64,000 nucleotides of DNA, taken from contig NZ_CP054139.1 of assembly GCF_013283875.1 (NCBI RefSeq), positions 1,984,001 through 2,048,000 of the forward strand. The letters are read 5' to 3'. The DNA is from Mucilaginibacter mali (GTDB taxonomy: Bacteria; Bacteroidota; Bacteroidia; Sphingobacteriales; Sphingobacteriaceae). Under the pieces are notes generated by a model, which saw only the letters and a list, made by a program, of their open reading frames with translations, did no database searches and was not told the origin of the DNA. Shown piece by piece: positions 1 to 64,000 of the stretch (the stretch's first letter is position 1; each line of letters begins with the position of its first letter). The translations under genes were made by a program, and so were the position numbers.

Positions 1-258
1 CATCACATTTAAACCCTCAATAGCGGCAGCCATGCGGGCGGTAGTCCAGCCGTTATGGCCGTAGTTAATATAATGGATGTTGGGTAACTCTTCACACACG
101 CGTGCCATATAACCAAGCGTGGTGCGGTTATTGGCTTCTTCTGGATGCCCGTCCAGGTAGGTGATGGAATCGCCAATGGCGGCCCAGCTCAGCTCTTTTT
201 TTGGAGCGCATGAGGTGCAAACAAACAGGAAAACTATCAGTAGTATCGATCTTTTCAT
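1..258 (-). CDS. SGNH/GDSL-family hydrolase lipoprotein (3' end outside window)
   Basis: The first 86 codons are present; the gene runs off the left edge. The start is the ATG at 258. The N-terminus is a hydrophobic signal ending in Cys-Thr-Ser-Cys, which fits a lipoprotein signal with the lipidated Cys at residue 17. Residues 29-33 read GDSIT, the block I serine motif of SGNH/GDSL esterases. A GHNGW stretch farther on fits the glycine/asparagine block. Such enzymes often remove acetyl or other ester groups from polysaccharides, which suits the glycosidase transcribed just before it (36 bp upstream). The substrate cannot be told from this fragment. Confidence 0.8.
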   Translation of the reverse strand, partial: MKRSILLIVFLFVCTSCAPKKELSWAAIGDSITYLDGHPEEANNRTTLGYMARVCEELPNIHYINYGHNGWTTARMAAAIEGLNVM

Positions 259-293
259 TATCAGCAGATATTGGTTCACCTAAAATAATAATA

Positions 294-1268
294 TTACTTC
301 GGCTGTGTCAAATTTATCTCTGTTGGTGCATCTCTGTCGCAACTAAGGGTACCATCAGCATTATACTTCAATTCGGTTACCTGTATCCAGCTACGCTTCC
401 TGACTTCGACAAAGTAAAACAGGTAAGCCCTGTCGTTACTGATCACCACATCGGCGTGGTCGCCTTTGGCGTTGTCCTCCTTGCCTGTACCTGGTTTTTC
501 CACAAGTCGTGCTTCCTGCCGCTTCCAGTTTAGCCAGTCGTCGCTACTGTATACACCCAGCCCTTTCCAGTTATCAACTATCAGCCAGTTATGTCCTTTC
601 CAGCTAAAGGCTATAGGGCCTTCGCCGGCCATATCATGCACGGCCTGTCCTTTATCCGTCCAGTTGTACAGATCTTTGCTATCGGCATAATAAATGGATT
701 TACCGGCCTTTTCATTGTTGTAAAACATGCGCCAGGTGCCGTCGGGCAATTTGACCACGTATGGGTCTATTACCTTTTCGTTCACCAGTTTTAAAACTGC
801 TTCATACTTCCAGTTGCGCAAATCCTTACTGGTTAAGTGTACAATTACGCGGGGATGGTTCCAGTCGGTAAATGTTCCCGGCACATAGGTGAGGTACATA
901 TGGTATAAGCCCTTATTTTCTATCAGCGCGGGGGCCCAATGGGTAAAACCCGAATCGGGCCGGTAATTGATATTTGCAGTATCTACATATTTCCAGTGCG
1001 CGCCATCAGCCGATTCGGCGATGCCTATACGCGTGCCATGTACCCAGGTAACCCCTTTGGCGTTCTCATCCGTCGCGCGGCGATTGGTGTAGAGCATCCA
1101 CCACTTTTTCGCTTTCTTATTCCAGATAATGGCCGGATCGGCTGCACCATCATAAACGGGATCGTGAAATAAAGGCTTATCGGCAATATGATTACTTTGC
1201 GCAAAGGTGTGTTTAATTGCTGCTAAATTTAAAACAAGCGCAATCATTAATAAAAACCTGGGTTTCAT
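294..1268 (-). CDS. GH43-like five-bladed beta-propeller glycosidase, secreted
   Basis: A 324-residue protein with a cleavable signal peptide (first 23 residues, ending TFAQ). The rest reads as a five-bladed beta-propeller of the GH43/GH117-like superfamily. Candidate acidic residues are D44 in an ADPAI motif, D168 in a VIDPYVV motif and E216 in an AGEGP motif, at the positions expected for base, modulator and acid. The gene lies upstream of the GDSL hydrolase in the same orientation and is divergent from a second GH43 gene across 200 bp. The family includes arabinosidases, xylosidases and galactosidases. Specificity is not assigned; periplasmic or surface action on plant or algal glycans is inferred. 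Confidence 0.75.
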   Translation of the reverse strand: MKPRFLLMIALVLNLAAIKHTFAQSNHIADKPLFHDPVYDGAADPAIIWNKKAKKWWMLYTNRRATDENAKGVTWVHGTRIGIAESADGAHWKYVDTANINYRPDSGFTHWAPALIENKGLYHMYLTYVPGTFTDWNHPRVIVHLTSKDLRNWKYEAVLKLVNEKVIDPYVVKLPDGTWRMFYNNEKAGKSIYYADSKDLYNWTDKGQAVHDMAGEGPIAFSWKGHNWLIVDNWKGLGVYSSDDWLNWKRQEARLVEKPGTGKEDNAKGDHADVVISNDRAYLFYFVEVRKRSWIQVTELKYNADGTLSCDRDAPTEINLTQPK

Positions 1269-1345
1269 AATTTTTTGGGTTCGCTGATATGAACAGATAA
1301 ATAAAAATAAACGTATGTTTGACGGTTATAATGGTATAACAAATA

Positions 1346-1391
1346 TATTTTACCGGGCATAATAAACCATCCTGTTCCATACGGTAAAATA
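1346..1391. promoter_or_regulatory. Inverted repeat between divergent GH43 genes
   Basis: Arms TATTTTACCG (1346-1355) and CGGTAAAATA (1382-1391) are perfect 10-bp complements separated by 26 nt. They lie in the 200-bp gap between two divergently transcribed GH43-type genes. The position fits an operator or a transcript hairpin; neither is proven. Confidence 0.3.
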
Positions 1392-1468
1392 AGGATGGAT
1401 TATTGCCTTTAACCTATTATTGAAGTATAAACCGATCGGCTCTCCGGAATGAAAATTAAAATCGCTAT

Positions 1469-2407
1469 ATGAAAAAGTTCATATTTCTGCTACTTATTGC
1501 TATTAGTTTTAATGCCTCTGCTCAGCAGGCAAAGGAAGTTTACCTTTTTAGTTACTTTAAAAACAACGGGCAGGATGGTTTACATTTAGCCTATAGCTAC
1601 GATGGCTTGAAATGGACAGCATTGAAAGGAGATAGTTCTTTCCTTACCCCAATGGTATCGAAGGATAAGCTAATGCGCGACCCTTGCATCATTCGTGGTG
1701 CCGATGGTATCTTCCACATGGTGTGGACCGATAGCTGGACCGATAAAGGCATTGGCTACGCCAGTTCGGCCGACATGATACATTGGTCGGAGCAGCAGCA
1801 ATTGCCGGTGATGGAAAAAGAAGCCAACGCGCTCAACTGCTGGGCACCCGAGATCACTTACGATAAGGCATCAAAAACATACATGATCTATTGGGCTACA
1901 ACTATCAAGGGTAAATATCCAACAGATACGCTGGTAGAAAAGGGCTATAACCACCGCATCTATTACATCACCACTAAAGACTTTAAAACCTATACGCCGA
2001 CCAAATTACTGTTCGACCCCGGTTTTAACAGTATCGACGCTACCATTGTGCCTGATGGCAAGCGCTTTATTATGTTCTTTAAGGATGAGACACCGCGCCC
2101 GCCACAAAAAAACATCAAGATAGCTTATGCCGATAAACTGACCGGCCCATACAGCAAACCATTGGATCCTATCACCGGAAATTACTGGGCCGAAGGACCG
2201 ACCACCTTGCGAGTAGGTGATAAGTGGATAGTTTATTTTGATAAATATACCCAGCATAAATATGGCGCCGTAACATCTACCGATTTGAAAAGCTGGACAG
2301 AGATATCAGATCAGATCAGTTTGCCAAAAGGCATCCGCCATGGTACGATATTGAAGATCACACCGGAAGAGTTGGCTAAAATTGTACACCCCGCAGATAA
2401 AAAATAA
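1469..2407 (+). CDS. Glycoside hydrolase family 43 protein, secreted
   Basis: A 312-residue protein with a signal peptide ending SASAQ near residue 19. The five-bladed propeller carries the GH43 pattern RDPCIIRG-DGIFHMVW with D71 as likely general base, SIDATIV with D190 as likely pKa modulator, and WAEGPT with E242 as likely acid. Length is that of a single-domain GH43 without an added carbohydrate-binding module. It is followed after 69 bp by a GH51 arabinofuranosidase in the same direction. The pair suggests release of arabinose from arabinan, arabinoxylan or arabinogalactan side chains. Exo- or endo-action and sugar specificity cannot be read from the sequence. Confidence 0.82.
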   Translation: MKKFIFLLLIAISFNASAQQAKEVYLFSYFKNNGQDGLHLAYSYDGLKWTALKGDSSFLTPMVSKDKLMRDPCIIRGADGIFHMVWTDSWTDKGIGYASSADMIHWSEQQQLPVMEKEANALNCWAPEITYDKASKTYMIYWATTIKGKYPTDTLVEKGYNHRIYYITTKDFKTYTPTKLLFDPGFNSIDATIVPDGKRFIMFFKDETPRPPQKNIKIAYADKLTGPYSKPLDPITGNYWAEGPTTLRVGDKWIVYFDKYTQHKYGAVTSTDLKSWTEISDQISLPKGIRHGTILKITPEELAKIVHPADKK

Positions 2408-2419
2408 CAATAATTGTAT

Positions 2420-2477
2420 TTTGTACATTTATTAATATTTTTTAGATTTACGGTGTAAACCAATCAAATCTAAAAAA
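2420..2477 (+). promoter_or_regulatory. Probable promoter plus inverted repeat ahead of the GH51 gene
   Basis: TTTG at 2420-2423 and TAGATTTA at 2443-2450 are 19 nt apart, close to the Bacteroidota -33/-7 arrangement (TTTG, TAnnTTTG). A perfect 12-bp inverted repeat, TTTTTTAGATTT (2438-2449) and AAATCTAAAAAA (2466-2477), overlaps the -7 element and reaches the first base of the start codon. A transcript starting about 7 nt after the -7 element would lack the first arm, so the symmetry would act at DNA level if it acts at all. Confidence 0.42.
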
Positions 2478-4027
2478 TGAAGCAACCTTTACAGTACTTT
2501 ATCGCGGGCGCATTGCTGTGTACTACCAGCCTATGGTCGTACGGACAAACCGCCAAAGCAACTATCAGCAACGATTCAAAGCTGGTGATCAGCAAACATA
2601 TTTATGGTCAGTTTGCCGAACACCTGGGCCGTGGTATTTACGATGGTTTTTGGGTAGATAAAAACATGCCGGTAAAAAAGCAGGACCGTATCCGTATGGA
2701 TATTGTGGAGGCGCTGCGTAAAATAAAGATCCCAAACCTGCGCTGGCCCGGCGGCTGCTTTGCCGATGAATATCACTGGCGCGATGGCATTGGCCCACGC
2801 GCTAACCGCCCTAAAATGGTGAACACTAACTGGGGCGGCGTAACCGAAGATAACAGCTTCGGCACCCACGAGTTTTTAGAACTGTGCAACCTGCTGGGTT
2901 GCGAGCCATATATTTCGGGTAACGTAGGCAGCGGCACCGTTCAGGAAATGTCGAACTGGGTAGAATATCTCAATTTTGATGGCGCAAGTCCGCTCACTAA
3001 CCTACGTAAAGTTAACGGGCACCCGGAACCGTTTAAAGTAAGCTTTTGGGGTGTAGGTAACGAAAGCTGGGGCTGCGGTGGTAATATGACGCCCGAGTAT
3101 TATAGCAACGAGTTTAGAAGATATGCCGCCTTTGCTAAGGATTATCATGACGCTAAACTGAAAAAGATAGCTACTGGCCCAAGCGATGCTGACTATAACT
3201 GGACAGAATCGCTGATGAAGAATGTGGGTACCCGCATGTGGGGTTTGGCGCTGCACCATTATACCCTGCCAACCGGCGATTGGAAAGATAAAGGCTCGGC
3301 TACACAATTTACCGAAGCCGATTACTTTAAAACCATGCAAAACTGCCTGAAAATGGAGGAGTTGGTTACCAAACATTCGGCCATTATGGACAAGTACGAC
3401 CCGGCTAAAAAAGTAGCTTTAGTGGTTGACGAATGGGGGATATGGACCAATGTAGAACCCGGCACCAACCCCGGCTTCCTTTATCAGCAAAACAGTATGC
3501 GCGATGCTTTGATTGCCGGAACTAACCTTAATATCTTCAACAACCATTGCGAGCGTGTGAAGATGGCTTGCCTGGCGCAAACAGTAAACGTGCTGCAATC
3601 GCTGGTGTTGACTAAAAAAGAGAAAATGATCCTGACGCCGACCTATCACGTTTTCGATCTATACAAAGTACACCAGGATGCCCGCTTTTTACCGATGAAA
3701 CTGGACGCGCCGGATTATGAACTGAACGGACAAAAGATACCGGCAGTAAATGCCTCTGCCTCGCAGGATGCCTCGGGCAAGGTGCATATCTCATTTGTAA
3801 ATCTGGATGCATCGAAGGATATCACTATAAAAGCCAATATGGGCGATATCAACTGGAACAATGTAACCGGGCAAATCCTTACATCGGCCAAGCTTACCGA
3901 TATTAATACCTTTGAAGAACCCGGTAAAATAAAGATCGCGCCATTTTCAGGTGCTAAAAAGGAGGGTGGTATCGTATCGGTGGTGCTGCCGGCGCATAGT
4001 GTTGTAGTGCTGGAGTTGAAGAATTAG
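2477..4027 (+). CDS. abfA: Alpha-L-arabinofuranosidase, GH51
   Basis: A 516-residue protein with a signal peptide (first ~24 residues, ending SYGQ). The (beta/alpha)8 domain starts with the GH51 signature [17 protein letters not shown] and [27 protein letters not shown] carries E196, the acid/base, and VVDEWG carries E319, the nucleophile. The C-terminal ~120 residues form the beta-sandwich usual in GH51. The enzyme removes terminal alpha-L-arabinofuranosyl groups from arabinan, arabinoxylan or pectin side chains. It is probably periplasmic and probably works with the GH43 protein encoded upstream. Length and motifs are complete and nothing is missing. Confidence 0.93.
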
Positions 4028-4070
4028 AACCCCTCCCTAACCCTCCCCAAGGGGATGGAACTAAAAAGAG

Positions 4071-4167
4071 CTTGTCATTGCGAGCGATAGCGTGGCAATC
4101 CCATAGGACAATCGAAGTGGACCTGCTTATGAGATTGCCGCGTCGCTACGCTCCTCGCAATGACAAG
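4071..4167. repeat. Dispersed palindromic repeat, family A copy 1
   Basis: Arms CTTGTCATTGCGAG (4071-4084) and CTCGCAATGACAAG (4154-4167) are perfect 14-bp complements; the interior is partly complementary (GCGATAGCGTGGCAATCCC against GGATTGCC-type sequence). It sits between the convergent GH51 and GntR genes. The flank before it (CCAAGGGGATGG then CTAAAAAGAG) recurs before copy 2 near 19290, so the mobile or amplified unit is longer than the palindrome. Confidence 0.8.
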
Positions 4168-4172
4168 ACATT

Positions 4173-5204
4173 TCATAAAGACGACCTTAAGGTCAAATAA
4201 AACGGTACCTCAAATTTAGATGGGGTGCCGTTTTTAATAATATCGGCAGTCATTTCCCCCATTTTCTCAAAATCGGTAGAGATGGTGGTCAGGCCGTTAA
4301 GGATGATCTTTTTAAGCGGGGTTTCGTTGTAGGATATCACGCCGATATCTTCACCAATTTTTAACTTGGTTGACAGGATGCGCTCGATCAGGATCACCAG
4401 GTCATTCTCCATCAGGTTAATGAATACCTCACCTTTATTAATAGGCTCACTTTGGATATCGTGCACTACCTTATAGCTGAACGCGTATTGAATGCAAAAG
4501 CTAAAGAAGCCTTTCAATATCTCGTTAGGGAAGTAAGTATACTCGGGGAAGATGATCTTTAGCGTATTGTATTTGCTAAGTTGAGGTAGCGCTTCCTCCA
4601 GCACGTGGAAGATATCGCGCTCAAAGTTTTCATAAACCGCGCCAAAATCGCCGGTTACGCCGGGCACCAACTTATCCAGTAAGATCAGTTTTTCCTTTGG
4701 CAGGGTGTTGATGATCTCGTGCACATTCTCACCGCCATCCATAAAATGGGGAATGATCACATAATGGGTATAATCGTTGCTTTTGTTTTGCAGCAGCTTT
4801 TTAAAGAAGGCGAAATCGTTATTGTAAATATAAAAATCGATGGCGGCTTCGTTACCTAAGCCATCCACAATAGCATCGTACAATATTTTTTTGTGCGGAC
4901 TAAGCTTATTAAATATCAGGAAAACCTTATATTGCTGTTCGGCCTCGGCGTTTTTAATATAATATCCCTTGCCGGGCACCGATCCTAACAGCCCGATGGA
5001 CTTCAGGTATTTATAAGCCTTTTCAGCCGTATCGCGCGAGATCTCAAAATTGTAGTTCAGCTCGTTTATAGAGGGCAGTGTATCATTCTTCGTCAGCTTT
5101 CCTTCCCGTACACTTTGAATAATAGAATTGGCTAACTGCAGGTACTTTGGGGTAGATGAGTAATAGTCAATATAAATGTATTCTAAGAATAAAGAAGATT
5201 TCAT
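4173..5204 (-). CDS. GntR-family transcriptional regulator with LacI-type effector domain
   Basis: A 343-residue regulator read from the ATG at 5204. A frame continues 42 codons farther upstream, but that part crosses a likely operator and has no domain character. Residues ~8-75 form a GntR winged helix (LQLANSIIQSVREGKL, LPSINEL, SRDTAEKAYKYL). The remainder is a periplasmic-binding-protein-like effector domain of the LacI type, ending in the usual GLTTISTDFEKMG pattern. It is divergent from rhaT, so it most likely controls the rhamnose operon in response to L-rhamnose or a pathway intermediate. Two matching 20-bp sites in the gap support this. Repressor or activator action is not determined. 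Confidence 0.85.
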   Translation of the reverse strand: MKSSLFLEYIYIDYYSSTPKYLQLANSIIQSVREGKLTKNDTLPSINELNYNFEISRDTAEKAYKYLKSIGLLGSVPGKGYYIKNAEAEQQYKVFLIFNKLSPHKKILYDAIVDGLGNEAAIDFYIYNNDFAFFKKLLQNKSNDYTHYVIIPHFMDGGENVHEIINTLPKEKLILLDKLVPGVTGDFGAVYENFERDIFHVLEEALPQLSKYNTLKIIFPEYTYFPNEILKGFFSFCIQYAFSYKVVHDIQSEPINKGEVFINLMENDLVILIERILSTKLKIGEDIGVISYNETPLKKIILNGLTTISTDFEKMGEMTADIIKNGTPSKFEVPFYLTLRSSL

Positions 5205-5288
5205 GGCCTTATCACAAAACTGGTTAGTACTATTGGGGCCTAAATGTAAATTTATTCGCGATAAAATGCTAACAAATCTTAAATTAAT

Positions 5289-5308
5289 CATGACGGTGCA
5301 TGATGGCT
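5289..5308. promoter_or_regulatory. Candidate operator 1 of the GntR-type regulator
   Basis: CATGACGGTGCATGATGGCT lies 85-104 bp ahead of the regulator start and matches the second site at 5360-5379 at 18 of 20 positions. Together with the preceding bases it is a palindrome: ATCATG, 6 nt, CATGAT. A repeated symmetric element between a regulator and its divergent target is typical of an operator. Confidence 0.6.
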
Positions 5309-5359
5309 GGCTTAATACACTAACTATCAAAAAATAAAGCTATTTATTAACACTTTAAC

Positions 5360-5379
5360 CATGACAGTGCATGATAGCT
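5360..5379. promoter_or_regulatory. Candidate operator 2 of the GntR-type regulator
   Basis: CATGACAGTGCATGATAGCT, a direct copy of the site at 5289-5308, 71 bp away (about seven helical turns). It ends 17 nt before TAAATTTA (5397-5404), a possible -7 element of the rhaT promoter, so a bound protein would cover the -33 region. Confidence 0.6.
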
Positions 5380-5438
5380 ACTATATTATGCTTTTCTAAA
5401 TTTAGTCCGTCAATTACCAATTATAACAGATATAACAA

Positions 5439-6521
5439 ATGGAGATCATTTTTGGGGTTATTTTTCATTTTATAGGCGGCTTTGCCTCCGGAAGTTTTTA
5501 CATACCTTATAAAAAGGTAACAGGGTGGGCCTGGGAAAGCTTCTGGATAGTAGGCGGCCTGTTCTCATGGCTTATCGTGCCGCCATTGGCAGCATGGTTA
5601 ACTATTCCGCATTTTATGGATATTATCAGGAGTGCTGATAGTAGTGTGTTAACGTACACTTATATTTTTGGCGTACTGTGGGGGATTGGCGGTTTAACTT
5701 ATGGTTTAGGTGTGCGCTACCTGGGTGTATCCTTAGGCAGCACCATTATATTAGGCTTATGTTCGGTATTCGGTTCACTTGTGCCGTCTATATATTACCA
5801 GTTCAAACCGCAGCCGGGTAAAGACACTATCGAAACACTGGCTACTACGCAATGGGGACAATGGGTGCTGGTTGGTATAGTAGTTTGCGTAGTGGGTATT
5901 ATTATATGCGGCAGGGCAGGTAGTTTAAAAGAAAGGGAACTTTCTAAAGATCAGGAAGTCGCAACCAATAACAGCGATTATAAGTTTGGCCTGGGTATTA
6001 CCGTAGCTATCATATCGGGTGTGTTGAGCGCCTGCTTCGCCTTCGGTATAGATGCCGGTAAAAGCATGGCTAATATCGCCAATGATGCATGGAAGGCTAT
6101 TCACCCTAACCAGGGTAATTTCCTTTATCAAAACAATGTTACTTATGTAGTGATACTTTGGGGCGGTTTAACCACTAACTTTATATGGTGTATGATATTG
6201 AACGCGCGTAACAAAACGTTCGGTAACTACACTGATAGCAGAACCCCCTTATTAAAAAACTATTTGTTTTCGGCACTGGCCGGTACTACCTGGTTCCTGC
6301 AGTTCTTTTTCTACGGCATGGGCGAAAGCCGCTTAGGCAATGGCGCCAGCTCGTGGATATTACACATGGCCTTTATCATCCTGATTGCCAACACCTGGGG
6401 ATTGGTGCTGAAGGAATGGAAAGGCGTTAGCAAGAAAGCATTTACAACTGTTATAGTAGGTATTATCACCATCATACTTTCGGTAGTGATAGTAGGCTAC
6501 GGCAACTCTATAAAACCTTAA
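5439..6521 (+). CDS. rhaT: L-rhamnose/proton symporter RhaT
   Basis: A 360-residue integral membrane protein with about ten hydrophobic segments. The start, with FHFIGGFASGSFYIPYKKV and GWAWESFWIVGG, is characteristic of the RhaT family, and the WGIGGLTYGLGVRYLG segment also fits. It imports L-rhamnose across the inner membrane using the proton gradient. It is the first gene of the rhamnose operon, 20 bp before the aldolase fusion and divergent from the GntR-type regulator. Length agrees with the E. coli protein. No outer-membrane SusC/SusD pair is present nearby, so passage across the outer membrane must use a system outside this window. Confidence 0.93.
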   Translation: MEIIFGVIFHFIGGFASGSFYIPYKKVTGWAWESFWIVGGLFSWLIVPPLAAWLTIPHFMDIIRSADSSVLTYTYIFGVLWGIGGLTYGLGVRYLGVSLGSTIILGLCSVFGSLVPSIYYQFKPQPGKDTIETLATTQWGQWVLVGIVVCVVGIIICGRAGSLKERELSKDQEVATNNSDYKFGLGITVAIISGVLSACFAFGIDAGKSMANIANDAWKAIHPNQGNFLYQNNVTYVVILWGGLTTNFIWCMILNARNKTFGNYTDSRTPLLKNYLFSALAGTTWFLQFFFYGMGESRLGNGASSWILHMAFIILIANTWGLVLKEWKGVSKKAFTTVIVGIITIILSVVIVGYGNSIKP

Positions 6522-6541
6522 TTTTTTATATTAAACACAAT

Positions 6542-8662
6542 ATGTCAGTTAACACGATTGATTTTAAGCATGTAAGTTACCTGTGGGATGATGCAAAGGC
6601 GGCAGAGCTGGCCGGCGATGAGGTAGCACTATTAATATACCGTTCTAACCTGTTGGGCGCCGATCTGCGTTTAACCAACTATGGCGGCGGTAATACTTCG
6701 TGCAAAGCCATGGCCAAAGACCCCCTGACCGGTGAGGAAGTAGAAGTGATGTGGATAAAAGGTTCGGGTGGCGACATCGGTACGCTGAAAAAAAGTGGTT
6801 TAGCCGCTTTGTATGTAGACCGTTTGCGCAGCCTGAAAAATGTCTACCGTGGCATCGAGCACGAAGACGAAATGGTTGAGCTGTTTAACCATTGCATTTA
6901 CGACCTTGCTTCAAAAGCCCCTTCAATTGATACCCCGCTGCATGGTTTCCTGCCATTTAAGCACATCGACCACCTGCACCCCGACGCGGCTATCGCGATA
7001 GCTGCCGCTAAGGATGGCAAAAAGATCACCGAAGAATTATTCGGTGGTACTATTGGTTGGGTTGAGTGGCAAAAACCAGGTTTCGACCTTGGCCTGCAAC
7101 TGAAACAATGCCTTGATGAGAACCCGGGCATCCGTGGTATCATGCTGGGCTCGCACGGTTTGTTCACCTGGGGTGATACCGCTTACGAAAGCTATATGAA
7201 CACCCTTGAGGTAATTGAGCAATGTGCTGAATACCTGGAGCAAAACTATGGTAAAAAAGGCCCGGTATTTGGCGGCCAGAAAATAGAGAGCTTAGAAGCC
7301 GAAGCTCGTAAAGCACAGGCAGTTGCTTTAGCGCCGATACTGCGTGGTTTCTGCTCGTCAAAAACCAAAATGATCGGTCACTTTACCGATGATGCCCGTG
7401 TATTAGAGTTCACCAACTCTAACGACCTTGGCCGTTTGGCTCCACTGGGTACCAGCTGCCCTGACCACTTTCTGCGTACCAAGATCAGCCCGCTGGTGTT
7501 GGAACTGGAAGCAGGCGAGGACCTGAGCGATGTTGCCGCCCTAAAAGCGCGTTTAACCCCTGCATTTGAGGCTTACCGCAAAATGTACGAGGATTATTAC
7601 AATACCTGCAAGCACCCAAACAGCCCGGCCATTCGCGATGCTAATCCGGTGGTTATCCTGTACCCTGGTGTAGGTATGTTCACTTTTGCTAAAGATAAGC
7701 AGACCGCCCGTGTTGCTGCCGAGTTCTATATCAACGCCATCAACGTAATGAAAGGCGCCGAGGCTATCTCTGAGTATACTTCATTGCCACGCCAGGAAGC
7801 TTTCAATATCGAGTACTGGCTGTTGGAAGAAGCTAAATTACAGCGTATGCCTAAGCCGAAAGCATTATCAGGCCGTATCGCTTTAATTACCGGTAGTGCC
7901 GGTGGTATTGGTAAAGCTATCGCCAAAAAATTTGCCGAAGAAGGTGCCGTAGTGGTACTTAACGATATGAATGCCGAGCGTTTAGCTGAGGCTGGTGAAG
8001 AGTTTAAGAAATTATTTGGTAAAGACATTTACACTACAGCTGTATTAGATGTTACCAAGGGCGAAGATATTGCCGGCGCGGTAGCCGCGTCTATCCTGGC
8101 ATTTGGCGGTGTCGACCTGATCGTGAACAATGCCGGTCTGTCTATCTCTAAAACTATTGCCGATCATACCGAAAAAGATTGGGACTTATTATATGATGTA
8201 TTGGTGAAAGGCCAGTTCATGATCACTCAAGCCGCTGTTGCTGTAATGAAGAAACAGGACATTGGTGGCGATATCATCAACATCGTAAGCAAAAACGCTT
8301 TGGTTAGTGGCCCTAACAACGCTGGTTACGGTAGTGCCAAAGCTGCGCAAATGCACCTGAGCCGCCTTAACGCTGCCGAACTGGGTGTAGATAAGATCCG
8401 TGTGAACGTGGTTAACCCTGACGCGGTGATCAGCGATAGCAATATCTGGGCTGGTGGCTGGGCCGAAGGCCGTGCAAAAGCTTACGGTATCACCGTTGCC
8501 GAACTGCCTGCTTACTACGCGAAACGTACTTTACTGAACGAGATCATCTTACCGGACGATATCGCTAACGCCTGCTTCGCGCTTACCGGCGGTTTGCTTA
8601 ACAAATCGACAGGTAACGTAGTGAACGTTGACGGTGGTGTAGCTGCTGGTTTCGTTCGCTAA
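6542..8662 (+). CDS. rhaE: Bifunctional rhamnulose-1-phosphate aldolase / lactaldehyde dehydrogenase (aldolase-SDR fusion)
   Basis: A 706-residue fusion. Residues 1 to ~430 are a class II aldolase/adducin domain (GGGNTSCK, HGFLPFKHIDHLHPDA with metal-binding His, MLGSHGLFTWG). From ~443 there is a short-chain dehydrogenase with the cofactor motif TGSAGGIG and catalytic Y596/K600 in YGSAK. Fusions of this kind (RhaE/RhaEW, Bacillus YuxG type) cleave L-rhamnulose-1-phosphate to dihydroxyacetone phosphate and L-lactaldehyde and oxidise the lactaldehyde. Cytoplasmic. It is the second gene of the operon. A 102-bp palindrome-rich gap separates it from rhaM. Confidence 0.9.
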   Translation: MSVNTIDFKHVSYLWDDAKAAELAGDEVALLIYRSNLLGADLRLTNYGGGNTSCKAMAKDPLTGEEVEVMWIKGSGGDIGTLKKSGLAALYVDRLRSLKNVYRGIEHEDEMVELFNHCIYDLASKAPSIDTPLHGFLPFKHIDHLHPDAAIAIAAAKDGKKITEELFGGTIGWVEWQKPGFDLGLQLKQCLDENPGIRGIMLGSHGLFTWGDTAYESYMNTLEVIEQCAEYLEQNYGKKGPVFGGQKIESLEAEARKAQAVALAPILRGFCSSKTKMIGHFTDDARVLEFTNSNDLGRLAPLGTSCPDHFLRTKISPLVLELEAGEDLSDVAALKARLTPAFEAYRKMYEDYYNTCKHPNSPAIRDANPVVILYPGVGMFTFAKDKQTARVAAEFYINAINVMKGAEAISEYTSLPRQEAFNIEYWLLEEAKLQRMPKPKALSGRIALITGSAGGIGKAIAKKFAEEGAVVVLNDMNAERLAEAGEEFKKLFGKDIYTTAVLDVTKGEDIAGAVAASILAFGGVDLIVNNAGLSISKTIADHTEKDWDLLYDVLVKGQFMITQAAVAVMKKQDIGGDIINIVSKNALVSGPNNAGYGSAKAAQMHLSRLNAAELGVDKIRVNVVNPDAVISDSNIWAGGWAEGRAKAYGITVAELPAYYAKRTLLNEIILPDDIANACFALTGGLLNKSTGNVVNVDGGVAAGFVR

Positions 8663-8667
8663 CGCGA

Positions 8668-8764
8668 GTTAATAGTTGATTGGGTTGATTAAGTTGATTA
8701 AGTGAGTAGTTTTAACTTCTCGGCCAACTCAATCAACCTAATCAACTTAATCCAACTAATAACT
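8668..8764. repeat. Imperfect palindrome of GTTGATTAA units inside the rha operon
   Basis: The left half contains GTTGATTGG, GTTGATTAA and GTTGATTAA in tandem 9-bp units. The right half (AATCAACCTAATCAACTTAA) is its near complement. It fills the gap between the aldolase fusion and rhaM and ends at the base before the rhaM ATG. As RNA it would fold into a long AU-rich hairpin that could affect rhaM translation or mRNA processing. Confidence 0.65.
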
Positions 8765-9079
8765 ATGCAAAGAGTAGCCTTTAAAATGAAATTATTCCCC
8801 GGCCTGAAGGAGGAATATAAAAAGCGCCACGACGAAATATGGCCCGAATTATCGGCGTTATTGAAAGAGACCGGCGTAAGCGATTATTCCATATTTTTAG
8901 ACGAGGAAACCAATAGCCTGTTCGGCGTACTTAAAGTAACCGACAAGGCAAACCTTGATACCTTACCTGCGCAAGCCGTAATGCAAAAATGGTGGGCCTA
9001 TATGGGCGATATTATGGAGAGCAATCCCGATAATTCGCCGGTGAGCGTACCATTGACCGAGGTTTTTTATTTACCATAA
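8765..9079 (+). CDS. rhaM: L-rhamnose mutarotase
   Basis: A 104-residue protein from the ATG at 8765, matching the length of E. coli RhaM. A frame reaches back to a GTG at 8702, but those residues come from the palindromic repeat and are rejected. The family pattern is clear: [29 protein letters not shown], then the [17 protein letters not shown] segment. It interconverts the alpha and beta anomers of L-rhamnose so that the isomerase receives its preferred form. Cytoplasmic. It lies 18 bp before rhaI in the same operon. Confidence 0.93.
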
Positions 9080-9097
9080 CCAATATACCTATAAATT

Positions 9098-10372
9098 ATG
9101 CAGTTAGAAAAATATAAGATAGACGAAGCTAATCAGCAGAAGGCAGCGGCACACCAGCGTAAATTTGACTATGTGGCCGGCGAAGTTGCCAACCTTGATG
9201 ATGTGATGGAGAAATTAGCGGCGTTCAATATCGCTATACCAAGCTGGGCCTTAGGCACCGGAGGTACCCGTTTCGGCCGTTTCAGCGGAGGCGGCGAGCC
9301 ACGTTCGTTAGAAGAGAAGATAGAAGATATTGGCGTGCTGCACGCGCTTAACCGTTCAAGTGGTGCTATTTCGCTGCACATCCCCTGGGATATCCCAAAA
9401 GATGCCAAAGCCATCAAAGCATTAGCGGCCCAGCACGGCTTGCGTTTTGATGCCATGAACTCTAATACTTTCCAGGACCAGTCAAACCAGGCCCATAGCT
9501 ATAAATTCGGTTCGCTGCAGCATGTAGATAAAGCAGTACGCAAGCAAGCCGTTGAGCATAATATCGAAGTAATTAAACAGGGCATCGAGCTGGGTTCTAA
9601 TGCCTTAACCGTTTGGCTGGCCGATGGTTCTTGCTTCCCGGGTCAGTTAAATTTCCGCAAAGCCTTTGAAAATACTTACGAAAGCCTTGAGGAGATCTAC
9701 GCCGCTATGCCGGATGACTGGAAGATGTACCTGGAGTACAAATGCTACGAACCTAATTTCTATTCGACCACGGTAGCCGATTGGGGCCAATCGTACATGT
9801 ATGTAAACAAATTAGGTCCGAAAGCTTACACGCTGGTTGACCTTGGCCACCACCTGCCAAACGCCAATATCGAGCAGATCGTTTCGCTGCTGATGATGGA
9901 AGGCAAACTGGCTGGGTTCCACTTTAACGATTCGAAATATGGCGATGACGACCTAACCGTAGGCAGCATCAACCCATACCAACTGTTCCTGATCTTTAAC
10001 GAACTGGTTGAAGGTATGGACGCCCGCGGCATGAACCACGCTAACGACCTGGGCTGGATGATCGACGCGTCGCACAACGTAAAAGACCCGATTGAAGACC
10101 TGTTACAATCTGTCGAGGCTATTAAAATAGCTTACGCGCAGGCCTTACTGGTTGATAAAAAGAAACTGGTTGAAGCGCAGTTGAACAACGATGCCGCTTT
10201 AGCACAGGAAGTATTACAGCAGGCTTACCGTACAGACGTTCGTCCGCTGGTGGCCGAATCGCGCTTACGTGCCGGTGGTGCTTTAGACCCAATTGGCGTA
10301 TTCCGCAGCTTGCAGGTACGTGGTAATTTAATTAAAGAACGCGGCGAGAAGACCGTAGCTACCGGTTTATAA
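9098..10372 (+). CDS. rhaI: L-rhamnose isomerase, Pseudomonas stutzeri RhaI type
   Basis: A 424-residue TIM-barrel sugar isomerase. The segments PSWALGTGGTRFGRFSGGGEPR, HIPWDIP, LEYKCYEP, DLGHHLPNANIEQ and FHFNDSKYGDDDLTVGSINP are typical of the RhaI group rather than E. coli RhaA; the Glu, Asp and His residues in them form the two-metal site. It converts L-rhamnose to L-rhamnulose. It is the fourth gene of the operon and only 3 nt ahead of rhaB, so the two are probably co-translated or tightly coupled. Length is as expected and the reading frame is complete. Confidence 0.93.
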   Translation: MQLEKYKIDEANQQKAAAHQRKFDYVAGEVANLDDVMEKLAAFNIAIPSWALGTGGTRFGRFSGGGEPRSLEEKIEDIGVLHALNRSSGAISLHIPWDIPKDAKAIKALAAQHGLRFDAMNSNTFQDQSNQAHSYKFGSLQHVDKAVRKQAVEHNIEVIKQGIELGSNALTVWLADGSCFPGQLNFRKAFENTYESLEEIYAAMPDDWKMYLEYKCYEPNFYSTTVADWGQSYMYVNKLGPKAYTLVDLGHHLPNANIEQIVSLLMMEGKLAGFHFNDSKYGDDDLTVGSINPYQLFLIFNELVEGMDARGMNHANDLGWMIDASHNVKDPIEDLLQSVEAIKIAYAQALLVDKKKLVEAQLNNDAALAQEVLQQAYRTDVRPLVAESRLRAGGALDPIGVFRSLQVRGNLIKERGEKTVATGL

Positions 10373-10375
10373 GAT

Positions 10376-11746
10376 ATGACGACTACACCTGTAATAGCGA
10401 TCTTTGATATAGGCAAGACCAATAAAAAATTCTTCCTGATCAACGAGTATTACAAGATCGTTTTAGAGCGCACCACATCCTTTGATGAGACCACCGACGA
10501 TGACGGTGATCCCTGCGAGGATGTGGCCAAACTGAAAAGCTGGGTAGACGAAACTTTGAAAAATGCCCTGTCGCAAAAGAAATTCGACATGAAGGCCATC
10601 AATTTTTCAACCTACGGTGCCAGCTTTGTACACCTTAATAACAATAACGATGTTACCGCTCCGCTTTGCAATTACTTGAAGGATTTTCCCGAAGACCTGA
10701 AGCAGGAGTTTTACAGCAAGCACGGCGGCGAAGAGAAGATCGCGCAGGAAACAGCGTCGCCTGTTTTGGGTAACCTTAACTCGGGCATGCAGTTATACCG
10801 CATCAAGCACCGCAAGCCGGAATTGTTCAACCGGATCAAGTATTCGCTGCATCTGCCGCAATATCTTAACCATTTGGTTAGCGGTAATTTCTATTCGGAT
10901 ATTACCAGTATCGGCTGCCACACCCAGTTGTGGAACTTTGGCGAAAATACCTACCATGCCTGGGTAAAAGAGGAAGGTATCGACAAAATACTGGCTCCGA
11001 TTTTCCCATCGGATAAGGTTGACGAGGTAATCATCGATGGCAAACCGTATGCTGTTGGCGTGGGGCTGCATGATAGTTCTGCCGCGCTGATCCCATACCT
11101 GGCTAATTTTGCCGAGCCCTTTGTACTGATATCTACCGGTACCTGGTGCATTAGTTTGAATCCGTTCAATAACAATGTATTAACGCCCGAAGAACTGAGC
11201 CAGGATTGCCTGTGCTACATGGAATATCACGGTAAACCGGTAAAAGCATCGCGCTTATTTGCCGGTAATGAGCATGAGCAGCAGACTAAACGCATTTCAG
11301 CCCATTTTGATAAGCCTAGCTTTTATTACAAGATGGTGGCCTACGATGCCGACCTGGTACCCACTATACCGTCAGGTGTTGCCGGGACTGGCGTAAACCA
11401 ATCAGCTTTTGTTGACCGCGACCTGAATAGTTTTAAAACCTACGAAGAAGCCTACCATTGCCTGATAGCCGATATTATGGAGCAGCAAAAAGCATCCACG
11501 CATTTGGCTATACAGGATACACAGGTAAAGCGCATTTTTGTTGATGGTGGCTTCAGCAAGAACCCTATCTACATGAATTTGCTGGCCAAGGCCTTCCCTA
11601 ATTTCGAGGTGTATGCCGCTTCGGTTGCGCAGGCTACGGCCATTGGCGCCGCGCTGGCCATCCACAAATACTGGAACAATAAACAATTACCGGCCGATAT
11701 GATCGAGCTGAAATATTATGCGGTTGCACACAATGTTGAAATATAA
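10376..11746 (+). CDS. rhaB: Rhamnulokinase, FGGY family
   Basis: A 456-residue FGGY carbohydrate kinase. The N-terminal phosphate-binding motif is AIFDIGKTNKK, the hinge segment STGTWCISLNPF is present, and the C-terminal ATPase fold has IFVDGGFSKNP followed by AQATAIGAALA. It phosphorylates L-rhamnulose to L-rhamnulose-1-phosphate, the substrate of the aldolase fusion. Context in a complete rha operon makes rhamnulose the clear substrate; the sequence is of the divergent Bacteroidota kind rather than close to E. coli RhaB. Its end overlaps the start of the DUF4450 gene by 14 nt. Confidence 0.9.
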   Translation: MTTTPVIAIFDIGKTNKKFFLINEYYKIVLERTTSFDETTDDDGDPCEDVAKLKSWVDETLKNALSQKKFDMKAINFSTYGASFVHLNNNNDVTAPLCNYLKDFPEDLKQEFYSKHGGEEKIAQETASPVLGNLNSGMQLYRIKHRKPELFNRIKYSLHLPQYLNHLVSGNFYSDITSIGCHTQLWNFGENTYHAWVKEEGIDKILAPIFPSDKVDEVIIDGKPYAVGVGLHDSSAALIPYLANFAEPFVLISTGTWCISLNPFNNNVLTPEELSQDCLCYMEYHGKPVKASRLFAGNEHEQQTKRISAHFDKPSFYYKMVAYDADLVPTIPSGVAGTGVNQSAFVDRDLNSFKTYEEAYHCLIADIMEQQKASTHLAIQDTQVKRIFVDGGFSKNPIYMNLLAKAFPNFEVYAASVAQATAIGAALAIHKYWNNKQLPADMIELKYYAVAHNVEI

Positions 11747-14700
11747 AAAGCAAAGCATTTTATACCAATCAGGCAAACAGTTAATGTTTGCCTTTTTGTT
11801 TACGTCAGTATTTTTGCCGACGGGCACTCATGCCCAAACCCAGCCATCGCTCAAATTATGGCATGGCATAGAGCGTGAATTACGTTACCATCCCGATGGA
11901 CAAGACTTTGTGATCAATAACGGCAAACGCCGCTTTAACCGCGCGTTGTATGGCACGAATACCGCATTCCGTGTGGAAGCCGGCGACCTGCCTGAGTTTG
12001 CCCTGTATCTGCCCGGTATGGGCGGCAATCTGAAGTTTGGGTTAGTTAGCGGCACCGAGAGCAAGTGGCTCATCAACACCGCATCTATCGAAGCCCGCTA
12101 TCGCCCGGGCACCATGATCTACACCATTAAAGATCCAATGTTGGGGAACGGTACATTGAACATCCAGGTATTGGCCGGTTCTGCCGATGAGAACATCATC
12201 GTAAAAGCCAACTTCAGTAATACCAACAAGAACGTAAACCTGCTGTGGGCATTTGGTGGCGCTACGGGCAAGAAATTCTCGCGCGATGGTGATATCGGTG
12301 CCGATCCGGAGTCCTCGTTTTACCTGAAGCCCGAGTATTGTAACGGGAACGTTTACACTATCGATCAGCAAAAATTCACCCTCAATTTTAGCGGTAAAGC
12401 TATGAGCGAAGCCGGTCGCTACGAAATTGACCAGACCGGAAAGGGGGAAAACAAGGTAGAGACGGTTGTAAAGAGTATGCTGTTCGGTCAATTTCCCGTT
12501 TCTGAACAGGTACATGTAGCCGATGCCAATGCGTTGAGCACACCGCTAAGCCTGCTTAATTCGAAAGGAAGTACACAGCCAGTATTAACCGGTGTATTAG
12601 ATGCCACGCCGGGTAAAGATCAATATTGGGTGATTCAAAGCGGAAAAAGTTTGGGTGCTAACACACCAACACAACTATTCAATTCGGCCGAGGCCGCCCG
12701 CCAGAAATTAGCTTCGCGTGTTCAGGTTAAAACACCTGATCCTTTTATCAATACATACGGTGGCGCATTAAGCGTTGCTGCCGATGGTATTTGGGAAGAC
12801 CCATCGTACATGCACGGAGCTGTGGCCTGGCGCATGCGGTTACCGGCCTGGCGCGGGCCTTATGTAGCCGATCCGCTGGGCTGGCACGATAGGGCATGGT
12901 CGCATTTTAGCAGTTACGCCTTATCGCAAATGACCGAACCTGAAAGCGGCCCCGTTACGCCGGACACCGCCCTGCATTTGGCCCGTCAGTTAGAGAAACT
13001 GGGTACGGCCATGTTCAGTAGCGGTTATATCAGCCGCAACCCCGGCGGTAAGATCGTGCCGCATCATTACGACATGAACCTGGTTTACATAGACGAGTTG
13101 CTGAACCATTTTAAGTGGACCGGCAACCTGGACGAGGTAAAGAAACTATGGCCAACCATCAAACGATCCTTAGCCTGGGAAAAACGTAATTACGATGCCG
13201 ATGGCGACGGGCTGTACGATGCTTATTGCGCCATTTGGGCCAGTGATGCCATGCAGTATAGCGGGGGTGGGGTAACGCATTCATCGGCCTATAACTACCG
13301 CGCTAACCGCGATGCCGCCTTTTTAGCCAAACTGGTAGGCGATGATCCAAAGCCCTACGAGCAGGAAGCCACGCATATCCTTTCGGCCATGAACAAACAG
13401 TTATGGCTAAGCAAGCAAGGCAATTACGCCGAATATAAAGACCTGCTGGGCGAGCAATTACTGCATCCATCAGCCGGTTTGTGGACGATATATCACGCTA
13501 TCGATTCAGATGTGCCGGATGCTTTCCAAACCTACCAGTCGCTGCGATATGTGGATACGCATATTCCGCACATTCCGGTGATAGCCAAAGGCTTGTCGGG
13601 CGATAATTACCTGTTATCAACCACCAACTGGGAGCCTTACGATTGGTCGCTGAATAACGTGGTAATGGCCGAGAACCTGCACACCGCCTTAGCTTACTGG
13701 CAGGGCAACCGCCCCGAAGATGCCTACAAACTTTGGAAAAGCGCCATACTGGAAAGCATGTATTTGGGCGCGAGTCCGGGTAATTTCCAGCAGATATCAT
13801 TTTACGATGCCGTGCGCGGCGAACTGTACCGCGATTTCGGTGACCCGATAGGTATGGGCGCCCGTTCGCTGGTGGAGGGGCTTTTTGGTATCCGGCCCGA
13901 CCTGCTTAATAATACCGTCACCATAAAACCCGGCCTGCCTGCCGAATGGAATTATGCATCGTTAAGCGTGCCTGATGTGAAGTTCGATTTTAAACGCGAC
14001 GGGCAATCGGATACTTATTTGGTGGAGAGTAACTTCGCAAAGGGCACTAATTTTAAATTTATTATACCAAGGCTTACAGAAAAGGTTAACTCGGTTACAC
14101 TGAACGGTAAACCTGTTCAATGGGCAGCAGAAGCGGCGGTGGGACAGCCTTTAATGGTTATTAATGCAGGCAGGCAAAGCAAGTACGCTTTGAAGATAAC
14201 CTGGAATAAAGCAACTACATTTACCACAAACACATCTGCCGAAGATAAGAACTGTTACCAGTTTATCACTGTCGATACTGTTTTTAAGATGCCGGTATTA
14301 GCGGTGACCGACCCACAGCATGTATTGAGGGATCACAGGATACAAGGTAAGCGGCTTTATTATACGGCTGATGAGCATCCCGGGCATCACACTTTTTTTG
14401 CGAAGATCGGTAGCGCTGGCCTAAATTGGTGGGTGTCCATAAATATCAACATATCGCCAAGTTTATACATTACTGCTCCGCTACAGCAGCCCGAGAATGA
14501 GTTGCGGTTTAAAGCCTTCAATTACCTTTCAAAAAGCGTTAATGTAAAAATTAACCATCGTCCGTACACTGGCCGTGGAATGGAAGTTTCCACCGAACAT
14601 GACCTATCGAGCGATGTAGTTATTCCCGTTCAGGACATATTACCCGGCACTAATGCCATAAATGTTGTTCCTAATGGATTAAAAGGCGGGGGGATATTTG

Positions 14701-15464
14701 ATACCACCATTATCAATTGGCATGTATCGCTCCCTAAAAATCTTAGATCGGAAACCATCAACCTGCAACCCTATTTTAATGATAAGGTAACTAATATCTT
14801 CAAAAACCAATACCTGTCGCCCCGACCAAAATCGCCTACGCTGCAGTTGCCAACGCAGGGTATCGGTAACTGGGCTTACCCATTGGTTACGGCCAATATT
14901 GATGATAGCGGTATCAAAAAAGAATCGGTTGACGGCATGTTCACTACGCCGCAGGGTATAAAATTCGCTATCGATAGGGGCAACGATAAAAACATCCTGT
15001 TTACCTCGCATTGGGATAATTATCCAAAACAAGCAACGGTACCATTAACCGGCAAGGCGTTGCACGCTTACTTCCTGATGGCCGGTTCAACCAATCCCAT
15101 GCAAAGCCGCATGGTTAACGCTACGGTAACGGTAACTTATACTGATGGCAGCAAAACCGTGCTGGAGTTAAAGAACCCCGAGAACTGGTGGCCGATTGAG
15201 CAGGATTGCGATAACGATGGCTTCGCTTTTGATATTGACGCCCCCCGACCTTTACGTGTGCACCTGAAAACTGGTGAAGTAACAGATAACAACCGCAAGT
15301 TTACCGGCATAAAAGGCTTCAGCAATAAAGGGGTAGATGGCGGCGCGGCTACAGTATTGGATCTGCCGCTTGATCCGTCGAAGCAATTAAAAGATTTGCT
15401 ATTGGCCACTCATACCAATGATGTGGTGATAGGGCTGATGGCGGTAACATTGATCAGGCCATAA
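11733..15464 (+). CDS. Large secreted DUF4450 / six-hairpin glycosidase-like protein
   Basis: About 1243 residues from the ATG at 11733; ATGs at 11718 and 11784 are in frame and also possible. The hydrophobic stretch ending THAQ is a signal peptide. The first ~200 mature residues match the DUF4450 pattern (LWHGIERELRYHPDGQDFVI). The middle (~330-770) looks like an (alpha/alpha)6 barrel (WHDRAWSHFSSYALSQM, YDADGDGLYDAYCAIWASD), as in GH78-, GH95- or GH106-like enzymes. The C-terminal third is beta-rich. It overlaps rhaB by 14 nt, so it belongs to the rhamnose operon, and release of rhamnose from a polysaccharide is the best guess. No catalytic residue is assigned. Confidence 0.75.
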   Translation: MLKYKKQSILYQSGKQLMFAFLFTSVFLPTGTHAQTQPSLKLWHGIERELRYHPDGQDFVINNGKRRFNRALYGTNTAFRVEAGDLPEFALYLPGMGGNLKFGLVSGTESKWLINTASIEARYRPGTMIYTIKDPMLGNGTLNIQVLAGSADENIIVKANFSNTNKNVNLLWAFGGATGKKFSRDGDIGADPESSFYLKPEYCNGNVYTIDQQKFTLNFSGKAMSEAGRYEIDQTGKGENKVETVVKSMLFGQFPVSEQVHVADANALSTPLSLLNSKGSTQPVLTGVLDATPGKDQYWVIQSGKSLGANTPTQLFNSAEAARQKLASRVQVKTPDPFINTYGGALSVAADGIWEDPSYMHGAVAWRMRLPAWRGPYVADPLGWHDRAWSHFSSYALSQMTEPESGPVTPDTALHLARQLEKLGTAMFSSGYISRNPGGKIVPHHYDMNLVYIDELLNHFKWTGNLDEVKKLWPTIKRSLAWEKRNYDADGDGLYDAYCAIWASDAMQYSGGGVTHSSAYNYRANRDAAFLAKLVGDDPKPYEQEATHILSAMNKQLWLSKQGNYAEYKDLLGEQLLHPSAGLWTIYHAIDSDVPDAFQTYQSLRYVDTHIPHIPVIAKGLSGDNYLLSTTNWEPYDWSLNNVVMAENLHTALAYWQGNRPEDAYKLWKSAILESMYLGASPGNFQQISFYDAVRGELYRDFGDPIGMGARSLVEGLFGIRPDLLNNTVTIKPGLPAEWNYASLSVPDVKFDFKRDGQSDTYLVESNFAKGTNFKFIIPRLTEKVNSVTLNGKPVQWAAEAAVGQPLMVINAGRQSKYALKITWNKATTFTTNTSAEDKNCYQFITVDTVFKMPVLAVTDPQHVLRDHRIQGKRLYYTADEHPGHHTFFAKIGSAGLNWWVSININISPSLYITAPLQQPENELRFKAFNYLSKSVNVKINHRPYTGRGMEVSTEHDLSSDVVIPVQDILPGTNAINVVPNGLKGGGIFDTTIINWHVSLPKNLRSETINLQPYFNDKVTNIFKNQYLSPRPKSPTLQLPTQGIGNWAYPLVTANIDDSGIKKESVDGMFTTPQGIKFAIDRGNDKNILFTSHWDNYPKQATVPLTGKALHAYFLMAGSTNPMQSRMVNATVTVTYTDGSKTVLELKNPENWWPIEQDCDNDGFAFDIDAPRPLRVHLKTGEVTDNNRKFTGIKGFSNKGVDGGAATVLDLPLDPSKQLKDLLLATHTNDVVIGLMAVTLIRP

Positions 15465-15470
15465 ATTGTA

Positions 15471-15583
15471 GAGACACGATACTTCGTGTCTCCCCGTAAT
15501 AAAAGAAACATATCATGAGACACGATACTTCGTGTCTCCCGTAATAAAAGAAACATATCATGAGACACGAAGTATCGTGTCTC
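15471..15583. repeat. Three tandem perfect palindromes, GAGACACGA-4nt-TCGTGTCTC
   Basis: Copies lie at 15471-15492, 15517-15538 and 15562-15583, with periods of 46 and 45 bp. Each has 9-bp perfect arms around TACT; the third has AGTA, so it is inverted relative to the others. The two linkers are nearly identical (CCGTAATAAAAGAAACATAT and following). Located between the DUF4450 gene and the sulfatase gene, they would form three strong RNA hairpins. Confidence 0.85.
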
Positions 15584-15608
15584 TACATTAGAAAATTGAA
15601 TATAGGTC

Positions 15609-17213
15609 ATGAAAAAACTGTTCACTTTGCTTGCATTAGGCTGTTTAGCTTCGATAGGTTTCGCGCAAAAGAAAATCGCTAAAAAGCCCAATATTATTAT
15701 CATCCTGGCCGATGACATGGGCTACTCGGATATCAATTGTTTTGGGTCAACCATCCAAACGCCTAATATTAATGATATGGCTAAAACAGGTTTGGTGATG
15801 ACCAATTTTTATAACGCCTCGCGCTGCTGCCCGTCGCGCGCTTCATTGCTAACGGGCTTGTACCAACATCAGGCTGGGGTAGGCGATATGGTGAATACCC
15901 GAACCGAACCCGGCTACCAGGGCTACCTGAACCACAATTGCGTAACCATTGCCGAGGTGCTTAAAACCGGCGGCTACAATACCTACATGGCTGGTAAATG
16001 GCACGTAGGCACAGCACCCGAGAACTGGCCTGTAAAACGCGGTTTCGATCATTATTTTGGTTTGATAGATGGCGCGGGCAGCTATTTTAACCCGACCGCG
16101 CCATATCGCCCCAATCAACATTTAACAGTTGCTTTGGATGATAAACCTTTTACGCCCGGCGCAAACTGGTACTCTACCGATAACTATGCCGATTACGCGG
16201 TGAAGTATATTAAGGATAACAAAGCTACCGGCAAGCCATTCTTTTTATACATGGCCTTTACCAGTCCGCACTGGCCGCTGCATGCTTTGCCCGAAGACAT
16301 TGCCAAATACAAAGGTAAATTTATGAAAGGCTGGGATGTGCTGCGCGAAGAACGCCTGCAGAAAATGATCGCCCTGGGCATCGTACCTAAAGATACCAAA
16401 CTATCGCCCCGCGATCCGAACGTGCCCGAATGGAACTCGCTGACCGAAGCTGAAAAAGTTGACTTTGATGATAAAATGGCGGTATATTCGGCTATGGTGG
16501 ATCGGATGGATCAAAACATTGGCCGCATCCGCCAGGCGCTGAAAGAAACCGGCGTTGACCAGAACACCCTGATTATGTTCTTGTCTGACAATGGCGCCAG
16601 CAGCGAGTACACTAAGGGCAACGGCTTCCTGCCCGAGATACTGGCCGCGGCCAAAAAGCCCGCCAGCGACCCGACATCGTTCACCACCTACGGTTTCCCC
16701 GGTGCTAATGTAAGTAACACGCCGCTGCGCCTGTTCAAGCATTGGGAATACGAGGGTGGTACCGCTACGCCGTTCATTGCCAACGGACCTTCCATCATCA
16801 AAAAGCATATCCAAAGCGCCCAACCAGCACACCTGATCGACCTGATGGCTACCTGCCTTGATGCAGCCGGCGTGGCTTACCCAAAAACCTATAACGGCAG
16901 CAACATTACCCCAACCGAAGGCGTAAGTCTGTTGCCACTGATGCAAGGTAAAGTGTGGAAAGGCAACAACGCCCTGTTTTTTGAGCATGAAGGCAACCGC
17001 GCCGTACGCCAGGGCGACTGGAAGCTGGTATCGCAATATCCTGAGAACAAATGGCAGCTTTATAATATCAAGACCGATCGTGCCGAGCTGACCGACCTGA
17101 GCGCACAATACCCCGACAGAATGAAAGCAATGATAGCCCTGTACGATGAATGGGCGCCAAGCGCAGGGGTAGTGCCTTTTGATAAGTTGGGTAAGGGCAA
17201 AGGCGATTTGTAG
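15609..17213 (+). CDS. Sulfatase (arylsulfatase family, FGly type), secreted
   Basis: A 534-residue S1-type sulfatase with a signal peptide ending GFAQ at residue 20. The formylglycine motif C-x-P-S-R is present as C73-C74-P75-S76-R77, so C73 is expected to be matured to formylglycine. LADDMGYSD (D35, D36) and FLSDNGAS supply calcium ligands, and GKWHVG supplies the active-site Lys and His. Periplasmic or exported. It follows the rhamnose operon in the same direction after a 144-bp gap, suggesting that the target glycan is sulfated; ulvan-type or fucan-type sugars are possible but unproven. No sulfatase-maturation enzyme is seen in the window. Confidence 0.9.
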   Translation: MKKLFTLLALGCLASIGFAQKKIAKKPNIIIILADDMGYSDINCFGSTIQTPNINDMAKTGLVMTNFYNASRCCPSRASLLTGLYQHQAGVGDMVNTRTEPGYQGYLNHNCVTIAEVLKTGGYNTYMAGKWHVGTAPENWPVKRGFDHYFGLIDGAGSYFNPTAPYRPNQHLTVALDDKPFTPGANWYSTDNYADYAVKYIKDNKATGKPFFLYMAFTSPHWPLHALPEDIAKYKGKFMKGWDVLREERLQKMIALGIVPKDTKLSPRDPNVPEWNSLTEAEKVDFDDKMAVYSAMVDRMDQNIGRIRQALKETGVDQNTLIMFLSDNGASSEYTKGNGFLPEILAAAKKPASDPTSFTTYGFPGANVSNTPLRLFKHWEYEGGTATPFIANGPSIIKKHIQSAQPAHLIDLMATCLDAAGVAYPKTYNGSNITPTEGVSLLPLMQGKVWKGNNALFFEHEGNRAVRQGDWKLVSQYPENKWQLYNIKTDRAELTDLSAQYPDRMKAMIALYDEWAPSAGVVPFDKLGKGKGDL

Positions 17214-17658
17214 TAACGGCATATCTGTCGCCAGTTCAAGCGTCCACGCTTGAACTCATTATAATGTAGCGTCTACGCTTACGTTAACAGGCGAGGTTGT
17301 GTTTTATCCAGCAAAAAGGGTTAACATAACTTAACATATTTTTGTGTTAACATTTGGAGTATGTATTTGATAATCAATTAATTGAATTTTTTAGATGCTT
17401 GATTTTGGTCAAATTCATGTTAACCCAATAAAAAAGTCTAATAAACGTGTGCGGAAGCCTGATATGGCGTATAAATTGCGGCTTCAATACGTCAAATTGC
17501 GAAGCATAATGCAACGACAAATAGTTTATATATCGTAAGTCTAAATTGTTCTTAACTGATCTCTATCTCCATAGCATCACTTTTTAAAACTAATCCCCTT
17601 CAACTAATTCCTAATCACTAATTTTGCAGCTTCAGTAAAAACTTTACAGTTTTAATAA
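17214..17658. other. Non-coding gap with a perfect hairpin and TTAACA motifs
   Basis: No credible gene. At 17233-17256 the sequence AGTTCAAGCGT, CC, ACGCTTGAACT is a perfect 11-bp hairpin with a 2-nt loop, about 20 bp after the sulfatase stop, probably ending or stabilising that transcript though no T-tract follows. GGGTTAACA (17318-17326) and TGTTAACCC (17418-17426) are inverted copies with further TTAACA copies between. TAATTTTG at 17619-17626 is a possible -7 element for the downstream gene, without a clear -33. Confidence 0.5.
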
Positions 17659-19272
17659 ATGAAGAAAATAACCGAGAGCAACGCGGCTGCAAATACCCTT
17701 ATACTTATTGTTGTTACCTTTTTAATAAGGCTGTGGATAGCCGCGTATACCGGTTTAGGCATCGGCGAATCGTACTACTTTCGTGGCGCGCTCGATCTGA
17801 ACCTGAGCTACTTCGATCAGCCGCCTTTGTTTTTTTGGCTGAGCGGTATTACCGTAAAACTTTTCGGTATCAATAATTTAGGGCTGCGCTTCCCTGCGGT
17901 ATTGCTGTTTGCAGGTACCAGTTGGATGTTGTTCCTGATCACCCGCAAATTTTTTAACGCATGTGCCGGCTTTTGGGCCGTGGTAATAATGAACCTGAGC
18001 GCGGTATTTACGGTGGCTATCGCCTGCTGGTTTCAGCCCGATGCGCCGCTGATGTTCTTTTGGCTGGCATCGGCCTATGTAATGATCCGGATCATGTTCG
18101 ATCCGCAGAACGGACAACCTGGCGCACGTTATCATACCGCTAAAATATATGGCTTATGGTTGCTGGTTGGTGTGCTGATGGGTTTGGCTACGCTGAGTAA
18201 ATATCACGTGATATTTTTATTTGCAGGCGTATTTGTGTTTGTAGGCACCAACAAAGATCAACGGCACTGGTTGCTGCACCCCGGGCCTTACCTGGCTATT
18301 ATAATAGCCTTTGTACTGGCCTTACCGGTATTGCTGTGGAATTATCAAAACAATTGGGCCTCCTTTGTTTTCCAGGGGTCCCGGGCGGGCGGGGTTTCAT
18401 TACATCCCGAGTGGTTTTTACGCAGTATTGGTGGCCAGGCCTTATGGTTATTGCCATGGGTATGGTGGCCATTGATGGTACAGTTGTTTCAATCGTACAA
18501 ATTGCGCAAGCAGGAGGTTTATAGCTTTAATTTTTGGATAGCCATTTTACCGGTGGTGTTTTTTACGGTGGTAACCTTGTGGGCCGATCTGCAATACCAT
18601 TTCCACTGGCAGGCGCCGGGCTATATGATGCTGTTTATCCCACTTGGATATGCTATTGATAAAAAGCTGAACGGCCCGCATAAGGAGGGCAGGGCAACCC
18701 GTCGCTGGTTAAGATTTTCGGTATGTTTTACAGTGATCACCATTGGCGTGCTGAGTTTGCACATGGTTACCGGCTTTTGGCAATGGTATGGCCCTAAATG
18801 GATAGTGAAAGCAGCGCACGGCGATAATATCGATCCCACCATTCAAGGCGTAGACTACGATGATATTAAAGGTCGGTTTGAAAAAGAAGGCTGGCTGAAC
18901 AACCCCAACGTATTTACCGGCGCTGCCCGCTGGTGGCTAACCGGTAAGGTAGACTGGGCGCTGAAAGGGCAAAAACCGGTGATCTGCTTTAGTGATGACC
19001 CCCGCAACCTGGCTTTTTTGGTTGATCCGAATACCCTTATTGGTAAAGATTGCGTGATTATAGGGCAGGAACACGAAGAAAGCGTTAACAGGGATGTAAA
19101 GCCATTTTTTGATGAAGTAAAGCAGCTGCCCGATGTGGCGGTTATGCGCAGCGGCCGGGATGAGTTGCACCTGCAGGTTTATTATTGTAAGAATTTCCAC
19201 CTGCCCGCTACCCCAAGGAATGATTTGCCACTGTATCACCAGTTGACGGGTAGGCCGCCGTTTGGGAAGTGA
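17659..19272 (+). CDS. GT39/ArnT-like membrane glycosyltransferase
   Basis: A 537-residue polytopic protein with about 11-12 hydrophobic segments. The first periplasmic loop carries the acidic motif GIGESYYFRGALDLNLSYFDQPPLFFWL, as in PMT_2/ArnT enzymes that move a sugar from a polyprenyl-phosphate donor. The Asp-Gln-Pro-Pro and the Glu in GIGE are the expected catalytic-loop residues. The C-terminal ~150 residues form a soluble periplasmic part. Acceptor could be lipid A, a glycoprotein or another surface glycan; nothing in the neighbourhood decides. It stands alone, between the sulfatase and a family A repeat. Confidence 0.78.
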   Translation: MKKITESNAAANTLILIVVTFLIRLWIAAYTGLGIGESYYFRGALDLNLSYFDQPPLFFWLSGITVKLFGINNLGLRFPAVLLFAGTSWMLFLITRKFFNACAGFWAVVIMNLSAVFTVAIACWFQPDAPLMFFWLASAYVMIRIMFDPQNGQPGARYHTAKIYGLWLLVGVLMGLATLSKYHVIFLFAGVFVFVGTNKDQRHWLLHPGPYLAIIIAFVLALPVLLWNYQNNWASFVFQGSRAGGVSLHPEWFLRSIGGQALWLLPWVWWPLMVQLFQSYKLRKQEVYSFNFWIAILPVVFFTVVTLWADLQYHFHWQAPGYMMLFIPLGYAIDKKLNGPHKEGRATRRWLRFSVCFTVITIGVLSLHMVTGFWQWYGPKWIVKAAHGDNIDPTIQGVDYDDIKGRFEKEGWLNNPNVFTGAARWWLTGKVDWALKGQKPVICFSDDPRNLAFLVDPNTLIGKDCVIIGQEHEESVNRDVKPFFDEVKQLPDVAVMRSGRDELHLQVYYCKNFHLPATPRNDLPLYHQLTGRPPFGK

Positions 19273-19311
19273 CCTTTCCAATCCTTCGCCAAGGGGAAGG
19301 TCCTAAAAAGA

Positions 19312-19427
19312 GTTGTCGTTGCGAGCGATAGCGTGACAATCCGATAGGACAAGCAACAATGATCTGCCCATGTGATTGCCGCGTCGCCCCAATTCACAAG
19401 GCTTGCGCCGCTCCTCGCAATCACATA
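19312..19427. repeat. Dispersed palindromic repeat, family A copy 2
   Basis: Begins GTTGTCGTTGCGAGCGATAG and ends CTCCTCGCAATCACAT, a degraded version of copy 1 with the same order of blocks. About 15-30 bp of an unrelated insertion (AATTCACAAGGCTTGCG) interrupts the right arm. The flank before it, CCAAGGGGAAGG with CTAAAAAGAG, is shared with copy 1. It separates the convergent GT39 and sigma-factor genes. Confidence 0.75.
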
Positions 19428-19439
19428 CTTTTATTAATT

Positions 19440-20699
19440 CTAATTCAACACCGCCGCCAGTTTCTCTTGCAATATCTTCTTCTCCGCGGCAGCGCGTGTC
19501 AGGCTTATAGCCCCTTCCAAACTTATCCTCGCCGAAGCAAAATCATGCAAGCGGATATAAATTTCGCCAAGGATGGCATGATATAAGTAGAATTTTTCTG
19601 TACCGGGAATATCCTGCAGCGCAGTTAAAGCGGCCTGCGGCCCGTCTACCTGCATAAGGGCTACGGCCCGGTTAATGGCTGTAAAAGGCGAGGGGGCAAT
19701 GCGGCAAAGCCAGTCGTAATAGCCAAGTATCCGTTTCCAGTTGGTGGTGTCGAAACTGTTGGCTGTGCAATGTTCAAATGCTATTGCCGCTTCCAGGTGG
19801 TATGGACTAACGGTATCGCCAAAAGCGGCCTGGTTCATCAGGTGGTTGCCCTGGGTTATCAGGCGGCCGTCCCAACGGGTGCGGTCTTGCCTGCTCAGTA
19901 AAATAATTTCTCCCTCCGTACTTAAACGGCTTTCGCTACGCGAGGCGTGGAAACACATCAGCGCCATCAGCGCGTAAGTCTCAGGTTGCTGGGTGTTTTT
20001 GTTTTGGATGAGTAACTGGCAAAGCAGCATGGCTTCGTCCATCAGATCCTTACGGATGAGATATTCTGATTGTGTAGAGTTATAACCCTCGTTAAACAGC
20101 AGGTAAATAGCGTTCAGTACTACGTCCGTCCGTTTTTTTAATTCGTTTACCGATGGGATACCGAGTTTGATCTTTTCGCTGCGGAAAAACTCCTTGGTGC
20201 GATACAATCTTTTGGAAACGGTGTCTTCGGGGATGAGAAACGCTTTGGCTATCTCGATGGTGCTAAAACCGCAAAGCGTTTTCAGTATCAGCGTGATTTG
20301 GTTTTCCTTTGGGATTTTGGGATGGCAGCAGGCAAACATCATGCGCAGCATATCATCTTCAAGCAGTTCCTGCTTCCACATTCCAGTGATATCGGGCAGG
20401 GCCTGATCGTGGGTTTCACTAAAATCATCCGGATCGGTATTCAGCGAATGCCGGTTATGCCGCAACTTATCTATGGCTTTGTTTTTGGCCACCTTATACA
20501 GCCAGGCGGTAGGATTGGAGGGGATTCCTTTATCGGGCCAGCTGTTAAAGGCCAGCAGCAGGGTATCCTGCACCACATCCTCGGCCATTTGCAGGTTTTC
20601 GGTACCGAACAGCCGCGTTAAAACAGCAACCATCTTCCCCGCCTCGCGGCGAAAAAGATGGTCGGCCAGTTGAGTGATATGCGGGTTGCGTTCACTCAT
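19440..20699 (-). CDS. ECF sigma factor, ECF42 group with C-terminal TPR-like extension
   Basis: A 419-residue protein. Residues ~10-180 hold the ECF sigma2 (AEDVVQDTLLLAFNSWP, NPTAWLYKVAKNKAIDKLR) and sigma4 (LILKTLCGFSTIEIAKAFLIPEDTVSKRLYR) regions. The long extension that follows, with KKRTDVVLNAIYLLFNEGY and later helical repeats (SPFTAINRAVALMQVDGP), is the DUF6596/SnoaL-unlike extension typical of ECF42. These sigma factors lack an anti-sigma gene and are paired with a DGPF/YCII protein, which here overlaps by 4 bp upstream. The target regulon is unknown. Confidence 0.88.
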   Translation of the reverse strand: MSERNPHITQLADHLFRREAGKMVAVLTRLFGTENLQMAEDVVQDTLLLAFNSWPDKGIPSNPTAWLYKVAKNKAIDKLRHNRHSLNTDPDDFSETHDQALPDITGMWKQELLEDDMLRMMFACCHPKIPKENQITLILKTLCGFSTIEIAKAFLIPEDTVSKRLYRTKEFFRSEKIKLGIPSVNELKKRTDVVLNAIYLLFNEGYNSTQSEYLIRKDLMDEAMLLCQLLIQNKNTQQPETYALMALMCFHASRSESRLSTEGEIILLSRQDRTRWDGRLITQGNHLMNQAAFGDTVSPYHLEAAIAFEHCTANSFDTTNWKRILGYYDWLCRIAPSPFTAINRAVALMQVDGPQAALTALQDIPGTEKFYLYHAILGEIYIRLHDFASARISLEGAISLTRAAAEKKILQEKLAAVLN

Positions 20700-21037
20700 C
20701 TCATTTTAGCGATCTCCTGCACCTCGGTACTGCCATCATATTCAAAAATAGGGCAGCCTTTGGCAATCTCGATAGCCTGTTGCAGGTCGTTTGCTTTAAT
20801 GGCAATAAAGCCGGCCACAATTTCCTTACCCTCGGCATAAGGGCCGTCAGTCAGTTGTTTTTCTGGGCCACTTAAAACAGCGCCTTGCTGGGTTAGGCGT
20901 TCGCCGCTCAGGTAAGTGCCATCGGCTTTCAGGCCATCCATCCAGGTCATCCATTTCATCATCGATTGCTGTAGCAACTCGGGCGAAGCAGTAGTGAAAT
21001 CTAAACCGCCGCGGAATAATAACATGTACTCTTTCAT
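20696..21037 (-). CDS. YCII/DGPF-family protein paired with the ECF42 sigma factor
   Basis: A 113-residue protein of the YCII-related (DGPF) family. It contains DGPYAEGKEIVAGFIAIKAND, the DGPxxE hallmark, and a C-terminal GCPIFEYDGSTEVQEIAKMR typical of the group. YCII folds are dimeric ferredoxin-like domains. The gene ends inside the sigma-factor start (ATGA overlap, 20696-20699), which indicates translational coupling. By analogy with other ECF42 loci it is likely a target or signalling partner of the sigma factor; its biochemical activity is unknown. Confidence 0.88.
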   Translation of the reverse strand: MKEYMLLFRGGLDFTTASPELLQQSMMKWMTWMDGLKADGTYLSGERLTQQGAVLSGPEKQLTDGPYAEGKEIVAGFIAIKANDLQQAIEIAKGCPIFEYDGSTEVQEIAKMR

Positions 21038-21140
21038 TTTTTGTGTTTTTTTAAAGTGAATATTTGATTATCACCCCAATGACGGACGGTGGTAATGGAT
21101 TTGGACAATTATTTTCAAATTTTTTATTCGCCTGATGTTA

Positions 21141-21280
21141 GGGGCAATTTAACCACAAAGGGCGCAAAGTTTTTGCACAAAGGTCACAAAGATATACAGC
21201 TTCGTTTTTGAGTTAAAATCATAAGTACGCAAGGCTTTGTGGGCTTTGTGTTCCTATCTTTGTGTTCTTTGTGGTTAAAT
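21141..21280. repeat. Dispersed palindromic repeat, family B copy 1 (AACCACAAAG type)
   Basis: Outer arms ATTTAACCACAAAG (21147-21160) and CTTTGTGGTTAAAT (21267-21280) are perfect 14-bp complements. Inside are several CACAAAG / CTTTGTG copies. The preceding GGGGCAATTT is also present at copy 2 (57566-57692), 36 kb away. Confidence 0.8.
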
Positions 21281-21354
21281 CATCATCATGCCTACCTGCT
21301 ATTAAAACTATCAAAAAATAGCTAATCCCGCATCATACCATGTTAAAAACAAGT

Positions 21355-21385
21355 ATTGCAAAGCAAACAGCTTCTGTTACATTTG
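21355..21385 (+). promoter_or_regulatory. Probable Bacteroidota promoter of the lyase operon
   Basis: ATTG at 21355-21358 and a perfect TAnnTTTG element, TACATTTG, at 21378-21385 are 19 nt apart. Transcription would start near 21392, about 37 nt before the lyase ATG. Confidence 0.55.
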
Positions 21386-21428
21386 AATTATGCGGCTAAC
21401 CAATGGCCGATAAACCAAATCTGCATTT

Positions 21429-22619
21429 ATGAAAGCTAAACTGATAATAGCATTGCTATGCCTGCTGTTTTTACAACAAACCTACGCGCAACTGCCCGAG
21501 GTATTTTTGCTAAGCCCTAAACATATGGCCGATAAAAAAGCGGCCTATAAAAAAGGCGATAGCAAGGTGGTAAGCGATGTGACCGCCGTTGTTAAAAGCG
21601 CGGATGAATTTCTGACTGCCAAACCAGCCTCGGTAATGGAAAAGGCGCTTACCCCGCCAAGTGGCAGCAAGCACGATTATATGAGCATGGCCCCCTACTT
21701 TTGGCCCGATCCGGCAAAGGCGGATGGCTTACCTTATATCCGCAAAGACGGACAACGCAACCCCGAAATTAAAAAGATCGTCGATCACGAGTTACTGAGC
21801 AACCTGGATAACAAGTGTAAATACCTGTCGCTGGCCTATTATTTTACCGGCGATGAGAAGTATGCCGCCAAAGTCAACGAGTTGCTGAAAGTATGGTTTC
21901 TTGATGCGGAAACTAAAATGAACCCCAACCTTAACTACGCGCAGGCGGTACGCGGTGTAAACGATGGTAGGGGGATAGGTATCATCGAAACCCGTTCGCT
22001 GGCCAATATAGCCGATTGGATGGGTTTGCTGGCCGGTTCCAAATCGTTCACCAAACAAAACCTTGCGGCAATAAAAGATTGGTATAAACAATATCTTACG
22101 TGGATGACCACCAGTAAAAACGGCAAGGACGAGCATAATGCCAAAAACAACCACGGTACGCATTATGATACCCAGGTGGTAAGCTTTGCCTTGTTTACCG
22201 GGAATACAGCAATGGCCAAACAGGTTTTGGAAGATAGCAGAAAGCGCATCGCCACACAAATTGAACCAGATGGTGAACAAAAACTGGAATTGGAACGCAC
22301 CAACGCACTGGGCTACAGCAGCATGAATTTAGATGGCTGGATCAATATGTCGGAACTGGGTGACCGGGCCGGTGTAAACCTTTGGGATTATACCACTGCC
22401 GATGGCCGGGGCATCCGCAAAGCGCTGGATTGGCTGTTACCTTATGCCTTAGATCAGAAACCGTTCACCTACCAGCAGATCACGCCTTACAGCAAGGATG
22501 AATTGTACCATGTGCTGCTGTTATCGGCGCAAAAGTATCACGAGCCTGCTTATAGCAAAGCCGCGGAGAGCATGCGCAAAAAGGATAAGTTTTATTTAGA
22601 AGACCTGTTATATAATTAA
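21429..22619 (+). CDS. Alginate-lyase-fold polysaccharide lyase (PF05426 type), secreted
   Basis: A 396-residue protein with a signal peptide ending TYAQ at residue 20. The body is an (alpha/alpha) toroid of the alginate_lyase family: SMAPYFWPDPAKADGLPYIRKDGQRNPE, then YAQAVRGVNDGRGIGIIETR, and NAKNNHGTHYDTQ, where the Asn, His and Tyr residues sit where such lyases place their catalytic set. Related PL38-type enzymes act on alginate or glucuronan, so a uronic-acid polymer is the likely substrate. It is followed after 12 nt by a beta-helix protein, so the two form an operon driven by the promoter at 21355-21385. Confidence 0.82.
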   Translation: MKAKLIIALLCLLFLQQTYAQLPEVFLLSPKHMADKKAAYKKGDSKVVSDVTAVVKSADEFLTAKPASVMEKALTPPSGSKHDYMSMAPYFWPDPAKADGLPYIRKDGQRNPEIKKIVDHELLSNLDNKCKYLSLAYYFTGDEKYAAKVNELLKVWFLDAETKMNPNLNYAQAVRGVNDGRGIGIIETRSLANIADWMGLLAGSKSFTKQNLAAIKDWYKQYLTWMTTSKNGKDEHNAKNNHGTHYDTQVVSFALFTGNTAMAKQVLEDSRKRIATQIEPDGEQKLELERTNALGYSSMNLDGWINMSELGDRAGVNLWDYTTADGRGIRKALDWLLPYALDQKPFTYQQITPYSKDELYHVLLLSAQKYHEPAYSKAAESMRKKDKFYLEDLLYN

Positions 22620-22631
22620 TACCCCTACATA

Positions 22632-24170
22632 ATGAACCGGAGAATTTTAGCCGGCTGCCTTCTGTTAGTTGCAGGCACCATTAAGAATCACGCGCATGCC
22701 CAAGCCAAAAGCCAATGGGTTTACCAGGGCGATAACGCTAAACTGAACTACAAAACCCTGCCGCAAGGCGACAGGATAATGGATTTCTCGTACGCTGGCT
22801 ATATGGGCGGCGGCGTAACGCTTCCATCACCTGAAGTGAAAATTACATTAGATGCGATGAACGGCGATAATGCGGATGCCATCCAGTCGGCCATTGAAAA
22901 GGTATCGAAGATGCCACTGGTAAATGGCTTCCGCGGAACTGTATTGTTAAATAAGGGTACGTATGATTGCAGTAAACCCATCAGTATTAATGCCAGCGGC
23001 GTGGTGCTGCGTGGCAGCGGGGCGGACGATAAGGGTACCATCATCAATATGACAGGCAATCCACACGTATGCCTCACGGTGAAAAACAGGCCTGTGGTTA
23101 AAAATATTGGCAAGGCTGTTTCGGTGGCAGATGCCTATGTGCCTGCCGGGACCAATACATTTACATTGAGCAGCACATCGGGACTATCTGTTGGCGATAC
23201 CATATCCATCACCAAGCCCGTAGCGCCCGATTGGGTGGCTTTTATGGGTATGGACCAGTTAACCCGCGATGGCAAGAAGCAAACCTGGATGACCGGCGAG
23301 ATCAGCGCCGAACGGGTAATAACAGCCATTGCGGGTAATAAAGTAACGGTTGATGTGCCCTTTAATGATAATTACGATGCCAAATATTTAGGTGCAGGCA
23401 GTGTATCGGTGAGCAAGATCAGTACTACGGGGATGCTGTCGCAAATTGGTTTTGAGCACATGCGCATCGTCTCGCCCGATCAAACCGGAACGATAGACGA
23501 GAAGCACCACTCCGGCGTAAACCTAAGCGGGATGGTTGATGGCTGGGTGAAAGATATCGACATTTATAATACAGTGAACAGCTTCGGTATTACCGGCAGC
23601 CGCATTACGGTGCTGCGGGTAAACATCATCCATAACCTGGCCACCACGGGCGCTGCCAAACCAGCCGATTTTAATGGCAGCGGCGCGCAATTGTTATACG
23701 ACCACTGCACCATCACCGGTAACAATGTTTTCTTTTTTGCCACCGGAGCCAAGGTGAACGGGCCAATAGTAATGCTGAACTGTACTTTTAAAGGTAACGG
23801 CTGGATACAACCCCACCAGCGCTGGGCCACAGGTTTGCTGATTGACAATTGCCAGGTGCCCGATGGTGGCATCGATTTTATGAACCGCGGGGCAATGGGA
23901 TCGGGCCATGGCTGGGCTATTGGCTGGGCCGTAGCCTGGAACTGCAAGGCCAAATCGTACCTAAACCAGCAGCCACCCGGTGCCGCCAACTGGGTGATAG
24001 GCAGCAGTGGCGAGCAGCAAAAGCGCGATGTGCCATTTATAAAAGGATCGGGCATGGTACCCGAAGGTATATATGATTCGTACCGGAAGCCTGTTACACC
24101 GCAAAGCCTTTATCTTTCGCAATTAAAAGAGCGTAAGGGCGAACAAGCGGTTAAGAATGTGGGGTATTGA
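22632..24170 (+). CDS. Secreted right-handed beta-helix protein (pectate-lyase-superfamily fold)
   Basis: A 512-residue protein with a signal peptide ending AHAQ near residue 24. Residues ~75-135 read as the start of a parallel beta-helix of the pectate-lyase-3/GH28 type: DAIQSAIEKVSK, GTVLLNKGTYDCSKPISINASGVVLRGSG. Later rungs follow (SQIGFEHMRIVSP, HNLATTGAAKP, LLYDHCTITGNNVFFFATGAK). It probably binds or cleaves a polysaccharide, and its pairing with the lyase upstream points to uronate polymers. No catalytic residues can be named, so hydrolase, lyase and non-catalytic roles all remain possible. Confidence 0.72.
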   Translation: MNRRILAGCLLLVAGTIKNHAHAQAKSQWVYQGDNAKLNYKTLPQGDRIMDFSYAGYMGGGVTLPSPEVKITLDAMNGDNADAIQSAIEKVSKMPLVNGFRGTVLLNKGTYDCSKPISINASGVVLRGSGADDKGTIINMTGNPHVCLTVKNRPVVKNIGKAVSVADAYVPAGTNTFTLSSTSGLSVGDTISITKPVAPDWVAFMGMDQLTRDGKKQTWMTGEISAERVITAIAGNKVTVDVPFNDNYDAKYLGAGSVSVSKISTTGMLSQIGFEHMRIVSPDQTGTIDEKHHSGVNLSGMVDGWVKDIDIYNTVNSFGITGSRITVLRVNIIHNLATTGAAKPADFNGSGAQLLYDHCTITGNNVFFFATGAKVNGPIVMLNCTFKGNGWIQPHQRWATGLLIDNCQVPDGGIDFMNRGAMGSGHGWAIGWAVAWNCKAKSYLNQQPPGAANWVIGSSGEQQKRDVPFIKGSGMVPEGIYDSYRKPVTPQSLYLSQLKERKGEQAVKNVGY

Positions 24171-24228
24171 GGTTAGAGATTAAAGATTAGAGATTAGTCA
24201 AATGTAGTAAAGAAGCCTAATCTCTAAT
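24171..24228. repeat. Heptamer repeat (GATTAGA) with palindromic partner
   Basis: GGTTAGA, GATTAAA, GATTAGA and GATTAG run in tandem with a 7-bp period from 24171. ATTAGAGATTAG (24186-24197) and CTAATCTCTAAT (24217-24228) are perfect 12-bp complements. It fills the 75-bp gap between convergent genes and could act as a two-way terminator stem. The same heptamer class occurs at 42851-42892. Confidence 0.7.
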
Positions 24229-24245
24229 CACTAATTAACTAATCT

Positions 24246-24869
24246 CTATTTAGCTTTCCCCAACCCATCCGTGCACGACGCGTCATCCGGTTTTATCATT
24301 AAACCACGCTCGAAACAGGCACGGGCCTCGGCTTTTTTACCCGAGAAGAGGTAGCTCCAGCCCAGCATTTGGTTGCCATCGTAATCGAATGGGTAAAGCG
24401 TTACTACTTTGGTGAAATATTTAATGGCGTTATCATATTGCTTGCGGTTATAGCTGATAATGCCTGTCCAGTAATTGGCCTGGGTGTTTTGCGGGTCTAT
24501 TTTTAAAATAGCGCTATACTGATCTAATACCTTATCCCAGCTTTCCAGCATCGACAGGGGTTTTACGTAACCAAAACGGGCTTCAATAGCGCCGGGCTTC
24601 AGGTTAATGGCCTTCAGGTAGTAGCTTTGCGATGAGGTGTAATTTTTATTGAGGAAATGCAGCCAGCCCAGGCGCAGGTTCACCTCATAATTGTTATCGG
24701 CATAGTAGGGCATCATATCGTTTATAGCTGCCGAATAAGCTTTTTTGGCCTCGTTGCTGTAGCTGTTATGAAATGCTTTTTCCATTGCCGCTGCGCTGCC
24801 CTGCGCGTACATACTTGTGCCGATGAGCAATAATGCTGCTGCGCAAAACAGCTTCTTTAAAATTTCCAT
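24246..24869 (-). CDS. Periplasmic TPR protein
   Basis: A 207-residue protein with a signal peptide ending MYAQ near residue 22. The remainder consists of TPR helices: NYEVNLRLGWLHFLNKNYTSSQSYYLKAINLKPGAIEARFGYV, NTQANYWTGIISYNRKQYDNAIKYFTKVVTLYPFDYDGNQMLGWSYLF and a last repeat ending the protein. TPR arrays bind partner proteins. It is the last gene of the PqqD/ATP-grasp operon and overlaps the outer-membrane barrel gene by 13 nt, so it may be a periplasmic adaptor for that barrel. No enzymatic domain is visible. Confidence 0.82.
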   Translation of the reverse strand: MEILKKLFCAAALLLIGTSMYAQGSAAAMEKAFHNSYSNEAKKAYSAAINDMMPYYADNNYEVNLRLGWLHFLNKNYTSSQSYYLKAINLKPGAIEARFGYVKPLSMLESWDKVLDQYSAILKIDPQNTQANYWTGIISYNRKQYDNAIKYFTKVVTLYPFDYDGNQMLGWSYLFSGKKAEARACFERGLMIKPDDASCTDGLGKAK

Positions 24870-26059
24870 GTAAATCCTCCGGTTATTGAATTTTGGTTAA
24901 AGTTTTTGTTTAAGTAGTAATCCTGTTTTTGTTCGAAAGCATAATTGATATATAAAACGGCATGCTGCCCCAGTTGAAAGAAACCGGTAAGGCCCGCCTT
25001 TAGTTTGGTAACATCAATAGCGTTGTACACATACAACGCATCGGCATCAAGGTAATTATCCATGGTGCCAAAAGTGCCATTAGCTTCCAGCCAGAATGGC
25101 TTAGCCGCCTTAAAGCCAAGTGTTTGGCTAAAGATAGTTTGCTGCATATCGCCGCTTTGTACCGATACCCGGCTGATGGTGTACAGGTTCAAATTCCCCA
25201 TAGGATAAAAGCTGAGTTGCCCGTTATACTGCTGCACATTGTTATTGCTGATGGTCGCCACATTCGCGTCGGCCTGTAGGGTAACGTAGGGCAGGGAATA
25301 CTTTAACCCGATCAACCCGATGTGATTTTGAAAACTGCTGGTGCCAAAGCTTGTATTGAGGTAATGGTAAGCACCCAAAACATTAAGGTTGCTGTTGACA
25401 GCAAAGCCCAGTTTGCCATAATACTCAAATTGCGTATCGGTAAAGGTAGCGCTGTTAGGGCTGGCTATGGCCGGCGCGCCTGCAGCCGCAGGTATAGCTA
25501 CTAATGCGGTAATAGACTGGTTATAATATGCCACCGATTGATCCAAAGTTAGCTTCCAGCCCAGTCGGTTGCTTAAAAACGCGCGTGTATAGTTACCCGT
25601 ACCGCGCAGGTTATTTTGCGGCAGCTTTACACTGCTTTCTAAACCTGCCTGTACCAAGCCAAATTGTGTGACTTGTTCCCGGTTCATGGTAACCGTATCA
25701 ACAAACGATGCATGGTACGATGCCGCGTTGGTATTGCCCAGATACCTGCTGCACAGATAGCTGTAGTACCGCGCCATTTGGTTGTGCGAATCGTCCTTTA
25801 GTACCTCGGCATATTGGGTGAGGGCACCGCTATAGTTTTGGCCCATAAAATTGGCGTAGGCCATGCGCAGGCGCAACACGGGATAATCAACCCCGGCAGC
25901 GATGGCCTTATTGCCGTAATCTACCAGTCCGGTCCAATTGCGGGCGTTATAATATACCAGCGATGTGCTGTCGGCTTGCTGAAAGCTGATGCTTTGCGCC
26001 CGTGCTGCTATCGTGCACAGCGCCAGCAGCACAATTAAAATATATGTTCTGTTTGCCAT
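24857..26059 (-). CDS. Outer-membrane beta-barrel protein with N-terminal TPR-like region
   Basis: A 400-residue protein with a signal peptide ending ARAQ at residue 22. Residues ~25-130 are TPR-like helices (NWTGLVDYGNKAIAAGVDYPVLRLRMAYANFMGQNYSGALTQYAEVL). From ~150 onward the sequence alternates polar and aromatic residues as in transmembrane beta-strands, ending GGFTWKF with the C-terminal Phe usual for Bam-inserted barrels. The layout resembles YaiO-type barrels. It overlaps the transporter-peptidase gene by 25 nt and the TPR gene by 13 nt, so it is co-translated with both. An export or import channel is the inferred role. Confidence 0.78.
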   Translation of the reverse strand: MANRTYILIVLLALCTIAARAQSISFQQADSTSLVYYNARNWTGLVDYGNKAIAAGVDYPVLRLRMAYANFMGQNYSGALTQYAEVLKDDSHNQMARYYSYLCSRYLGNTNAASYHASFVDTVTMNREQVTQFGLVQAGLESSVKLPQNNLRGTGNYTRAFLSNRLGWKLTLDQSVAYYNQSITALVAIPAAAGAPAIASPNSATFTDTQFEYYGKLGFAVNSNLNVLGAYHYLNTSFGTSSFQNHIGLIGLKYSLPYVTLQADANVATISNNNVQQYNGQLSFYPMGNLNLYTISRVSVQSGDMQQTIFSQTLGFKAAKPFWLEANGTFGTMDNYLDADALYVYNAIDVTKLKAGLTGFFQLGQHAVLYINYAFEQKQDYYLNKNFNQNSITGGFTWKF

Positions 26060-28206
26060 TGTGCGGTTATGGTTGTTTCGTTTAAATTAATTGTGAACGA
26101 TTTGATCGCATTATCTGCTACCTGCACAGACGCGCTCATTACTTCTTTTTTGTTATTCAACAGTTGCTTGTACCCGGTAGATGTGATGGTTAATTGCTGT
26201 TGTTGATACGCGCTTTTGCTTTGATAGGTACGTTTAATGAACTGGTAAAAAGGCGCCACCAGGTCATGCAACCAGATGCCCGGCGAAAGATTTCGAAGTT
26301 GAAGCGGATAAACATCGGTAGCCACCACAGCATTATCGGCCGTGAATACTACCTTATAAGCCGCTAAATAGAAGTAATAAAGCAGCGAGGTATCATCGCC
26401 ATAAAAGCTGGTGAAGTAAAAAGCTGTGCCGTTATTTACAAAATAAACTGTAGCGCCGGTTTCCTTACTGGTAATGTATGATTGATTGTAGGCATCGGTA
26501 AATACCTCCACCGTTTCGGTTTTGCCGTTGCCGCCCGATAGTTTGGCGTTATAGCCCGGCTGCCAGGTAAAGGCCTGTTTTAGCTGGGCGTTCATATCTA
26601 CCGGTTGCAATTGCATGCCTTCGGCGGGTATTTCAAAGCTGTGCAGCTGTTCGCTGTTGCCATTGTTGCTGGTGTAATAGGCGAAGGGATATGCCAAAGT
26701 TTTAGAGCCGATATAAGGCGTAACCTGCATCTGAAAATGCAGATGCGGTTCAGGAGAGCGGCCGGAATTGCCGCACAGTCCCAATAAGTCGCCCTGCTTT
26801 ACATAATCACCAATTTTTACTTTAACCGAATGCTGCTTCAGGTGCGATACCTTACTGTATAACCCGGTAAGGTGTTTAATAACCACCGTATTGCCCCAGT
26901 TTTGCTGTGTGTTTACTACTCCTATTTCATTATCCTCAATATGGTTCACCACATCTTCCACCACGCCGTCGGCACAGGCCAAAACAGGTTTGTTGAAGCA
27001 GTAAAAATGTTCGGGTCGGGTGCCGGTATCGCGATAGGTATTGTTATCCTCGTCGGTAATTACAAAATCCAAAGCCTTGCCCCATTCCTCTTTATGGGTG
27101 ATGCCGCCGTCATATCCCTGCGATACCGTCCATGTGCCGATAAATGGCAGGCTAAGGCGCAGGTATTTCAAATCCTGCAAGCGTTCCTGCCCGTTAAGGA
27201 ATTGATAAAGATTGATCTCGGGCGAGTAATGTTGTATCGGTGTTAGCTGTAGCTTGCCGGGGTTGGTGCGCAACATAAAGAAATACAGCAGCGCGATGGT
27301 AAGCAAACAGAACGGCAGCGAGAAGATAGGCAGGTTATGCACACCCAAGATCCGCGTCAGCGCGTTCACCAGCAGGAAAGCTACCGGTACGGTAATGATA
27401 GCCCAAATGTAGGAACGTACCGATGGGATCAGGAAAAAACCACCGATAGCCACCGATACCATCATAAAGTTGGCCCCCAAATGATAATGGCTGATGCCAT
27501 CAGGATAAACACCTGTAATGCTGTTAAATAAGCACGATGTAATAAAGCCCAGGATCAATAAACTAAAGCCTATTCTTGAATGGATAAAGAGGCCGATACT
27601 CATCACAATACCTGCCACAATACTGTTCTGAAAAAAGATGGAACTTAATGAGCGGAAAAACAGATCGGGGTATTTACCAAAGCAAAGCTTATCAAGGTTT
27701 GATAAAAATTGAACAATATAGGCGCTGCGCCCGGTGTACAATTCCGTAAGCATGTAGCTTTCCTTTTGTTCAAGCCCCATGCCTGCGTAACCATTAGCCG
27801 CAACTAACACTGCCCAAAAAGTAAGCACAAAGGGAATGGATAGCACCGGCAAGCCATATTTACCCAGCCAGGCGGTGAGTACAACGGTTAAGGTAAGTAC
27901 CAGCAGGCAGGCCGCTATCAGCCACAGTAAAAACGCCGTGTTAAAATGGTAGAACGTACCGAATCCGATCCCCAGCAATAGCGCGTTAAAACTGTATAGC
28001 CCGCTTTGTATGCTATCGCGGTGGTAGCCCATCAGGCTGGCCAGTACAATGGTGGCGCAGGTGCAGAGCAAGCCTGTTAACCCTGCGGCCGGGTTAAAAA
28101 AGGAGACCAGTAACAGCAGCACCGCCAATATCCTGTTCTGCGAAAAAAAAAGGATGGCGTAGCTGTTTAGTACCGATTTTGTATAATATATGATATTCTT
28201 ATTCAA
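26035..28206 (-). CDS. Urea-transporter-like membrane domain fused to an M23 metallopeptidase domain
   Basis: A 723-residue fusion. Residues 1 to ~325 form about ten membrane segments with the urea-transporter fold signature (NPAAGLTGLLCTCATIVLASLMGY, GLYSFNALLLGIGFG, and the second half SSIFFQNSIVAGIVMSIGLFI, GVYPDGISHYHLGANFMM). Residues ~350-500 are a LytM/M23 peptidase: His followed by Asp in THKEEWGKALDF, then EPHLHFQ as the HxH zinc motif, with GKPVLACADGVV-like and GDYVKQGDLLGLCGNSG segments. The last ~200 residues are a beta-rich, unassigned domain. In this operon the membrane half may carry a substrate other than urea. Confidence 0.85.
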   Translation of the reverse strand: MNKNIIYYTKSVLNSYAILFFSQNRILAVLLLLVSFFNPAAGLTGLLCTCATIVLASLMGYHRDSIQSGLYSFNALLLGIGFGTFYHFNTAFLLWLIAACLLVLTLTVVLTAWLGKYGLPVLSIPFVLTFWAVLVAANGYAGMGLEQKESYMLTELYTGRSAYIVQFLSNLDKLCFGKYPDLFFRSLSSIFFQNSIVAGIVMSIGLFIHSRIGFSLLILGFITSCLFNSITGVYPDGISHYHLGANFMMVSVAIGGFFLIPSVRSYIWAIITVPVAFLLVNALTRILGVHNLPIFSLPFCLLTIALLYFFMLRTNPGKLQLTPIQHYSPEINLYQFLNGQERLQDLKYLRLSLPFIGTWTVSQGYDGGITHKEEWGKALDFVITDEDNNTYRDTGTRPEHFYCFNKPVLACADGVVEDVVNHIEDNEIGVVNTQQNWGNTVVIKHLTGLYSKVSHLKQHSVKVKIGDYVKQGDLLGLCGNSGRSPEPHLHFQMQVTPYIGSKTLAYPFAYYTSNNGNSEQLHSFEIPAEGMQLQPVDMNAQLKQAFTWQPGYNAKLSGGNGKTETVEVFTDAYNQSYITSKETGATVYFVNNGTAFYFTSFYGDDTSLLYYFYLAAYKVVFTADNAVVATDVYPLQLRNLSPGIWLHDLVAPFYQFIKRTYQSKSAYQQQQLTITSTGYKQLLNNKKEVMSASVQVADNAIKSFTINLNETTITAQWQTEHIF

Positions 28207-28231
28207 TTGATTAAGTGTATCTATGTAAATT

Positions 28232-29593
28232 TTAAACCAGTTTAAATTGTTGCAGGTGGGCGGGTACCTGCTCCATTAATTCTATGTATTCCAGGTTCTC
28301 GGCACGGCGTATCTGGTGCACGTTCTGTTGCTCGTCTATCAGCACCACCGATGGGCGCATGCTGATAAACTGCATCCACTGCGTCATGTTATAGGCGCCA
28401 ACTTTATGCACCACTACATGGTCGCCGGGGTTCATCAGCGGCAAGTTAACGCTGTCGCGCACTACGTCAATGTTCATACATAAAGGGCCGTATAGAACCA
28501 TGTCTTCGGTATGCTGGTTAAAATCCTGCGCAGGGCTTATCTTATGCTCGTACCAAAAGGATGTGAACAGGGTGTTTACCCCAAAATTCATAATGGTGGC
28601 ACGGCGGCCATCGCTCAGACGTTTGTTCGCAATTACACTGCCCAGCAGGTAACCGGCATCATCTATCAGCACGCGACCACTTTCCAGTATCAGTAGGGGC
28701 AGTTCTTCCTGTTTAAAGCCGTAGCCTAAAATCACGGTGGTAATGGCCTCGGCAAAATCATCAACTGATGGTACGGTATCCACGCCTGGTAAGTAAGCGC
28801 CTTTTAAAGTATTTGTTGACGGGAAGCCGCCGCCCAGATCGAGGTATTGAATAGGGGTATACAGCAAATTTTTGCATCGCATGGCCAGTTCGCACAGCTT
28901 GCTGGCCGCAATAGCATAAGCCGATGTAGACAGCATAAATGTACCGATATGGCAATGCAGGCCAACCAGCTGCATTTTACCCGAGCCAACAATTTTTGAT
29001 ATGGCGTTCCAGGCCTGCCCGTTCTCGTAGTTAAAGCCGAAGCGGTCCCACAGTGGGTAAACACCGGTATCCAGGTTAATGCGGATAGCTACACGGGGCT
29101 TTTTATTCAGTTCTTCACAAATCTCTATCAGGTTATATAATTCATCGAAGTGATCGATATGGATCAGCGAATCGTTCTCTATCGCCAGTATCAATTCCTC
29201 GCGCTTTTTATCAGGGCCGTTGAAAATGATATGGTTACCCGCTACGCCATTCCCTAAGGCCTTGTGGTATTCAAAGCCCGACACTACCTCGGCCCAGCTG
29301 CCTTCCTGGTGAAAGATATTGCAAACAGCGTTAAGGTAATTGGTTTTATAACTCCATGCAAACTGCACCTTTGGGTAACGTGTTTTGAACGAACGCGCGG
29401 CCGACTGATAATTGCGGCGGATCTGCTTTTCTGACAATACGAACAGGGGAGAGCCGTACTCAGCTATCAATTGAGTTACCGGCACGCCGTCAATATGCTT
29501 TACTGGCTGAAACTCGGTGCGAGTACCGAATTTATTCATCAAACCGGCATTCATTTTTTTGATGACCGGGCGTTCGTACTTTAATTTTTTCAT
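28232..29593 (-). CDS. Fold-III PLP-dependent decarboxylase (DAP/Orn/Arg decarboxylase family)
   Basis: A 453-residue fold-III PLP enzyme related to LysA. K83 in FAWSYKTN is the PLP lysine; LHCHIG, LDLGGGFP and GPLCMNID (C372, D376) are cofactor and active-site segments. The protein has ~45 residues before the catalytic domain, with Y6-E-R-P9-V-I11 followed by MNAGLMNKFGTRTE. YxxPx(I/L) is the motif by which lasso-peptide leaders bind PqqD-like recognition proteins, and a PqqD-like protein is encoded in the same operon. The substrate is unlikely to be simply meso-DAP for lysine synthesis given this context, but that is inference. It starts after a 110-bp repeat-filled gap. Confidence 0.87.
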   Translation of the reverse strand: MKKLKYERPVIKKMNAGLMNKFGTRTEFQPVKHIDGVPVTQLIAEYGSPLFVLSEKQIRRNYQSAARSFKTRYPKVQFAWSYKTNYLNAVCNIFHQEGSWAEVVSGFEYHKALGNGVAGNHIIFNGPDKKREELILAIENDSLIHIDHFDELYNLIEICEELNKKPRVAIRINLDTGVYPLWDRFGFNYENGQAWNAISKIVGSGKMQLVGLHCHIGTFMLSTSAYAIAASKLCELAMRCKNLLYTPIQYLDLGGGFPSTNTLKGAYLPGVDTVPSVDDFAEAITTVILGYGFKQEELPLLILESGRVLIDDAGYLLGSVIANKRLSDGRRATIMNFGVNTLFTSFWYEHKISPAQDFNQHTEDMVLYGPLCMNIDVVRDSVNLPLMNPGDHVVVHKVGAYNMTQWMQFISMRPSVVLIDEQQNVHQIRRAENLEYIELMEQVPAHLQQFKLV

Positions 29594-29601
29594 CTTTTTT
29601 A

Positions 29602-29705
29602 AGCTGAAAGCTTAAAGCATAAGGCTGAAAGCTTTTTTTTAATATCCGTTTATAATCAATTAGGGTTGCTTCGGGCTTTGTGCCTTCAGCTTTCTGCTTT
29701 TAGCT
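29602..29705. repeat. Heptamer/palindrome repeat between ATP-grasp and decarboxylase genes
   Basis: AAGCTGA, AAGCTTA, AAGCATA, AGGCTGA and AAGC follow one another with a 7-bp period; the opposite end (CCTTCAGCTTTCTGCTTTTA) is the partial complement. Its last bases overlap the stop codon of the ATP-grasp gene (29704-29706). It lies within an otherwise tight operon. Confidence 0.65.
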
Positions 29706-30762
29706 ACAGTTCGCCAAAGGCGGATAATTGCTGAAACTCGCTTACATCGGTAATATGGTCCCAGGCATAGCGTATAAACATTTTGCCCACCTGGTATTCC
29801 TCAAATGGTTTAACGTTTTCGCCTAAGGCCAGTTTTGTTAAGGCCGCGGGCTGGTTTTGTCCGGCTCCGGCACTTAGGTATATCCATGCCGGGAAACGCG
29901 GGTTAACTTCCATAATGTATAGTTTGCCGTTGTTATCGCGCATAATTTCCAGTTCGAAACCGCCGCGCCAGTTGGTGGCTTTGGTAAATTGGCGTGCCAG
30001 TTCAAGCAGGTCGTTATCTTCAATCGTGATACCCGCCCAAGCCTTGCCCTTATCGGTGATATACAGTTTGCGCATAGGGATAATGCTGATGCAGTTACCC
30101 TCGCCATCGCCCAAAGCGGCAATGTTGATCTCGGTGCCTTTTATAAATTGTTGTACAATGATAGGCGTACCCCATTTGGCACTCAACTGGTAAAAAGCCT
30201 TTTGGGCCAGTTCAAGGTTGTGGCAAACGTAGGCTTCGTAATATTTACCTTTTACTACCAGCGGGTAATCCAGTTCTTCGGCGGCTTTTTTCAGGTCATC
30301 GGCTTTATGGATCACCAGATCCTGAGGTACAACCAACTTATACTTCTTGCCAAATTTGGTCAGGTTCACTTTATCCCGCGCTTCTAATGCTTCGTGGGTA
30401 GGTAAAAAGGTGTGGATGCCCATTATACGCAGCTGCGGGCTGATCTTGATAAAGTTGTACAGTTCAGCATCGAAATTAGGGATGATGATGTCGATATCTT
30501 CCTTACTATGAATATATTGCAGGCGTTCAGCTAAAGCTTCAGCTCCGGCAGATGGGTAGGGGATCTGGTAGGTTTTATCAACCAGGTCGTGCAGGTATAC
30601 ACCTGGTTCCAGCGATTCGTAAGAGAGGCCGATGATCCTCAACTCCCTGTCCAAACCCTCACGCAGGGCGCGGATCACCGCTACACCCGGGCCGGGGCTA
30701 TCCACGGCGTTAAGGGCGGTAACACCGATCACTAAAGGCTTATTTGTAAAAGTTTTTACCAT
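29704..30762 (-). CDS. ATP-grasp ligase (CarB/PylC-like)
   Basis: A 352-residue ATP-grasp enzyme. The N-terminal pre-ATP-grasp Rossmann-like domain begins KPLVIGVTALNAVDSPGPG. ATP-binding elements are YPLVVKGKYYEAY, PIIVQQFIKGTEINIAALGDGEG, and the metal-binding GGFELEIMRDNNGKLYIMEVNPRFPAW. Members of this group form carboxylate-amine or similar bonds through an acyl-phosphate. It lies 4 nt after the PqqD-like gene, so the two are probably partners; the PqqD fold commonly presents a peptide to its enzyme. Substrates are unknown. It may ligate an amino acid to a peptide or small molecule. Confidence 0.85.
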   Translation of the reverse strand: MVKTFTNKPLVIGVTALNAVDSPGPGVAVIRALREGLDRELRIIGLSYESLEPGVYLHDLVDKTYQIPYPSAGAEALAERLQYIHSKEDIDIIIPNFDAELYNFIKISPQLRIMGIHTFLPTHEALEARDKVNLTKFGKKYKLVVPQDLVIHKADDLKKAAEELDYPLVVKGKYYEAYVCHNLELAQKAFYQLSAKWGTPIIVQQFIKGTEINIAALGDGEGNCISIIPMRKLYITDKGKAWAGITIEDNDLLELARQFTKATNWRGGFELEIMRDNNGKLYIMEVNPRFPAWIYLSAGAGQNQPAALTKLALGENVKPFEEYQVGKMFIRYAWDHITDVSEFQQLSAFGEL

Positions 30763-30766
30763 CGCC

Positions 30767-31009
30767 TTATTGCTCTAACAGGTTGGCATCTTTTAATTGC
30801 AGTACCCAATCTTCCCAATCGCGCTCCAGTTGGGTGGCGTCAACATCGTAGGTATCCAGTATTTGCTGTTTAATTTCCAGCGAATCCTTGCCGGCTTTCA
30901 TCAGGGCCAGTATCTCGGCAGCTATAGGGTTGCTGCTAAAGGAATCGCCCGTGGAAGGGTTGAAAATAAAACCATTCTCGCTGGTGGCAATATTTTTTTT
31001 TAGTTTCAT
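30767..31009 (-). CDS. PqqD-like protein (RiPP recognition element fold)
   Basis: An 80-residue protein that matches PqqD: three N-terminal strands (NIATSENGFIFNPSTGDSFSSN) followed by a winged-helix bundle (PIAAEILALMKAGKDSLEIKQQI, DVDATQLERDWEDWVLQLKDANLLEQ). Discrete PqqD-like domains bind the leader part of peptide substrates and hand them to modifying enzymes. It is the first gene of the operon and sits 4 nt before the ATP-grasp gene. No separate short precursor gene is seen beside it. The only YxxPx(I/L) sequence noticed in the operon is at the decarboxylase N-terminus. Confidence 0.85.
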   Translation of the reverse strand: MKLKKNIATSENGFIFNPSTGDSFSSNPIAAEILALMKAGKDSLEIKQQILDTYDVDATQLERDWEDWVLQLKDANLLEQ

Positions 31010-31106
31010 CTCGGGTTTAATCAGGGTTTATATGCCGCGTTTAGTTAAATGGCGACCGGTTTAAATTATGATATGAAGGTCGGGCTAATATCTTACTTTT
31101 TTTACG

Positions 31107-31138
31107 AATGTATCGGCCAATGGCGATAATGTATCGAC
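31107..31138. promoter_or_regulatory. Candidate LytTR-type binding site: two direct repeats 21 bp apart
   Basis: AATGTATCGGC (31107-31117) and AATGTATCGAC (31128-31138) differ at one base and are spaced by exactly two helical turns, as known for LytTR regulators such as AgrA. They lie 98-129 bp ahead of the PqqD-like gene. A LytTR regulator gene is 3 kb away. Confidence 0.55.
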
Positions 31139-31234
31139 GAAAAGTATTGTAAAGATGCAATAAACGGCTTATTAATCAGTTGCCGGTTTGAGACGATAAG
31201 GCGGGGAAAATCCTTCGGTAATACCCGAAAAAAA

Positions 31235-31339
31235 TTATTTCACTTGTTTTGATGAGGTGAAAATATCGGTAAGGCAAAACCAGGCGACCCCAATAATTAA
31301 CAGGATAAGGGCAAACAGGCAGGTGAGGATCTTTTTCAT
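31235..31339 (-). CDS. Small single-pass membrane peptide (34 aa)
   Basis: ATG at 31339, stop at 31235-31237. The product starts MKKILTCLFALILLIIGVAW and ends FTSSKQVK: a short basic start, one hydrophobic helix and a polar tail. No ribosome-binding evidence decides whether it is made. A truncated copy exists at 32639-32716. It is in the same direction as the PqqD operon, 226 bp ahead of it. It is too short for a family assignment and could be a chance frame. Confidence 0.35.
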   Translation of the reverse strand: MKKILTCLFALILLIIGVAWFCLTDIFTSSKQVK

Positions 31340-31394
31340 TTTAAAGTAAACGCGGGGTTACGTGCTTTTAAAATGCTTAATTAAAATATATTGA
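31292..31394. repeat. Duplicated intergenic segment, copy 1
   Basis: Matches 32669-32771 with one mismatch over 103 nt (offset 1377 bp). It covers the 5' half of the small peptide frame and the sequence ahead of it. Similarity continues more weakly to the AATGTATCGGC motif. Confidence 0.9.
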
Positions 31395-31420
31395 TCAACA
31401 GGGTGCCGATGAACAGGGGT

Positions 31421-31431
31421 AATGTATCGGC
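31421..31431. promoter_or_regulatory. AATGTATCGGC motif ahead of acyltransferase 1
   Basis: A full copy of the motif found at 31107-31138, 50 bp before the TTG start of the first acyltransferase. A degenerate half-site 21 bp upstream (31400-31410) matches at 5 of 11 positions. Confidence 0.4.
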
Positions 31432-31481
31432 GAACGGGGATTTAAATATTTATGGCTTAAATAAAGGCTATTTTATTATTA

Positions 31482-32594
31482 TTGCTTATCTCATACCCAA
31501 ATCACTTGTTTAAGATACCCGGTAACCATATCCCCGAGATAGTCGACAAAAAGTACTTCCCCGTTTTAGATGGGCTTCGTGCTGTTGCCATACTATTTGT
31601 GGTAATTGGCCATATCATTATCTATACACCGGCCAACAAATACATTAACGGCGCCATCGGGGTTGAGATATTTTTTGTTTTGAGTGGATTCCTGATCACT
31701 ACGCTGTTGTTGAAAGAGCGTGTGAGCAACGGACAAATATCCTTACGCAACTTCTATATACGCAGGACCTTGCGCATACTTCCCGTAGCTTATTTGTATT
31801 TGTTGGTGATAGGTGTTTTAAACTATATCTTCAATCTGCAAATTTCGGCCATCGCCTTCCTAAGCGATGTGTTTTACTTCCGGAATACCCCTATCAACTA
31901 CGGCCACAACGCATGGTTAACCGATCATTTCTGGACTTTATCCATCGAGGAGCAATTTTACCTCCTGTTTCCCTTGCTAATGGTTAAAAATTTTGGCCGA
32001 TATTTTAAGCTGATCGTGGTATTAATTATCGGCATCCCGCTGTTGCAGTTTTTAAGTTACCATAACGTAGGGGTCTTGTATTCAAACTACTGGGTGCATA
32101 AAGCGGCCATGGCCATTATCATATTATTTGGTCACGGAACTTTGTCTATACTCATTGGCTCACTACTGGCATTATTAATATTTAACGGGACACTAAAACC
32201 CGTCAAACTAAAAAATGCCCATTGGCTAAGCACACTTGTTTTTATAGCGGCCATTATTTTCAATGCCCAATACCCTGTGCTGATGGCAAATGTGTCTTTA
32301 AGTGAGATCATTTTTTCGATACTGATAGCGGTAGTTATCTTCCTGTGCCTGTCGTTTAACGATTTGCTGGGCCAACTGCTGTCAACCCCCGTTTTAGTAA
32401 AGGTTGGCGTGTTATCCTATAGCATCTACATCTGGCAGCAATTATTTACGTATAGCCAACCCTGGCAGCACGCGTTTAAATATGCAGATGCATGGTGGTT
32501 CAACATGCCTTTGTTGCTGATCGTATCAATAGCTTCCTACTACCTGTACGAGCGCAAATTCCTGAAATTAAAGGATAAGTTTAAGGCGGTTTAA
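31482..32594 (+). CDS. Acyltransferase family 3 (OafA/YrhL-like) membrane protein, paralogue 1
   Basis: A 370-residue protein with about ten membrane segments. FPVLDGLRAVAILFVVIGH, GVEIFFVLSGFLIT, FYIRRTLRILPVAYLY and DHFWTLSIEEQFYL are hallmarks of acyltransferase_3; the His in VVIGH is the expected catalytic residue. Such proteins O-acylate surface sugars. The start is TTG at 31482: the paralogue downstream has ATG at the equivalent place, where this gene reads ATC. It has a full-length paralogue at 32860-33966, probably from tandem duplication. The AATGTATCGGC motif ahead suggests control by the nearby LytTR pair. Confidence 0.88.
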   Translation: MLISYPNHLFKIPGNHIPEIVDKKYFPVLDGLRAVAILFVVIGHIIIYTPANKYINGAIGVEIFFVLSGFLITTLLLKERVSNGQISLRNFYIRRTLRILPVAYLYLLVIGVLNYIFNLQISAIAFLSDVFYFRNTPINYGHNAWLTDHFWTLSIEEQFYLLFPLLMVKNFGRYFKLIVVLIIGIPLLQFLSYHNVGVLYSNYWVHKAAMAIIILFGHGTLSILIGSLLALLIFNGTLKPVKLKNAHWLSTLVFIAAIIFNAQYPVLMANVSLSEIIFSILIAVVIFLCLSFNDLLGQLLSTPVLVKVGVLSYSIYIWQQLFTYSQPWQHAFKYADAWWFNMPLLLIVSIASYYLYERKFLKLKDKFKAV

Positions 32595-32595
32595 T

Positions 32596-32667
32596 TTACT
32601 TTTTCACCCAGCCTTTGGCAAAGGCGCTATAACTGTGGCTAATAGGCAATTCGGCGCCGGCCAATTG
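32596..32667 (-). pseudogene. C-terminal remnant of a LytTR regulator gene
   Basis: Encodes 23 residues ending SYSAFAKGWVKK plus stop, aligned with the last 23 residues of the intact regulator (33968-34672) except G for S and H for D. About ten of the codon differences are synonymous, including the stop (TAA against TAG). The remnant is cut at 32667/32668, where the duplicated intergenic segment begins. Confidence 0.8.
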
Positions 32668-32716
32668 TAATAATTAACAGGATAAGGGCCAACAGGCAGG
32701 TGAGGATCTTTTTCAT
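32639..32716 (-). pseudogene. Truncated chimeric copy of the small membrane-peptide frame
   Basis: Starts MKKILTCLLALILLII like the frame at 31235-31339, then runs into the LytTR remnant read in another frame and stops after 25 residues. It marks the duplication junction and is probably not functional. Confidence 0.5.
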
Positions 32717-32771
32717 TTTAAAGTAAACGCGGGGTTACGTGCTTTTAAAATGCTTAATTAAAATATATTGA
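32669..32771. repeat. Duplicated intergenic segment, copy 2
   Basis: The partner of 31292-31394, with one mismatch in 103 nt. It lies between the LytTR remnant and the second acyltransferase. Confidence 0.9.
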
Positions 32772-32795
32772 GCAACAAGGTAGATGAACAGCGAC

Positions 32796-32806
32796 AATGT
32801 ATCGGC
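32796..32806. promoter_or_regulatory. AATGTATCGGC motif ahead of acyltransferase 2
   Basis: Identical to the motif at 31421-31431 and followed by the same CGAACGG, 53 bp before the ATG of the second acyltransferase, although the sequence just before it has diverged. No convincing partner 21 bp away. Confidence 0.4.
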
Positions 32807-32859
32807 GAACGGATTTTTATTTTTGTGATTTGTAAATCCGAATTTTATTATCATTGTTA

Positions 32860-33966
32860 ATGCCTATAAATATCCATCAGTTGTTTAAAACCCCTGTTAA
32901 TCATGTACCGGCTATACTTGATGAAAAATATTTTCCGGTTTTAGACGGCTTGCGCGGTGTCGCTATTTTATTTGTTTTAGCCGGGCATCTTTTTTTTGAT
33001 ACACAAAAAGCAGGTAATATAGGACTAACCGGTGTAGAGATATTTTTTGTACTCAGTGGTTTCCTGATCACCACATTACTTTTAAAGGAAAAAGTAATAA
33101 AGGGAAGTGTTTCGTTAAGATATTTTTATATCAGGCGTATCCTCAGGATTGTGCCGGTAGCTTACCTTTATTTGGCCGTTTTGGTTGCTTTAAATATTGT
33201 TTTTAAGCTGCATGTCCCGCTCATATCCTTTCTTTCATCGCTGCTGTATATCCACAATATTACCTTTTATAAAGGCGACACGTCATGGTCATCCGCTCAT
33301 TTTTGGACATTGGGTGTCGAGGAGCAGTTTTACCTTATGTTTCCGTTTATATTGGTTAAAAGCATACGTAAATATATAATAACAGCCGCGGCACTATTAT
33401 TAGCTGTACCCGTTTTACAGTTTTTAGTTTATCACAATATCGGGGTGTTTTATGCTAATAATTGGGTACATAAAATTAGTGTGGCTGTAGTTGTAATTTT
33501 AGGCAATGGTACATTGGCCATACTTATTGGTTCGCTAACGGCTTTGCTGGTGTTTAAACAAGTGCTTAAACCTGGTGGTAAAACCAGGGCTTATTATTTA
33601 AGCACCTTGATTTTGATCACAGCTATAATCTTCAGGATATTTTGCCCGGTACTGGTGCCCAGCACTTATACGAACCAGATAGTATTTGCCATTTTTATCA
33701 GTGGCGTTATTTATTTGTGCTTATCCCGTCATGATTTTCTGGGGCGCTTACTGTCAAACAAAATAATAGTTAAGGTGGGCGTTTTATCCTACAGCATTTA
33801 TGTTTGGCAGCAATTGTTTACACACCAGCAGCCCTGGCAACATATTTTTAGATATGGCGGGGCCTGGTGGTTTAATATGCCCTTACTATTGCTTGTTGCT
33901 TATACATCGTACCAGTTTTTTGAAAGGAAGTTCTTAAATATAAAGGACAGGTTTAAAGCAGCCTGA
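32860..33966 (+). CDS. Acyltransferase family 3 (OafA/YrhL-like) membrane protein, paralogue 2
   Basis: A 368-residue protein from the ATG at 32860 (a TTG two codons earlier is also in frame). Same layout as the upstream paralogue: FPVLDGLRGVAILFVLAGH, GVEIFFVLSGFLITTLLLKE, FYIRRILRIVPVAYLYL, HFWTLGVEEQFYL, and a shared end (YSIYVWQQLFTHQQPWQH). The two proteins have diverged considerably while the sequence ahead of them has not. It is convergent with the LytTR gene, with 1 nt between the stop codons. The transferred acyl group and the acceptor are unknown. Confidence 0.9.
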   Translation: MPINIHQLFKTPVNHVPAILDEKYFPVLDGLRGVAILFVLAGHLFFDTQKAGNIGLTGVEIFFVLSGFLITTLLLKEKVIKGSVSLRYFYIRRILRIVPVAYLYLAVLVALNIVFKLHVPLISFLSSLLYIHNITFYKGDTSWSSAHFWTLGVEEQFYLMFPFILVKSIRKYIITAAALLLAVPVLQFLVYHNIGVFYANNWVHKISVAVVVILGNGTLAILIGSLTALLVFKQVLKPGGKTRAYYLSTLILITAIIFRIFCPVLVPSTYTNQIVFAIFISGVIYLCLSRHDFLGRLLSNKIIVKVGVLSYSIYVWQQLFTHQQPWQHIFRYGGAWWFNMPLLLLVAYTSYQFFERKFLNIKDRFKAA

Positions 33967-33967
33967 T

Positions 33968-34672
33968 CTATTTCTTTACCCACCCTTTAGCAAAGGCGCT
34001 ATAACTATCGCTGATGGGCAATTCGGCGCTGGCCAGTTGTATCTTACGGTTTTGGATGGATTTGATCTTACCCACGGCTACTACAAAGCTGCGGTGTACA
34101 CGCTGAAACTGATCGGGCGGCAATTTTTCTAAAACCTTTTTTAGTGGCATCAGGGTTAGCACCGGTTTTGAGGATGTGCCGGTATGGATCTTAATATAAT
34201 CCTCCATACTTTCAATATATTCAATATCGTTCAGGTTGATCTTAACCATCCGGTACTCCGAATATACATAAAGGCTTTCCTGCTGCATGGTGTTAACCTG
34301 GCTGGACTTGTATTGCTGAAAATCGACAGCTTTTTCAATCGCCTTGCCAAAGCGGGTCAAATCGATGGGTTTAAGCAGGTAGTCCAACGCTTCCAGTTCA
34401 AAACCCTCAAAGGCGAAGTTTTTATAGGCGGTGGTGAAGATCACCATCGGCTTCGGATCCAGCGAACGCACCAGATCGATACCGGTAATATCAGGCATAT
34501 TGATATCCACAAAAAGCAGGTCGATAGGGGTTTTAGCCAAAAACTCCGCGCCGGATATGGCATCCTCAAAACACTGCACCAATTGCAGGGTGGGGAATTT
34601 GGCGATATACTTGCGCATCAGTTCAAGCGCCAGTGGCTCGTCATCGATGGCTATGCATTTTAGTGGTGTCAT
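33968..34672 (-). CDS. LytTR-family response regulator
   Basis: A 234-residue regulator. Residues 1 to ~120 are a receiver domain with DDE near the N-terminus, the phosphoacceptor Asp in LLFVDINMPDITG, and K in LLKPIDL. Residues ~135-234 are a LytTR DNA-binding domain (VKINLNDIEYIESMEDYIKIHT, FQRVHRSFVVAVGKIKSI). LytTR proteins bind pairs of direct repeats about 21 bp apart, and such a pair lies at 31107-31138. It is encoded downstream of its LytS-like kinase with a strong palindrome between. A degenerate copy of its last 23 codons is at 32596-32667. Confidence 0.93.
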   Translation of the reverse strand: MTPLKCIAIDDEPLALELMRKYIAKFPTLQLVQCFEDAISGAEFLAKTPIDLLFVDINMPDITGIDLVRSLDPKPMVIFTTAYKNFAFEGFELEALDYLLKPIDLTRFGKAIEKAVDFQQYKSSQVNTMQQESLYVYSEYRMVKINLNDIEYIESMEDYIKIHTGTSSKPVLTLMPLKKVLEKLPPDQFQRVHRSFVVAVGKIKSIQNRKIQLASAELPISDSYSAFAKGWVKK

Positions 34673-34685
34673 GTTTTTAAAATCC

Positions 34686-34770
34686 CGTCATCCTGAGCGA
34701 TAGCGAAGGATCCCAAATATGAAGAGCAGACTTGCTTATCGGGGATCCTTCGCTATCGCTCAGGATGACG
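34686..34770. repeat. Perfect 29-bp inverted repeat, family A copy 3
   Basis: Arms 34686-34714 and 34742-34770 are perfect 29-bp complements (left arm starts CGTCATCCTGAGCGATAGCG), with a 27-nt centre. It lies between the kinase and regulator genes of one operon, so it would be transcribed as a very stable hairpin. Confidence 0.9.
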
Positions 34771-34794
34771 ATGTGGTTTTGTGTCAGGCGTTAT

Positions 34795-35949
34795 TTAACT
34801 ATGCAGCGTCAACTTAACCTTAAATATATTATTCTTTTCCTCAATATTTAATAAATGCTTTTTCGGATAGATATACTCCAGCCGTTGACGGGTATTGGCA
34901 ATGCCTACACCCACCCGCTCGGGGTTTTTAGGCTGGTTATGAAATATCCGGTTCTCGCAGCAAAGGGTAATGGTTTGCGCTTCGGCTATCAGCTCGATAT
35001 CCAGCGTGCTTTCTTCCTGTTTACTGATGCCATATTTAAACATATTCTCTACAAAGGGGATCAGGATGAGTGGGGCAATACGCTGGGTGCTGATCTTTCC
35101 GGTGATCTTGAAGTTAACTTTTGTTTTTTTACCCAGGCGAAGGCGTTGCAGGTCGATGTAATCGTTCACACAATTGATCTCGTCCTGTAGCAGCACAAAG
35201 TCTTCGCTCACTTCGTCGGTAACGTAGCGCATAATATTGGATAGTTTCATAATGCTGTCCGACGTATGCTCGCTATTGGTAACCGAAAGCGTGTAGATAT
35301 TATTAAGCGTATTAAATAAAAAATGCGGATTGATCTGCGCCTTCAAAAAAGAGAGTTCGGCGTTGGCTTTTTCGGCTTCGGCCTTTACCACGCGCTGCTC
35401 GGTACTTTGCCATTGCTGCACGGTGCCTATGGCAATGCTCAAGGCCATCATCAGCGCAAAGATGACCAAACTCAGCGTATCGATATTGCGCGAGTGTTGC
35501 AGTAAGGGAGCTATCCCTGATACCGGTTTTGTTTCAGGCTCCTGCATGCGCAGGTCCTGGTGGGGCAGGGGGCCAAAATAGCGATGGCTGTTCTCTACGC
35601 TGTCTAAATATCGCTGGTGCGCTTCAATGGCCAACTGGGCCTGTACACGTGGGTTGTGGGTAAGCAGCTTATCAAAAGGCTGCAAAAAGTATACAAAGCC
35701 CAGCAAAAACAAAATAACAAGACTGTAAATAATATACCTTCTGCGCAATAATAGCTTTGGGATCAGGTACCCAAGGTTGAAGTAGAACATCCCCATATAA
35801 GTGAGGCAGAACAGCCAGTAATATGGCGATATCAGCAGCACCCAGGTAATGCCACCCTTAAGCCCCTCGTTAAGGAACAGCAGGGGGAATATCAGGAACA
35901 GCAACCAGCCGGCCGTGTGTATTACATAATTAGCTTTAAAGCGTAGCAT
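34795..35949 (-). CDS. LytS/YehU-type sensor histidine kinase
   Basis: A 384-residue kinase. Four hydrophobic segments lie within the first ~190 residues (VIHTAGWLLFLIFPLLFLN, YIIYSLVILFLLGFVYF, LSLVIFALMMALSIAIGTV among them). They are followed by the His_kinase motif FLKAQINPHFLFNTLNNIYTL with the phosphorylated His. The ATPase domain ends VGVGIANTRQRLEYIYP. It lacks a DHp domain of the EnvZ kind, as usual for this group. It is paired with the LytTR regulator 122 bp downstream. The stimulus is unknown; there is no extracytoplasmic sensor domain of notable size. Confidence 0.92.
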   Translation of the reverse strand: MLRFKANYVIHTAGWLLFLIFPLLFLNEGLKGGITWVLLISPYYWLFCLTYMGMFYFNLGYLIPKLLLRRRYIIYSLVILFLLGFVYFLQPFDKLLTHNPRVQAQLAIEAHQRYLDSVENSHRYFGPLPHQDLRMQEPETKPVSGIAPLLQHSRNIDTLSLVIFALMMALSIAIGTVQQWQSTEQRVVKAEAEKANAELSFLKAQINPHFLFNTLNNIYTLSVTNSEHTSDSIMKLSNIMRYVTDEVSEDFVLLQDEINCVNDYIDLQRLRLGKKTKVNFKITGKISTQRIAPLILIPFVENMFKYGISKQEESTLDIELIAEAQTITLCCENRIFHNQPKNPERVGVGIANTRQRLEYIYPKKHLLNIEEKNNIFKVKLTLHS

Positions 35950-35987
35950 AATTGCAAAGCAACGGTTTATTAAGGCATAGATAGTAA

Positions 35988-36019
35988 AATGTATCGGTAA
36001 TTGGGCGGTATGTGTGGAT
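35988..36019. promoter_or_regulatory. Candidate LytTR site ahead of the kinase gene
   Basis: AATGTATCGGT (35988-35998) repeats the motif seen at 31107-31138; a weaker copy TATGTGTGGAT starts exactly 21 bp later (7 of 11 matches). It is 39-70 bp ahead of the kinase start, which would allow autoregulation. Confidence 0.45.
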
Positions 36020-36041
36020 GAATGTGGATTTGTATAAACAA

Positions 36042-36076
36042 AAATGCCATTTCAATCGCAGATTGAAATGGCATTT
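36042..36076 (-). terminator. Perfect 16-bp hairpin with T-rich tail
   Basis: AAATGCCATTTCAATC (36042-36057) and GATTGAAATGGCATTT (36061-36076) pair perfectly around a 3-nt loop. On the minus strand TTTTTG follows, so it can end transcripts from the M28 peptidase gene before they reach the kinase. Confidence 0.6.
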
Positions 36077-36084
36077 ACACTATA

Positions 36085-36175
36085 CGTCATTGCGAGTATA
36101 GCGTGGCAATCCCCGATAAGCAGAGCGGCTCTGGAAGTCGGGGATTGCCACGTCGTTTCACTCCTCGCAATGACG
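36085..36175. repeat. Dispersed palindromic repeat, family A copy 4
   Basis: Starts CGTCATTGCGAG and ends CTCCTCGCAATGACG, with GTGGCAATCCCCGA opposite TCGGGGATTGCCAC inside. It lies between the M28 gene end and the hairpin at 36042. Confidence 0.85.
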
Positions 36176-36204
36176 ATTTGATCAGAATTGGTTAGTGAGC
36201 ATTA

Positions 36205-37761
36205 CTACTTATCCAGCCCGCCTCGGCGTATCGGTTTCTGCGGCGCTGGCCATCTTACACCTTCGGCTTTTGCGGTTGATGTTTTCTCGGGATCCTCGCT
36301 GGCCATGTACACCAGCATAGCGGCCAGCATGGCGTTTATTTTCACATCGTCGAAGATCACTTTATCATAAGTATCGCGGTTGGTATGCCAGGTATAGTTA
36401 AAGTACGACCAGTTTAACGAGCTTAACGATAAGCCCGGCGCGCCGGCCATCACAAACGAGGCGTTATCCGAACCGCCACCGCTTGGCGAACCCGGGAAAC
36501 TGGTGCGGATGCGGTTTTTTAGCGTATCAGGGATAGGGGCCAGCCAGCGCGGGATAAAGTTTTTAGAATCAGCAAAACCTTGTCCGCTCAGGTTAACCAC
36601 GCGGCCGGTACCGTTGTCCTGGTTAAACAAGGCCTGCAGGTTCTTCACAATTTCGGGGTGATCTTCCACAAACGATTTTGAACCGTTCAAGCCTTCTTCC
36701 TCGCTGCCCCAGTGACCAACTAAAATGGTACGTTTTGGGTGCGGGTAAACCAGTTTCAGGATGCGCATGGCCTCCATCATGGTTAGTGTACCGGTGCCAT
36801 TATCGGTAGCACCGCTGGCGCCATCCCACGAGTCGAAGTGGGCCGATAGCATTACATACTCATCCGGTTTTTCACTGCCTTTTATTTCGGCAATAGTATT
36901 AAAGGTTGGTACCACGCCCAGTTCCTTCGATTCGCAATGCATCGTGATCACCGGTTTGTCGCCACCTTCTATCAGGCGGTACATCAGGGTATAATCTTCA
37001 AGGGCAATATCAACACTTGGTACCTTTTTGGTATTAGCGCCAAATATCTTATCCACCCCAAAACCTGCCGACCAGGTGTTGGTGATAATACCTACCGCGC
37101 CTGCATTTTCCAACGCTACCGGCAATGTCTTGGCCGTAAGCCCGGTTTTGCGGATGCGTTGCGCCCAGGCAGCGGTTACGGCCCTTTGCTCTTCGGCCAG
37201 CTTGGCAATTGTTTCTTTCATGCCAAATTGCTGCAGGTTATCAACCGGGCGGCCGGTTACCTGGTTACTGGATACCATTACAAACTTGCCTTTTACACTT
37301 GGCAGCCATTCTTTAAATGCTGCCGAGTCGGCCAGGTCTGGCAGCAGGATCACCTCGGCAGTTACGGTTTTTTTGCCCATGCCGGGGCTCCAGGCCAACT
37401 GCGTACCCTCCAGCGAGCGCACCCTTGGCGATATCATATCAATGTGCGATATGCCGCGTTCCCAGCCGCGCCACTCGCCCCATTTTTCATTACGGGCATC
37501 AATGCCCCAGCTTTTATATTTTTCAACGGCCCAGTCGTTGGCCTTTTTCATTTGCGGGGTGCCTACCAGGCGCGGACCGATCTGGTCGAAGAGTTCGTGC
37601 GCCAGCTTCTCTAACTGAGAGTTGGTCATTTCCTCCTTCATAATGGCATCAATAACAGGTTTGGTAGATTGGGCCGAGGCTATGCCGGTGCAAAGCAGCA
37701 AGCCAAAAGCCAATGGTTTTGCCCGTCGCCAGGCATTTAGTGGTCGGTTAATGGTTTTCAT
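36205..37761 (-). CDS. M28-family zinc aminopeptidase/carboxypeptidase Q-like, secreted
   Basis: A 518-residue protein with a signal peptide ending ASAQ near residue 31. A PA (protease-associated) domain lies around residues 130-270. The M28 catalytic domain follows: SAHFDSWDGASGATDNGTG carries the first zinc His and the bridging Asp, GSEEEGLNGS the catalytic Glu and a ligand Glu, and SGGGSDNASF the next ligand region. The C-terminal WHTNRDTYDKV supplies the last His. It is most like plasma glutamate carboxypeptidase/carboxypeptidase Q and probably trims peptides in the periplasm. No operon partner. Confidence 0.9.
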   Translation of the reverse strand: MKTINRPLNAWRRAKPLAFGLLLCTGIASAQSTKPVIDAIMKEEMTNSQLEKLAHELFDQIGPRLVGTPQMKKANDWAVEKYKSWGIDARNEKWGEWRGWERGISHIDMISPRVRSLEGTQLAWSPGMGKKTVTAEVILLPDLADSAAFKEWLPSVKGKFVMVSSNQVTGRPVDNLQQFGMKETIAKLAEEQRAVTAAWAQRIRKTGLTAKTLPVALENAGAVGIITNTWSAGFGVDKIFGANTKKVPSVDIALEDYTLMYRLIEGGDKPVITMHCESKELGVVPTFNTIAEIKGSEKPDEYVMLSAHFDSWDGASGATDNGTGTLTMMEAMRILKLVYPHPKRTILVGHWGSEEEGLNGSKSFVEDHPEIVKNLQALFNQDNGTGRVVNLSGQGFADSKNFIPRWLAPIPDTLKNRIRTSFPGSPSGGGSDNASFVMAGAPGLSLSSLNWSYFNYTWHTNRDTYDKVIFDDVKINAMLAAMLVYMASEDPEKTSTAKAEGVRWPAPQKPIRRGGLDK

Positions 37762-37904
37762 GAAATTTAAATTAGTTAATAGTTGCGATCGCTCTAAATT
37801 ACCTTTTCATCATGGTAATATCAAATTTGCAACATGTAACAAAAGTGTGCCGATAGCTGAAAAAGCCTGTTTACTTTTATATCAAACAAACAAACCTTAA
37901 AAAA

Positions 37905-38381
37905 ATGGATCAGCAACAATTATTTGTGAAGATGGCCCTTGGCAACTGGAACCTGCAGATAGGACGTATCGAAAAAATGTTTGATGGTTTTAATGACGAT
38001 CAGCTTTTACAGCCGGTAGCGCCGGGAAAGAACAGGGTGATTTACCTGCTGGGCCATTTTGTAGCTTATCACGATATGCTGGGCGCCTCACTTGGCCTGG
38101 CCGAACGGAAATACGCCCATTTGGATGAAGCCTTCCTTAAAAACCCCGACAACAGTAGCTTTGATATGCCCGATACCGCCTACCTGCGCAATGCCTGGGC
38201 CGATGTGCATAGTAACCTGACCAACCTGTTTGCAGGACTAAGCGCTGAGGAATGGTTTAAAAAGCACAATTCGGTAAACGAGGCCGATTTTGCTGCCGAC
38301 CCAAGCCGCAACCGGCTGAACATGGTGATGAACCGCACGGCGCATGTGGCTTATCATGCCGGGCAAATAAAGCTGATATAG
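37905..38381 (+). CDS. DinB-like four-helix protein
   Basis: A 158-residue protein of the DinB/YfiT superfamily. Helices include LQIGRIEKMFDGFNDDQLLQ, VIYLLGHFVAYHDMLGASLGL and the C-terminal MNRTAHVAYHAGQIKLI. The three His positions (H in LLGHFVAYHD and AYHAGQ) match the metal-binding triad. Many family members are metal-dependent thiol transferases (bacillithiol or mycothiol S-transferases), but the Bacteroidota versions are mostly uncharacterised. It stands alone, divergent from the M28 gene across 143 bp. Two further DinB-like genes occur at 52404-53291. Confidence 0.82.
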   Translation: MDQQQLFVKMALGNWNLQIGRIEKMFDGFNDDQLLQPVAPGKNRVIYLLGHFVAYHDMLGASLGLAERKYAHLDEAFLKNPDNSSFDMPDTAYLRNAWADVHSNLTNLFAGLSAEEWFKKHNSVNEADFAADPSRNRLNMVMNRTAHVAYHAGQIKLI

Positions 38382-38485
38382 CCGAATGTAACAATTGATT
38401 TACGCAACAATAAATTATACATACGGCAAACAATTATCGGCTGATTTAAGTATATTAGTAAACCAATTAAATACATCGCTTTACT

Positions 38486-38680
38486 ATGATACTGACATAT
38501 TACCAGGCTGTGGAACTGATGACTATACTGCCCGTGCTGTTATCGCCTGCTGATACAACCAATACTACTTCGGTAGAAGAAGAAGAGGCTGCTAACGACG
38601 AAGATACATCTGGCATAATAGAAATGTGGACCATGCCCACCACCCCGGCTATAGAAGTGAACGGGGCCGATTTTTATTAA
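38486..38680 (+). CDS. Small acidic protein of unknown function (64 aa)
   Basis: A 64-residue frame with an ATG start, 51 bp ahead of the oxidoreductase gene and in the same direction. The product is acidic (EEEEAANDED in the middle), has a hydrophobic N-terminal third (TYYQAVELMTILPVLLS) and ends EVNGADFY. There is no signal peptide with positive residues and no family I recognise. It could be a real small gene or chance; codon usage is not decisive at this length. Confidence 0.4.
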   Translation: MILTYYQAVELMTILPVLLSPADTTNTTSVEEEEAANDEDTSGIIEMWTMPTTPAIEVNGADFY

Positions 38681-38731
38681 TAAACTAAACCTATTGTTTA
38701 GTAATTTGCCTTTTTAATAATCGAAATTAAA

Positions 38732-40159
38732 TTGGATTACGATGCAGTAGTAGTAGGATCGGGGCCTAATGGGCTTGCCGCGGCAATATCGCTGCAGCAA
38801 AACGGTCTTTCGGTTTTACTGATAGAGGGTAAGGCCAAAATTGGCGGGGGCTTGCGTACGCAGGAACTAACCCTGCCCGGTTACCTGCACGATGTTTGTT
38901 CGGCCATACACCCGCTTGCCGTCGCTTCCCCTTTTTTTAGTACCCTGCCGCTTCATCAATACGGGCTCGAATATATCTATCCACCCGCAGCTGCTGCGCA
39001 TCCTTTTGACGATGGTACGGCAGCTGTGCTGAAAAAGTCCATCGATGAAACAGCCAGCCTGTTAGGTGCCGATGCATCAGCCTATTTAAAACTAATTAAA
39101 CCATTGGTTGACGGCTGGCCCGATATCGCCCCCGATTTTTTAGCGCCGCTGCATTTTCCCCAACACCCTATCAGCATGGCTAAATTTGGGCTGGATGCTT
39201 TGCAGCCCGCCACCCGTTTAGTTAAACAGTTTAAAAGCGAAAAAGCTAAGGGGCTGTTTGCGGGGATGGCCGCGCATGGTATACAGCCGCTTAGTAATAT
39301 CGCTACATCGGCAATAGGCATGGTATTACTGGCCGCCGGACACCTTAATGGCTGGCCCTTCCCGAAAGGTGGCTCGGTAAAAATTGCCGATGCTTTGGCT
39401 GCCCATTTTATAAGCCTGGGTGGCAAAATAGAAACCAGCACTTACATCACCTCACTTCAACAACTGCCTGCTGCAAAGGCTGTTTTGTTTGATGTTACGC
39501 CACGTCAATTGCTGCAAATCGCCGGGCATCAATTCTCGGCCATTTACAAATGGCAGATGGAGCGCTACCGCTACGGCATGGGCGTTTTTAAGATCGACTG
39601 GGCGCTCGATGCACCAATTCCCTTTACAGCCCCCGAAGCCAGGCAAGCCGCAACGGTACATTTGGGCAACACTTTGCAGGAAATAAAAACCAGCGAACAG
39701 CAAACCTGGGACGGCGGGCATCCCGAAAAGCCTTTTGTACTACTGGCCCAACAAAGCCTGTTTGATGATACGCGCGCCCCCCAGGGTAAGCATACCGCCT
39801 GGGCATACTGCCACGTCCCGGCCGGATCGACCATGGATATGACCAATGCCATCGAGCAGCAGGTAGAACGTTTCGCCCCCGGCTTCCGCGAACGGGTATT
39901 GGCACGCCATACTTTTAACACCGCGCAAATGGAGCAATACAACCCCAACTATATCGGCGGCGATATTAATGCCGGGGCTATGGATATCACCCAATTGTTT
40001 ACGCGCCCGGTGTTGCGGCGTTCACCCTATACCACATCGGCTAAGGGGATCTATATCTGTTCGGCATCAACACCGCCCGGTGGCGGAGTGCATGGCATGT
40101 GCGGGTACCACGCGGCAATGCGGGTGTTGAAGGATTTAGGCTTTGTAATATTCAGGTAA
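38732..40159 (+). CDS. FAD-dependent oxidoreductase, phytoene-desaturase-like
   Basis: A 475-residue flavoprotein. The start YDAVVVGSGPNGLAAAISL is the Rossmann GxGxxG motif, and IGGGLRTQE is the second conserved FAD/CrtI-type segment. The C-terminal GIYICSASTPPGGGVHGMCGYHAAMRVL closes the FAD site as in phytoene desaturases and carotenoid isomerases (CrtI/CrtISO, amine-oxidase superfamily). The start codon is TTG at 38732; no in-frame ATG fits before the FAD motif. No other carotenoid gene is nearby, so the substrate is open. Located between a small acidic gene and a family A repeat. Confidence 0.83.
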   Translation: MDYDAVVVGSGPNGLAAAISLQQNGLSVLLIEGKAKIGGGLRTQELTLPGYLHDVCSAIHPLAVASPFFSTLPLHQYGLEYIYPPAAAAHPFDDGTAAVLKKSIDETASLLGADASAYLKLIKPLVDGWPDIAPDFLAPLHFPQHPISMAKFGLDALQPATRLVKQFKSEKAKGLFAGMAAHGIQPLSNIATSAIGMVLLAAGHLNGWPFPKGGSVKIADALAAHFISLGGKIETSTYITSLQQLPAAKAVLFDVTPRQLLQIAGHQFSAIYKWQMERYRYGMGVFKIDWALDAPIPFTAPEARQAATVHLGNTLQEIKTSEQQTWDGGHPEKPFVLLAQQSLFDDTRAPQGKHTAWAYCHVPAGSTMDMTNAIEQQVERFAPGFRERVLARHTFNTAQMEQYNPNYIGGDINAGAMDITQLFTRPVLRRSPYTTSAKGIYICSASTPPGGGVHGMCGYHAAMRVLKDLGFVIFR

Positions 40160-40164
40160 CCCGT

Positions 40165-40258
40165 CGTCATAGCGACGTGGCTATCCCCGATATCAAGGTC
40201 GGGTAATGTATGTTGGCTCTGTAAATCGGGGATAGCCACGCTATCGCTCGCTATGACG
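40165..40258. repeat. Dispersed palindromic repeat, family A copy 5
   Basis: CGTCATAGCGACGTGGCTATCCCCGAT at the left pairs with ATCGGGGATAGCCACG and CTATGACG at the right. It occupies the gap between the convergent oxidoreductase and DUF2264 genes. Confidence 0.85.
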
Positions 40259-40272
40259 TTTGTCAACAAATC

Positions 40273-41520
40273 CTACCGCTCATCCAACGCATGATCGATC
40301 GGTACATCAATTCCTTTCCATACTTTCTTTGCGGTCCAGTCTTCATCCGGGCCTTGCCAAAACTCGTCGGTAGCAGGAAGGCCTAACATCAGGAACCCTT
40401 CAGAACATAAGTACAAACTCCCGGTAGAGATGTAGCTTTCGCCGATATTGGGCTGATGGCCGAAAATACCGATCTGTAGCCAGCCGTTGGCATCGAAGGT
40501 TTGCGGGGCTTCTACCTGGCGCTTGATCATGGTATATAAGGCCGACCTTACCTGTTGCGGTTTTACGTGCTCGGGCAGTTCGCGCATCAGCGCTACCATG
40601 GCCAGGGCCTGGAACGCGCCAAAGCGGTAAGCCAGCGAGCGGCCGATAACAGGGTAGGTGCCCTCGGGCGATATCATGCGCTCCTGCACGGCGGCGTAAC
40701 GCTTAATATGCGATAGCGCGGTGCGGTAGGGGGCCTTTTGGCTGCTGTCGGCCTCGTTTATGGTTTTCAGCGTTTGCACCAGCAGGGGCTGTATTACAAA
40801 GCTATTGTAATAATCCCAGTGGAAGGTAGGGCCGTCGCTGTAAGCGCCGTCGCCTTTGTACCAGTTATTCAGGTGCTCTTTTATGGCATAATCCATGCGC
40901 ATACGGTCGCCGTATTTGTCAAACTTTAATAAGGCAGCCTCGGTAGTGGCGCTAAACAGCAACCAGTTTGAATAATTAGGCGTGATCACCCGCGACGATT
41001 TCAGCGCGGCGATAACATTGGCCTTAGTAGCGGCATCCAGCCTGTCCCACAGTTGATGCGGGGCGCGCAGCAACCCCTGCGAAAAGAAGGCGACATCCAC
41101 CACGGGCTGACCGCCGCCATGGTTAAAGTTCATAAAATCGGGCGAGGATGGGTCGGTAGCGTTATGGATGCCGGCCAATACCAGTTTGATATATTTTTCA
41201 CGCAGTTTACCCTCCGGGGTGTTATCGGGGCCAAGTTCCAGCCAGGGGGCCATACCGGCTATTAATCGGCCAAAGCCCTCCAAATGCGTGCTGTAAGCAT
41301 TGTTCTTTGGGTTTTTAGCTTCAACCGGCATTAGCTTTTTCAGTTGGTTTTTGCTAAGGGCATCCAGCAATGGGTCGGCAATGCGGGTAAGGGCGCCTAC
41401 TAAATAAGCCCGTTCGGCCTGGCCGGTGGTGTTTGATCTATCAGGATTTTGCGCATGCGGCTGAGCGTTGAAAAATACCGTAGCGGCAATAGTAAAGAGC
41501 AGGGAAGCGCGTATTTTCAT
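40273..41520 (-). CDS. DUF2264-domain protein (GH154-like), secreted
   Basis: A 415-residue protein with a signal peptide ending PHAQ near residue 24. The rest is the DUF2264 (alpha/alpha) barrel: YSTHLEGFGRLIAGMAPWL, DGAYSDGPTFHWDYYNSFVIQPLL, ISPEGTYPVIGRSLAYRFGAFQALA and YISTGSLYLCSEGFLMLGLP. Members of this family have been grouped with glycoside hydrolases (GH154, beta-glucuronidase-type), so a uronic-acid-releasing activity is possible. There is no linked glycan locus here; the lyase pair at 21429-24170 is 16 kb away. It is convergent with the oxidoreductase gene. Confidence 0.8.
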   Translation of the reverse strand: MKIRASLLFTIAATVFFNAQPHAQNPDRSNTTGQAERAYLVGALTRIADPLLDALSKNQLKKLMPVEAKNPKNNAYSTHLEGFGRLIAGMAPWLELGPDNTPEGKLREKYIKLVLAGIHNATDPSSPDFMNFNHGGGQPVVDVAFFSQGLLRAPHQLWDRLDAATKANVIAALKSSRVITPNYSNWLLFSATTEAALLKFDKYGDRMRMDYAIKEHLNNWYKGDGAYSDGPTFHWDYYNSFVIQPLLVQTLKTINEADSSQKAPYRTALSHIKRYAAVQERMISPEGTYPVIGRSLAYRFGAFQALAMVALMRELPEHVKPQQVRSALYTMIKRQVEAPQTFDANGWLQIGIFGHQPNIGESYISTGSLYLCSEGFLMLGLPATDEFWQGPDEDWTAKKVWKGIDVPIDHALDER

Positions 41521-41700
41521 CGGTTTTTTTAGAGGTATTTGGGTTAAAAATATATCCCTAAAGCGGGATTTTACCGATGGTAAATATAATTAAAGCTTTA
41601 TACCATTGGCAACCTGTTGCATATTTGATACGTTAACCCGTATATTGGTACTCCTTTTATGTTTTTTTAGCTAAAAATTACATAAAGGCACCGAACTGAT

Positions 41701-42321
41701 ATGCCAATGAAAGCCTTTATAAAAAATACCGTGAACAGCGCGGCGCGTTACCTTTCGGCCTTTGGCAGGCCATCTAAAAGAGAGAATATGCGGCTGATGA
41801 ACAAGCGCGGTGATATGCCCGACGACTTTGTGATACGGGAAGCAACTATAGATGATATTAAATTGCTGGCAAAACTGCACGTACAAACCTGGAACGAAAC
41901 TTACTGGAACGTTAAAAGAAAACCAACGCTGGAAACCCGCCTGAGCCAATGGGAGGAAAAGTTTAATGAACCGGCTGCCAATCATTTTTGCTTTTTGGTG
42001 ATAAACCCGCAAAAAGATCTGATTGGTTTTGCTTACGGCAAAAGATACGCGCATGATGACCTCCCCGCTTATCGTGGCGAGTTAAACAAGTTATACCTCC
42101 TCTCTGCCTATCATCATTTAGGGTTGGGGCGAAAACTGGTTACAAAAGTAGCCGAACGTTTTTTAAGCATGGGTATTGATAATATGGTGTTGTTTGGCAC
42201 TCCGCGTAACCCCAGCTGCCATTTTCATGAGGTAATGGGCGGCCGGCGGCTTTACGCTGCCAACGGCGAGTTTCATGGGGGGTATGCCTGGGATGATTTG
42301 ATGGTGATTATTGACCGCTGA
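41701..42321 (+). CDS. GNAT-family N-acetyltransferase
   Basis: A 206-residue protein; the acetyltransferase domain begins at about residue 41 with FVIREATIDDIKLLAKLHVQTW. The acetyl-CoA loop is LYLLSAYHHLGLGRKLVTKVAERF, followed by MVLFGTPRNPSCHFHEVMGGRRL. The first ~38 residues are basic and without domain character, so the true start could be an inner ATG at 41710, 41788 or 41815. The substrate is unknown. The stop codon (CGC TGA) falls inside the left arm of the palindrome at 42316-42378. Confidence 0.83.
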   Translation: MPMKAFIKNTVNSAARYLSAFGRPSKRENMRLMNKRGDMPDDFVIREATIDDIKLLAKLHVQTWNETYWNVKRKPTLETRLSQWEEKFNEPAANHFCFLVINPQKDLIGFAYGKRYAHDDLPAYRGELNKLYLLSAYHHLGLGRKLVTKVAERFLSMGIDNMVLFGTPRNPSCHFHEVMGGRRLYAANGEFHGGYAWDDLMVIIDR

Positions 42322-42378
42322 TTTTTAGGTGATTTCGCTGATTCTATGTAACAATCAACGAAATCACTTAAATCAGCG
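42316..42378. repeat. Palindrome supplying the stop codons of two convergent genes
   Basis: CGCTGATTTTTAGGTGATTT at the left and AAATCACTTAAATCAGCG at the right are near-perfect complements. CGCTGA at each end is read as Arg-stop by the GNAT gene on the plus strand and by the membrane-protein gene on the minus strand. It is likely a two-way terminator stem. Confidence 0.75.
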
Positions 42379-42843
42379 TCCGCTATCTAACGCATCATAA
42401 GCAAAGCCTGCCGCAAGCGCGTATACCGCGTGGTGAAGCGCGTCGATGGCTATGGCCTGTGGTTCCTCTTCGGTTATGGGCGGGCCGGCTTTATATTTAG
42501 GGATCATGACCAATGCGGTGCCCCACAGGGTGACGAAATGCACGGCCGCGGCCGGTAGTCCCTTTAAACCGGTTAACCCGATAATGCCGCGCGCTATGCC
42601 CCAGGCGGTTCCGTAAGCCCAATGGATCTCCTGCGATACCTTTTCTTTTGCCTGCTTGTTCACCGGTTTTACATCCGTTATCTGCGATGCTACTTTTACC
42701 GGCGCCTGGCTGGGTTTGCGCTTAGTGATCTTCATCTCTATCATTTGCGACAGGGTGATGGCCGCCGTTCCGGCTATCCCTGCCAATATGCCTTTGCCAA
42801 TGGCATTACCCAATTGCCCGGCCGCGTTATCTGCTCTGTTCAT
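42373..42843 (-). CDS. Conserved-looking membrane protein of unknown function
   Basis: A 156-residue protein. Gly/Ala-rich hydrophobic stretches occur at ~18-35 (GKGILAGIAGTAAITLSQMI), ~85-115 (GIARGIIGLTGLKGLPAAAVHFVTLWGTALVMIP) and ~135-150 (LHHAVYALAAGFAYDAL), with a Lys/Gln-rich linker between the first two. It resembles DUF1440/YagU-type membrane proteins, without a firm match. It is divergent from the DUF4126 gene across 142 bp, and both are small Gly/Ala-rich membrane proteins, so they may act together. Its last codons lie in the palindrome at 42316-42378. Confidence 0.6.
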   Translation of the reverse strand: MNRADNAAGQLGNAIGKGILAGIAGTAAITLSQMIEMKITKRKPSQAPVKVASQITDVKPVNKQAKEKVSQEIHWAYGTAWGIARGIIGLTGLKGLPAAAVHFVTLWGTALVMIPKYKAGPPITEEEPQAIAIDALHHAVYALAAGFAYDALDSGR

Positions 42844-42850
42844 AAACTTA

Positions 42851-42892
42851 TCTCTAATCTCTAACCTCTAACCTTTAACCTTTAACCTCTTA
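42851..42892. repeat. Tandem heptamer repeat (TCTCTAA / CCTTTAA, six units)
   Basis: Six 7-bp units in a row: TCTCTAA twice, CCTCTAA, CCTTTAA twice, CCTCTTA. It begins 8 bp ahead of the start of the 42373-42843 gene. On the opposite strand the unit is TTAGAGG or TTAAAGG, the same class as at 24171-24197. Confidence 0.85.
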
Positions 42893-42985
42893 TCCTTAAA
42901 CAATGTTTCTCCATAATTAAAATAATGTATTATAAAACAACCTTTGCGGTAAGGGGTTGTAGCATTAACAAACACATATATTACC

Positions 42986-43471
42986 TTGAAAATAGTTATT
43001 ACTAAACCACATATACAGGTTATTACCTTGGGCATACTGGCGGGCATGCGTGCCATGTCGGCCCCGGCGGCTGCAAGTAATATGCTTAATAAAAAGCATT
43101 CAAAGCAACTCCGGCATTCGCCGCTGCATTTTATGGAGTCGGGCACAACGGCCAACCTGCTCAGCGTGATGGCCATTGCCGAGTTTATTGGCGATAAAAT
43201 GCCGTCGGCTCCTAACCGTATAGCCTTGCCCGGCTTAGTATCACGGGGATTGAGCGGGGCATTGGCCGGCGCAGGCATTTATAAATCGGCAAAGCAAAAT
43301 GCCATCGCTGGCGCGTTATTAGGCGGGATAACGGCCCTGGCGGCAACTTATGGCAGCTTTTATTTACGCAGGGCGCTGGTAAAACAGGCCCACATGATAG
43401 ACCCGGTTATTGGCAGTATTGAAGATGCCATCGTACTTGGGGCAGGTTTGGGACTCACGGAATCAGTGTGA
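42986..43471 (+). CDS. DUF4126-family membrane protein
   Basis: A 161-residue protein. VITLGILAGMRAMSAPAAAS near the start, LSVMAIAEFIGDKMPSAPNRIALPGLVSRGLSGALAGAGIY in the middle and GALLGGITALAATYGSFYLRRAL follow the DUF4126 pattern, with several small hydrophobic helices. Start is TTG at 42986; the next ATG, at residue 21, would cut into the conserved region. Function is unknown. It is divergent from the uncharacterised membrane protein at 42373-42843, and a TetR regulator follows 113 bp downstream. Confidence 0.75.
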   Translation: MKIVITKPHIQVITLGILAGMRAMSAPAAASNMLNKKHSKQLRHSPLHFMESGTTANLLSVMAIAEFIGDKMPSAPNRIALPGLVSRGLSGALAGAGIYKSAKQNAIAGALLGGITALAATYGSFYLRRALVKQAHMIDPVIGSIEDAIVLGAGLGLTESV

Positions 43472-43584
43472 GATTGACATGTAATTTGTAAGCTTAAAGT
43501 CACTTCTGTGCGGAGATCACCCATTGTATAGAAAATTTGATAATTTTGTTTAAAAAGTCAGGATTATCAGTTTTAAAGTCAAAA

Positions 43585-44202
43585 ATGGGTTCAGGACCAG
43601 ATCAGCAGGATATTAAAAAGGAACGGATTTTAGAAGCGTCGTACCAGCGTTTTTTGCATTATGGTTATTCAAAAACAACCATGAACGAAATTGCCGGCGA
43701 CCTTTCCATGTCGAAGGCCCTGCTTTATTATTACTTCCCCGATAAAAGCCAGCTGTATGTGGCCGTAATGCAAAAGCTCTGCGCCGATTTTATCAGTACG
43801 CTGATCGAGCGGGTAAGCCATTCAACCGATCTGCTGAGCGCGTTTAAAGCTCAGATAGATACCCATCACCAGTTTATGGTGAACAACTATAACTTCTTCG
43901 ATTTCTTTAGGCTGAACGAACAAAACCTGCCACCCGAAATTTGGGAAAACATAGGCCGTGTGCACCAGGCCGAAATAGAGCAGTTGAGCGCTGCTTTATT
44001 AAAGGACGTAGAAAAAGGCGCTATAAAACCTGTAGATGATCCGGCCGGAATGGTCGACCTGATATTAGACGCTTTGCACGGTGTGCGCGTACGTTCTATG
44101 TCGCACAAAAAAACAGGCTTCCCGCTGAAGGAACACCTGGAGGAGATCTACCAGAAACGATTGGTATTGATAGATCTTTTTGTAAAAGGATTGGCCAGGT
44201 AA
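43585..44202 (+). CDS. TetR/AcrR-family transcriptional regulator
   Basis: A 205-residue regulator from the ATG at 43585; the frame extends 16 codons farther to a TTG, but those residues are not TetR-like. The helix-turn-helix is KERILEASYQRFLHYGYSKTTMNEIAGDLSMSKALLYYYFPDKSQLYVAV, strongly conserved in the family. The ligand-binding half is all-helical and specific to the subgroup. No obvious divergent target gene exists, so it may act on the DUF4126 gene upstream or on distant genes. Confidence 0.9.
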   Translation: MGSGPDQQDIKKERILEASYQRFLHYGYSKTTMNEIAGDLSMSKALLYYYFPDKSQLYVAVMQKLCADFISTLIERVSHSTDLLSAFKAQIDTHHQFMVNNYNFFDFFRLNEQNLPPEIWENIGRVHQAEIEQLSAALLKDVEKGAIKPVDDPAGMVDLILDALHGVRVRSMSHKKTGFPLKEHLEEIYQKRLVLIDLFVKGLAR

Positions 44203-44378
44203 AAGCAAAATGTCATGATGCCGTAAGTGCTCTGTCATCCAGCGGTAAAAACCCCGGTTTACTATTTATAAGCACTTATATAATTTGTAGATTTGAACCC
44301 TGTATTAATCAGTCTGATGGCTGATCAAATATAAAGATACTTCTAAAGTAGAGGTGATTGTTTTAGAGTGATTGAGGC

Positions 44379-44408
44379 GGGCCGGATGCATTTCCGGTCC
44401 GTTTTTTT
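44379..44408 (+). terminator. Rho-independent terminator
   Basis: GGGCCGGA (44379-44386) pairs with TCCGGTCC (44393-44400) around a 6-nt loop, with one G-T pair, and is followed by a run of seven T (44402-44408). It lies 176 bp after the TetR stop, the only gene it could serve unless a small RNA lies between. Confidence 0.75.
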
Positions 44409-44419
44409 GTCACTGGTTT

Positions 44420-44502
44420 CGTCATGCTGAGCATCGCGAAGCATCCCAAATTTGTATGACGGCTCTGCTATCGGGGATTGTTCGCTATCGCTCACGATGA
44501 CG
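44420..44502. repeat. Dispersed palindromic repeat, family A copy 6
   Basis: Starts CGTCATGCTGAGCATCGCGA and ends TTCGCTATCGCTCACGATGACG; the centre CCCAAATTTGTATGAC resembles that of copy 3. The arms have several mismatches, so it is a degraded copy. Confidence 0.8.
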
Positions 44503-44512
44503 TGCGGAGGAG

Positions 44513-44920
44513 TCACACCAGCACCGTCTCCACCACTACTTCTCCCGTTAATATCTTATGTACCGGGCACACATCGGCAATATGGTGAAGGCGCTTCTTC
44601 TGCTCGTCGTTCAGGTTTCCTTTTATGTCGATACTGCTTTTTATCAGTGTGCCTGTTTCTGTCGCGAACATTGCCAGGTTGATGATGATCTCGTCTACCA
44701 CCCACATTTTACGGTTGATATACATTTGCATGGTGATAGCCGTGCAGGCGCTCAGGCTGGCTAACAGTAACTGTTCTGGGTCCATGCCCAAATCGGTGCC
44801 GCCAAGGTCTTCGGGTTCGTCGGCAATCAGCGTATGGCCTCCGCTGGTGATCACGGTTTTGTATTGCGTATGCGTAATAGTTGCCCTGGCGGTGGCCAAA
44901 GCTTCGGGTTGCTCGCTCAT
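44513..44920 (-). CDS. OsmC-family peroxiredoxin-like protein
   Basis: A 135-residue protein. The two redox cysteines of the family are present in LASLSACTAITMQMY and DVCPVHKILTG. The DEPEDLGGTDLGMDPEQLLLASL segment is the usual lead to the first Cys. OsmC/Ohr proteins reduce organic hydroperoxides with thiol reductants in the cytoplasm; this one is of the short OsmC type rather than clearly Ohr. It is followed by no linked gene; the next minus-strand gene upstream is a small membrane protein 23 bp away, possibly co-transcribed. Confidence 0.88.
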   Translation of the reverse strand: MSEQPEALATARATITHTQYKTVITSGGHTLIADEPEDLGGTDLGMDPEQLLLASLSACTAITMQMYINRKMWVVDEIIINLAMFATETGTLIKSSIDIKGNLNDEQKKRLHHIADVCPVHKILTGEVVVETVLV

Positions 44921-44943
44921 ATATATAATGAAGTAGGGGTATG

Positions 44944-45357
44944 TTATTGCTCTTCGCTGATGTTGAGCAGCGACCAGTTTTTCATATCGGTTTGCTTGCC
45001 GCCGTGATATTCCATCATCACCTTAAAATTGGTGCGGCGCTTATCGCCGTTTTCGCTGGTAAGCTCTGTCACCGATTTGATGACGTATACCGAATCAGAC
45101 TTTTTACCGATCTGGTAGCCCGAACCGGGGAAATCAACATTGCTCGATCGTACGGTGGCTTTCACAAAGTCTTTAGCAACGGCAAAAGCCTCATCGCCGG
45201 TAGGCAAGCCACCCGTGCTGAAACGCAAGCCGCTGTTGCTGGCAAATTTAAGTAAAATGAAAATAAAGATGATCCCCAGCAATACCAGTACCCAGCCGGC
45301 CTTCTTCGCGGTTTTCTTTTTACCTGCTTTGCTATCAACGTAGTTGGTTTTTGCCAT
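44944..45357 (-). CDS. Single-pass membrane protein of unknown function
   Basis: A 137-residue protein. A Lys-rich start (DSKAGKKKTAKKAG) precedes one membrane helix (WVLVLLGIIFIFILLKFA), followed by a ~90-residue extracytoplasmic domain with FAVAKDFVKATVRSSNVDFPG and a beta-rich end (VYVIKSVTELTSENGDKRRTNFKVMMEYH). The domain has the look of small Bacteroidota domains with an AKdFVK/FP pattern, but I cannot name it. It lies between OsmC and the PorP gene, in the same direction. Confidence 0.65.
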   Translation of the reverse strand: MAKTNYVDSKAGKKKTAKKAGWVLVLLGIIFIFILLKFASNSGLRFSTGGLPTGDEAFAVAKDFVKATVRSSNVDFPGSGYQIGKKSDSVYVIKSVTELTSENGDKRRTNFKVMMEYHGGKQTDMKNWSLLNISEEQ

Positions 45358-45406
45358 GCAACTTTAATTTTTGTGATAACAAATATGATAAATAAGAAAT
45401 AATATT

Positions 45407-46441
45407 TCAATAAAAATCGTAACACCTATGCGCGTTTTGGAACTTGCGAAACAGATCGGGGCGGTTTGGTAAAGTAGTTTCGTAGCCGATACTCCCCTCG
45501 GTTGTACCACTGGTGTTTGTGTAACTCATTTTTGACATCGGCGCATCGTGACTAAGGCCGAAACGCAGCTTTTCGCCACCTTCTTTATTAATAAACAGAT
45601 CGAATATCACCGATATCACCACCGCGCCCGGGCCGGTACCGCCGCCACTGCGGTAGGATAACCCCGCGTTGATGCTGCGCCGCCTGTACTGTATCCCTGC
45701 CGAATACAGCTGCTGGTTGGCCTGTTTAAAATAGACTACCGTAGGGATAATGCATGATTTCTCGTCATCGTCAAGATTATCATATTTATTCAGATCAAAA
45801 ATATAGCTAAGGTGCGCTGTGCCACGCATAGGGACGGTAGCCCTGTCGCCGGTGAACGATTCGTTGGGCCGGTTGATGTGTTGCAGCGCGCCGCCAACCA
45901 TAAAGTTGCCGGCCACCAGGTTAATGCCGGCGCCCGAATCGAAATAAAATTTGCTGTTAAATACAGGCGGCTCGGCGCCGGTAAGCAGCGATGGGTCGAA
46001 ACCAAGGCGCGGATCTATCTGGTCGCTAAACACCAGGCTGTTAAAATTGATACTGCGGTTGGTTACCCCCGCCTGCAAACCAAACGATAGCACAAAATCA
46101 TCGTTCCCCACGCTGTAAGAATATAAGCCCGAAATATTATTTTTTAATAAATATGATGGCCCTTCGGTACCGCGGGTAAACAGCAGGCCAATGCCCCCGC
46201 CAAAATTGGGCATATTATAATCAATAGAAGCGCTTAAATATTTAGGGCCGCCGGGCAGACTGGTCCACTGGTTACGGTAAATGAGGTTCAGGCGTAGGTC
46301 GCCGTTAAACTGGCCGTTAAGCGCGGGATTAAGATAGAGCGGCGAATTGAAGAATTGCGAGTACTGATGGTCCTGTGCCAGCAAAGCCGTCCGGGCCAGC
46401 AGCATCAGCATTAAAAGTATTACGGGTATTTTCCTCATCAT
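45407..46441 (-). CDS. PorP/SprF-family type IX secretion-associated outer-membrane protein
   Basis: A 344-residue protein with a signal peptide ending LAQ near residue 22. QDHQYSQFFNSPLYLNPALNGQFNGDLRLNLIYRNQW is the PorP/SprF signature, followed by a beta-barrel sequence (SYSVGNDDFVLSFGLQAG, INAGLSYRSGG). These outer-membrane proteins work with the type IX secretion system in export or anchoring of particular gliding-type substrates. It is encoded 12 nt after a PKD protein with a C-terminal T9SS sorting domain, the usual partner arrangement. Other T9SS core genes are not in the window. Confidence 0.9.
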   Translation of the reverse strand: MMRKIPVILLMLMLLARTALLAQDHQYSQFFNSPLYLNPALNGQFNGDLRLNLIYRNQWTSLPGGPKYLSASIDYNMPNFGGGIGLLFTRGTEGPSYLLKNNISGLYSYSVGNDDFVLSFGLQAGVTNRSINFNSLVFSDQIDPRLGFDPSLLTGAEPPVFNSKFYFDSGAGINLVAGNFMVGGALQHINRPNESFTGDRATVPMRGTAHLSYIFDLNKYDNLDDDEKSCIIPTVVYFKQANQQLYSAGIQYRRRSINAGLSYRSGGGTGPGAVVISVIFDLFINKEGGEKLRFGLSHDAPMSKMSYTNTSGTTEGSIGYETTLPNRPDLFRKFQNAHRCYDFY

Positions 46442-46453
46442 TGTTATTTGCTT

Positions 46454-48556
46454 TTACCTGATGAGTGTAAGTGTACCCGAGCGCCTTGGCGACGAACCTT
46501 TATAGCTCATGCCACTCCATTCGGTGCCGTTAATAAATTGTGCCGATATCTCCCAGGCGTAAACGCCTTGCGGCGCCTCCTGCCCTTTATATTTGCCATC
46601 CCAAAAATCCAGCGGCTCGCCTTTGCTATTCAGCTTATTGGTCTCAAAGATCACCTGCCCCCAGTTGTTCATAATGCGCATCGTCCATTGCTTAATGCCC
46701 GAGCCTTTTACAGTAAACACCCGCAGCTCCTGGGTTAAACTGGTAGGCATAAAGGCGTTGGGGACGTATAACTGTCCGGGCACACCCACCACATGGATGG
46801 TATGTATTTTAGTATCGGTACAGCCCGACGCGGTGTGCATTACCAGTTTTACCTTGTAAGTACCGGTATCGGCATAGGTATGCGATGGGTTTTGAAGCTT
46901 TGATTGGCCGCCATCGCCAAAATCCCATGCCCATTGCGCTGCGCCGCCGGTGCTTTTATCAATAATATCTACATGGTAATTGGGGATGTTGACAATAGTA
47001 TCGGGCTTGACCGCGAAATCAGCAAGCGGCAGTGCATTAAGGCTAATGAGGTCGGTTTTTTTGATGATTTTGGTACAGCCGTTGGCGTTTATCGCCGTAA
47101 GCGTTACGCTATATTTAACATCCTTATTGGTGAAAGCGTAGGTATGCGAGGGACTGAAGGCGGTTACCTGCGGACTACCATCGCCAAAATCCCAGGTGTA
47201 TTGATAGGATGCTGCAGGGGCGGTGCTTGAAGCATCGGGGGTAGTGTTTTTAAAATTGACGGTAGTTTGGGTACAATCGGCCGCCGGCGTGATCTGGAAA
47301 TCAGGCGCGGGCGGAGGGAGCACGGTGATGCTTATTTTAGATGATTCCTTACCTGAAGTACAATTGCTGAAAACACCCAAGGATGCTTTGTATTCTCCGG
47401 GGTTTGTGAAGGTATAATAAACATCCGTTTTATCATTAACACTCACTGCTTCTATAAAGGTATCCCCGTTATAAATATTATAAGCGTATGAAGTACCGCC
47501 CGCCGATCTGTTGCGTAAAATAACAGTAAAGGGGGCGCAGCCTATAACTTTGTTGTTGGATGGGCTAACCGGTAACACCTCTAAATTGGACGAAATGGCC
47601 GATGGCGCGATAGTAAATGTCAACTGATTACTTACAGCGCTGGTTACCCCGCAGGTGCTGGTGGCCTGCATCGTAACCGTATAGGTTTTTATCTCATCAT
47701 CGGTAGTGATGGGCGTGCGGGTAAAACTCGCCGGCGTATTGTCGGTCTTAACTACATTGTCAACAATGGTCCCGTTTTTATCCTTTAAGGTATAACTGTA
47801 GGATGCATTGGTACCGAGTGTTTTATTTTTTACCGTTATGATATATGGCGAACAGGCATTGGGCACACCTTCGGTAGGGGTATTATAAGCAATGGAGGCG
47901 ATGGGCTTATTAGGATAAACCGTTACATTTTGGGTAAAACGGGTTTGGCAGTTATCGGATATCAGGGTAACGGTGTAAACCTTATCGCTGCCATCGGTAG
48001 TGGCTGCAAAATTATGTGGGGATGGGGTGTTGCCGTTATAAACGCCGCTTCCGTCGCCAAAATCCCAGTGATAGCCTGTGCCGGGTGGCGATGTATTGGT
48101 AAAGCTAATGCTCAGCATGCCGTTGGTGCCGGCACAACCTTTGGCTGGCGTAGTGGAAAAGCTTAGATCGCAGGTGTTTACGATATTGATATTTACGATA
48201 TTACTGCTTAAGGCAGGCGACGACGCTTCAACCTGGATGCGATAGCTGCCGGGCGTGGTGCTATAGGGGATAGTGCCCGTAATGCTGGCAGCGGTTTTTC
48301 CGTTAACGGTGCCGATAGCCGTTTTAGCCGCGCCGAAGCTGCCATCAGGCTGCGATAAATAAAGCGTAAATGCATTGGTGGCAGTTATTTTGGCAGCGGG
48401 ATCGCTCACGCTGATATTCACCGTTACCACCGAGCCGGGCGAATAAGGCGTTGTGGAATTAAAATTGACGATGCTAACAGTTTGCGCGTATGCGCTTATG
48501 GCAAAAACAGTAAAAACAAACAGCAAAGCAAAAGCGGTGCGGGTGTAACGGTTCAT
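46454..48556 (-). CDS. PKD-repeat protein with gliding-motility (CHU_C) C-terminal T9SS domain
   Basis: A 700-residue secreted protein with a signal peptide ending AYAQ near residue 25. Several PKD/Ig-like repeats follow, with the WDFGDG motif at about residues 165, 455 and 545 and SHTYA/FTNPGEYK-type ends. The last ~95 residues, starting YVPNAFMPTS and including WTMRIMNNWGQVIFET and WDGKYKGQEAPQGVYAWEI, are the gliding-motility-associated C-terminal (type B) sorting domain for T9SS. It should be exported to the surface and is probably adhesive. It is co-transcribed with the PorP/SprF gene. Confidence 0.9.
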   Translation of the reverse strand: MNRYTRTAFALLFVFTVFAISAYAQTVSIVNFNSTTPYSPGSVVTVNISVSDPAAKITATNAFTLYLSQPDGSFGAAKTAIGTVNGKTAASITGTIPYSTTPGSYRIQVEASSPALSSNIVNINIVNTCDLSFSTTPAKGCAGTNGMLSISFTNTSPPGTGYHWDFGDGSGVYNGNTPSPHNFAATTDGSDKVYTVTLISDNCQTRFTQNVTVYPNKPIASIAYNTPTEGVPNACSPYIITVKNKTLGTNASYSYTLKDKNGTIVDNVVKTDNTPASFTRTPITTDDEIKTYTVTMQATSTCGVTSAVSNQLTFTIAPSAISSNLEVLPVSPSNNKVIGCAPFTVILRNRSAGGTSYAYNIYNGDTFIEAVSVNDKTDVYYTFTNPGEYKASLGVFSNCTSGKESSKISITVLPPPAPDFQITPAADCTQTTVNFKNTTPDASSTAPAASYQYTWDFGDGSPQVTAFSPSHTYAFTNKDVKYSVTLTAINANGCTKIIKKTDLISLNALPLADFAVKPDTIVNIPNYHVDIIDKSTGGAAQWAWDFGDGGQSKLQNPSHTYADTGTYKVKLVMHTASGCTDTKIHTIHVVGVPGQLYVPNAFMPTSLTQELRVFTVKGSGIKQWTMRIMNNWGQVIFETNKLNSKGEPLDFWDGKYKGQEAPQGVYAWEISAQFINGTEWSGMSYKGSSPRRSGTLTLIR

Positions 48557-49026
48557 TCAAATACGCTGCCTTTTCTGTTTCAATATCATCTTTTTACGTT
48601 GCCGTAAAGATAATTAAAAAAGGGGATTTGCAGGTAAGAATACCCCTGATATGCAAATTAAGTGATAGGATATCTCACAATTTTTAGCTATATTGTATCC
48701 TCTTTTAAATGCTCGCCCCAATTCATCTTTATTGTACTATCCTGCAAACGAAGTTTTCGTATGCTGCGCGAATTTAGCAGTAACCCGATAAAAAACAACC
48801 GTTTTTTCATTCCTTTTTAAGGCGTTAAAATACGTGCTTTGACGATATGACCCGATGGATGCCACCAAACCGGGAACGCTCTGATCGTGAAAACAGCGAT
48901 TGTGGCTTAAATAGGGCATAAGGCAACAAGCAGGGCCCGTTATGTTCTTTAATTTCGTGCGTTACAAAGGCATTCAAAAACAAAGGGAGCCTTTTAGAAG
49001 CTCCCGAATTTTTTTATGATAAGATT
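48557..49026. other. Non-coding gap between the PKD gene and S9 peptidase gene
   Basis: 470 bp upstream of the PKD gene and downstream of the S9 peptidase gene. It contains the terminator at 48975-49005. A 60-codon frame at 48737-48919 shows no protein character. No repeat of the families described here and no RNA gene was recognised. Confidence 0.55.
48975..49005 (-). terminator. Hairpin terminator after the S9 peptidase gene
   Basis: GGGAGC (48985-48990) and GCTCCC (49000-49005) form the stem. On the minus strand TTTGTTTTTG follows (48975-48984); on the plus strand a T run also follows (49008-49015), so it may work both ways. It lies 21 bp after the S9 stop. Confidence 0.75.
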
Positions 49027-51069
49027 CTACAAAGTTTCCTTTAGCCACTCATAAAATTCGCGCTGCCAAACCAGGGCGTTCTGAGGTTTTAGCACCCAGT
49101 GGTTCTCATCGGGCAGGTACAGCAGTTTAGATTTGATACCCCGCAACTGCGCTGCCTGGAAGGCCTGCAAACCCTGCTCTATCGGCACACGGTAATCCTT
49201 GCCGCCCTGTATCACCATAATGGGGGTATCCCATTTGTCGACATAGTTGGATGGGTTGAACTTATCGTAGGTGCGCCTGGCGGTTTTATTGTCCTTATCC
49301 CAATAGTTGCCGCCAAGGTCCTTATTGGCAAACCAGATCTCTTCGGTAGTACCATACCAGCTCTTCATATCAAAAATGCCATCGTGCGCTATAAAGGTTT
49401 TGAAGCGTTTATTATGCACTCCGGCCAACATGTAAACCGAGTAGCCGCCATAGCTGGCGCCAACGCAACCGAGGCGGTTTTTGTCGACATAAACCTCCTT
49501 GCTGATATCGTCGACAGCCGACAGGTAATCCTTAATGGCCTGCCCGCCCCAGTCGCCGCTGATCTCGCGGTTCCACTCCACGCCATGGCCCGGCATGCCG
49601 CGACGGTTAGGCGCGATGACAATATAGCCCTGCGCCGCCATCAACTGAAAGTTCCAGCGGAAGGAATAACCCTGTGATAACGGCGATTGCGGCCCGCCCT
49701 GGCAAAACAACAGGGTAGGGTACTTCTTCGCCGGGTCGAAGTTGGGCGGGTAGATCACCCAGGCCAGCATATCCTTGCCGTCGGTGGTCTTGATGTGGCG
49801 CTCGTCTACCTTGCTCAGGCGGGTGCGGTTATAAATATCATTGTTAATACTGCTGATCTGTCGCATGCCGCCGTCGTTCAGGTTAACCACGTAGATCTCG
49901 TTAGCGTGGTTCATATCGGTGCGGTTAACAATAAGCGTATTGGCCGCCTGGGCAACAATGTTGTTGATATCCCACTGGCCGCTGGTCAGCTGCTTAATGG
50001 CGGACGGCGAACCCATGGTCATGCTCAGATCGATCTGGAACAGTTGCTCGGTACCGTTATGCACCGCCAGGAAGTAGATCTTGCTGCCATCGTTACTAAA
50101 ACGGAATGAGCTTACCGACTCGTCCCAGTTTTTAGTCAGATTGAACTTCTCGCCATTTTTGGGCTGGATCACAATATCGTTCTTATCAGCCTCGTAGCCG
50201 TCTTCCTTCATGCTCAGCCAGGCCAGCTTGCTGCCGTCGGGACTAAAAGCGGGGTTGGTATCGTAACCGTTCATGCCGGTGGTCAGTTCGGTAGTTTGGC
50301 CGGTGGCGATATCGTATTGATAAAGATTGGTATTGGTGCTTTGCGCGTAGTCCTTACCAGTCTTCTTTTTGCAAACGTAGATGATGCTTTTACCATCCGG
50401 ACTAAAGATCATATCTTCCAGGCCGCCGCTCGGTTTTTGGGGTACATCGTAAGGCTCAGATGCCATAATATCCTTCTCGTTGCTGATGGAGCCACCGTTA
50501 ATATCGGCTACAAACAGGTGCGAACATTTGCCGTTGGCCCAGGTATCCCAATGGCGGTAGTTCAGATCGGTAAATACGTAAGCGTTGCTTTTGGCCAGGT
50601 CGGCGTATTTATCCTTGCCTAAGATCTTGGCAATCGGCACATCGCGGCTAAACAGGATCTTCTTGCCATCGGACGAGAGGCGCACATTGTCGATATCGTC
50701 CATCGGCTGTGCGCTTAGCATGGTCATGTTATCGCCGTCGAGGTTCATTTGCCAAATACGGCCCTCAAACAGGTAAGTCACGCGGCCGCCGGGTGCTATC
50801 TTCAGTATCGACTTGCTACCGGGTTCGTTGGTGATCTGTCGCATTGGGCCACCGGCCACAGGAACGGTAAAAAGGTTCACTTCCGATTTATTCTGCACCA
50901 TGTTAAATTGCGTAACGCCGAACAGGATCTGCTTACCATCGGGGGTGATATGCTGATCGCCCAGGCGACCGAGTTTCCAAAGCGTTTCGGGGGTGAGGTT
51001 TTGCTTTACCTGCGCGTCGGCATCTGTCATGATAAGGGCTGCGATCAGTATTAAAAAATATCGTTTCAT
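49027..51069 (-). CDS. S9-family prolyl oligopeptidase/dipeptidyl peptidase, secreted
   Basis: A 680-residue protein with a signal peptide ending ADA near residue 19. Residues ~30-420 form a WD40-like beta-propeller (SPDGKSIIYVCKK, SPDGSKLAWLSMKEDG, SNDGSKIYFLA). The C-terminal alpha/beta-hydrolase has the nucleophile Ser in GASYGGY, Asp near GGKDYRVP and His in DENHWV. Such enzymes remove dipeptides or cut after small residues in the periplasm. It lies 5 nt after the SpmA-SpmB fusion gene and is therefore its operon partner; a link between peptide uptake and this transporter-like protein is possible. Confidence 0.92.
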   Translation of the reverse strand: MKRYFLILIAALIMTDADAQVKQNLTPETLWKLGRLGDQHITPDGKQILFGVTQFNMVQNKSEVNLFTVPVAGGPMRQITNEPGSKSILKIAPGGRVTYLFEGRIWQMNLDGDNMTMLSAQPMDDIDNVRLSSDGKKILFSRDVPIAKILGKDKYADLAKSNAYVFTDLNYRHWDTWANGKCSHLFVADINGGSISNEKDIMASEPYDVPQKPSGGLEDMIFSPDGKSIIYVCKKKTGKDYAQSTNTNLYQYDIATGQTTELTTGMNGYDTNPAFSPDGSKLAWLSMKEDGYEADKNDIVIQPKNGEKFNLTKNWDESVSSFRFSNDGSKIYFLAVHNGTEQLFQIDLSMTMGSPSAIKQLTSGQWDINNIVAQAANTLIVNRTDMNHANEIYVVNLNDGGMRQISSINNDIYNRTRLSKVDERHIKTTDGKDMLAWVIYPPNFDPAKKYPTLLFCQGGPQSPLSQGYSFRWNFQLMAAQGYIVIAPNRRGMPGHGVEWNREISGDWGGQAIKDYLSAVDDISKEVYVDKNRLGCVGASYGGYSVYMLAGVHNKRFKTFIAHDGIFDMKSWYGTTEEIWFANKDLGGNYWDKDNKTARRTYDKFNPSNYVDKWDTPIMVIQGGKDYRVPIEQGLQAFQAAQLRGIKSKLLYLPDENHWVLKPQNALVWQREFYEWLKETL

Positions 51070-51074
51070 AAAAT

Positions 51075-52313
51075 CTATCCAAAAAACAAATATGCAACTA
51101 AAATGGCGGCAATGATACCCGCGAAGTCGGCAATAAGGCCAGCGGGGATAGCGTAGCGCGACTTCTTAATACCCACCGAACCAAAATACAAGGCCACAAT
51201 ATAAAAGGTAGTATCTGCCGAACCATTGAAAATACAACCCAAGCGACCGGGGAAGCTATCCGGTCCGAAGGTTTTCATGGTATCTATCATCATCGCCTTA
51301 GAGCCTGAACCACTGAGCGGTTTCATATAAGCAACCGGCATGGCATCGATAAAGCGGGTATCGGTATGCAGTTGGGTAAACACCCAGCGCACGCCATCGT
51401 TAATATAACCCAAGGCCCCGCAATTGCGGAAAACGCTGATGGCAACCAACATGGCTACCAGGTAGGGGATGATCTTGATCGAAGTTTCAAATCCGCCTTT
51501 GGCCCCATCGATAAAAGCTTCAAAAACGGCTACTTTTTTTACCATGGCACCAATGATGAATATAACCGGGATGGCAAACAACATCACATTACTGGCAATC
51601 TTAGAGAAATCGCTGATCTCCTGCTTGGTTAAATAAGCGGTAAAATACCAAACCAGCAGGGTGATAAAAGCCGTCATCCCGCCCAGCCAAAGCATAATTA
51701 CCCTGTCCCAAAGGTTTATACGTTGCTTAATAGCTACTATCAGCATACCTACAACGGTGGCTACATAAGTGGCAATGATGCAGGGGATAAATACGTCGGT
51801 AGGGTCGTGTGCGTTCATGATGGCGCGTTGCGCGATGATGGTTACAGGCAATAACTGCAAGCCCGAAGTATGCAGCACCAGGAACATGATCTGCGAGTTA
51901 CTGGCGGTCTCTTTCTCCGGGTTAAGTTCCTGCAAGCTGCCCATGGCCTTTAAGCCCAGTGGGGTAGCGGCGTTATCGAGTCCCAGCAGGTTGGCCGAAA
52001 AGTTCATCATCATTTGCCCAACAGCCGGGTGATTTTTAGGCACTTCGGGAAACATGCGGTTAAAGAATGGGCCAACAATGCGCGATAGGAAGTTGATGGC
52101 GCCAGCCTTTTCGCCGATATTCATGATGCCCAACCAAAAAGCCATAGCGCCGGTTAATGGCAGTGCGATATCCATTACCGATGTTTTGGACGAATCGAAG
52201 ATCCCCTCAACCAGTTGCTTAAAGATCTCGGTATCACCTAAAAAAACCAGTTTAATCAGCGCCAGTGTAAAGGCAATGATGAAGAATGATATCCAGATAT
52301 AGTTTAACGTCAT
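51075..52313 (-). CDS. Nucleoside-recognition (Gate) domain protein, SpmA-SpmB fusion
   Basis: A 412-residue membrane protein. The N-terminal half has the SpmA pattern (ALPLTGAMAFWLGIMNIGEKAGAI, HPAVGQMMMNFSANLLGLDNAATPLGLKAM). The C-terminal half has the SpmB pattern (IPYLVAMLVAISVFRNCGALGY, MPVAYMKPLSGSGSKAMMIDTM, GCIFNGSADTTFYIVALYFGSVG). In Firmicutes these are two spore-maturation genes; Bacteroidota carry the fused form and do not sporulate, so its role is different and unknown, probably transport. It is the first gene of a two-gene operon with the S9 peptidase. Confidence 0.9.
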   Translation of the reverse strand: MTLNYIWISFFIIAFTLALIKLVFLGDTEIFKQLVEGIFDSSKTSVMDIALPLTGAMAFWLGIMNIGEKAGAINFLSRIVGPFFNRMFPEVPKNHPAVGQMMMNFSANLLGLDNAATPLGLKAMGSLQELNPEKETASNSQIMFLVLHTSGLQLLPVTIIAQRAIMNAHDPTDVFIPCIIATYVATVVGMLIVAIKQRINLWDRVIMLWLGGMTAFITLLVWYFTAYLTKQEISDFSKIASNVMLFAIPVIFIIGAMVKKVAVFEAFIDGAKGGFETSIKIIPYLVAMLVAISVFRNCGALGYINDGVRWVFTQLHTDTRFIDAMPVAYMKPLSGSGSKAMMIDTMKTFGPDSFPGRLGCIFNGSADTTFYIVALYFGSVGIKKSRYAIPAGLIADFAGIIAAILVAYLFFG

Positions 52314-52403
52314 GCTTGGTTTTTAAAAAGGTTTGAAGATAGGCTTTTTTGCAAAAATTAGGGCAATGCAATATTATGTTTATATTTATTCAGCTTAAAA
52401 AAA

Positions 52404-52838
52404 ATGATGAAGATCCCCGTTGTAGCTACCGTTGATGCCTTTATAGAGAAACTCAGAACCAGCAAAATCGACTGGGAACTGAAACCTGCGCCTGATAAAT
52501 GGTCGCCAAAGGAGATCATCGGGCACCTGACCGATAGCGCGCAAATTAACCTGCAGCGTTTTGTGCGCTGCACTTATGAAGAAAACTTTAAGCTGATCTA
52601 TTTCCAGGATGAATGGGTGGCGGCGCAGCAATATCAAAAGGCCGATACCACTACCGTACTGCTTTTATGGCGATTGATAAACGGGCAGATACAACGCGTA
52701 TTGGACAACTATCCCGCCGACCGCTGGCAGATGAAATGCGATAATGGCCGGGACACCGTTAGCCTGAACACCGTAGAATTTTTAGCGCACGACTACGTAG
52801 CCCATATGCAGCATCACTTAAAACAAATTATTCCTTAA
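52404..52838 (+). CDS. DinB-like four-helix protein
   Basis: A 144-residue DinB-superfamily protein. WSPKEIIGHLTDSAQINLQRF holds the first metal-binding His, and LAHDYVAHMQHHLKQII the last two. Two ATGs in tandem at 52404 and 52407 are both possible starts. Likely a metal-dependent transferase of unknown substrate. It is followed after 3 nt by a second DinB-like gene, then a DUF3052 gene overlapping by 22 nt, so the three form an operon. Confidence 0.82.
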   Translation: MMKIPVVATVDAFIEKLRTSKIDWELKPAPDKWSPKEIIGHLTDSAQINLQRFVRCTYEENFKLIYFQDEWVAAQQYQKADTTTVLLLWRLINGQIQRVLDNYPADRWQMKCDNGRDTVSLNTVEFLAHDYVAHMQHHLKQIIP

Positions 52839-52841
52839 GAT

Positions 52842-53291
52842 ATGAACCCGCTTACCGAGACCTGGCAGATACATAATCGCATTAACTTATACTTGCTCGA
52901 TGCTATTGATGAAGCTCACCTGAAAGATGTATCCACATCCAAAGGCCGTAACGTTGGCGAACAGTTTGCGCATATCCACAATGTGCGCCTGATGTGGTTA
53001 AAGGTTGCCGACCCTGGATTACTGGAAGGGTTAAATAAGATAGAGAAAGAAGGCATCACCAAAGAGTTGCTGACCACTGAATTAAAAGCCAGCGGCTTTG
53101 CCGTTGAACAGCTATTTGAAAAAAGCGGTGATAAGATAAAAGGTTTTAAGCCTAACGCTACGGCGTTTTTAGGTTACCTGATCTCGCACGAATCGCACCA
53201 TCGCGGGCAGGTTATGCTTTGCCTGAAGCAGTCGGGCCACGCGGTTGATAAAAAGATACAGTTTGGGATATGGGAATGGGGGACGAGATAA
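52842..53291 (+). CDS. DinB-like four-helix protein
   Basis: A 149-residue DinB-superfamily protein. GRNVGEQFAHIHNVRLMWLKV and LGYLISHESHHRGQVMLCLKQSGH carry the three metal-binding His of the family; the second segment is the typical ESHHRGQ motif. It follows another DinB-like gene after 3 nt and overlaps the DUF3052 gene by 22 nt. The two proteins are not close paralogues despite adjacency. Function is not established. Confidence 0.88.
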   Translation: MNPLTETWQIHNRINLYLLDAIDEAHLKDVSTSKGRNVGEQFAHIHNVRLMWLKVADPGLLEGLNKIEKEGITKELLTTELKASGFAVEQLFEKSGDKIKGFKPNATAFLGYLISHESHHRGQVMLCLKQSGHAVDKKIQFGIWEWGTR

Positions 53292-53707
53292 CGAAGCCTG
53301 CCGCAGGCTACTCGGGCACACCGTTGGCTAAGAAGCTGGGCATTAAGCAAGGCTTTGATATCGCTTTGGTTAACGCGCCCGATTATTATTTTCAACTCTT
53401 TACCGATCTGCCTGCCGACTTACAGATTGCTAATGAAATAAGCAGCGGGCACGATCTGATCCATCTGTTTGTAAAGGATAAACAATCTTATTTAAGCCTA
53501 TTGCCGATGTTAAAGGATCAGATCAAACAAAACGGTATGGTTTGGGTATCATGGCCCAAAAAGGCATCAAAAATTGTAACGGATATTACCGAAGATATTA
53601 TACGGAATGAGGCTTTACAAAACGGTTTGGTTGATGTGAAGGTTTGCGCCGTGGATGAGGTATGGTCGGGGTTGAAACTGGTGATCAGGGTGAAGGATAG
53701 GAAGTAG
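53270..53707 (+). CDS. DUF3052-family protein
   Basis: A 145-residue protein. GYSGTPLAKKLGIKQGFDIALVNAPDYYF at the start, then DLIHLFVKDKQSYLSLLPMLKDQIKQNGMVWVSWPKK and the C-terminal VDVKVCAVDEVWSGLKLVIR are diagnostic of DUF3052. Biochemical role is unknown. The start overlaps the end of the DinB-like gene by 22 nt (an ATG two codons later is equally possible), so the gene is translationally coupled. It is the last gene of the three-gene operon. Confidence 0.85.
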   Translation: MGMGDEITKPAAGYSGTPLAKKLGIKQGFDIALVNAPDYYFQLFTDLPADLQIANEISSGHDLIHLFVKDKQSYLSLLPMLKDQIKQNGMVWVSWPKKASKIVTDITEDIIRNEALQNGLVDVKVCAVDEVWSGLKLVIRVKDRK

Positions 53708-53721
53708 ACCAATAGTACCCG

Positions 53722-53830
53722 TTTGTCACGATAGAGCTGGGCTGGAATAGGGGAATGGGGCGAAAGAGAAATCTTATACGATATGTTTACCGCACGTATA
53801 AGATTTCTCACTATCGTTCGAAATGACAAG
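53722..53830. repeat. Nested palindrome, family A-related copy
   Basis: Inner arms GAGAAATCTTATACG (53766-53780) and CGTATAAGATTTCTC (53795-53809) are perfect 15-bp complements. An outer pair, TTGTCACGATAG at the left and CTATCGTTCGAAATGACAAG at the right, resembles the ends of family A. Located between the convergent DUF3052 and CorA genes. Confidence 0.75.
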
Positions 53831-53850
53831 TCTTATATTGATAAATGCCC

Positions 53851-54972
53851 TTACAACCTATTAAACCACCCCTTTTTCCAAAACACATACAACTGCACTA
53901 CGGCAATTACCCCCATCAGTACCAGGGCATAAATGTACCCATGGTTCCAGTACAGTTCGGGCATGTTATCCGGTATCACTTTGCCATCCGCACCCTGTCG
54001 CGAAAAGTTCATGCCGTAAATACCGGCAATAAAAGTCAAAGGGATAAATATCACCGAGATGATGGTCAGCACTTTCATGATCTCGTTCATACGGTTACTC
54101 ACCATAGATAGGTACAGATCGATAATGCTTGATGTGATCTCCTTATAGCTTTCTATCAGATCCATTATCTGGATGCAATGGTCGTAAGCATCGCGCAGGT
54201 AGGTTTTCACCTCCGGGGTGATCAGCGGACTATCCGTGCGGATCATATCGTTCACCTTATCGCGCTCGGGCCAGCTGGCCCGACGTAGGCCGATCAACTT
54301 GCGCTTCAGGTGCTGGGCATCGTACATAATGCTCTTATCGGCCTTATCGTATAGCCTGTCTTCAGTTGCGTCAAGGTAGTCGCCCATTTCAGCCAGTATC
54401 ACAAAATATTTATCAATGATAGTATCAGTAAGTGCGTAACACATATAACCCGGTCCGGCTGTACGGATGGCGCCCTTGCCGCCTTTTAACCGGCTTTTAA
54501 CGGCTTCGAAACGTTCTTCGTGGTCTTCTTCAAAGCTGATGATGAGATTCTTTTTTACAATCGCCGAAAACTGCGCGTTTACCAGCTCCTTGTCATCATT
54601 TAGGTGCAGGATACGGCTTACAGCAAAAACGTAGTGTTCGTACTCTTCAAACTTGGGCCGCTGGTGGCAACTGGTAATATCCTCTAAAACCAAAGGGTTT
54701 ATCTTTAGGTGATCGCCGATGGATTCGATCAGCTTGATATCACCCAAACCATTTATCTGGATCCAGTGCGTGTGGTTATCGCACTTTTTAAACTGATCCA
54801 GTATCACGCCAAGGTCGTTACCCTCCGAGCATACCAGTTCCTGCTCGTTGTACGAGTAAACATTAATGATCGGCTTCATAGCATTTTCCGATATGCGGAT
54901 CATGCCCGGGCTGTCGCCTACGTTACCAAGCTTTTTGGGGAAATTGATGCGGCTTTTTTTTCTGATCTCCAT
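53851..54972 (-). CDS. corA: CorA-family magnesium/cobalt transporter
   Basis: A 373-residue protein. The N-terminal ~300 residues are the cytoplasmic funnel domain (LIESIGDHLKINPLVLEDITSCHQRPKFEEYEHYVF), followed by two membrane helices. The first (ISVIFIPLTFIAGIYGMNF) ends in the YGMNF signature that forms the ion filter. Homopentameric channel for Mg2+ or related divalent cations. Its ATG follows directly after the WbqC stop codon, so the two are one operon. An N-terminal Lys/Arg-rich stretch is as usual for the Bacteroidota forms. Confidence 0.93.
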   Translation of the reverse strand: MEIRKKSRINFPKKLGNVGDSPGMIRISENAMKPIINVYSYNEQELVCSEGNDLGVILDQFKKCDNHTHWIQINGLGDIKLIESIGDHLKINPLVLEDITSCHQRPKFEEYEHYVFAVSRILHLNDDKELVNAQFSAIVKKNLIISFEEDHEERFEAVKSRLKGGKGAIRTAGPGYMCYALTDTIIDKYFVILAEMGDYLDATEDRLYDKADKSIMYDAQHLKRKLIGLRRASWPERDKVNDMIRTDSPLITPEVKTYLRDAYDHCIQIMDLIESYKEITSSIIDLYLSMVSNRMNEIMKVLTIISVIFIPLTFIAGIYGMNFSRQGADGKVIPDNMPELYWNHGYIYALVLMGVIAVVQLYVFWKKGWFNRL

Positions 54973-55584
54973 TTACAGGTAGTTTATAGTTTGTGGCCCC
55001 TGGTTAAACAGCAGGTCAACAATGCTCAGGTCTTTTAAAAACCCTTTGCGCTCTTCAAAAACCTGGAAGTAGGGTTTTTGTTCGGCGGCGGGTTCCTTCT
55101 TTGCATTGAAACTTAAACGCAGATCGGCACGGTCGGGGTAAGCCGGCTGATATTCTTCTGTATAGGTAATATTCGCTTTTATCTTCGTCATCCGCAACAG
55201 CATCTCCAGCAGTTGTTGATTGTAATCGAAAAGGTATTCAAACTTCTCTTCGTAAAAACGGGCAAAATCGCTTTCGTAGTACTCAAAATAAGCCGAACGG
55301 CGGTAACATGCCTGCAGGCTCATCCAGTGCAACCGCTGCCAGCGGAAATCGTAACTGATCTTTACATCCTTTATTTTGGTATGCACCTTGCTTCCTTTAA
55401 TAACAGGTACCACCAATGGCAGCAAACCATCGGGCGAGTAGATATGCGCGCGGTTACGATAGGTTTGTTTGATAAGGTGTTCCTCCTTTTCTATCAAAAT
55501 ATCCTGCTTGTGCTGGTTCAGTTTGCCAAACCAGGCAACAGGTGGCAGATAAAACATTGGGAAAACAGCACCTTTATCCATCAT
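54973..55584 (-). CDS. WbqC-family protein
   Basis: A 203-residue protein. PMFYLPPVAWFGKLNQHKQDILIEKEEHLIKQTYRNRAHIYSPDG at the N-terminus, then SYDFRWQRLHWMSLQACYRRSAYFEYY, is the WbqC pattern. Family members occur in O-antigen and other surface-sugar loci; the mechanism is not settled. Two ATGs in tandem give alternative starts. The gene lies directly before corA and is divergent from the LpxL-like gene across 39 bp. It may be linked to the envelope genes on the other strand more than to corA. Confidence 0.85.
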   Translation of the reverse strand: MMDKGAVFPMFYLPPVAWFGKLNQHKQDILIEKEEHLIKQTYRNRAHIYSPDGLLPLVVPVIKGSKVHTKIKDVKISYDFRWQRLHWMSLQACYRRSAYFEYYESDFARFYEEKFEYLFDYNQQLLEMLLRMTKIKANITYTEEYQPAYPDRADLRLSFNAKKEPAAEQKPYFQVFEERKGFLKDLSIVDLLFNQGPQTINYL

Positions 55585-55623
55585 AAATTTTTATGTTTGT
55601 TCAGAAAAAATTTTTCGAAAATA

Positions 55624-56511
55624 ATGATAAATAAAGGGCTTTCAAGAATAGGCGTATTCTTTTTGTACCTAATTTCCTTACTGCCCTTCTGGATGCTGTA
55701 CCTTATATCTGATGTATTGTACCTCATCCTGTATCGTATTATAGGTTACCGTACGCGGGTTGTACGCGAAAACCTGGCCAATTCATTCCCCGAAAAAAGC
55801 GCTGCTGACCGCCTTGCTATCGAAAAAAAATATTTCCATTACCTGGGCGACCTGATCATGGAAACGATAAAAATGCTCAGCATATCGCCGCAGGAGGCCC
55901 GTCGCCGAATGCGCCCATTACACAACGATACCGATAGCCGGGTGAACGAAATACTAAACCAAAGCCGCACCCTGCTGGTGGCAGCCGGGCACTATTGCAA
56001 CTGGGAACTCACCGCGCTAAGCTGCAGCATGATAACCGACGAGGCAAGGATCATTGTTTATAAACCATTGGCTAACCGGGTTTTTGACGATCTGTTTAAA
56101 GATGTACGCTCGCGCTTTGGCGGGACGCCGGTGGCGATGAAGGATATTTTGCGCAAACTGGTTACCCTGCGCGGTAAGGCCAGCTTAACGGTGCTGGTAT
56201 CCGACCAAACGCCGGTGCAGGAATCGGTACAATATTTTGCCCAATTTTTAAACCAGCCAACGGCAATATTTTTGGGGATAGAGAAGATGGCCATGGCCAC
56301 TAACGCGGTGGTAGGCTTTTGGGATGTACGCTGTGTGAAGCGTGGTTATTATGTTTACGATTTTATTCACTTTACCAGCGAGCCTAAAAAGACAGCCGAA
56401 TACGAAATAACAAATATGCATGTGGCTTATTTAGAACAAGTAATTAAAGCCGAACCACAGTACTGGCTGTGGTCGCACAAGAGATGGAAATTTAAGCCCC
56501 GAAATTTATAA
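55624..56511 (+). CDS. LpxL/HtrB-like lysophospholipid or lipid A acyltransferase
   Basis: A 295-residue protein from the ATG at 55624; a frame runs 137 codons farther upstream but lies antisense to the WbqC gene and is rejected. An N-terminal membrane anchor (VFFLYLISLLPFWMLYLISDVLYLILYRIIGYR) is followed by VRENLANSFPEK, typical of LpxL. The catalytic motif H-x4-E is GHYCNWE. SLTVLVSDQTP and the C-terminal EPQYWLWSHKRWKFKP match as well. It adds secondary acyl chains to lipid A or a similar glycolipid. It is followed directly by a GT2 glycosyltransferase (stop and start adjacent). Confidence 0.9.
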   Translation: MINKGLSRIGVFFLYLISLLPFWMLYLISDVLYLILYRIIGYRTRVVRENLANSFPEKSAADRLAIEKKYFHYLGDLIMETIKMLSISPQEARRRMRPLHNDTDSRVNEILNQSRTLLVAAGHYCNWELTALSCSMITDEARIIVYKPLANRVFDDLFKDVRSRFGGTPVAMKDILRKLVTLRGKASLTVLVSDQTPVQESVQYFAQFLNQPTAIFLGIEKMAMATNAVVGFWDVRCVKRGYYVYDFIHFTSEPKKTAEYEITNMHVAYLEQVIKAEPQYWLWSHKRWKFKPRNL

Positions 56512-57552
56512 ATGAAACCCCTGCCTAAAGTTGCTATTGTTATCCTTAACTGGAATGGCTTAAAGTATCTCAGCCAGTTTTTGCCTTCGGTAATGAAATC
56601 GGATTGGCCAAACCTGGAAATCGTTGTGGGCGATAATGCTTCCAGTGATGGTTCGGTACGCTTTCTTCAAAATACGTTCCCATCGGTACGCGTTATTCAA
56701 AACGATAATAATTATGGCTTCACCGGTGGCTACAACCGTGTGTTAAGCCAGGTAGAGGCCGATTATTATATCCTGCTTAATTCGGATATTGAAGTTACGC
56801 CTAACTGGATACAGCCGGTTATTGAACTGATGGAATCGGACGACATGATCGCCGCCGCCGCGCCAAAAATAAAAGCCTATCATAACCCAACCCATTTTGA
56901 ACACGCCGGCGCTGCCGGTGGTTTTATAGACAGTTATGGCTATCCCTTTTGCCGTGGCCGCATATTTTACGAAGTAGAAGAGGACAGGGGCCAGTACAAC
57001 CAATCGGGCGAAGTGTTTTGGGCTACAGGTGCCGCCTTGTTTATCAAAAAGAAGCATTGGGATATGACCGGCGGCTTTGACGAGCGTTTTTTTGCCCACA
57101 TGGAAGAAATTGATTTGTGCTGGCGCCTGAAAAACCTGGGCTACAAGATAATGTACTGCGCCGAATCGGAAGTGTACCATGTAGGCGGCGGGACGCTGGA
57201 TAAGGAGAACCCTTTTAAAACTTATCTCAATTTCCGTAATAACCTGCTGTTGCTGAAAAAGAACCTGTCGTTTGGGCGTGCGCTGTTTACTATAAGTATC
57301 CGCTTCTGTTTAGATCTGATGGCGATCATTCGCTTTATGAACGAGGGTAAGCGCAAGGACGCCTGGGCTATCAGCCGGGCACATCAAAACTTTATCAGAC
57401 AATTGTTTAAGTCCAACAAGCAAGTGGCCAAAGTAGCCAAGGCGCATCACTCAACGCTGAAGTGTATGTATAAGCATAACATTGTGTGGGATTTCTTTAT
57501 CAAAAAGAAAAAGGCATTCAGCGATTTGCTGTTGGAAGACTTTTATAAGTAG
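56512..57552 (+). CDS. Glycosyltransferase family 2
   Basis: A 346-residue GT-A enzyme. KVAIVILNWNGLKYLSQFLPSVMKSDWPNLEIVVGDNASSDGSVRFL is the nucleotide-sugar part, ILLNSDIEVTPNW carries the metal-binding acidic residues, and FWATGAALFIKKKHWDMTGGFDERFFAHMEEIDLCWRLKNLGY carries the acceptor side with the conserved Glu-Asp region. Similar to rhamnosyltransferase-like GT2 proteins of surface glycan assembly. Its ATG follows the LpxL-like stop directly, so the two are co-translated and likely both modify envelope glycolipids. Confidence 0.92.
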   Translation: MKPLPKVAIVILNWNGLKYLSQFLPSVMKSDWPNLEIVVGDNASSDGSVRFLQNTFPSVRVIQNDNNYGFTGGYNRVLSQVEADYYILLNSDIEVTPNWIQPVIELMESDDMIAAAAPKIKAYHNPTHFEHAGAAGGFIDSYGYPFCRGRIFYEVEEDRGQYNQSGEVFWATGAALFIKKKHWDMTGGFDERFFAHMEEIDLCWRLKNLGYKIMYCAESEVYHVGGGTLDKENPFKTYLNFRNNLLLLKKNLSFGRALFTISIRFCLDLMAIIRFMNEGKRKDAWAISRAHQNFIRQLFKSNKQVAKVAKAHHSTLKCMYKHNIVWDFFIKKKKAFSDLLLEDFYK

Positions 57553-57565
57553 ACTCCAGGGGGCA

Positions 57566-57692
57566 ATTTAACCACAAAGTGCGCAAGGTTTTTTCGTAAA
57601 GGACACAAAGCTTTTATATCCGAACAAGCAAAAAAACTTTGTGCCTTTGTGCTAACAAATTCACTATTTCTTTGTGCCCTTTGTGGCTAAAT
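57566..57692. repeat. Dispersed palindromic repeat, family B copy 2
   Basis: ATTTAACCACAAAG (57566-57579) pairs with CTTTGTGGCTAAAT (57679-57692) with one mismatch. The right part, from 57664, is also the coding end of the MscS gene on the minus strand: residues LATKGTKK and the stop come from the repeat. The GGGCAATTT lead is shared with copy 1. Confidence 0.85.
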
Positions 57693-60180
57693 CGCTACCA
57701 GGAGTCTCTTTATTGCTACTACTTGCCCCCGGCACTCCATCCGGGAAGCGCACATTCACATCCTGGCACGATGAGGGCAACTCAACTCCATTCTCACCCA
57801 ATACCGTATAAATATCGGCCAGCACCCGGCTTTTCAACTCGCTGGTATTGTTAATATCATCGGCCCAGAAGAATAGTTTAAAATCTACCGAATGCTCACT
57901 TACAGCATTAAGGTAAACGGATGGCGCGGGCGTGGTCATGATATCATCGCGGTTGGTAAGCGTGGCTTTCAGCAGGTCTTTCACTTTGTTTATATCTACA
58001 CCGTAGGCGGCGGCTACAGCCAGATCAATCCGGCGGTTGCTGTTGCTTAATGTCCAGTTTACAACGTGCTGCGATATCAGATCGCCGTTAGGGATGATTA
58101 CTTCCGAACCGTCGCTGGTCAGTAGCTTGCTCGACCGGATACCGATCTCCTTCATGGTACCCGACTGACCGCCCACTTCAATAATATCGCCTATCTGTAT
58201 CGGTTTTTCAAAGGCAAGGATCAAACCCGACACCAGGTTGTTTACGATGGTTTGCAAGCCAAAACCAATACCGATACCAAAGGCGCTGATGATGATAGTT
58301 AATTTTTCTAAAGGGAAGCCTGAAGCTGCAACCGCCAGCAGGAAGCCAGCCGAAAATACCGCCAGCCGGATAACCAGCGCCGATGTGCGGTTCTTCTTTT
58401 TCAACACCGAAAGGTCGGTTACTCTGCGGGCAGATACATCATAAAAATAACTGATGATGCGCGAGGTGACCGACGATAACCAGATCACAGCGATAAAGAT
58501 AACAAAGCCGCCAAAGGTAAACGATGCCCCGTTTACCGTACGCGATTGGTTAAGCAGATCGCTGATGTTATCGCTTGCCCAATCGTCGATATTCAGGTTT
58601 TGGCAAAGGGTGAAAAGCCATAGCAAGCCGGCGATGGTGGCCAGTACTGATGTGAATTTCTTTTGCACCAGATCAAAATCCATCCAGTTGATGATACTGT
58701 TTGAATCTTTGCGGGTTTGGAAACTAAGGTACAGGCATTGCAGCACAATTTGTATCACCAGGTAAAAAATAACCAGCTGCCATAGGTTAAATACGGCAGT
58801 TACGCCAACTATTTTGGCCAGGCTGAACCGCCCGCTTACATTTAGCAGGAACGAAAGGATATGCATCCCTACAAATATCCTTAGCACCAAACCGGTATAA
58901 GGTAGGTGCCCATCAGGCAGGCTTTTCAGTTTTTTAAGGAATGATAAGCCCAGGCCAATGCATACCATGCTAAGTAGCAGGATAACGTACCTGTCGATGT
59001 TTGATATTTGGATAAACAAATTGCTGAAGCCATACACAAGCGTGATCCAAAACAGGGGTGAGAGGAAGCCAAATGTTTGTGGATGGCGCTTCCAAACCAG
59101 GAACAGCGAAATAATAATGGCTACCAGAAAAATACTCTCCAGGCAAACCACCGGTGGCTGATTGTAAAAGTAGGGCACAATGGCCGTGGCTACCAGCAGC
59201 GATGCTATTACCGGTTGATTTTGGATAAAATATGCCCGCTCGAACACCAGTTTAGGGTTCTCGCTATTGCGGATAGTTTTTTGGCGGCTAAATATTACCC
59301 AGCCTAAAACCAGCGCGAAGAACAAAATGCCCGCCATGTTGGTCAGTTGCTCGTTCTTGTTGAAATAGCTGAACAGGATGCGGTTTAGTTTTACGGTACT
59401 GTTAAAAGCTTCTTTAAAATCGGCAGTTTGCAGGCCGGTATTCCAGATATAGTCCGATTCACCATCGATGGCTTTCATTGCAAAACGCCTGATCTTGGCG
59501 TCTATCTGGTCGGTTTGATCAAGGATCCGGTTGTAAGCTACCGCAATTTTATCCTGCAGCAAGTTAACCTGCAACAAGCTTTTGCGGTTCACCGAATCGG
59601 TTCTGCGCCAAAGCGAACGGATGGATTTAACTTGTTTGAAATAGGTGTGGCGCAGTAAGCTATCGTTTGGAACATTACGCAAGGATGTATCTTTAAAAAA
59701 CCGGATCAGATCCTTTTGATTTTGCACCAACCGGGCATTGATATCCTCCAGGTCCGATTGCCAGCCCTCCAGTTTGGTTTGTGTACGGTCTAAATTATCG
59801 CGCAGCACAAAAAGGTAACGCAGGGTACTCGATTTGTGGGTCTTTGCCAGGCTGTCCATACGGTTAAGCCTCCTGGTTACTGATGGGATCTGCCCGCTGA
59901 TATCGGCGGTATCCAGTCCGTCGGAAAGATTATTATTGATCTGGTTAAAGGTAATAGTGTATTGTTCGATACGTTGCAGCAGGCCGTTGATGGATGTATC
60001 CGACTGATTGAGCGCCCGCATCATTTCATCGCGGGAACGCATCGACCGCCTTTCGCGTTCGCGTTTGGATGTCGGTGTTTTTTTAGCGCTATCCGTTTTA
60101 GCGTTATTTTGCGCCCGGGCCATTGGGCCGGCGATCACTAAGAACAGGATGGAAAGCAGGTAGATAAATGCTTTATACAT
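57664..60180 (-). CDS. MscS-family mechanosensitive channel with large N-terminal domain
   Basis: An 838-residue protein from the ATG at 60180; an ATG 8 codons earlier is less likely because it precedes a normal signal peptide (MYKAFIYLLSILFLVIAGPMARAQ). A long coiled-coil-rich periplasmic part (~30-260) is followed by about ten membrane helices. The conserved pore and beta domain are at FGIGIGFGLQTIVNNLVSGLILAFEKPIQIGDIIEVGGQSGTMKEIGIRSS. This layout is like MscK/YbdG-type channels that open under membrane tension. The last eight residues derive from a family B repeat. It is divergent from the thioredoxin-like gene. Confidence 0.9.
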   Translation of the reverse strand: MYKAFIYLLSILFLVIAGPMARAQNNAKTDSAKKTPTSKRERERRSMRSRDEMMRALNQSDTSINGLLQRIEQYTITFNQINNNLSDGLDTADISGQIPSVTRRLNRMDSLAKTHKSSTLRYLFVLRDNLDRTQTKLEGWQSDLEDINARLVQNQKDLIRFFKDTSLRNVPNDSLLRHTYFKQVKSIRSLWRRTDSVNRKSLLQVNLLQDKIAVAYNRILDQTDQIDAKIRRFAMKAIDGESDYIWNTGLQTADFKEAFNSTVKLNRILFSYFNKNEQLTNMAGILFFALVLGWVIFSRQKTIRNSENPKLVFERAYFIQNQPVIASLLVATAIVPYFYNQPPVVCLESIFLVAIIISLFLVWKRHPQTFGFLSPLFWITLVYGFSNLFIQISNIDRYVILLLSMVCIGLGLSFLKKLKSLPDGHLPYTGLVLRIFVGMHILSFLLNVSGRFSLAKIVGVTAVFNLWQLVIFYLVIQIVLQCLYLSFQTRKDSNSIINWMDFDLVQKKFTSVLATIAGLLWLFTLCQNLNIDDWASDNISDLLNQSRTVNGASFTFGGFVIFIAVIWLSSVTSRIISYFYDVSARRVTDLSVLKKKNRTSALVIRLAVFSAGFLLAVAASGFPLEKLTIIISAFGIGIGFGLQTIVNNLVSGLILAFEKPIQIGDIIEVGGQSGTMKEIGIRSSKLLTSDGSEVIIPNGDLISQHVVNWTLSNSNRRIDLAVAAAYGVDINKVKDLLKATLTNRDDIMTTPAPSVYLNAVSEHSVDFKLFFWADDINNTSELKSRVLADIYTVLGENGVELPSSCQDVNVRFPDGVPGASSSNKETPGSDLATKGTKK

Positions 60181-60273
60181 TGTATGTTTTTGGAGGCAGA
60201 TCATGGTTGATATTTGGGGTTAACGTAAAACTATGCAAAACGTTTTATAATTAATGTTAAGCTTTATAAGGTT

Positions 60274-60302
60274 TTTGTTACGCGTAACAAATTGTATATT
60301 TA
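60274..60302 (+). promoter_or_regulatory. Possible promoter with a perfect 16-bp palindrome
   Basis: TTGTTACGCGTAACAA (60275-60290) is a perfect palindrome. TTTG at 60274-60277 and TATATTTA at 60295-60302, 17 nt apart, could be the promoter of the thioredoxin-like gene (start 60321), so the palindrome would lie between the two elements. The gap is shared with the divergent MscS gene. Confidence 0.4.
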
Positions 60303-60320
60303 AGTATCTTATCTTTAGTT

Positions 60321-62606
60321 ATGAAACCTTACAAACTTATCGCCATACTGCTTTGCACAGCGTTCGCGTCAAATGCTCAAAAACTGAATATCCCGAAAGG
60401 GAAGACATTTGAAATAACTACCCGCAATAAAGATGTGGGTACTTTTAAGCGCGATGATATTTATACCTATTCATTTAAATCGTTAGGTAGAAACGGAGAG
60501 GGGAATAATGTATTGGAATGTAAAATTGCGCGCGTTATAATTTACGATAACCGTAGCGGCAAAGTTCAGCTAAATACCGATTCTATACGAAACACCAACC
60601 TCTATTCCACCGAGGCGCTTACCGCACTGGCCTTGTTAAATAAACCGTTTACCGTTACTATAAACCCTAAAGGTGAAGTTGTAGGTACAGCGGGTATGCA
60701 GGAAACGCTGCAACAGGCACTAACCCAATGGAATATTAATGCTGATGTTGCCAAAAATATTTTAAAACAGATGCCTGAGCAGATCTCTAAAAGAATAGAC
60801 GACCTGTTTTTTAAACCCGCGCAGGCGCAGCAAGCTAAACCGGTTTTAGGTAATGCCGATATGGCAAATCAATTTCGTATCACCAATATCAACGCTAACA
60901 CGTTGCGGGCTTATGCTTCTTCGGCTACAGATAATAGCAAGGTTACTCACGAGTATATTGTTGACAAGGAAACCGGCCTGGTAAAAAGCAGCACCAAAAC
61001 AGAAGATGCCCGTTTAACACCCAATGCTGAGATGGGCATCAGGGCAAATTCGGTTAGCAAAATAACCTTAACACAAGCTATGACGCAAGCATCGGCACAC
61101 CCCTTACCCGATACCGCGTGGATAAACATGGCCGCCAAACTAAGCTACTGGAGCGCCGCGTTTAAAAAAGGCACCTCGTCCGACTCGGCCAAGGTGTACC
61201 AGTTTATAAAAAATCCGGATAGCCGTTTTGCAAACGATAAATACTATTTAACCCGAAGGTTAGACCTGGTGCAGTCGGTAAGGAGTGATAGGAGTTACCT
61301 AACCTACGATAGCTTACTGCTGGAAACGCCCAATAAGTTTCTTGAGGGAAACCAGGTGCACCTGCATAATAAGTTACATACGGCTTTATCTAAGCAAGGC
61401 GCGCAGGCCGCTTACGAGCTAACCAAATACGCTTACAAAACCAACGCTTTTGATGAATGGGTTCAATATTCGTTCTCGCAATATTTCAGGGATAATAAGG
61501 ATAGCAAAACAGATGATGTATCGCAAAAACGTAATTACGATCTGCTGGCTTTGTTTAAAACCAATCCCGATCCGGTATATGTCCGCAAGATCCAGCCGCT
61601 TTATATGTGGGCTATGGCCAGGAAGCAAAAAAACAACATCCCGCTGATGCTGCAAACGGCAGAAGACTTTGAAAAGATGGGGGATAAGGACATGCAGGTA
61701 GGTAATGGCGGGCGCTACGCTTTATTGTTGTATCAAATGCTGGTTGCCGCCAAACAAACTGAAGCCGCGCAAAAGCTGATGGATGTAACCGTGCAAAAAC
61801 TGGAGCGATACACGGCCGATACAGCAAATGCAGATCGTTATGTGCATCAAAACCTATTGGCCGGCGCTTATTACATGCAATATTTAAACCGGGATACTGT
61901 AGCTGATCCGCAGGCCATGCAGCTTTTGGCTAAGGCCGCTAAATACTCGCCAAACTCGCGGGCCGAACGGGCTTATGGCAGTAATTACGACAGGTTCTTT
62001 TTAGGTACGAAGGACAGCTATCGCGATATCCTGATCAGTAAATTATTGGATGCAGGGAACGAAGCGGAAGCCCTGGCTATGTTTGCGCAACATATCAACG
62101 CGGCGCCCGAAAATATTAAGGAGATGCAGGATCTGTACGTAAAAAAATTTCCGGGCAGGGACTTTAAGCAGTTTTTTAAAGAGGGCATTATGAGCAAATG
62201 GGCAATGGCCCCGGCGTTTACTTTAAAGGGCATAGATGGCAAGGAACACGCGCTTACCGAATATAAAGACAGGTGGCTGATGCTTGATTTTTGGGGTACC
62301 TGGTGTGGCCCCTGCCGCGAAGAGATGCCTAAGGTTAATAAATTTAATGATGAAGTAGTGGCCGGTAAATATCAAAACGTCAGTTTTTTAAGCATTGCTT
62401 GTAACGATACGGAGAACAACGTGAAGATGTATCTGGACGAAACCAAGTTCGGGATGCCGGTTGCCATGTCGGACGGGGAGGTACAAAGCAACTACAAGGT
62501 GCCGGGCTACCCCTGCAAAATTATCATATCGCCCGAGGGACGAATGATAGCGGTTGATTTTGGTAAAGACTGGCTAAGCGTTATTAAAAACTTTAGCCAG
62601 TTATAA
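60321..62606 (+). CDS. Large protein with C-terminal thioredoxin-like (TlpA/ResA) domain
   Basis: A 761-residue protein with a short signal peptide ending SNAQ near residue 19. The last ~140 residues are a TlpA/AhpC-type thioredoxin domain, beginning APAFTLKGIDGKEHALTEYKDRWLMLDFWG; the redox motif W661-C-G-P-C665 is intact and the cis-Pro segment is KVPGYPC. The first ~600 residues are helical and beta-mixed, without a family I can name; the N-terminal part resembles DUF6263-like segments (YTYSFKSLGRNGEGNNVLECKIARVII). Probably a periplasmic thiol-disulfide protein in which the long N-terminal region binds a substrate. Confidence 0.8.
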   Translation: MKPYKLIAILLCTAFASNAQKLNIPKGKTFEITTRNKDVGTFKRDDIYTYSFKSLGRNGEGNNVLECKIARVIIYDNRSGKVQLNTDSIRNTNLYSTEALTALALLNKPFTVTINPKGEVVGTAGMQETLQQALTQWNINADVAKNILKQMPEQISKRIDDLFFKPAQAQQAKPVLGNADMANQFRITNINANTLRAYASSATDNSKVTHEYIVDKETGLVKSSTKTEDARLTPNAEMGIRANSVSKITLTQAMTQASAHPLPDTAWINMAAKLSYWSAAFKKGTSSDSAKVYQFIKNPDSRFANDKYYLTRRLDLVQSVRSDRSYLTYDSLLLETPNKFLEGNQVHLHNKLHTALSKQGAQAAYELTKYAYKTNAFDEWVQYSFSQYFRDNKDSKTDDVSQKRNYDLLALFKTNPDPVYVRKIQPLYMWAMARKQKNNIPLMLQTAEDFEKMGDKDMQVGNGGRYALLLYQMLVAAKQTEAAQKLMDVTVQKLERYTADTANADRYVHQNLLAGAYYMQYLNRDTVADPQAMQLLAKAAKYSPNSRAERAYGSNYDRFFLGTKDSYRDILISKLLDAGNEAEALAMFAQHINAAPENIKEMQDLYVKKFPGRDFKQFFKEGIMSKWAMAPAFTLKGIDGKEHALTEYKDRWLMLDFWGTWCGPCREEMPKVNKFNDEVVAGKYQNVSFLSIACNDTENNVKMYLDETKFGMPVAMSDGEVQSNYKVPGYPCKIIISPEGRMIAVDFGKDWLSVIKNFSQL

Positions 62607-62610
62607 CCGA

Positions 62611-63027
62611 TTAAACAGTTAAGCTTTCTATAGCCAGTCGATACGAATCCATCCCGAAGCCGGCGATAACGCCCTTGCAGTTTTTAGCCAGCATAGATAC
62701 ATGCCTGAATTCTTCGCGCTTATAAACGTTGGAAATATGCACTTCAACAACCGGCGTGTTAATACCCGCGATAGCATCAGCAATGGCAACCGAGGTATGG
62801 GTATAGGCGCCCGCGTTCATCACAATGCCGTCAAAGCTAAAGCCAACCTCGTGCAGTTTGTTGATCAGTTCGCCCTCTACGTTGCTTTGGTAATAATCGA
62901 TCTGATGCTGAGGGTAGCGCTGCTTCAGCCCGGCTAAATAGGTCTCGAAGCTACTGTCGCCGTAAATAGATTTTTCCCTAACGCCCAGCAGGTTTAAATT
63001 GGGGCCGTTTATAATTTGTATCTTCAT
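62611..63027 (-). CDS. aroQ: 3-dehydroquinate dehydratase, type II
   Basis: A 138-residue protein from the ATG at 63027; an ATG 4 codons earlier is less likely. MKIQIINGPNLNLLGVREKSIYG carries the catalytic Tyr22, with Arg17 nearby; NAGAYTHTSVAIADAI and EVHISNVYKREEFRHVS carry the remaining active-site residues, including His97. It converts 3-dehydroquinate to 3-dehydroshikimate in the shikimate pathway and forms a dodecamer. It is divergent from xerD with 26 bp between the starts. Confidence 0.95.
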   Translation of the reverse strand: MKIQIINGPNLNLLGVREKSIYGDSSFETYLAGLKQRYPQHQIDYYQSNVEGELINKLHEVGFSFDGIVMNAGAYTHTSVAIADAIAGINTPVVEVHISNVYKREEFRHVSMLAKNCKGVIAGFGMDSYRLAIESLTV

Positions 63028-63053
63028 CGCGTCAAACATAAAAAAAATATCAA

Positions 63054-63953
63054 TTGGACTGGCAACCCGCGATAAAAGGTTTTAGATCGTATTTGAAGTT
63101 AGAGCGGTCGCTGGCCGAAAATTCCATCCTGGCCTACGAAAGGGATATAGAAAAACTATATCAATTTTCTGATATACAATCGCCTAGGATAAAACCTGAA
63201 ACTGTTACTTTAACTGATTTAAGAAATTTTATGGTTTGGTTGGGTGAGTTGGGAATGATCCCCACCACCCAGGCCCGTATTGTATCGGGGGTGAAAACCT
63301 TTTACAAGTACCTGCTGATGCATGATGTTATCGACATCAATCCATCTGAATTATTGGAGGCCCCCAAGACCAGGCGCAAGTTGCCCGCGGTACTGACGAT
63401 AGCAGATATCGATATGCTAATAGCAGCGATAGACCTATCCAAACCCGAGGGGCCGCGCAATAAGGCCATACTGGAGGTATTGTTCAGTTGTGGCCTGCGC
63501 GTATCCGAACTGACCAACCTAAAGATCTCAAACCTGTTCCTCAATATCGATTTCATTAAAGTTACCGGCAAAGGGAGTAAGGAAAGGCTGATCCCTATTG
63601 GCAGCGAGGCCAAAAAAGCGCTCACTATTTGGCTGGATGAAGTGCGTGTGCATACGCATCCTAAAAAAGGCGAAGACGATTACGTGTTTTTAAACCGCAG
63701 GGGCGCCCATTTAACCCGGGAGATGGTATTTATTATCATTAGGCAATTGGTGGTCGCTACGGGCTTAAAAAAGGCCATTAGTCCGCATACATTCCGCCAC
63801 TCGTTCGCCACCTATTTAATTGAGGGTGGGGCCGACCTTCGCGCTGTACAGGAAATGCTGGGGCACGAGAGTATTACCACCACCGAAATCTACACGCATC
63901 TTGACCGGGAGTTTTTACGTAGTACGATCATTGAGTTTCATCCGAGGAGTTAA
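63054..63953 (+). CDS. xerD: Site-specific tyrosine recombinase XerD
   Basis: A 299-residue tyrosine recombinase, complete. The N-terminal SAM-like DNA-binding domain covers ~1-100, the catalytic domain ~105-299. All active-site residues are present: R149 (SCGLRVSEL), K173 (TGKGSKER), H245 and R248 (HTFRHSF), H271 (GHES) and Y280 (EIYTHLD). Length and the aroQ neighbour point to the housekeeping XerD that resolves chromosome dimers at dif with XerC, not to a phage integrase. Start is TTG at 63054; the next in-frame ATG would remove the DNA-binding domain. No dif site was recognised in the window. Confidence 0.92.
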   Translation: MDWQPAIKGFRSYLKLERSLAENSILAYERDIEKLYQFSDIQSPRIKPETVTLTDLRNFMVWLGELGMIPTTQARIVSGVKTFYKYLLMHDVIDINPSELLEAPKTRRKLPAVLTIADIDMLIAAIDLSKPEGPRNKAILEVLFSCGLRVSELTNLKISNLFLNIDFIKVTGKGSKERLIPIGSEAKKALTIWLDEVRVHTHPKKGEDDYVFLNRRGAHLTREMVFIIIRQLVVATGLKKAISPHTFRHSFATYLIEGGADLRAVQEMLGHESITTTEIYTHLDREFLRSTIIEFHPRS

Positions 63954-64000
63954 GTCATTGGTCATTGGGGAGATCTTAAATCTCTGCCTTTAGCATCCTG

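Follow-up and report, generated by a model that had tools for sequence, protein, structure and literature searches.

PqqD-family recognition elements are known for gripping precursor peptides, and in borosins the precursor peptide is fused to its own modifying enzyme. In lasso peptide pathways, the PqqD-family protein B1 recognizes the Tyr, Pro, and Leu of a YxxPxL motif in the leader (PMC10368454), and in LppB the leader Tyr is hydrogen-bonded by Asp70 (PMC13381572). FslC/FigC, SbnH, AcsE, MccE, and BtrK are alanine-racemase-fold enzymes that stand beside LysA and decarboxylate conjugated amino acids (PMC7857480), and UT proteins are pseudosymmetric (PMC10541013). Here we describe a six-gene operon in which the apparent partner of a PqqD-family protein is an enzyme; what is new is a leader-like tag on the decarboxylase, C.

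The six open reading frames, A to F, lie on the minus strand of the 64-kb stretch of DNA analyzed here (the window) exactly where the earlier note had placed them (Table 1), and the spacing that it gave was confirmed: A to D are separated in turn by 4, 110, and 25 nt, D overlaps E by 25 nt, and E overlaps F by 13 nt. That note took the genes for one system and named gene order in other Bacteroidota as a check. Such conservation is present: the order A-B-C-D (PqqD-like, ATP-grasp, LysA-like decarboxylase, UT-M23) was kept in all 47 fetched loci. Across 80 named loci the gene order was never broken; 48 carried the complete ABCDEF, 15 carried ABCDF, and the others had shorter sets that lie at contig ends judging by coordinates, with the exception of L156, which has C alone. 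Orthologs of B (at least 317 bits, with the next match at 56 bits) occurred in exactly the 27 of 296 phylum genomes that have long UT-M23 matches and in 0 of the remaining 269, a comparison made over two draws of 296 phylum genomes whose handles are identical where listed. Because gene order is conserved phylum-wide and B and D co-occur genome by genome, the arrangement is more than chance, and the six genes are one operon and one system, not a chance cluster. F was found in 45 of the 47 loci, and the 13-nt overlap of E and F recurred in 26 of the 27 loci where both could be placed. One locus, L107, has an additional gene separating A and B.

At the class level, C was present in 74 of 395 genomes (E 1e-60 or better). 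Within the order, some match to C was found in all 151 genomes and a clear ortholog in 22. Operon carriers include the named isolates Mucilaginibacter myungsuensis, M. psychrotolerans, and Pedobacter paludis. No description of the gene set was found in the open-licence PMC papers searched, and no carrier-protein gene was recognized among the conserved genes of the 47 loci. A defense system was rejected, as none of the six genes had a PADLOC match, and so was a non-coding RNA, the 64-kb window giving no Rfam match at gathering score and no tRNA.

Table 1. Coordinates of the operon genes, their domains, and upstream elements in the window
Feature	Positions	Strand	Basis
LytTR response regulator	33968-34672	-	Pfam
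Sensor histidine kinase, the regulator's partner	34795-35949	-	PF06580, 90.8 bits
Direct repeat CGATACATT-N12-CGATACATT, putative LytTR operator, upstream of A	31107-31136	-	
A, PqqD-family protein of RiPP-recognition-element (RRE) type, 80 aa	30767-31009	-	Pfam PF05402
B, ATP-grasp ligase-like, 352 aa, far from characterized ones	29704-30762	-	Pfam
C, PLP decarboxylase-family protein, LysA/FslC fold, N-terminal tag, 453 aa	28232-29593	-	Pfam
Leader-like tag of C, residues Y6-G23 (YERPVIKKMNAGLMNKFG)	29525-29578	-	Conservation, predicted disorder
Invariant Lys21 codon of C tag	29531-29533	-	181/181
D, UT-M23 protein	26035-28206	-	Pfam; fold matches to dvUT 3k3g and LytM domains
UT channel domain of D, residues 10-308	27283-28179	-	PF03253, 173.6 bits
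M23 domain of D, residues 371-495 (Pfam 405-495), predicted cytoplasmic	26722-27096	-	Pfam, loop charges
E, exported, predicted outer-membrane barrel, TPR-like start, 400 aa	24857-26059	-	Signal peptide and aromatic C-terminal residue, both judged by eye
F, exported TPR protein, 207 aa	24246-24869	-	TPR families; signal peptide by eye

A scored 42.6 bits to the Pfam PqqD family (gathering cutoff, 23.4), and at E values up to 1 its only sequence relatives in the PDB were TbiB1 (5v1u, E 4.5e-4) and TfuB1 (6jx3, E 0.043). Mapped by LppB spacing, Asp64 of A corresponds to the Asp that holds the leader Tyr in leader-binding RREs, and the residues of the leader pocket are kept, with Asp64 in 111/120, an aromatic residue at 68 in 116/120, and Leu, Met, Ile, or Val at positions 72 and 77 in 120/120. 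Against the curated NCBIfam model for lasso-type PqqD proteins A scored 31.4 bits (cutoff, 70), and no lasso B2 protease/cyclase genes were recognized, by eye and by Pfam on the part of the neighbors scanned, among the families common to the 47 loci. We also considered A as a carrier protein and dropped this reading because its C terminus is not conserved (18 sequences).

The N terminus of C carries a tag of ~23 residues with the pattern Y/F-E-x-P-x-I ... G ... K-F-G, which fits the YxxPxL motif bound by lasso peptide PqqD-family proteins. Of 199 loci entered, 189 gave both A and C and 181 were distinct; among these, P9 and K21 were invariant (181/181 each), G23 was present in 179, and E7 in 176. 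A variable linker follows (entropy 2.43; tag, 1.22; enzyme part, 1.11; 48 sequences), and the tag is predicted to be disordered, with pLDDT below 50 at residues 1 to 25 of the model, whose numbering is one lower than the tag's. The models were built from alignments of 35 of 79 (C) and 40 of 67 (D) listed locus proteins, plus the window's own. All 48 loci inspected had the full tag on C, and none contained a plausible separate precursor bearing it; the other matches to the full-tag regular expression lay in antisense frames or inside longer frames. Across the window's own genome, the only long ORF with the short YExPx motif close to its start was C. The leader-like tag, which the earlier reading missed, likely gives the PqqD protein a partner within the operon.

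Residue 64 of A varied together with the aromatic residue of the tag. Where the tag begins with Tyr (n = 172), A64 was Asp in 170 loci and Asn in 2; where it begins with Phe (n = 9), A64 was never Asp. The Phe tags have only three origins on a tree from a quick search without a mixture model, and an independent-pairs test of Tyr-Phe against Asp64 found a single supported pair, or 3 when all branches are used, a number that cannot reach significance. Among all columns of A, A64 was the best partner of C6, and this pair ranked 20 of 36,240 by MI-APC and 7 by normalized MI; by MI-APC, A64 paired slightly better with tag residue 20. Because other A-C column pairs score higher, some shared ancestry remains in the signal. 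Taken together, the motif match, the lasso relatives in the PDB, and the covariation of Asp64 with Tyr suggest that A likely docks the decarboxylase itself via its tag; binding of a YxxP peptide by A is predicted from motif and covariation.

The enzyme part of C matched Orn_Arg_deC_N (101.7 bits) and the C-terminal sheet domain (48.6 bits) in Pfam, and K83, H213, G254-256, E304, R307, C372, and D376 were conserved in at least 47 of 48 sequences. Its nearest PDB entry was 7kh2, the FigC structure of an N-citrylornithine decarboxylase (E 4.4e-56). C is not a member of the FslC family by its score (212.3 bits; NCBIfam cutoff, 500), and the ligand-binding His357 and Arg387 of FigC align with Ile375 and Gln405 of C. 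B belongs to the ATP-grasp family PF15632 (44.3 bits; cutoff, 29.1); all its matches to NCBIfam carbamoyl phosphate synthase-like models were below their cutoffs, as was a weak match to a PylC-like N domain (E 0.0025). The nearest PDB entry to B was 2pn1 (E 5.4e-7), and Glu271, Glu284, Asn286, and Arg288 were invariant in 19 sequences (numbered by the alignment, one below the full-length protein).

D, whose start codon is TTG, joins a channel to a peptidase. Its first part matches the whole UT fold (dvUT 3k3g, TMt 0.84), a fold in which both termini are cytoplasmic, and scored 109.8 bits to the urea transporter model TIGR03441 (cutoff, 274.6). The positions of a Gln and a Glu in dvUT, which have a role in the pore, align with Ile18 and Ser189 in the window's D; across 114 D sequences the former position is Gln in 56 and the latter is never Glu. 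Since these positions are changed, the solute may not be urea. The Peptidase_M23 match (61.2 bits, with a fold match to LytM domains) includes His371, Asp380, His455, His488, and His490, presumably the zinc and catalytic positions by their motif, and all five were invariant in 114/114.

E had no Pfam match above cutoff and one weak ARM/TPR-type match (E 0.052), and, of four E relatives scanned, L163 and the frame next to D in L088 also gave weak TPR matches below cutoff. It is predicted to be an outer-membrane barrel from its signal peptide and C-terminal aromatic residue, both read by eye. A kinase/regulator pair similar to that of the window occurred in 21 of the 47 loci, on the operon strand in 20, with its median position upstream of A. 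The LytTR regulator likely controls the operon. A near relative (L062) has a similar 21-nt-spaced pair of repeats at an equal distance from A; no operator common to the relatives as a whole emerged, since a clear CGATACATT pair is seen only in the window and, less distinctly, in L062.

The reading that we modestly favor is that A grips the tag of C, likely bringing C to B, and that a small compound is made and leaves through D and E/F. A, with its RRE-like fold, would bind the YxxPxI part of the tag, as motif, pocket residues, and covariation suggest. B would then form an amide bond to an amino acid, and C would remove the alpha-carboxylate of the conjugate in the manner of FslC, MccE, and BtrK. 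The product might cross the inner membrane via the UT domain of D, a passage that is our guess, with the M23 domain acting on the cytoplasmic side according to the predicted topology. E and F, which have signal peptides and resemble TPR/barrel exporters, could take the product over the outer membrane.

It is extremely improbable that the cluster serves lysine metabolism among unrelated neighbors, with C as an ordinary diaminopimelate decarboxylase. C does score 214.4 bits to TIGR01048 lysA, but this is under the cutoff of 297.9, and the FslC model scores equally well. C also lacks the Glu that follows the catalytic Cys in LysA, its loop reading CMNI. Nor is C the genome's only LysA homolog, a possibility that the earlier note had raised: a second one, 26% identical and without the tag, has the Cys-Glu loop (CEST). 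The comparison with LysA-like proteins covers L002 and L030; in the other seven loci the longest frame was that of a neighboring gene (aspartate-kinase-like by eye), which bears no information on the tag. With that second homolog, and with clear C orthologs so patchy in an order whose genomes all have some match, a role in lysine biosynthesis was rejected. The earlier note had further placed the peptidase in the periplasm, with D, E, and F as an export, import, or cell-wall-cutting device. M23 peptidases mostly cleave cell-wall peptides, E and F have apparent signal peptides, and 99 of 114 sequences have both of two Cys residues in the M23 domain, a pairing that would suit a disulfide; the other 15 lack at least one of them. 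The stand-alone M23 relatives read (L059-L061) carry signal peptides and are exported. However, D matches the UT fold in full, the model has only short helices of charged sequence between the last UT helix and M23, and the linker before M23 averages 6.0 K+R versus 3.1 D+E, compared with a net charge of -1.4 for the central loop (114 sequences). These loop charges place the M23 domain, by prediction, on the cytoplasmic face, and the periplasmic reading is very doubtful. In L108, D is split into two frames that meet at a T-run, which may reflect slippage or a frame error in the assembly, and this split was dropped as proof of a cytoplasmic M23.

Alternatively, the tag could be a substrate as well as a handle, with A presenting it to B, B modifying or loading Lys21, and C decarboxylating the group on its own arm. 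Possible precedents are the carrier-bound glutamate in BtrI/BtrJ/BtrK, where BtrJ is reportedly the ATP-grasp ligase partner, and a borosin carrying its own core peptide. Lys21 is invariant and Gly23 nearly so, though they lie beyond the RRE-binding YxxPxI part, and the weak PylC-like match of B also fits, as do BtrK and MccE, which belong to the same fold clade and act on groups bound to a carrier or a peptide (PMC7857480). The KFG part could instead be a second docking contact, and we regard a self-substrate arm as tentative and somewhat unlikely. Quite unlikely, in our judgment, is that A presents the tag to the M23 domain of D and that a cut at or near KFG trims or activates C at the channel. 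The invariant catalytic positions and predicted cytoplasmic location of M23 would suit this, and in LPP biosynthesis an RRE presents the leader cleavage site to a peptidase (PMC13381572), but the exported stand-alone relatives and the usual cell-wall targets of the family speak against it. An extended form, in which the RRE presents the arm, B couples the side-chain carboxylate of an amino acid to Lys21, C decarboxylates this amino acid in cis, and the cytoplasmic M23 releases the product into the urea-type channel, is speculative and unlikely. Relative to all of these, docking of C by A to make a small exported compound remains our preferred reading.

If this is right, leader tags are a docking code that could be searched for on ordinary enzymes. 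If the self-loading arm were true, an enzyme would bear a genetically encoded carrier arm with a lysine, taken over from the biosynthesis of peptide antibiotics. As the operon is common at both the phylum and class levels, a metabolite widespread in Bacteroidota may be undescribed, and the three named isolates render the idea testable.

Compared with known systems, D has the whole fold of the UT urea channels (dvUT and UT-B), to which it adds the fused M23 and beta-rich parts. C shares the alanine-racemase fold of the FslC/FigC clade, and FigC, its best PDB sequence match, likewise has Met next after the catalytic Cys; FigC differs in its ligand-binding pair, and no tag was seen in the part of it that aligns with C (from FigC residue 37). 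Butirosin biosynthesis, through BtrI/BtrJ/BtrK, also has a LysA-like decarboxylase working on a carrier-bound amino acid (PMC7857480), but it uses a carrier, whereas here the tag is on the decarboxylase itself and is accompanied by an RRE. The operon resembles borosins in that an enzyme bears the leader or core peptide on itself, although the enzyme and fold are different and the N-terminal tag here goes with a separate RRE. The lasso peptide and LPP RRE-leader systems (TbiB1, TfuB1/FusB1, and LppB) similarly combine a PqqD-family protein with a YxxPx[L/I/V] motif, and A retains by spacing their Asp and aromatic/Leu pocket residues; those systems carry the motif on a precursor peptide, whereas here it is carried by a 450-residue decarboxylase-family protein.

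The six minus-strand genes, here called A to F, lie with their gaps and overlaps exactly where the earlier note had placed them, in a genome that is a single contig of 6.04 Mb. They constitute one system. The earlier note had looked to conserved gene order in other Bacteroidota for support, and this was borne out: among 47 fetched neighbourhoods, 21 chosen by C (order sample) and 26 by D (phylum sample), the order and strand of A, B, C, and D were identical in all 47, with a single additional gene between A and B in one locus (L107). F was present in 45 of these loci and an alignable E in 30. Among the maps listed, distant loci have, adjoining D or F, a protein that looks exported but is shorter (about 275-299 residues).

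Positions and strands of features in and around the operon
Feature	Position	Strand	Remark
A, PqqD-like	30767-31009	-	operon
B, ATP-grasp	29704-30762	-	operon
C, decarboxylase	28232-29593	-	operon
D, UT-M23	26035-28206	-	operon
E, predicted barrel	24857-26059	-	operon
F, TPR	24246-24869	-	operon
Two similar tandem acyltransferase-family genes	31482-33966	+ (opposite strand)	first by Pfam, second by eye
CGATACATT, nine-base repeat, five copies	31107, 31128, 31421, 32796, 35988	-	
Words resembling AGCTTTCAGC and TTAGTGATTAGAGATTA, repeated and inverted	29600-29703 and 24170-24245		intergenic
512-residue exported-looking protein	22632-24170	+	adjoins operon; a 396-residue secreted-looking protein lies upstream

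A further set comprised 80 named loci: B and D were each present in 77, A in 73, F in 68, and E in 56, and the order was never broken. Fifteen of the 80 lack only an alignable E, and the remaining absences fall at contig ends by coordinates, except in L156. There, a C gene with an intact tag (6717-8072) has no A or B alongside and adjoins a dnaA-like frame; this contig could be a chimera. Among the 47 neighbourhoods, L108 has a split D, whose UT and M23 parts occupy separate frames joining at a T-run (around 9510 in operon orientation), and E/F are about 6 kb away.

Long UT-M23 matches were found in 27 of 296 phylum genomes, and the genomes with B orthologues (at least 317 bits) were exactly those 27; the other 269 had none, and the next B match scored 56 bits (each draw comprised 296 genomes, with handles common to both where listed). 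C was found at E 1e-60 or better in 74 of 395 class-sample genomes and at 70% identity or more in 22 of 151 order-sample genomes. The nearest named relatives of D among the matches listed are Mucilaginibacter proteins (72-80% identity). A named-genome scan gave at least 579 confirmed relatives, of which the best 80 are, by title, from Bacteroidota, Ignavibacteria, or Chlorobiota; the system may also occur in phyla beyond these. We found no description of the gene set in the open-licence PMC papers searched.

A pair of genes for a sensor kinase and a LytTR-type regulator accompanies the operon in 21 of the 47 loci, on the operon strand in 20, with a median position upstream of A. In the window, the two acyltransferase-like genes separate this pair from the operon. 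Two copies of CGATACATT stand 21 nt apart upstream of A; of the other three, one lies further up, one sits in the gap between the two acyltransferase genes, and one immediately precedes the sensor kinase gene. The LytTR regulator may use this repeat as its operator. The AGCTTTCAGC-like and TTAGTGATTAGAGATTA-like words resemble repeats dispersed through intergenic regions. The 512-residue protein had no Pfam match at E 0.1. In two distant loci (L093, 4623-5699; L102, 5121-5999), the gene directly upstream of A encodes a secreted protein whose tail is of the type IX secretion type.

C begins with a leader-like tag, Y/F-E-x-P-x-I/L/V, usually a Gly, and K-F-G, followed by a variable linker and the enzyme. 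Across 181 distinct A+C pairs, Pro9 and Lys21 are each conserved in 181, Gly23 in 179, Glu7 in 176, Gly17 in 166, and Phe22 in 162. The strict form is found in 78 of the 80 named loci, and both exceptions (L126, V for E; L181, H for F) retain the Pro and Lys. As residues 1-25 have pLDDT below 50 in the AlphaFold model of C, while most of the enzyme exceeds 80, the conserved and predictedly disordered tag looks like a short docking motif. At E <= 1, A has just two sequence relatives in the PDB, both of them lasso RREs: TbiB1 and the weaker match TfuB1. In lasso leaders, the Tyr, Pro, and Leu of YxxPxL are required for recognition by PqqD-family B1 proteins (PMC10368454).

In LppB, Asp70 hydrogen-bonds the leader Tyr, and F74, M78, and L83 are among the residues holding the leader Pro and hydrophobic residue (PMC13381572); mapped by spacing, these pocket positions correspond to Asp64, Trp/Phe68, Leu72, and Leu77 of A. 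Of the A64 residues paired with a Tyr tag, 170 are Asp and 2 are Asn; none of the 9 paired with a Phe tag is Asp (7 Tyr, 1 His, 1 Ala). In the first 119 loci by themselves, the counts were 110 Asp and 2 Asn for Tyr tags, and 0 Asp and 7 other for Phe tags. A64 is the top-ranked partner of C column 6 among all A columns, and the pair is 20th of 36240 by MI-APC and 7th by normalised MI. Given these ranks, and that tag residue 20 is a slightly better MI-APC partner of A64, shared ancestry contributes noise. A tree built from the catalytic part of C shows 3 tag changes and 3 Asp/not-Asp changes, and an independent-pairs test supports 1 pair (3 when all branches are counted), with significance unreachable. 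These three matching events are suggestive, short of proof.

The data establish the gene unit, the tag, the conservation, and the covariation counts. We propose that A would bind the tag of C, that a conjugated amino acid would be processed by B and then by C, and that D and E/F would export the product. Lys21 of the tag may be loaded by B, the tag may be cut by M23, or its KFG may be a second contact only. A separate precursor was sought as well. In the window and 47 loci, every C (48 of 48) bears the full tag and no other plausible gene does. In the own genome, the short motif has 18 occurrences, versus 45 for a control pattern, and only that in C is placed early in a long frame and followed by K-F-G. 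A precursor with a looser motif may lie elsewhere in the genome.

Turning to the proposed exporter, D has a complete UT fold (TMt 0.84 to the urea channel structure dvUT) and a LytM-like M23 domain, whose five catalytic positions are all invariant in 114 of 114 sequences. In the UT arrangement both termini are cytoplasmic. Across the 114 sequences the loop charges alternate, being positive in the N-terminal stretch and net -1.4 in the central loop, and the linker ahead of M23 has 6.0 K+R versus 3.1 D+E; the M23 domain is therefore predicted to be in the cytoplasm. Stand-alone M23 proteins close to that of D occur in operon-less genomes (L059-L061). All three, however, have signal peptides by eye, which counts against a cytoplasmic M23.

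The earlier note had allowed that C might simply be the genome's only LysA. This was not borne out: the genome encodes a second homologue (26% identity, loop CEST, untagged), whereas C has the loop CMNI and scores under the cut-offs for both LysA and FslC. Its best PDB sequence match is N-citrylornithine decarboxylase, whose clade (with SbnH, AcsE, MccE, and BtrK) works on conjugated amino acids, and whose His357 and Arg387 are predicted ligand binders (PMC7857480). In the PDB-match alignment, C instead has Ile375 and Gln405 at these positions, and its substrate should therefore differ from that of N-citrylornithine decarboxylase.
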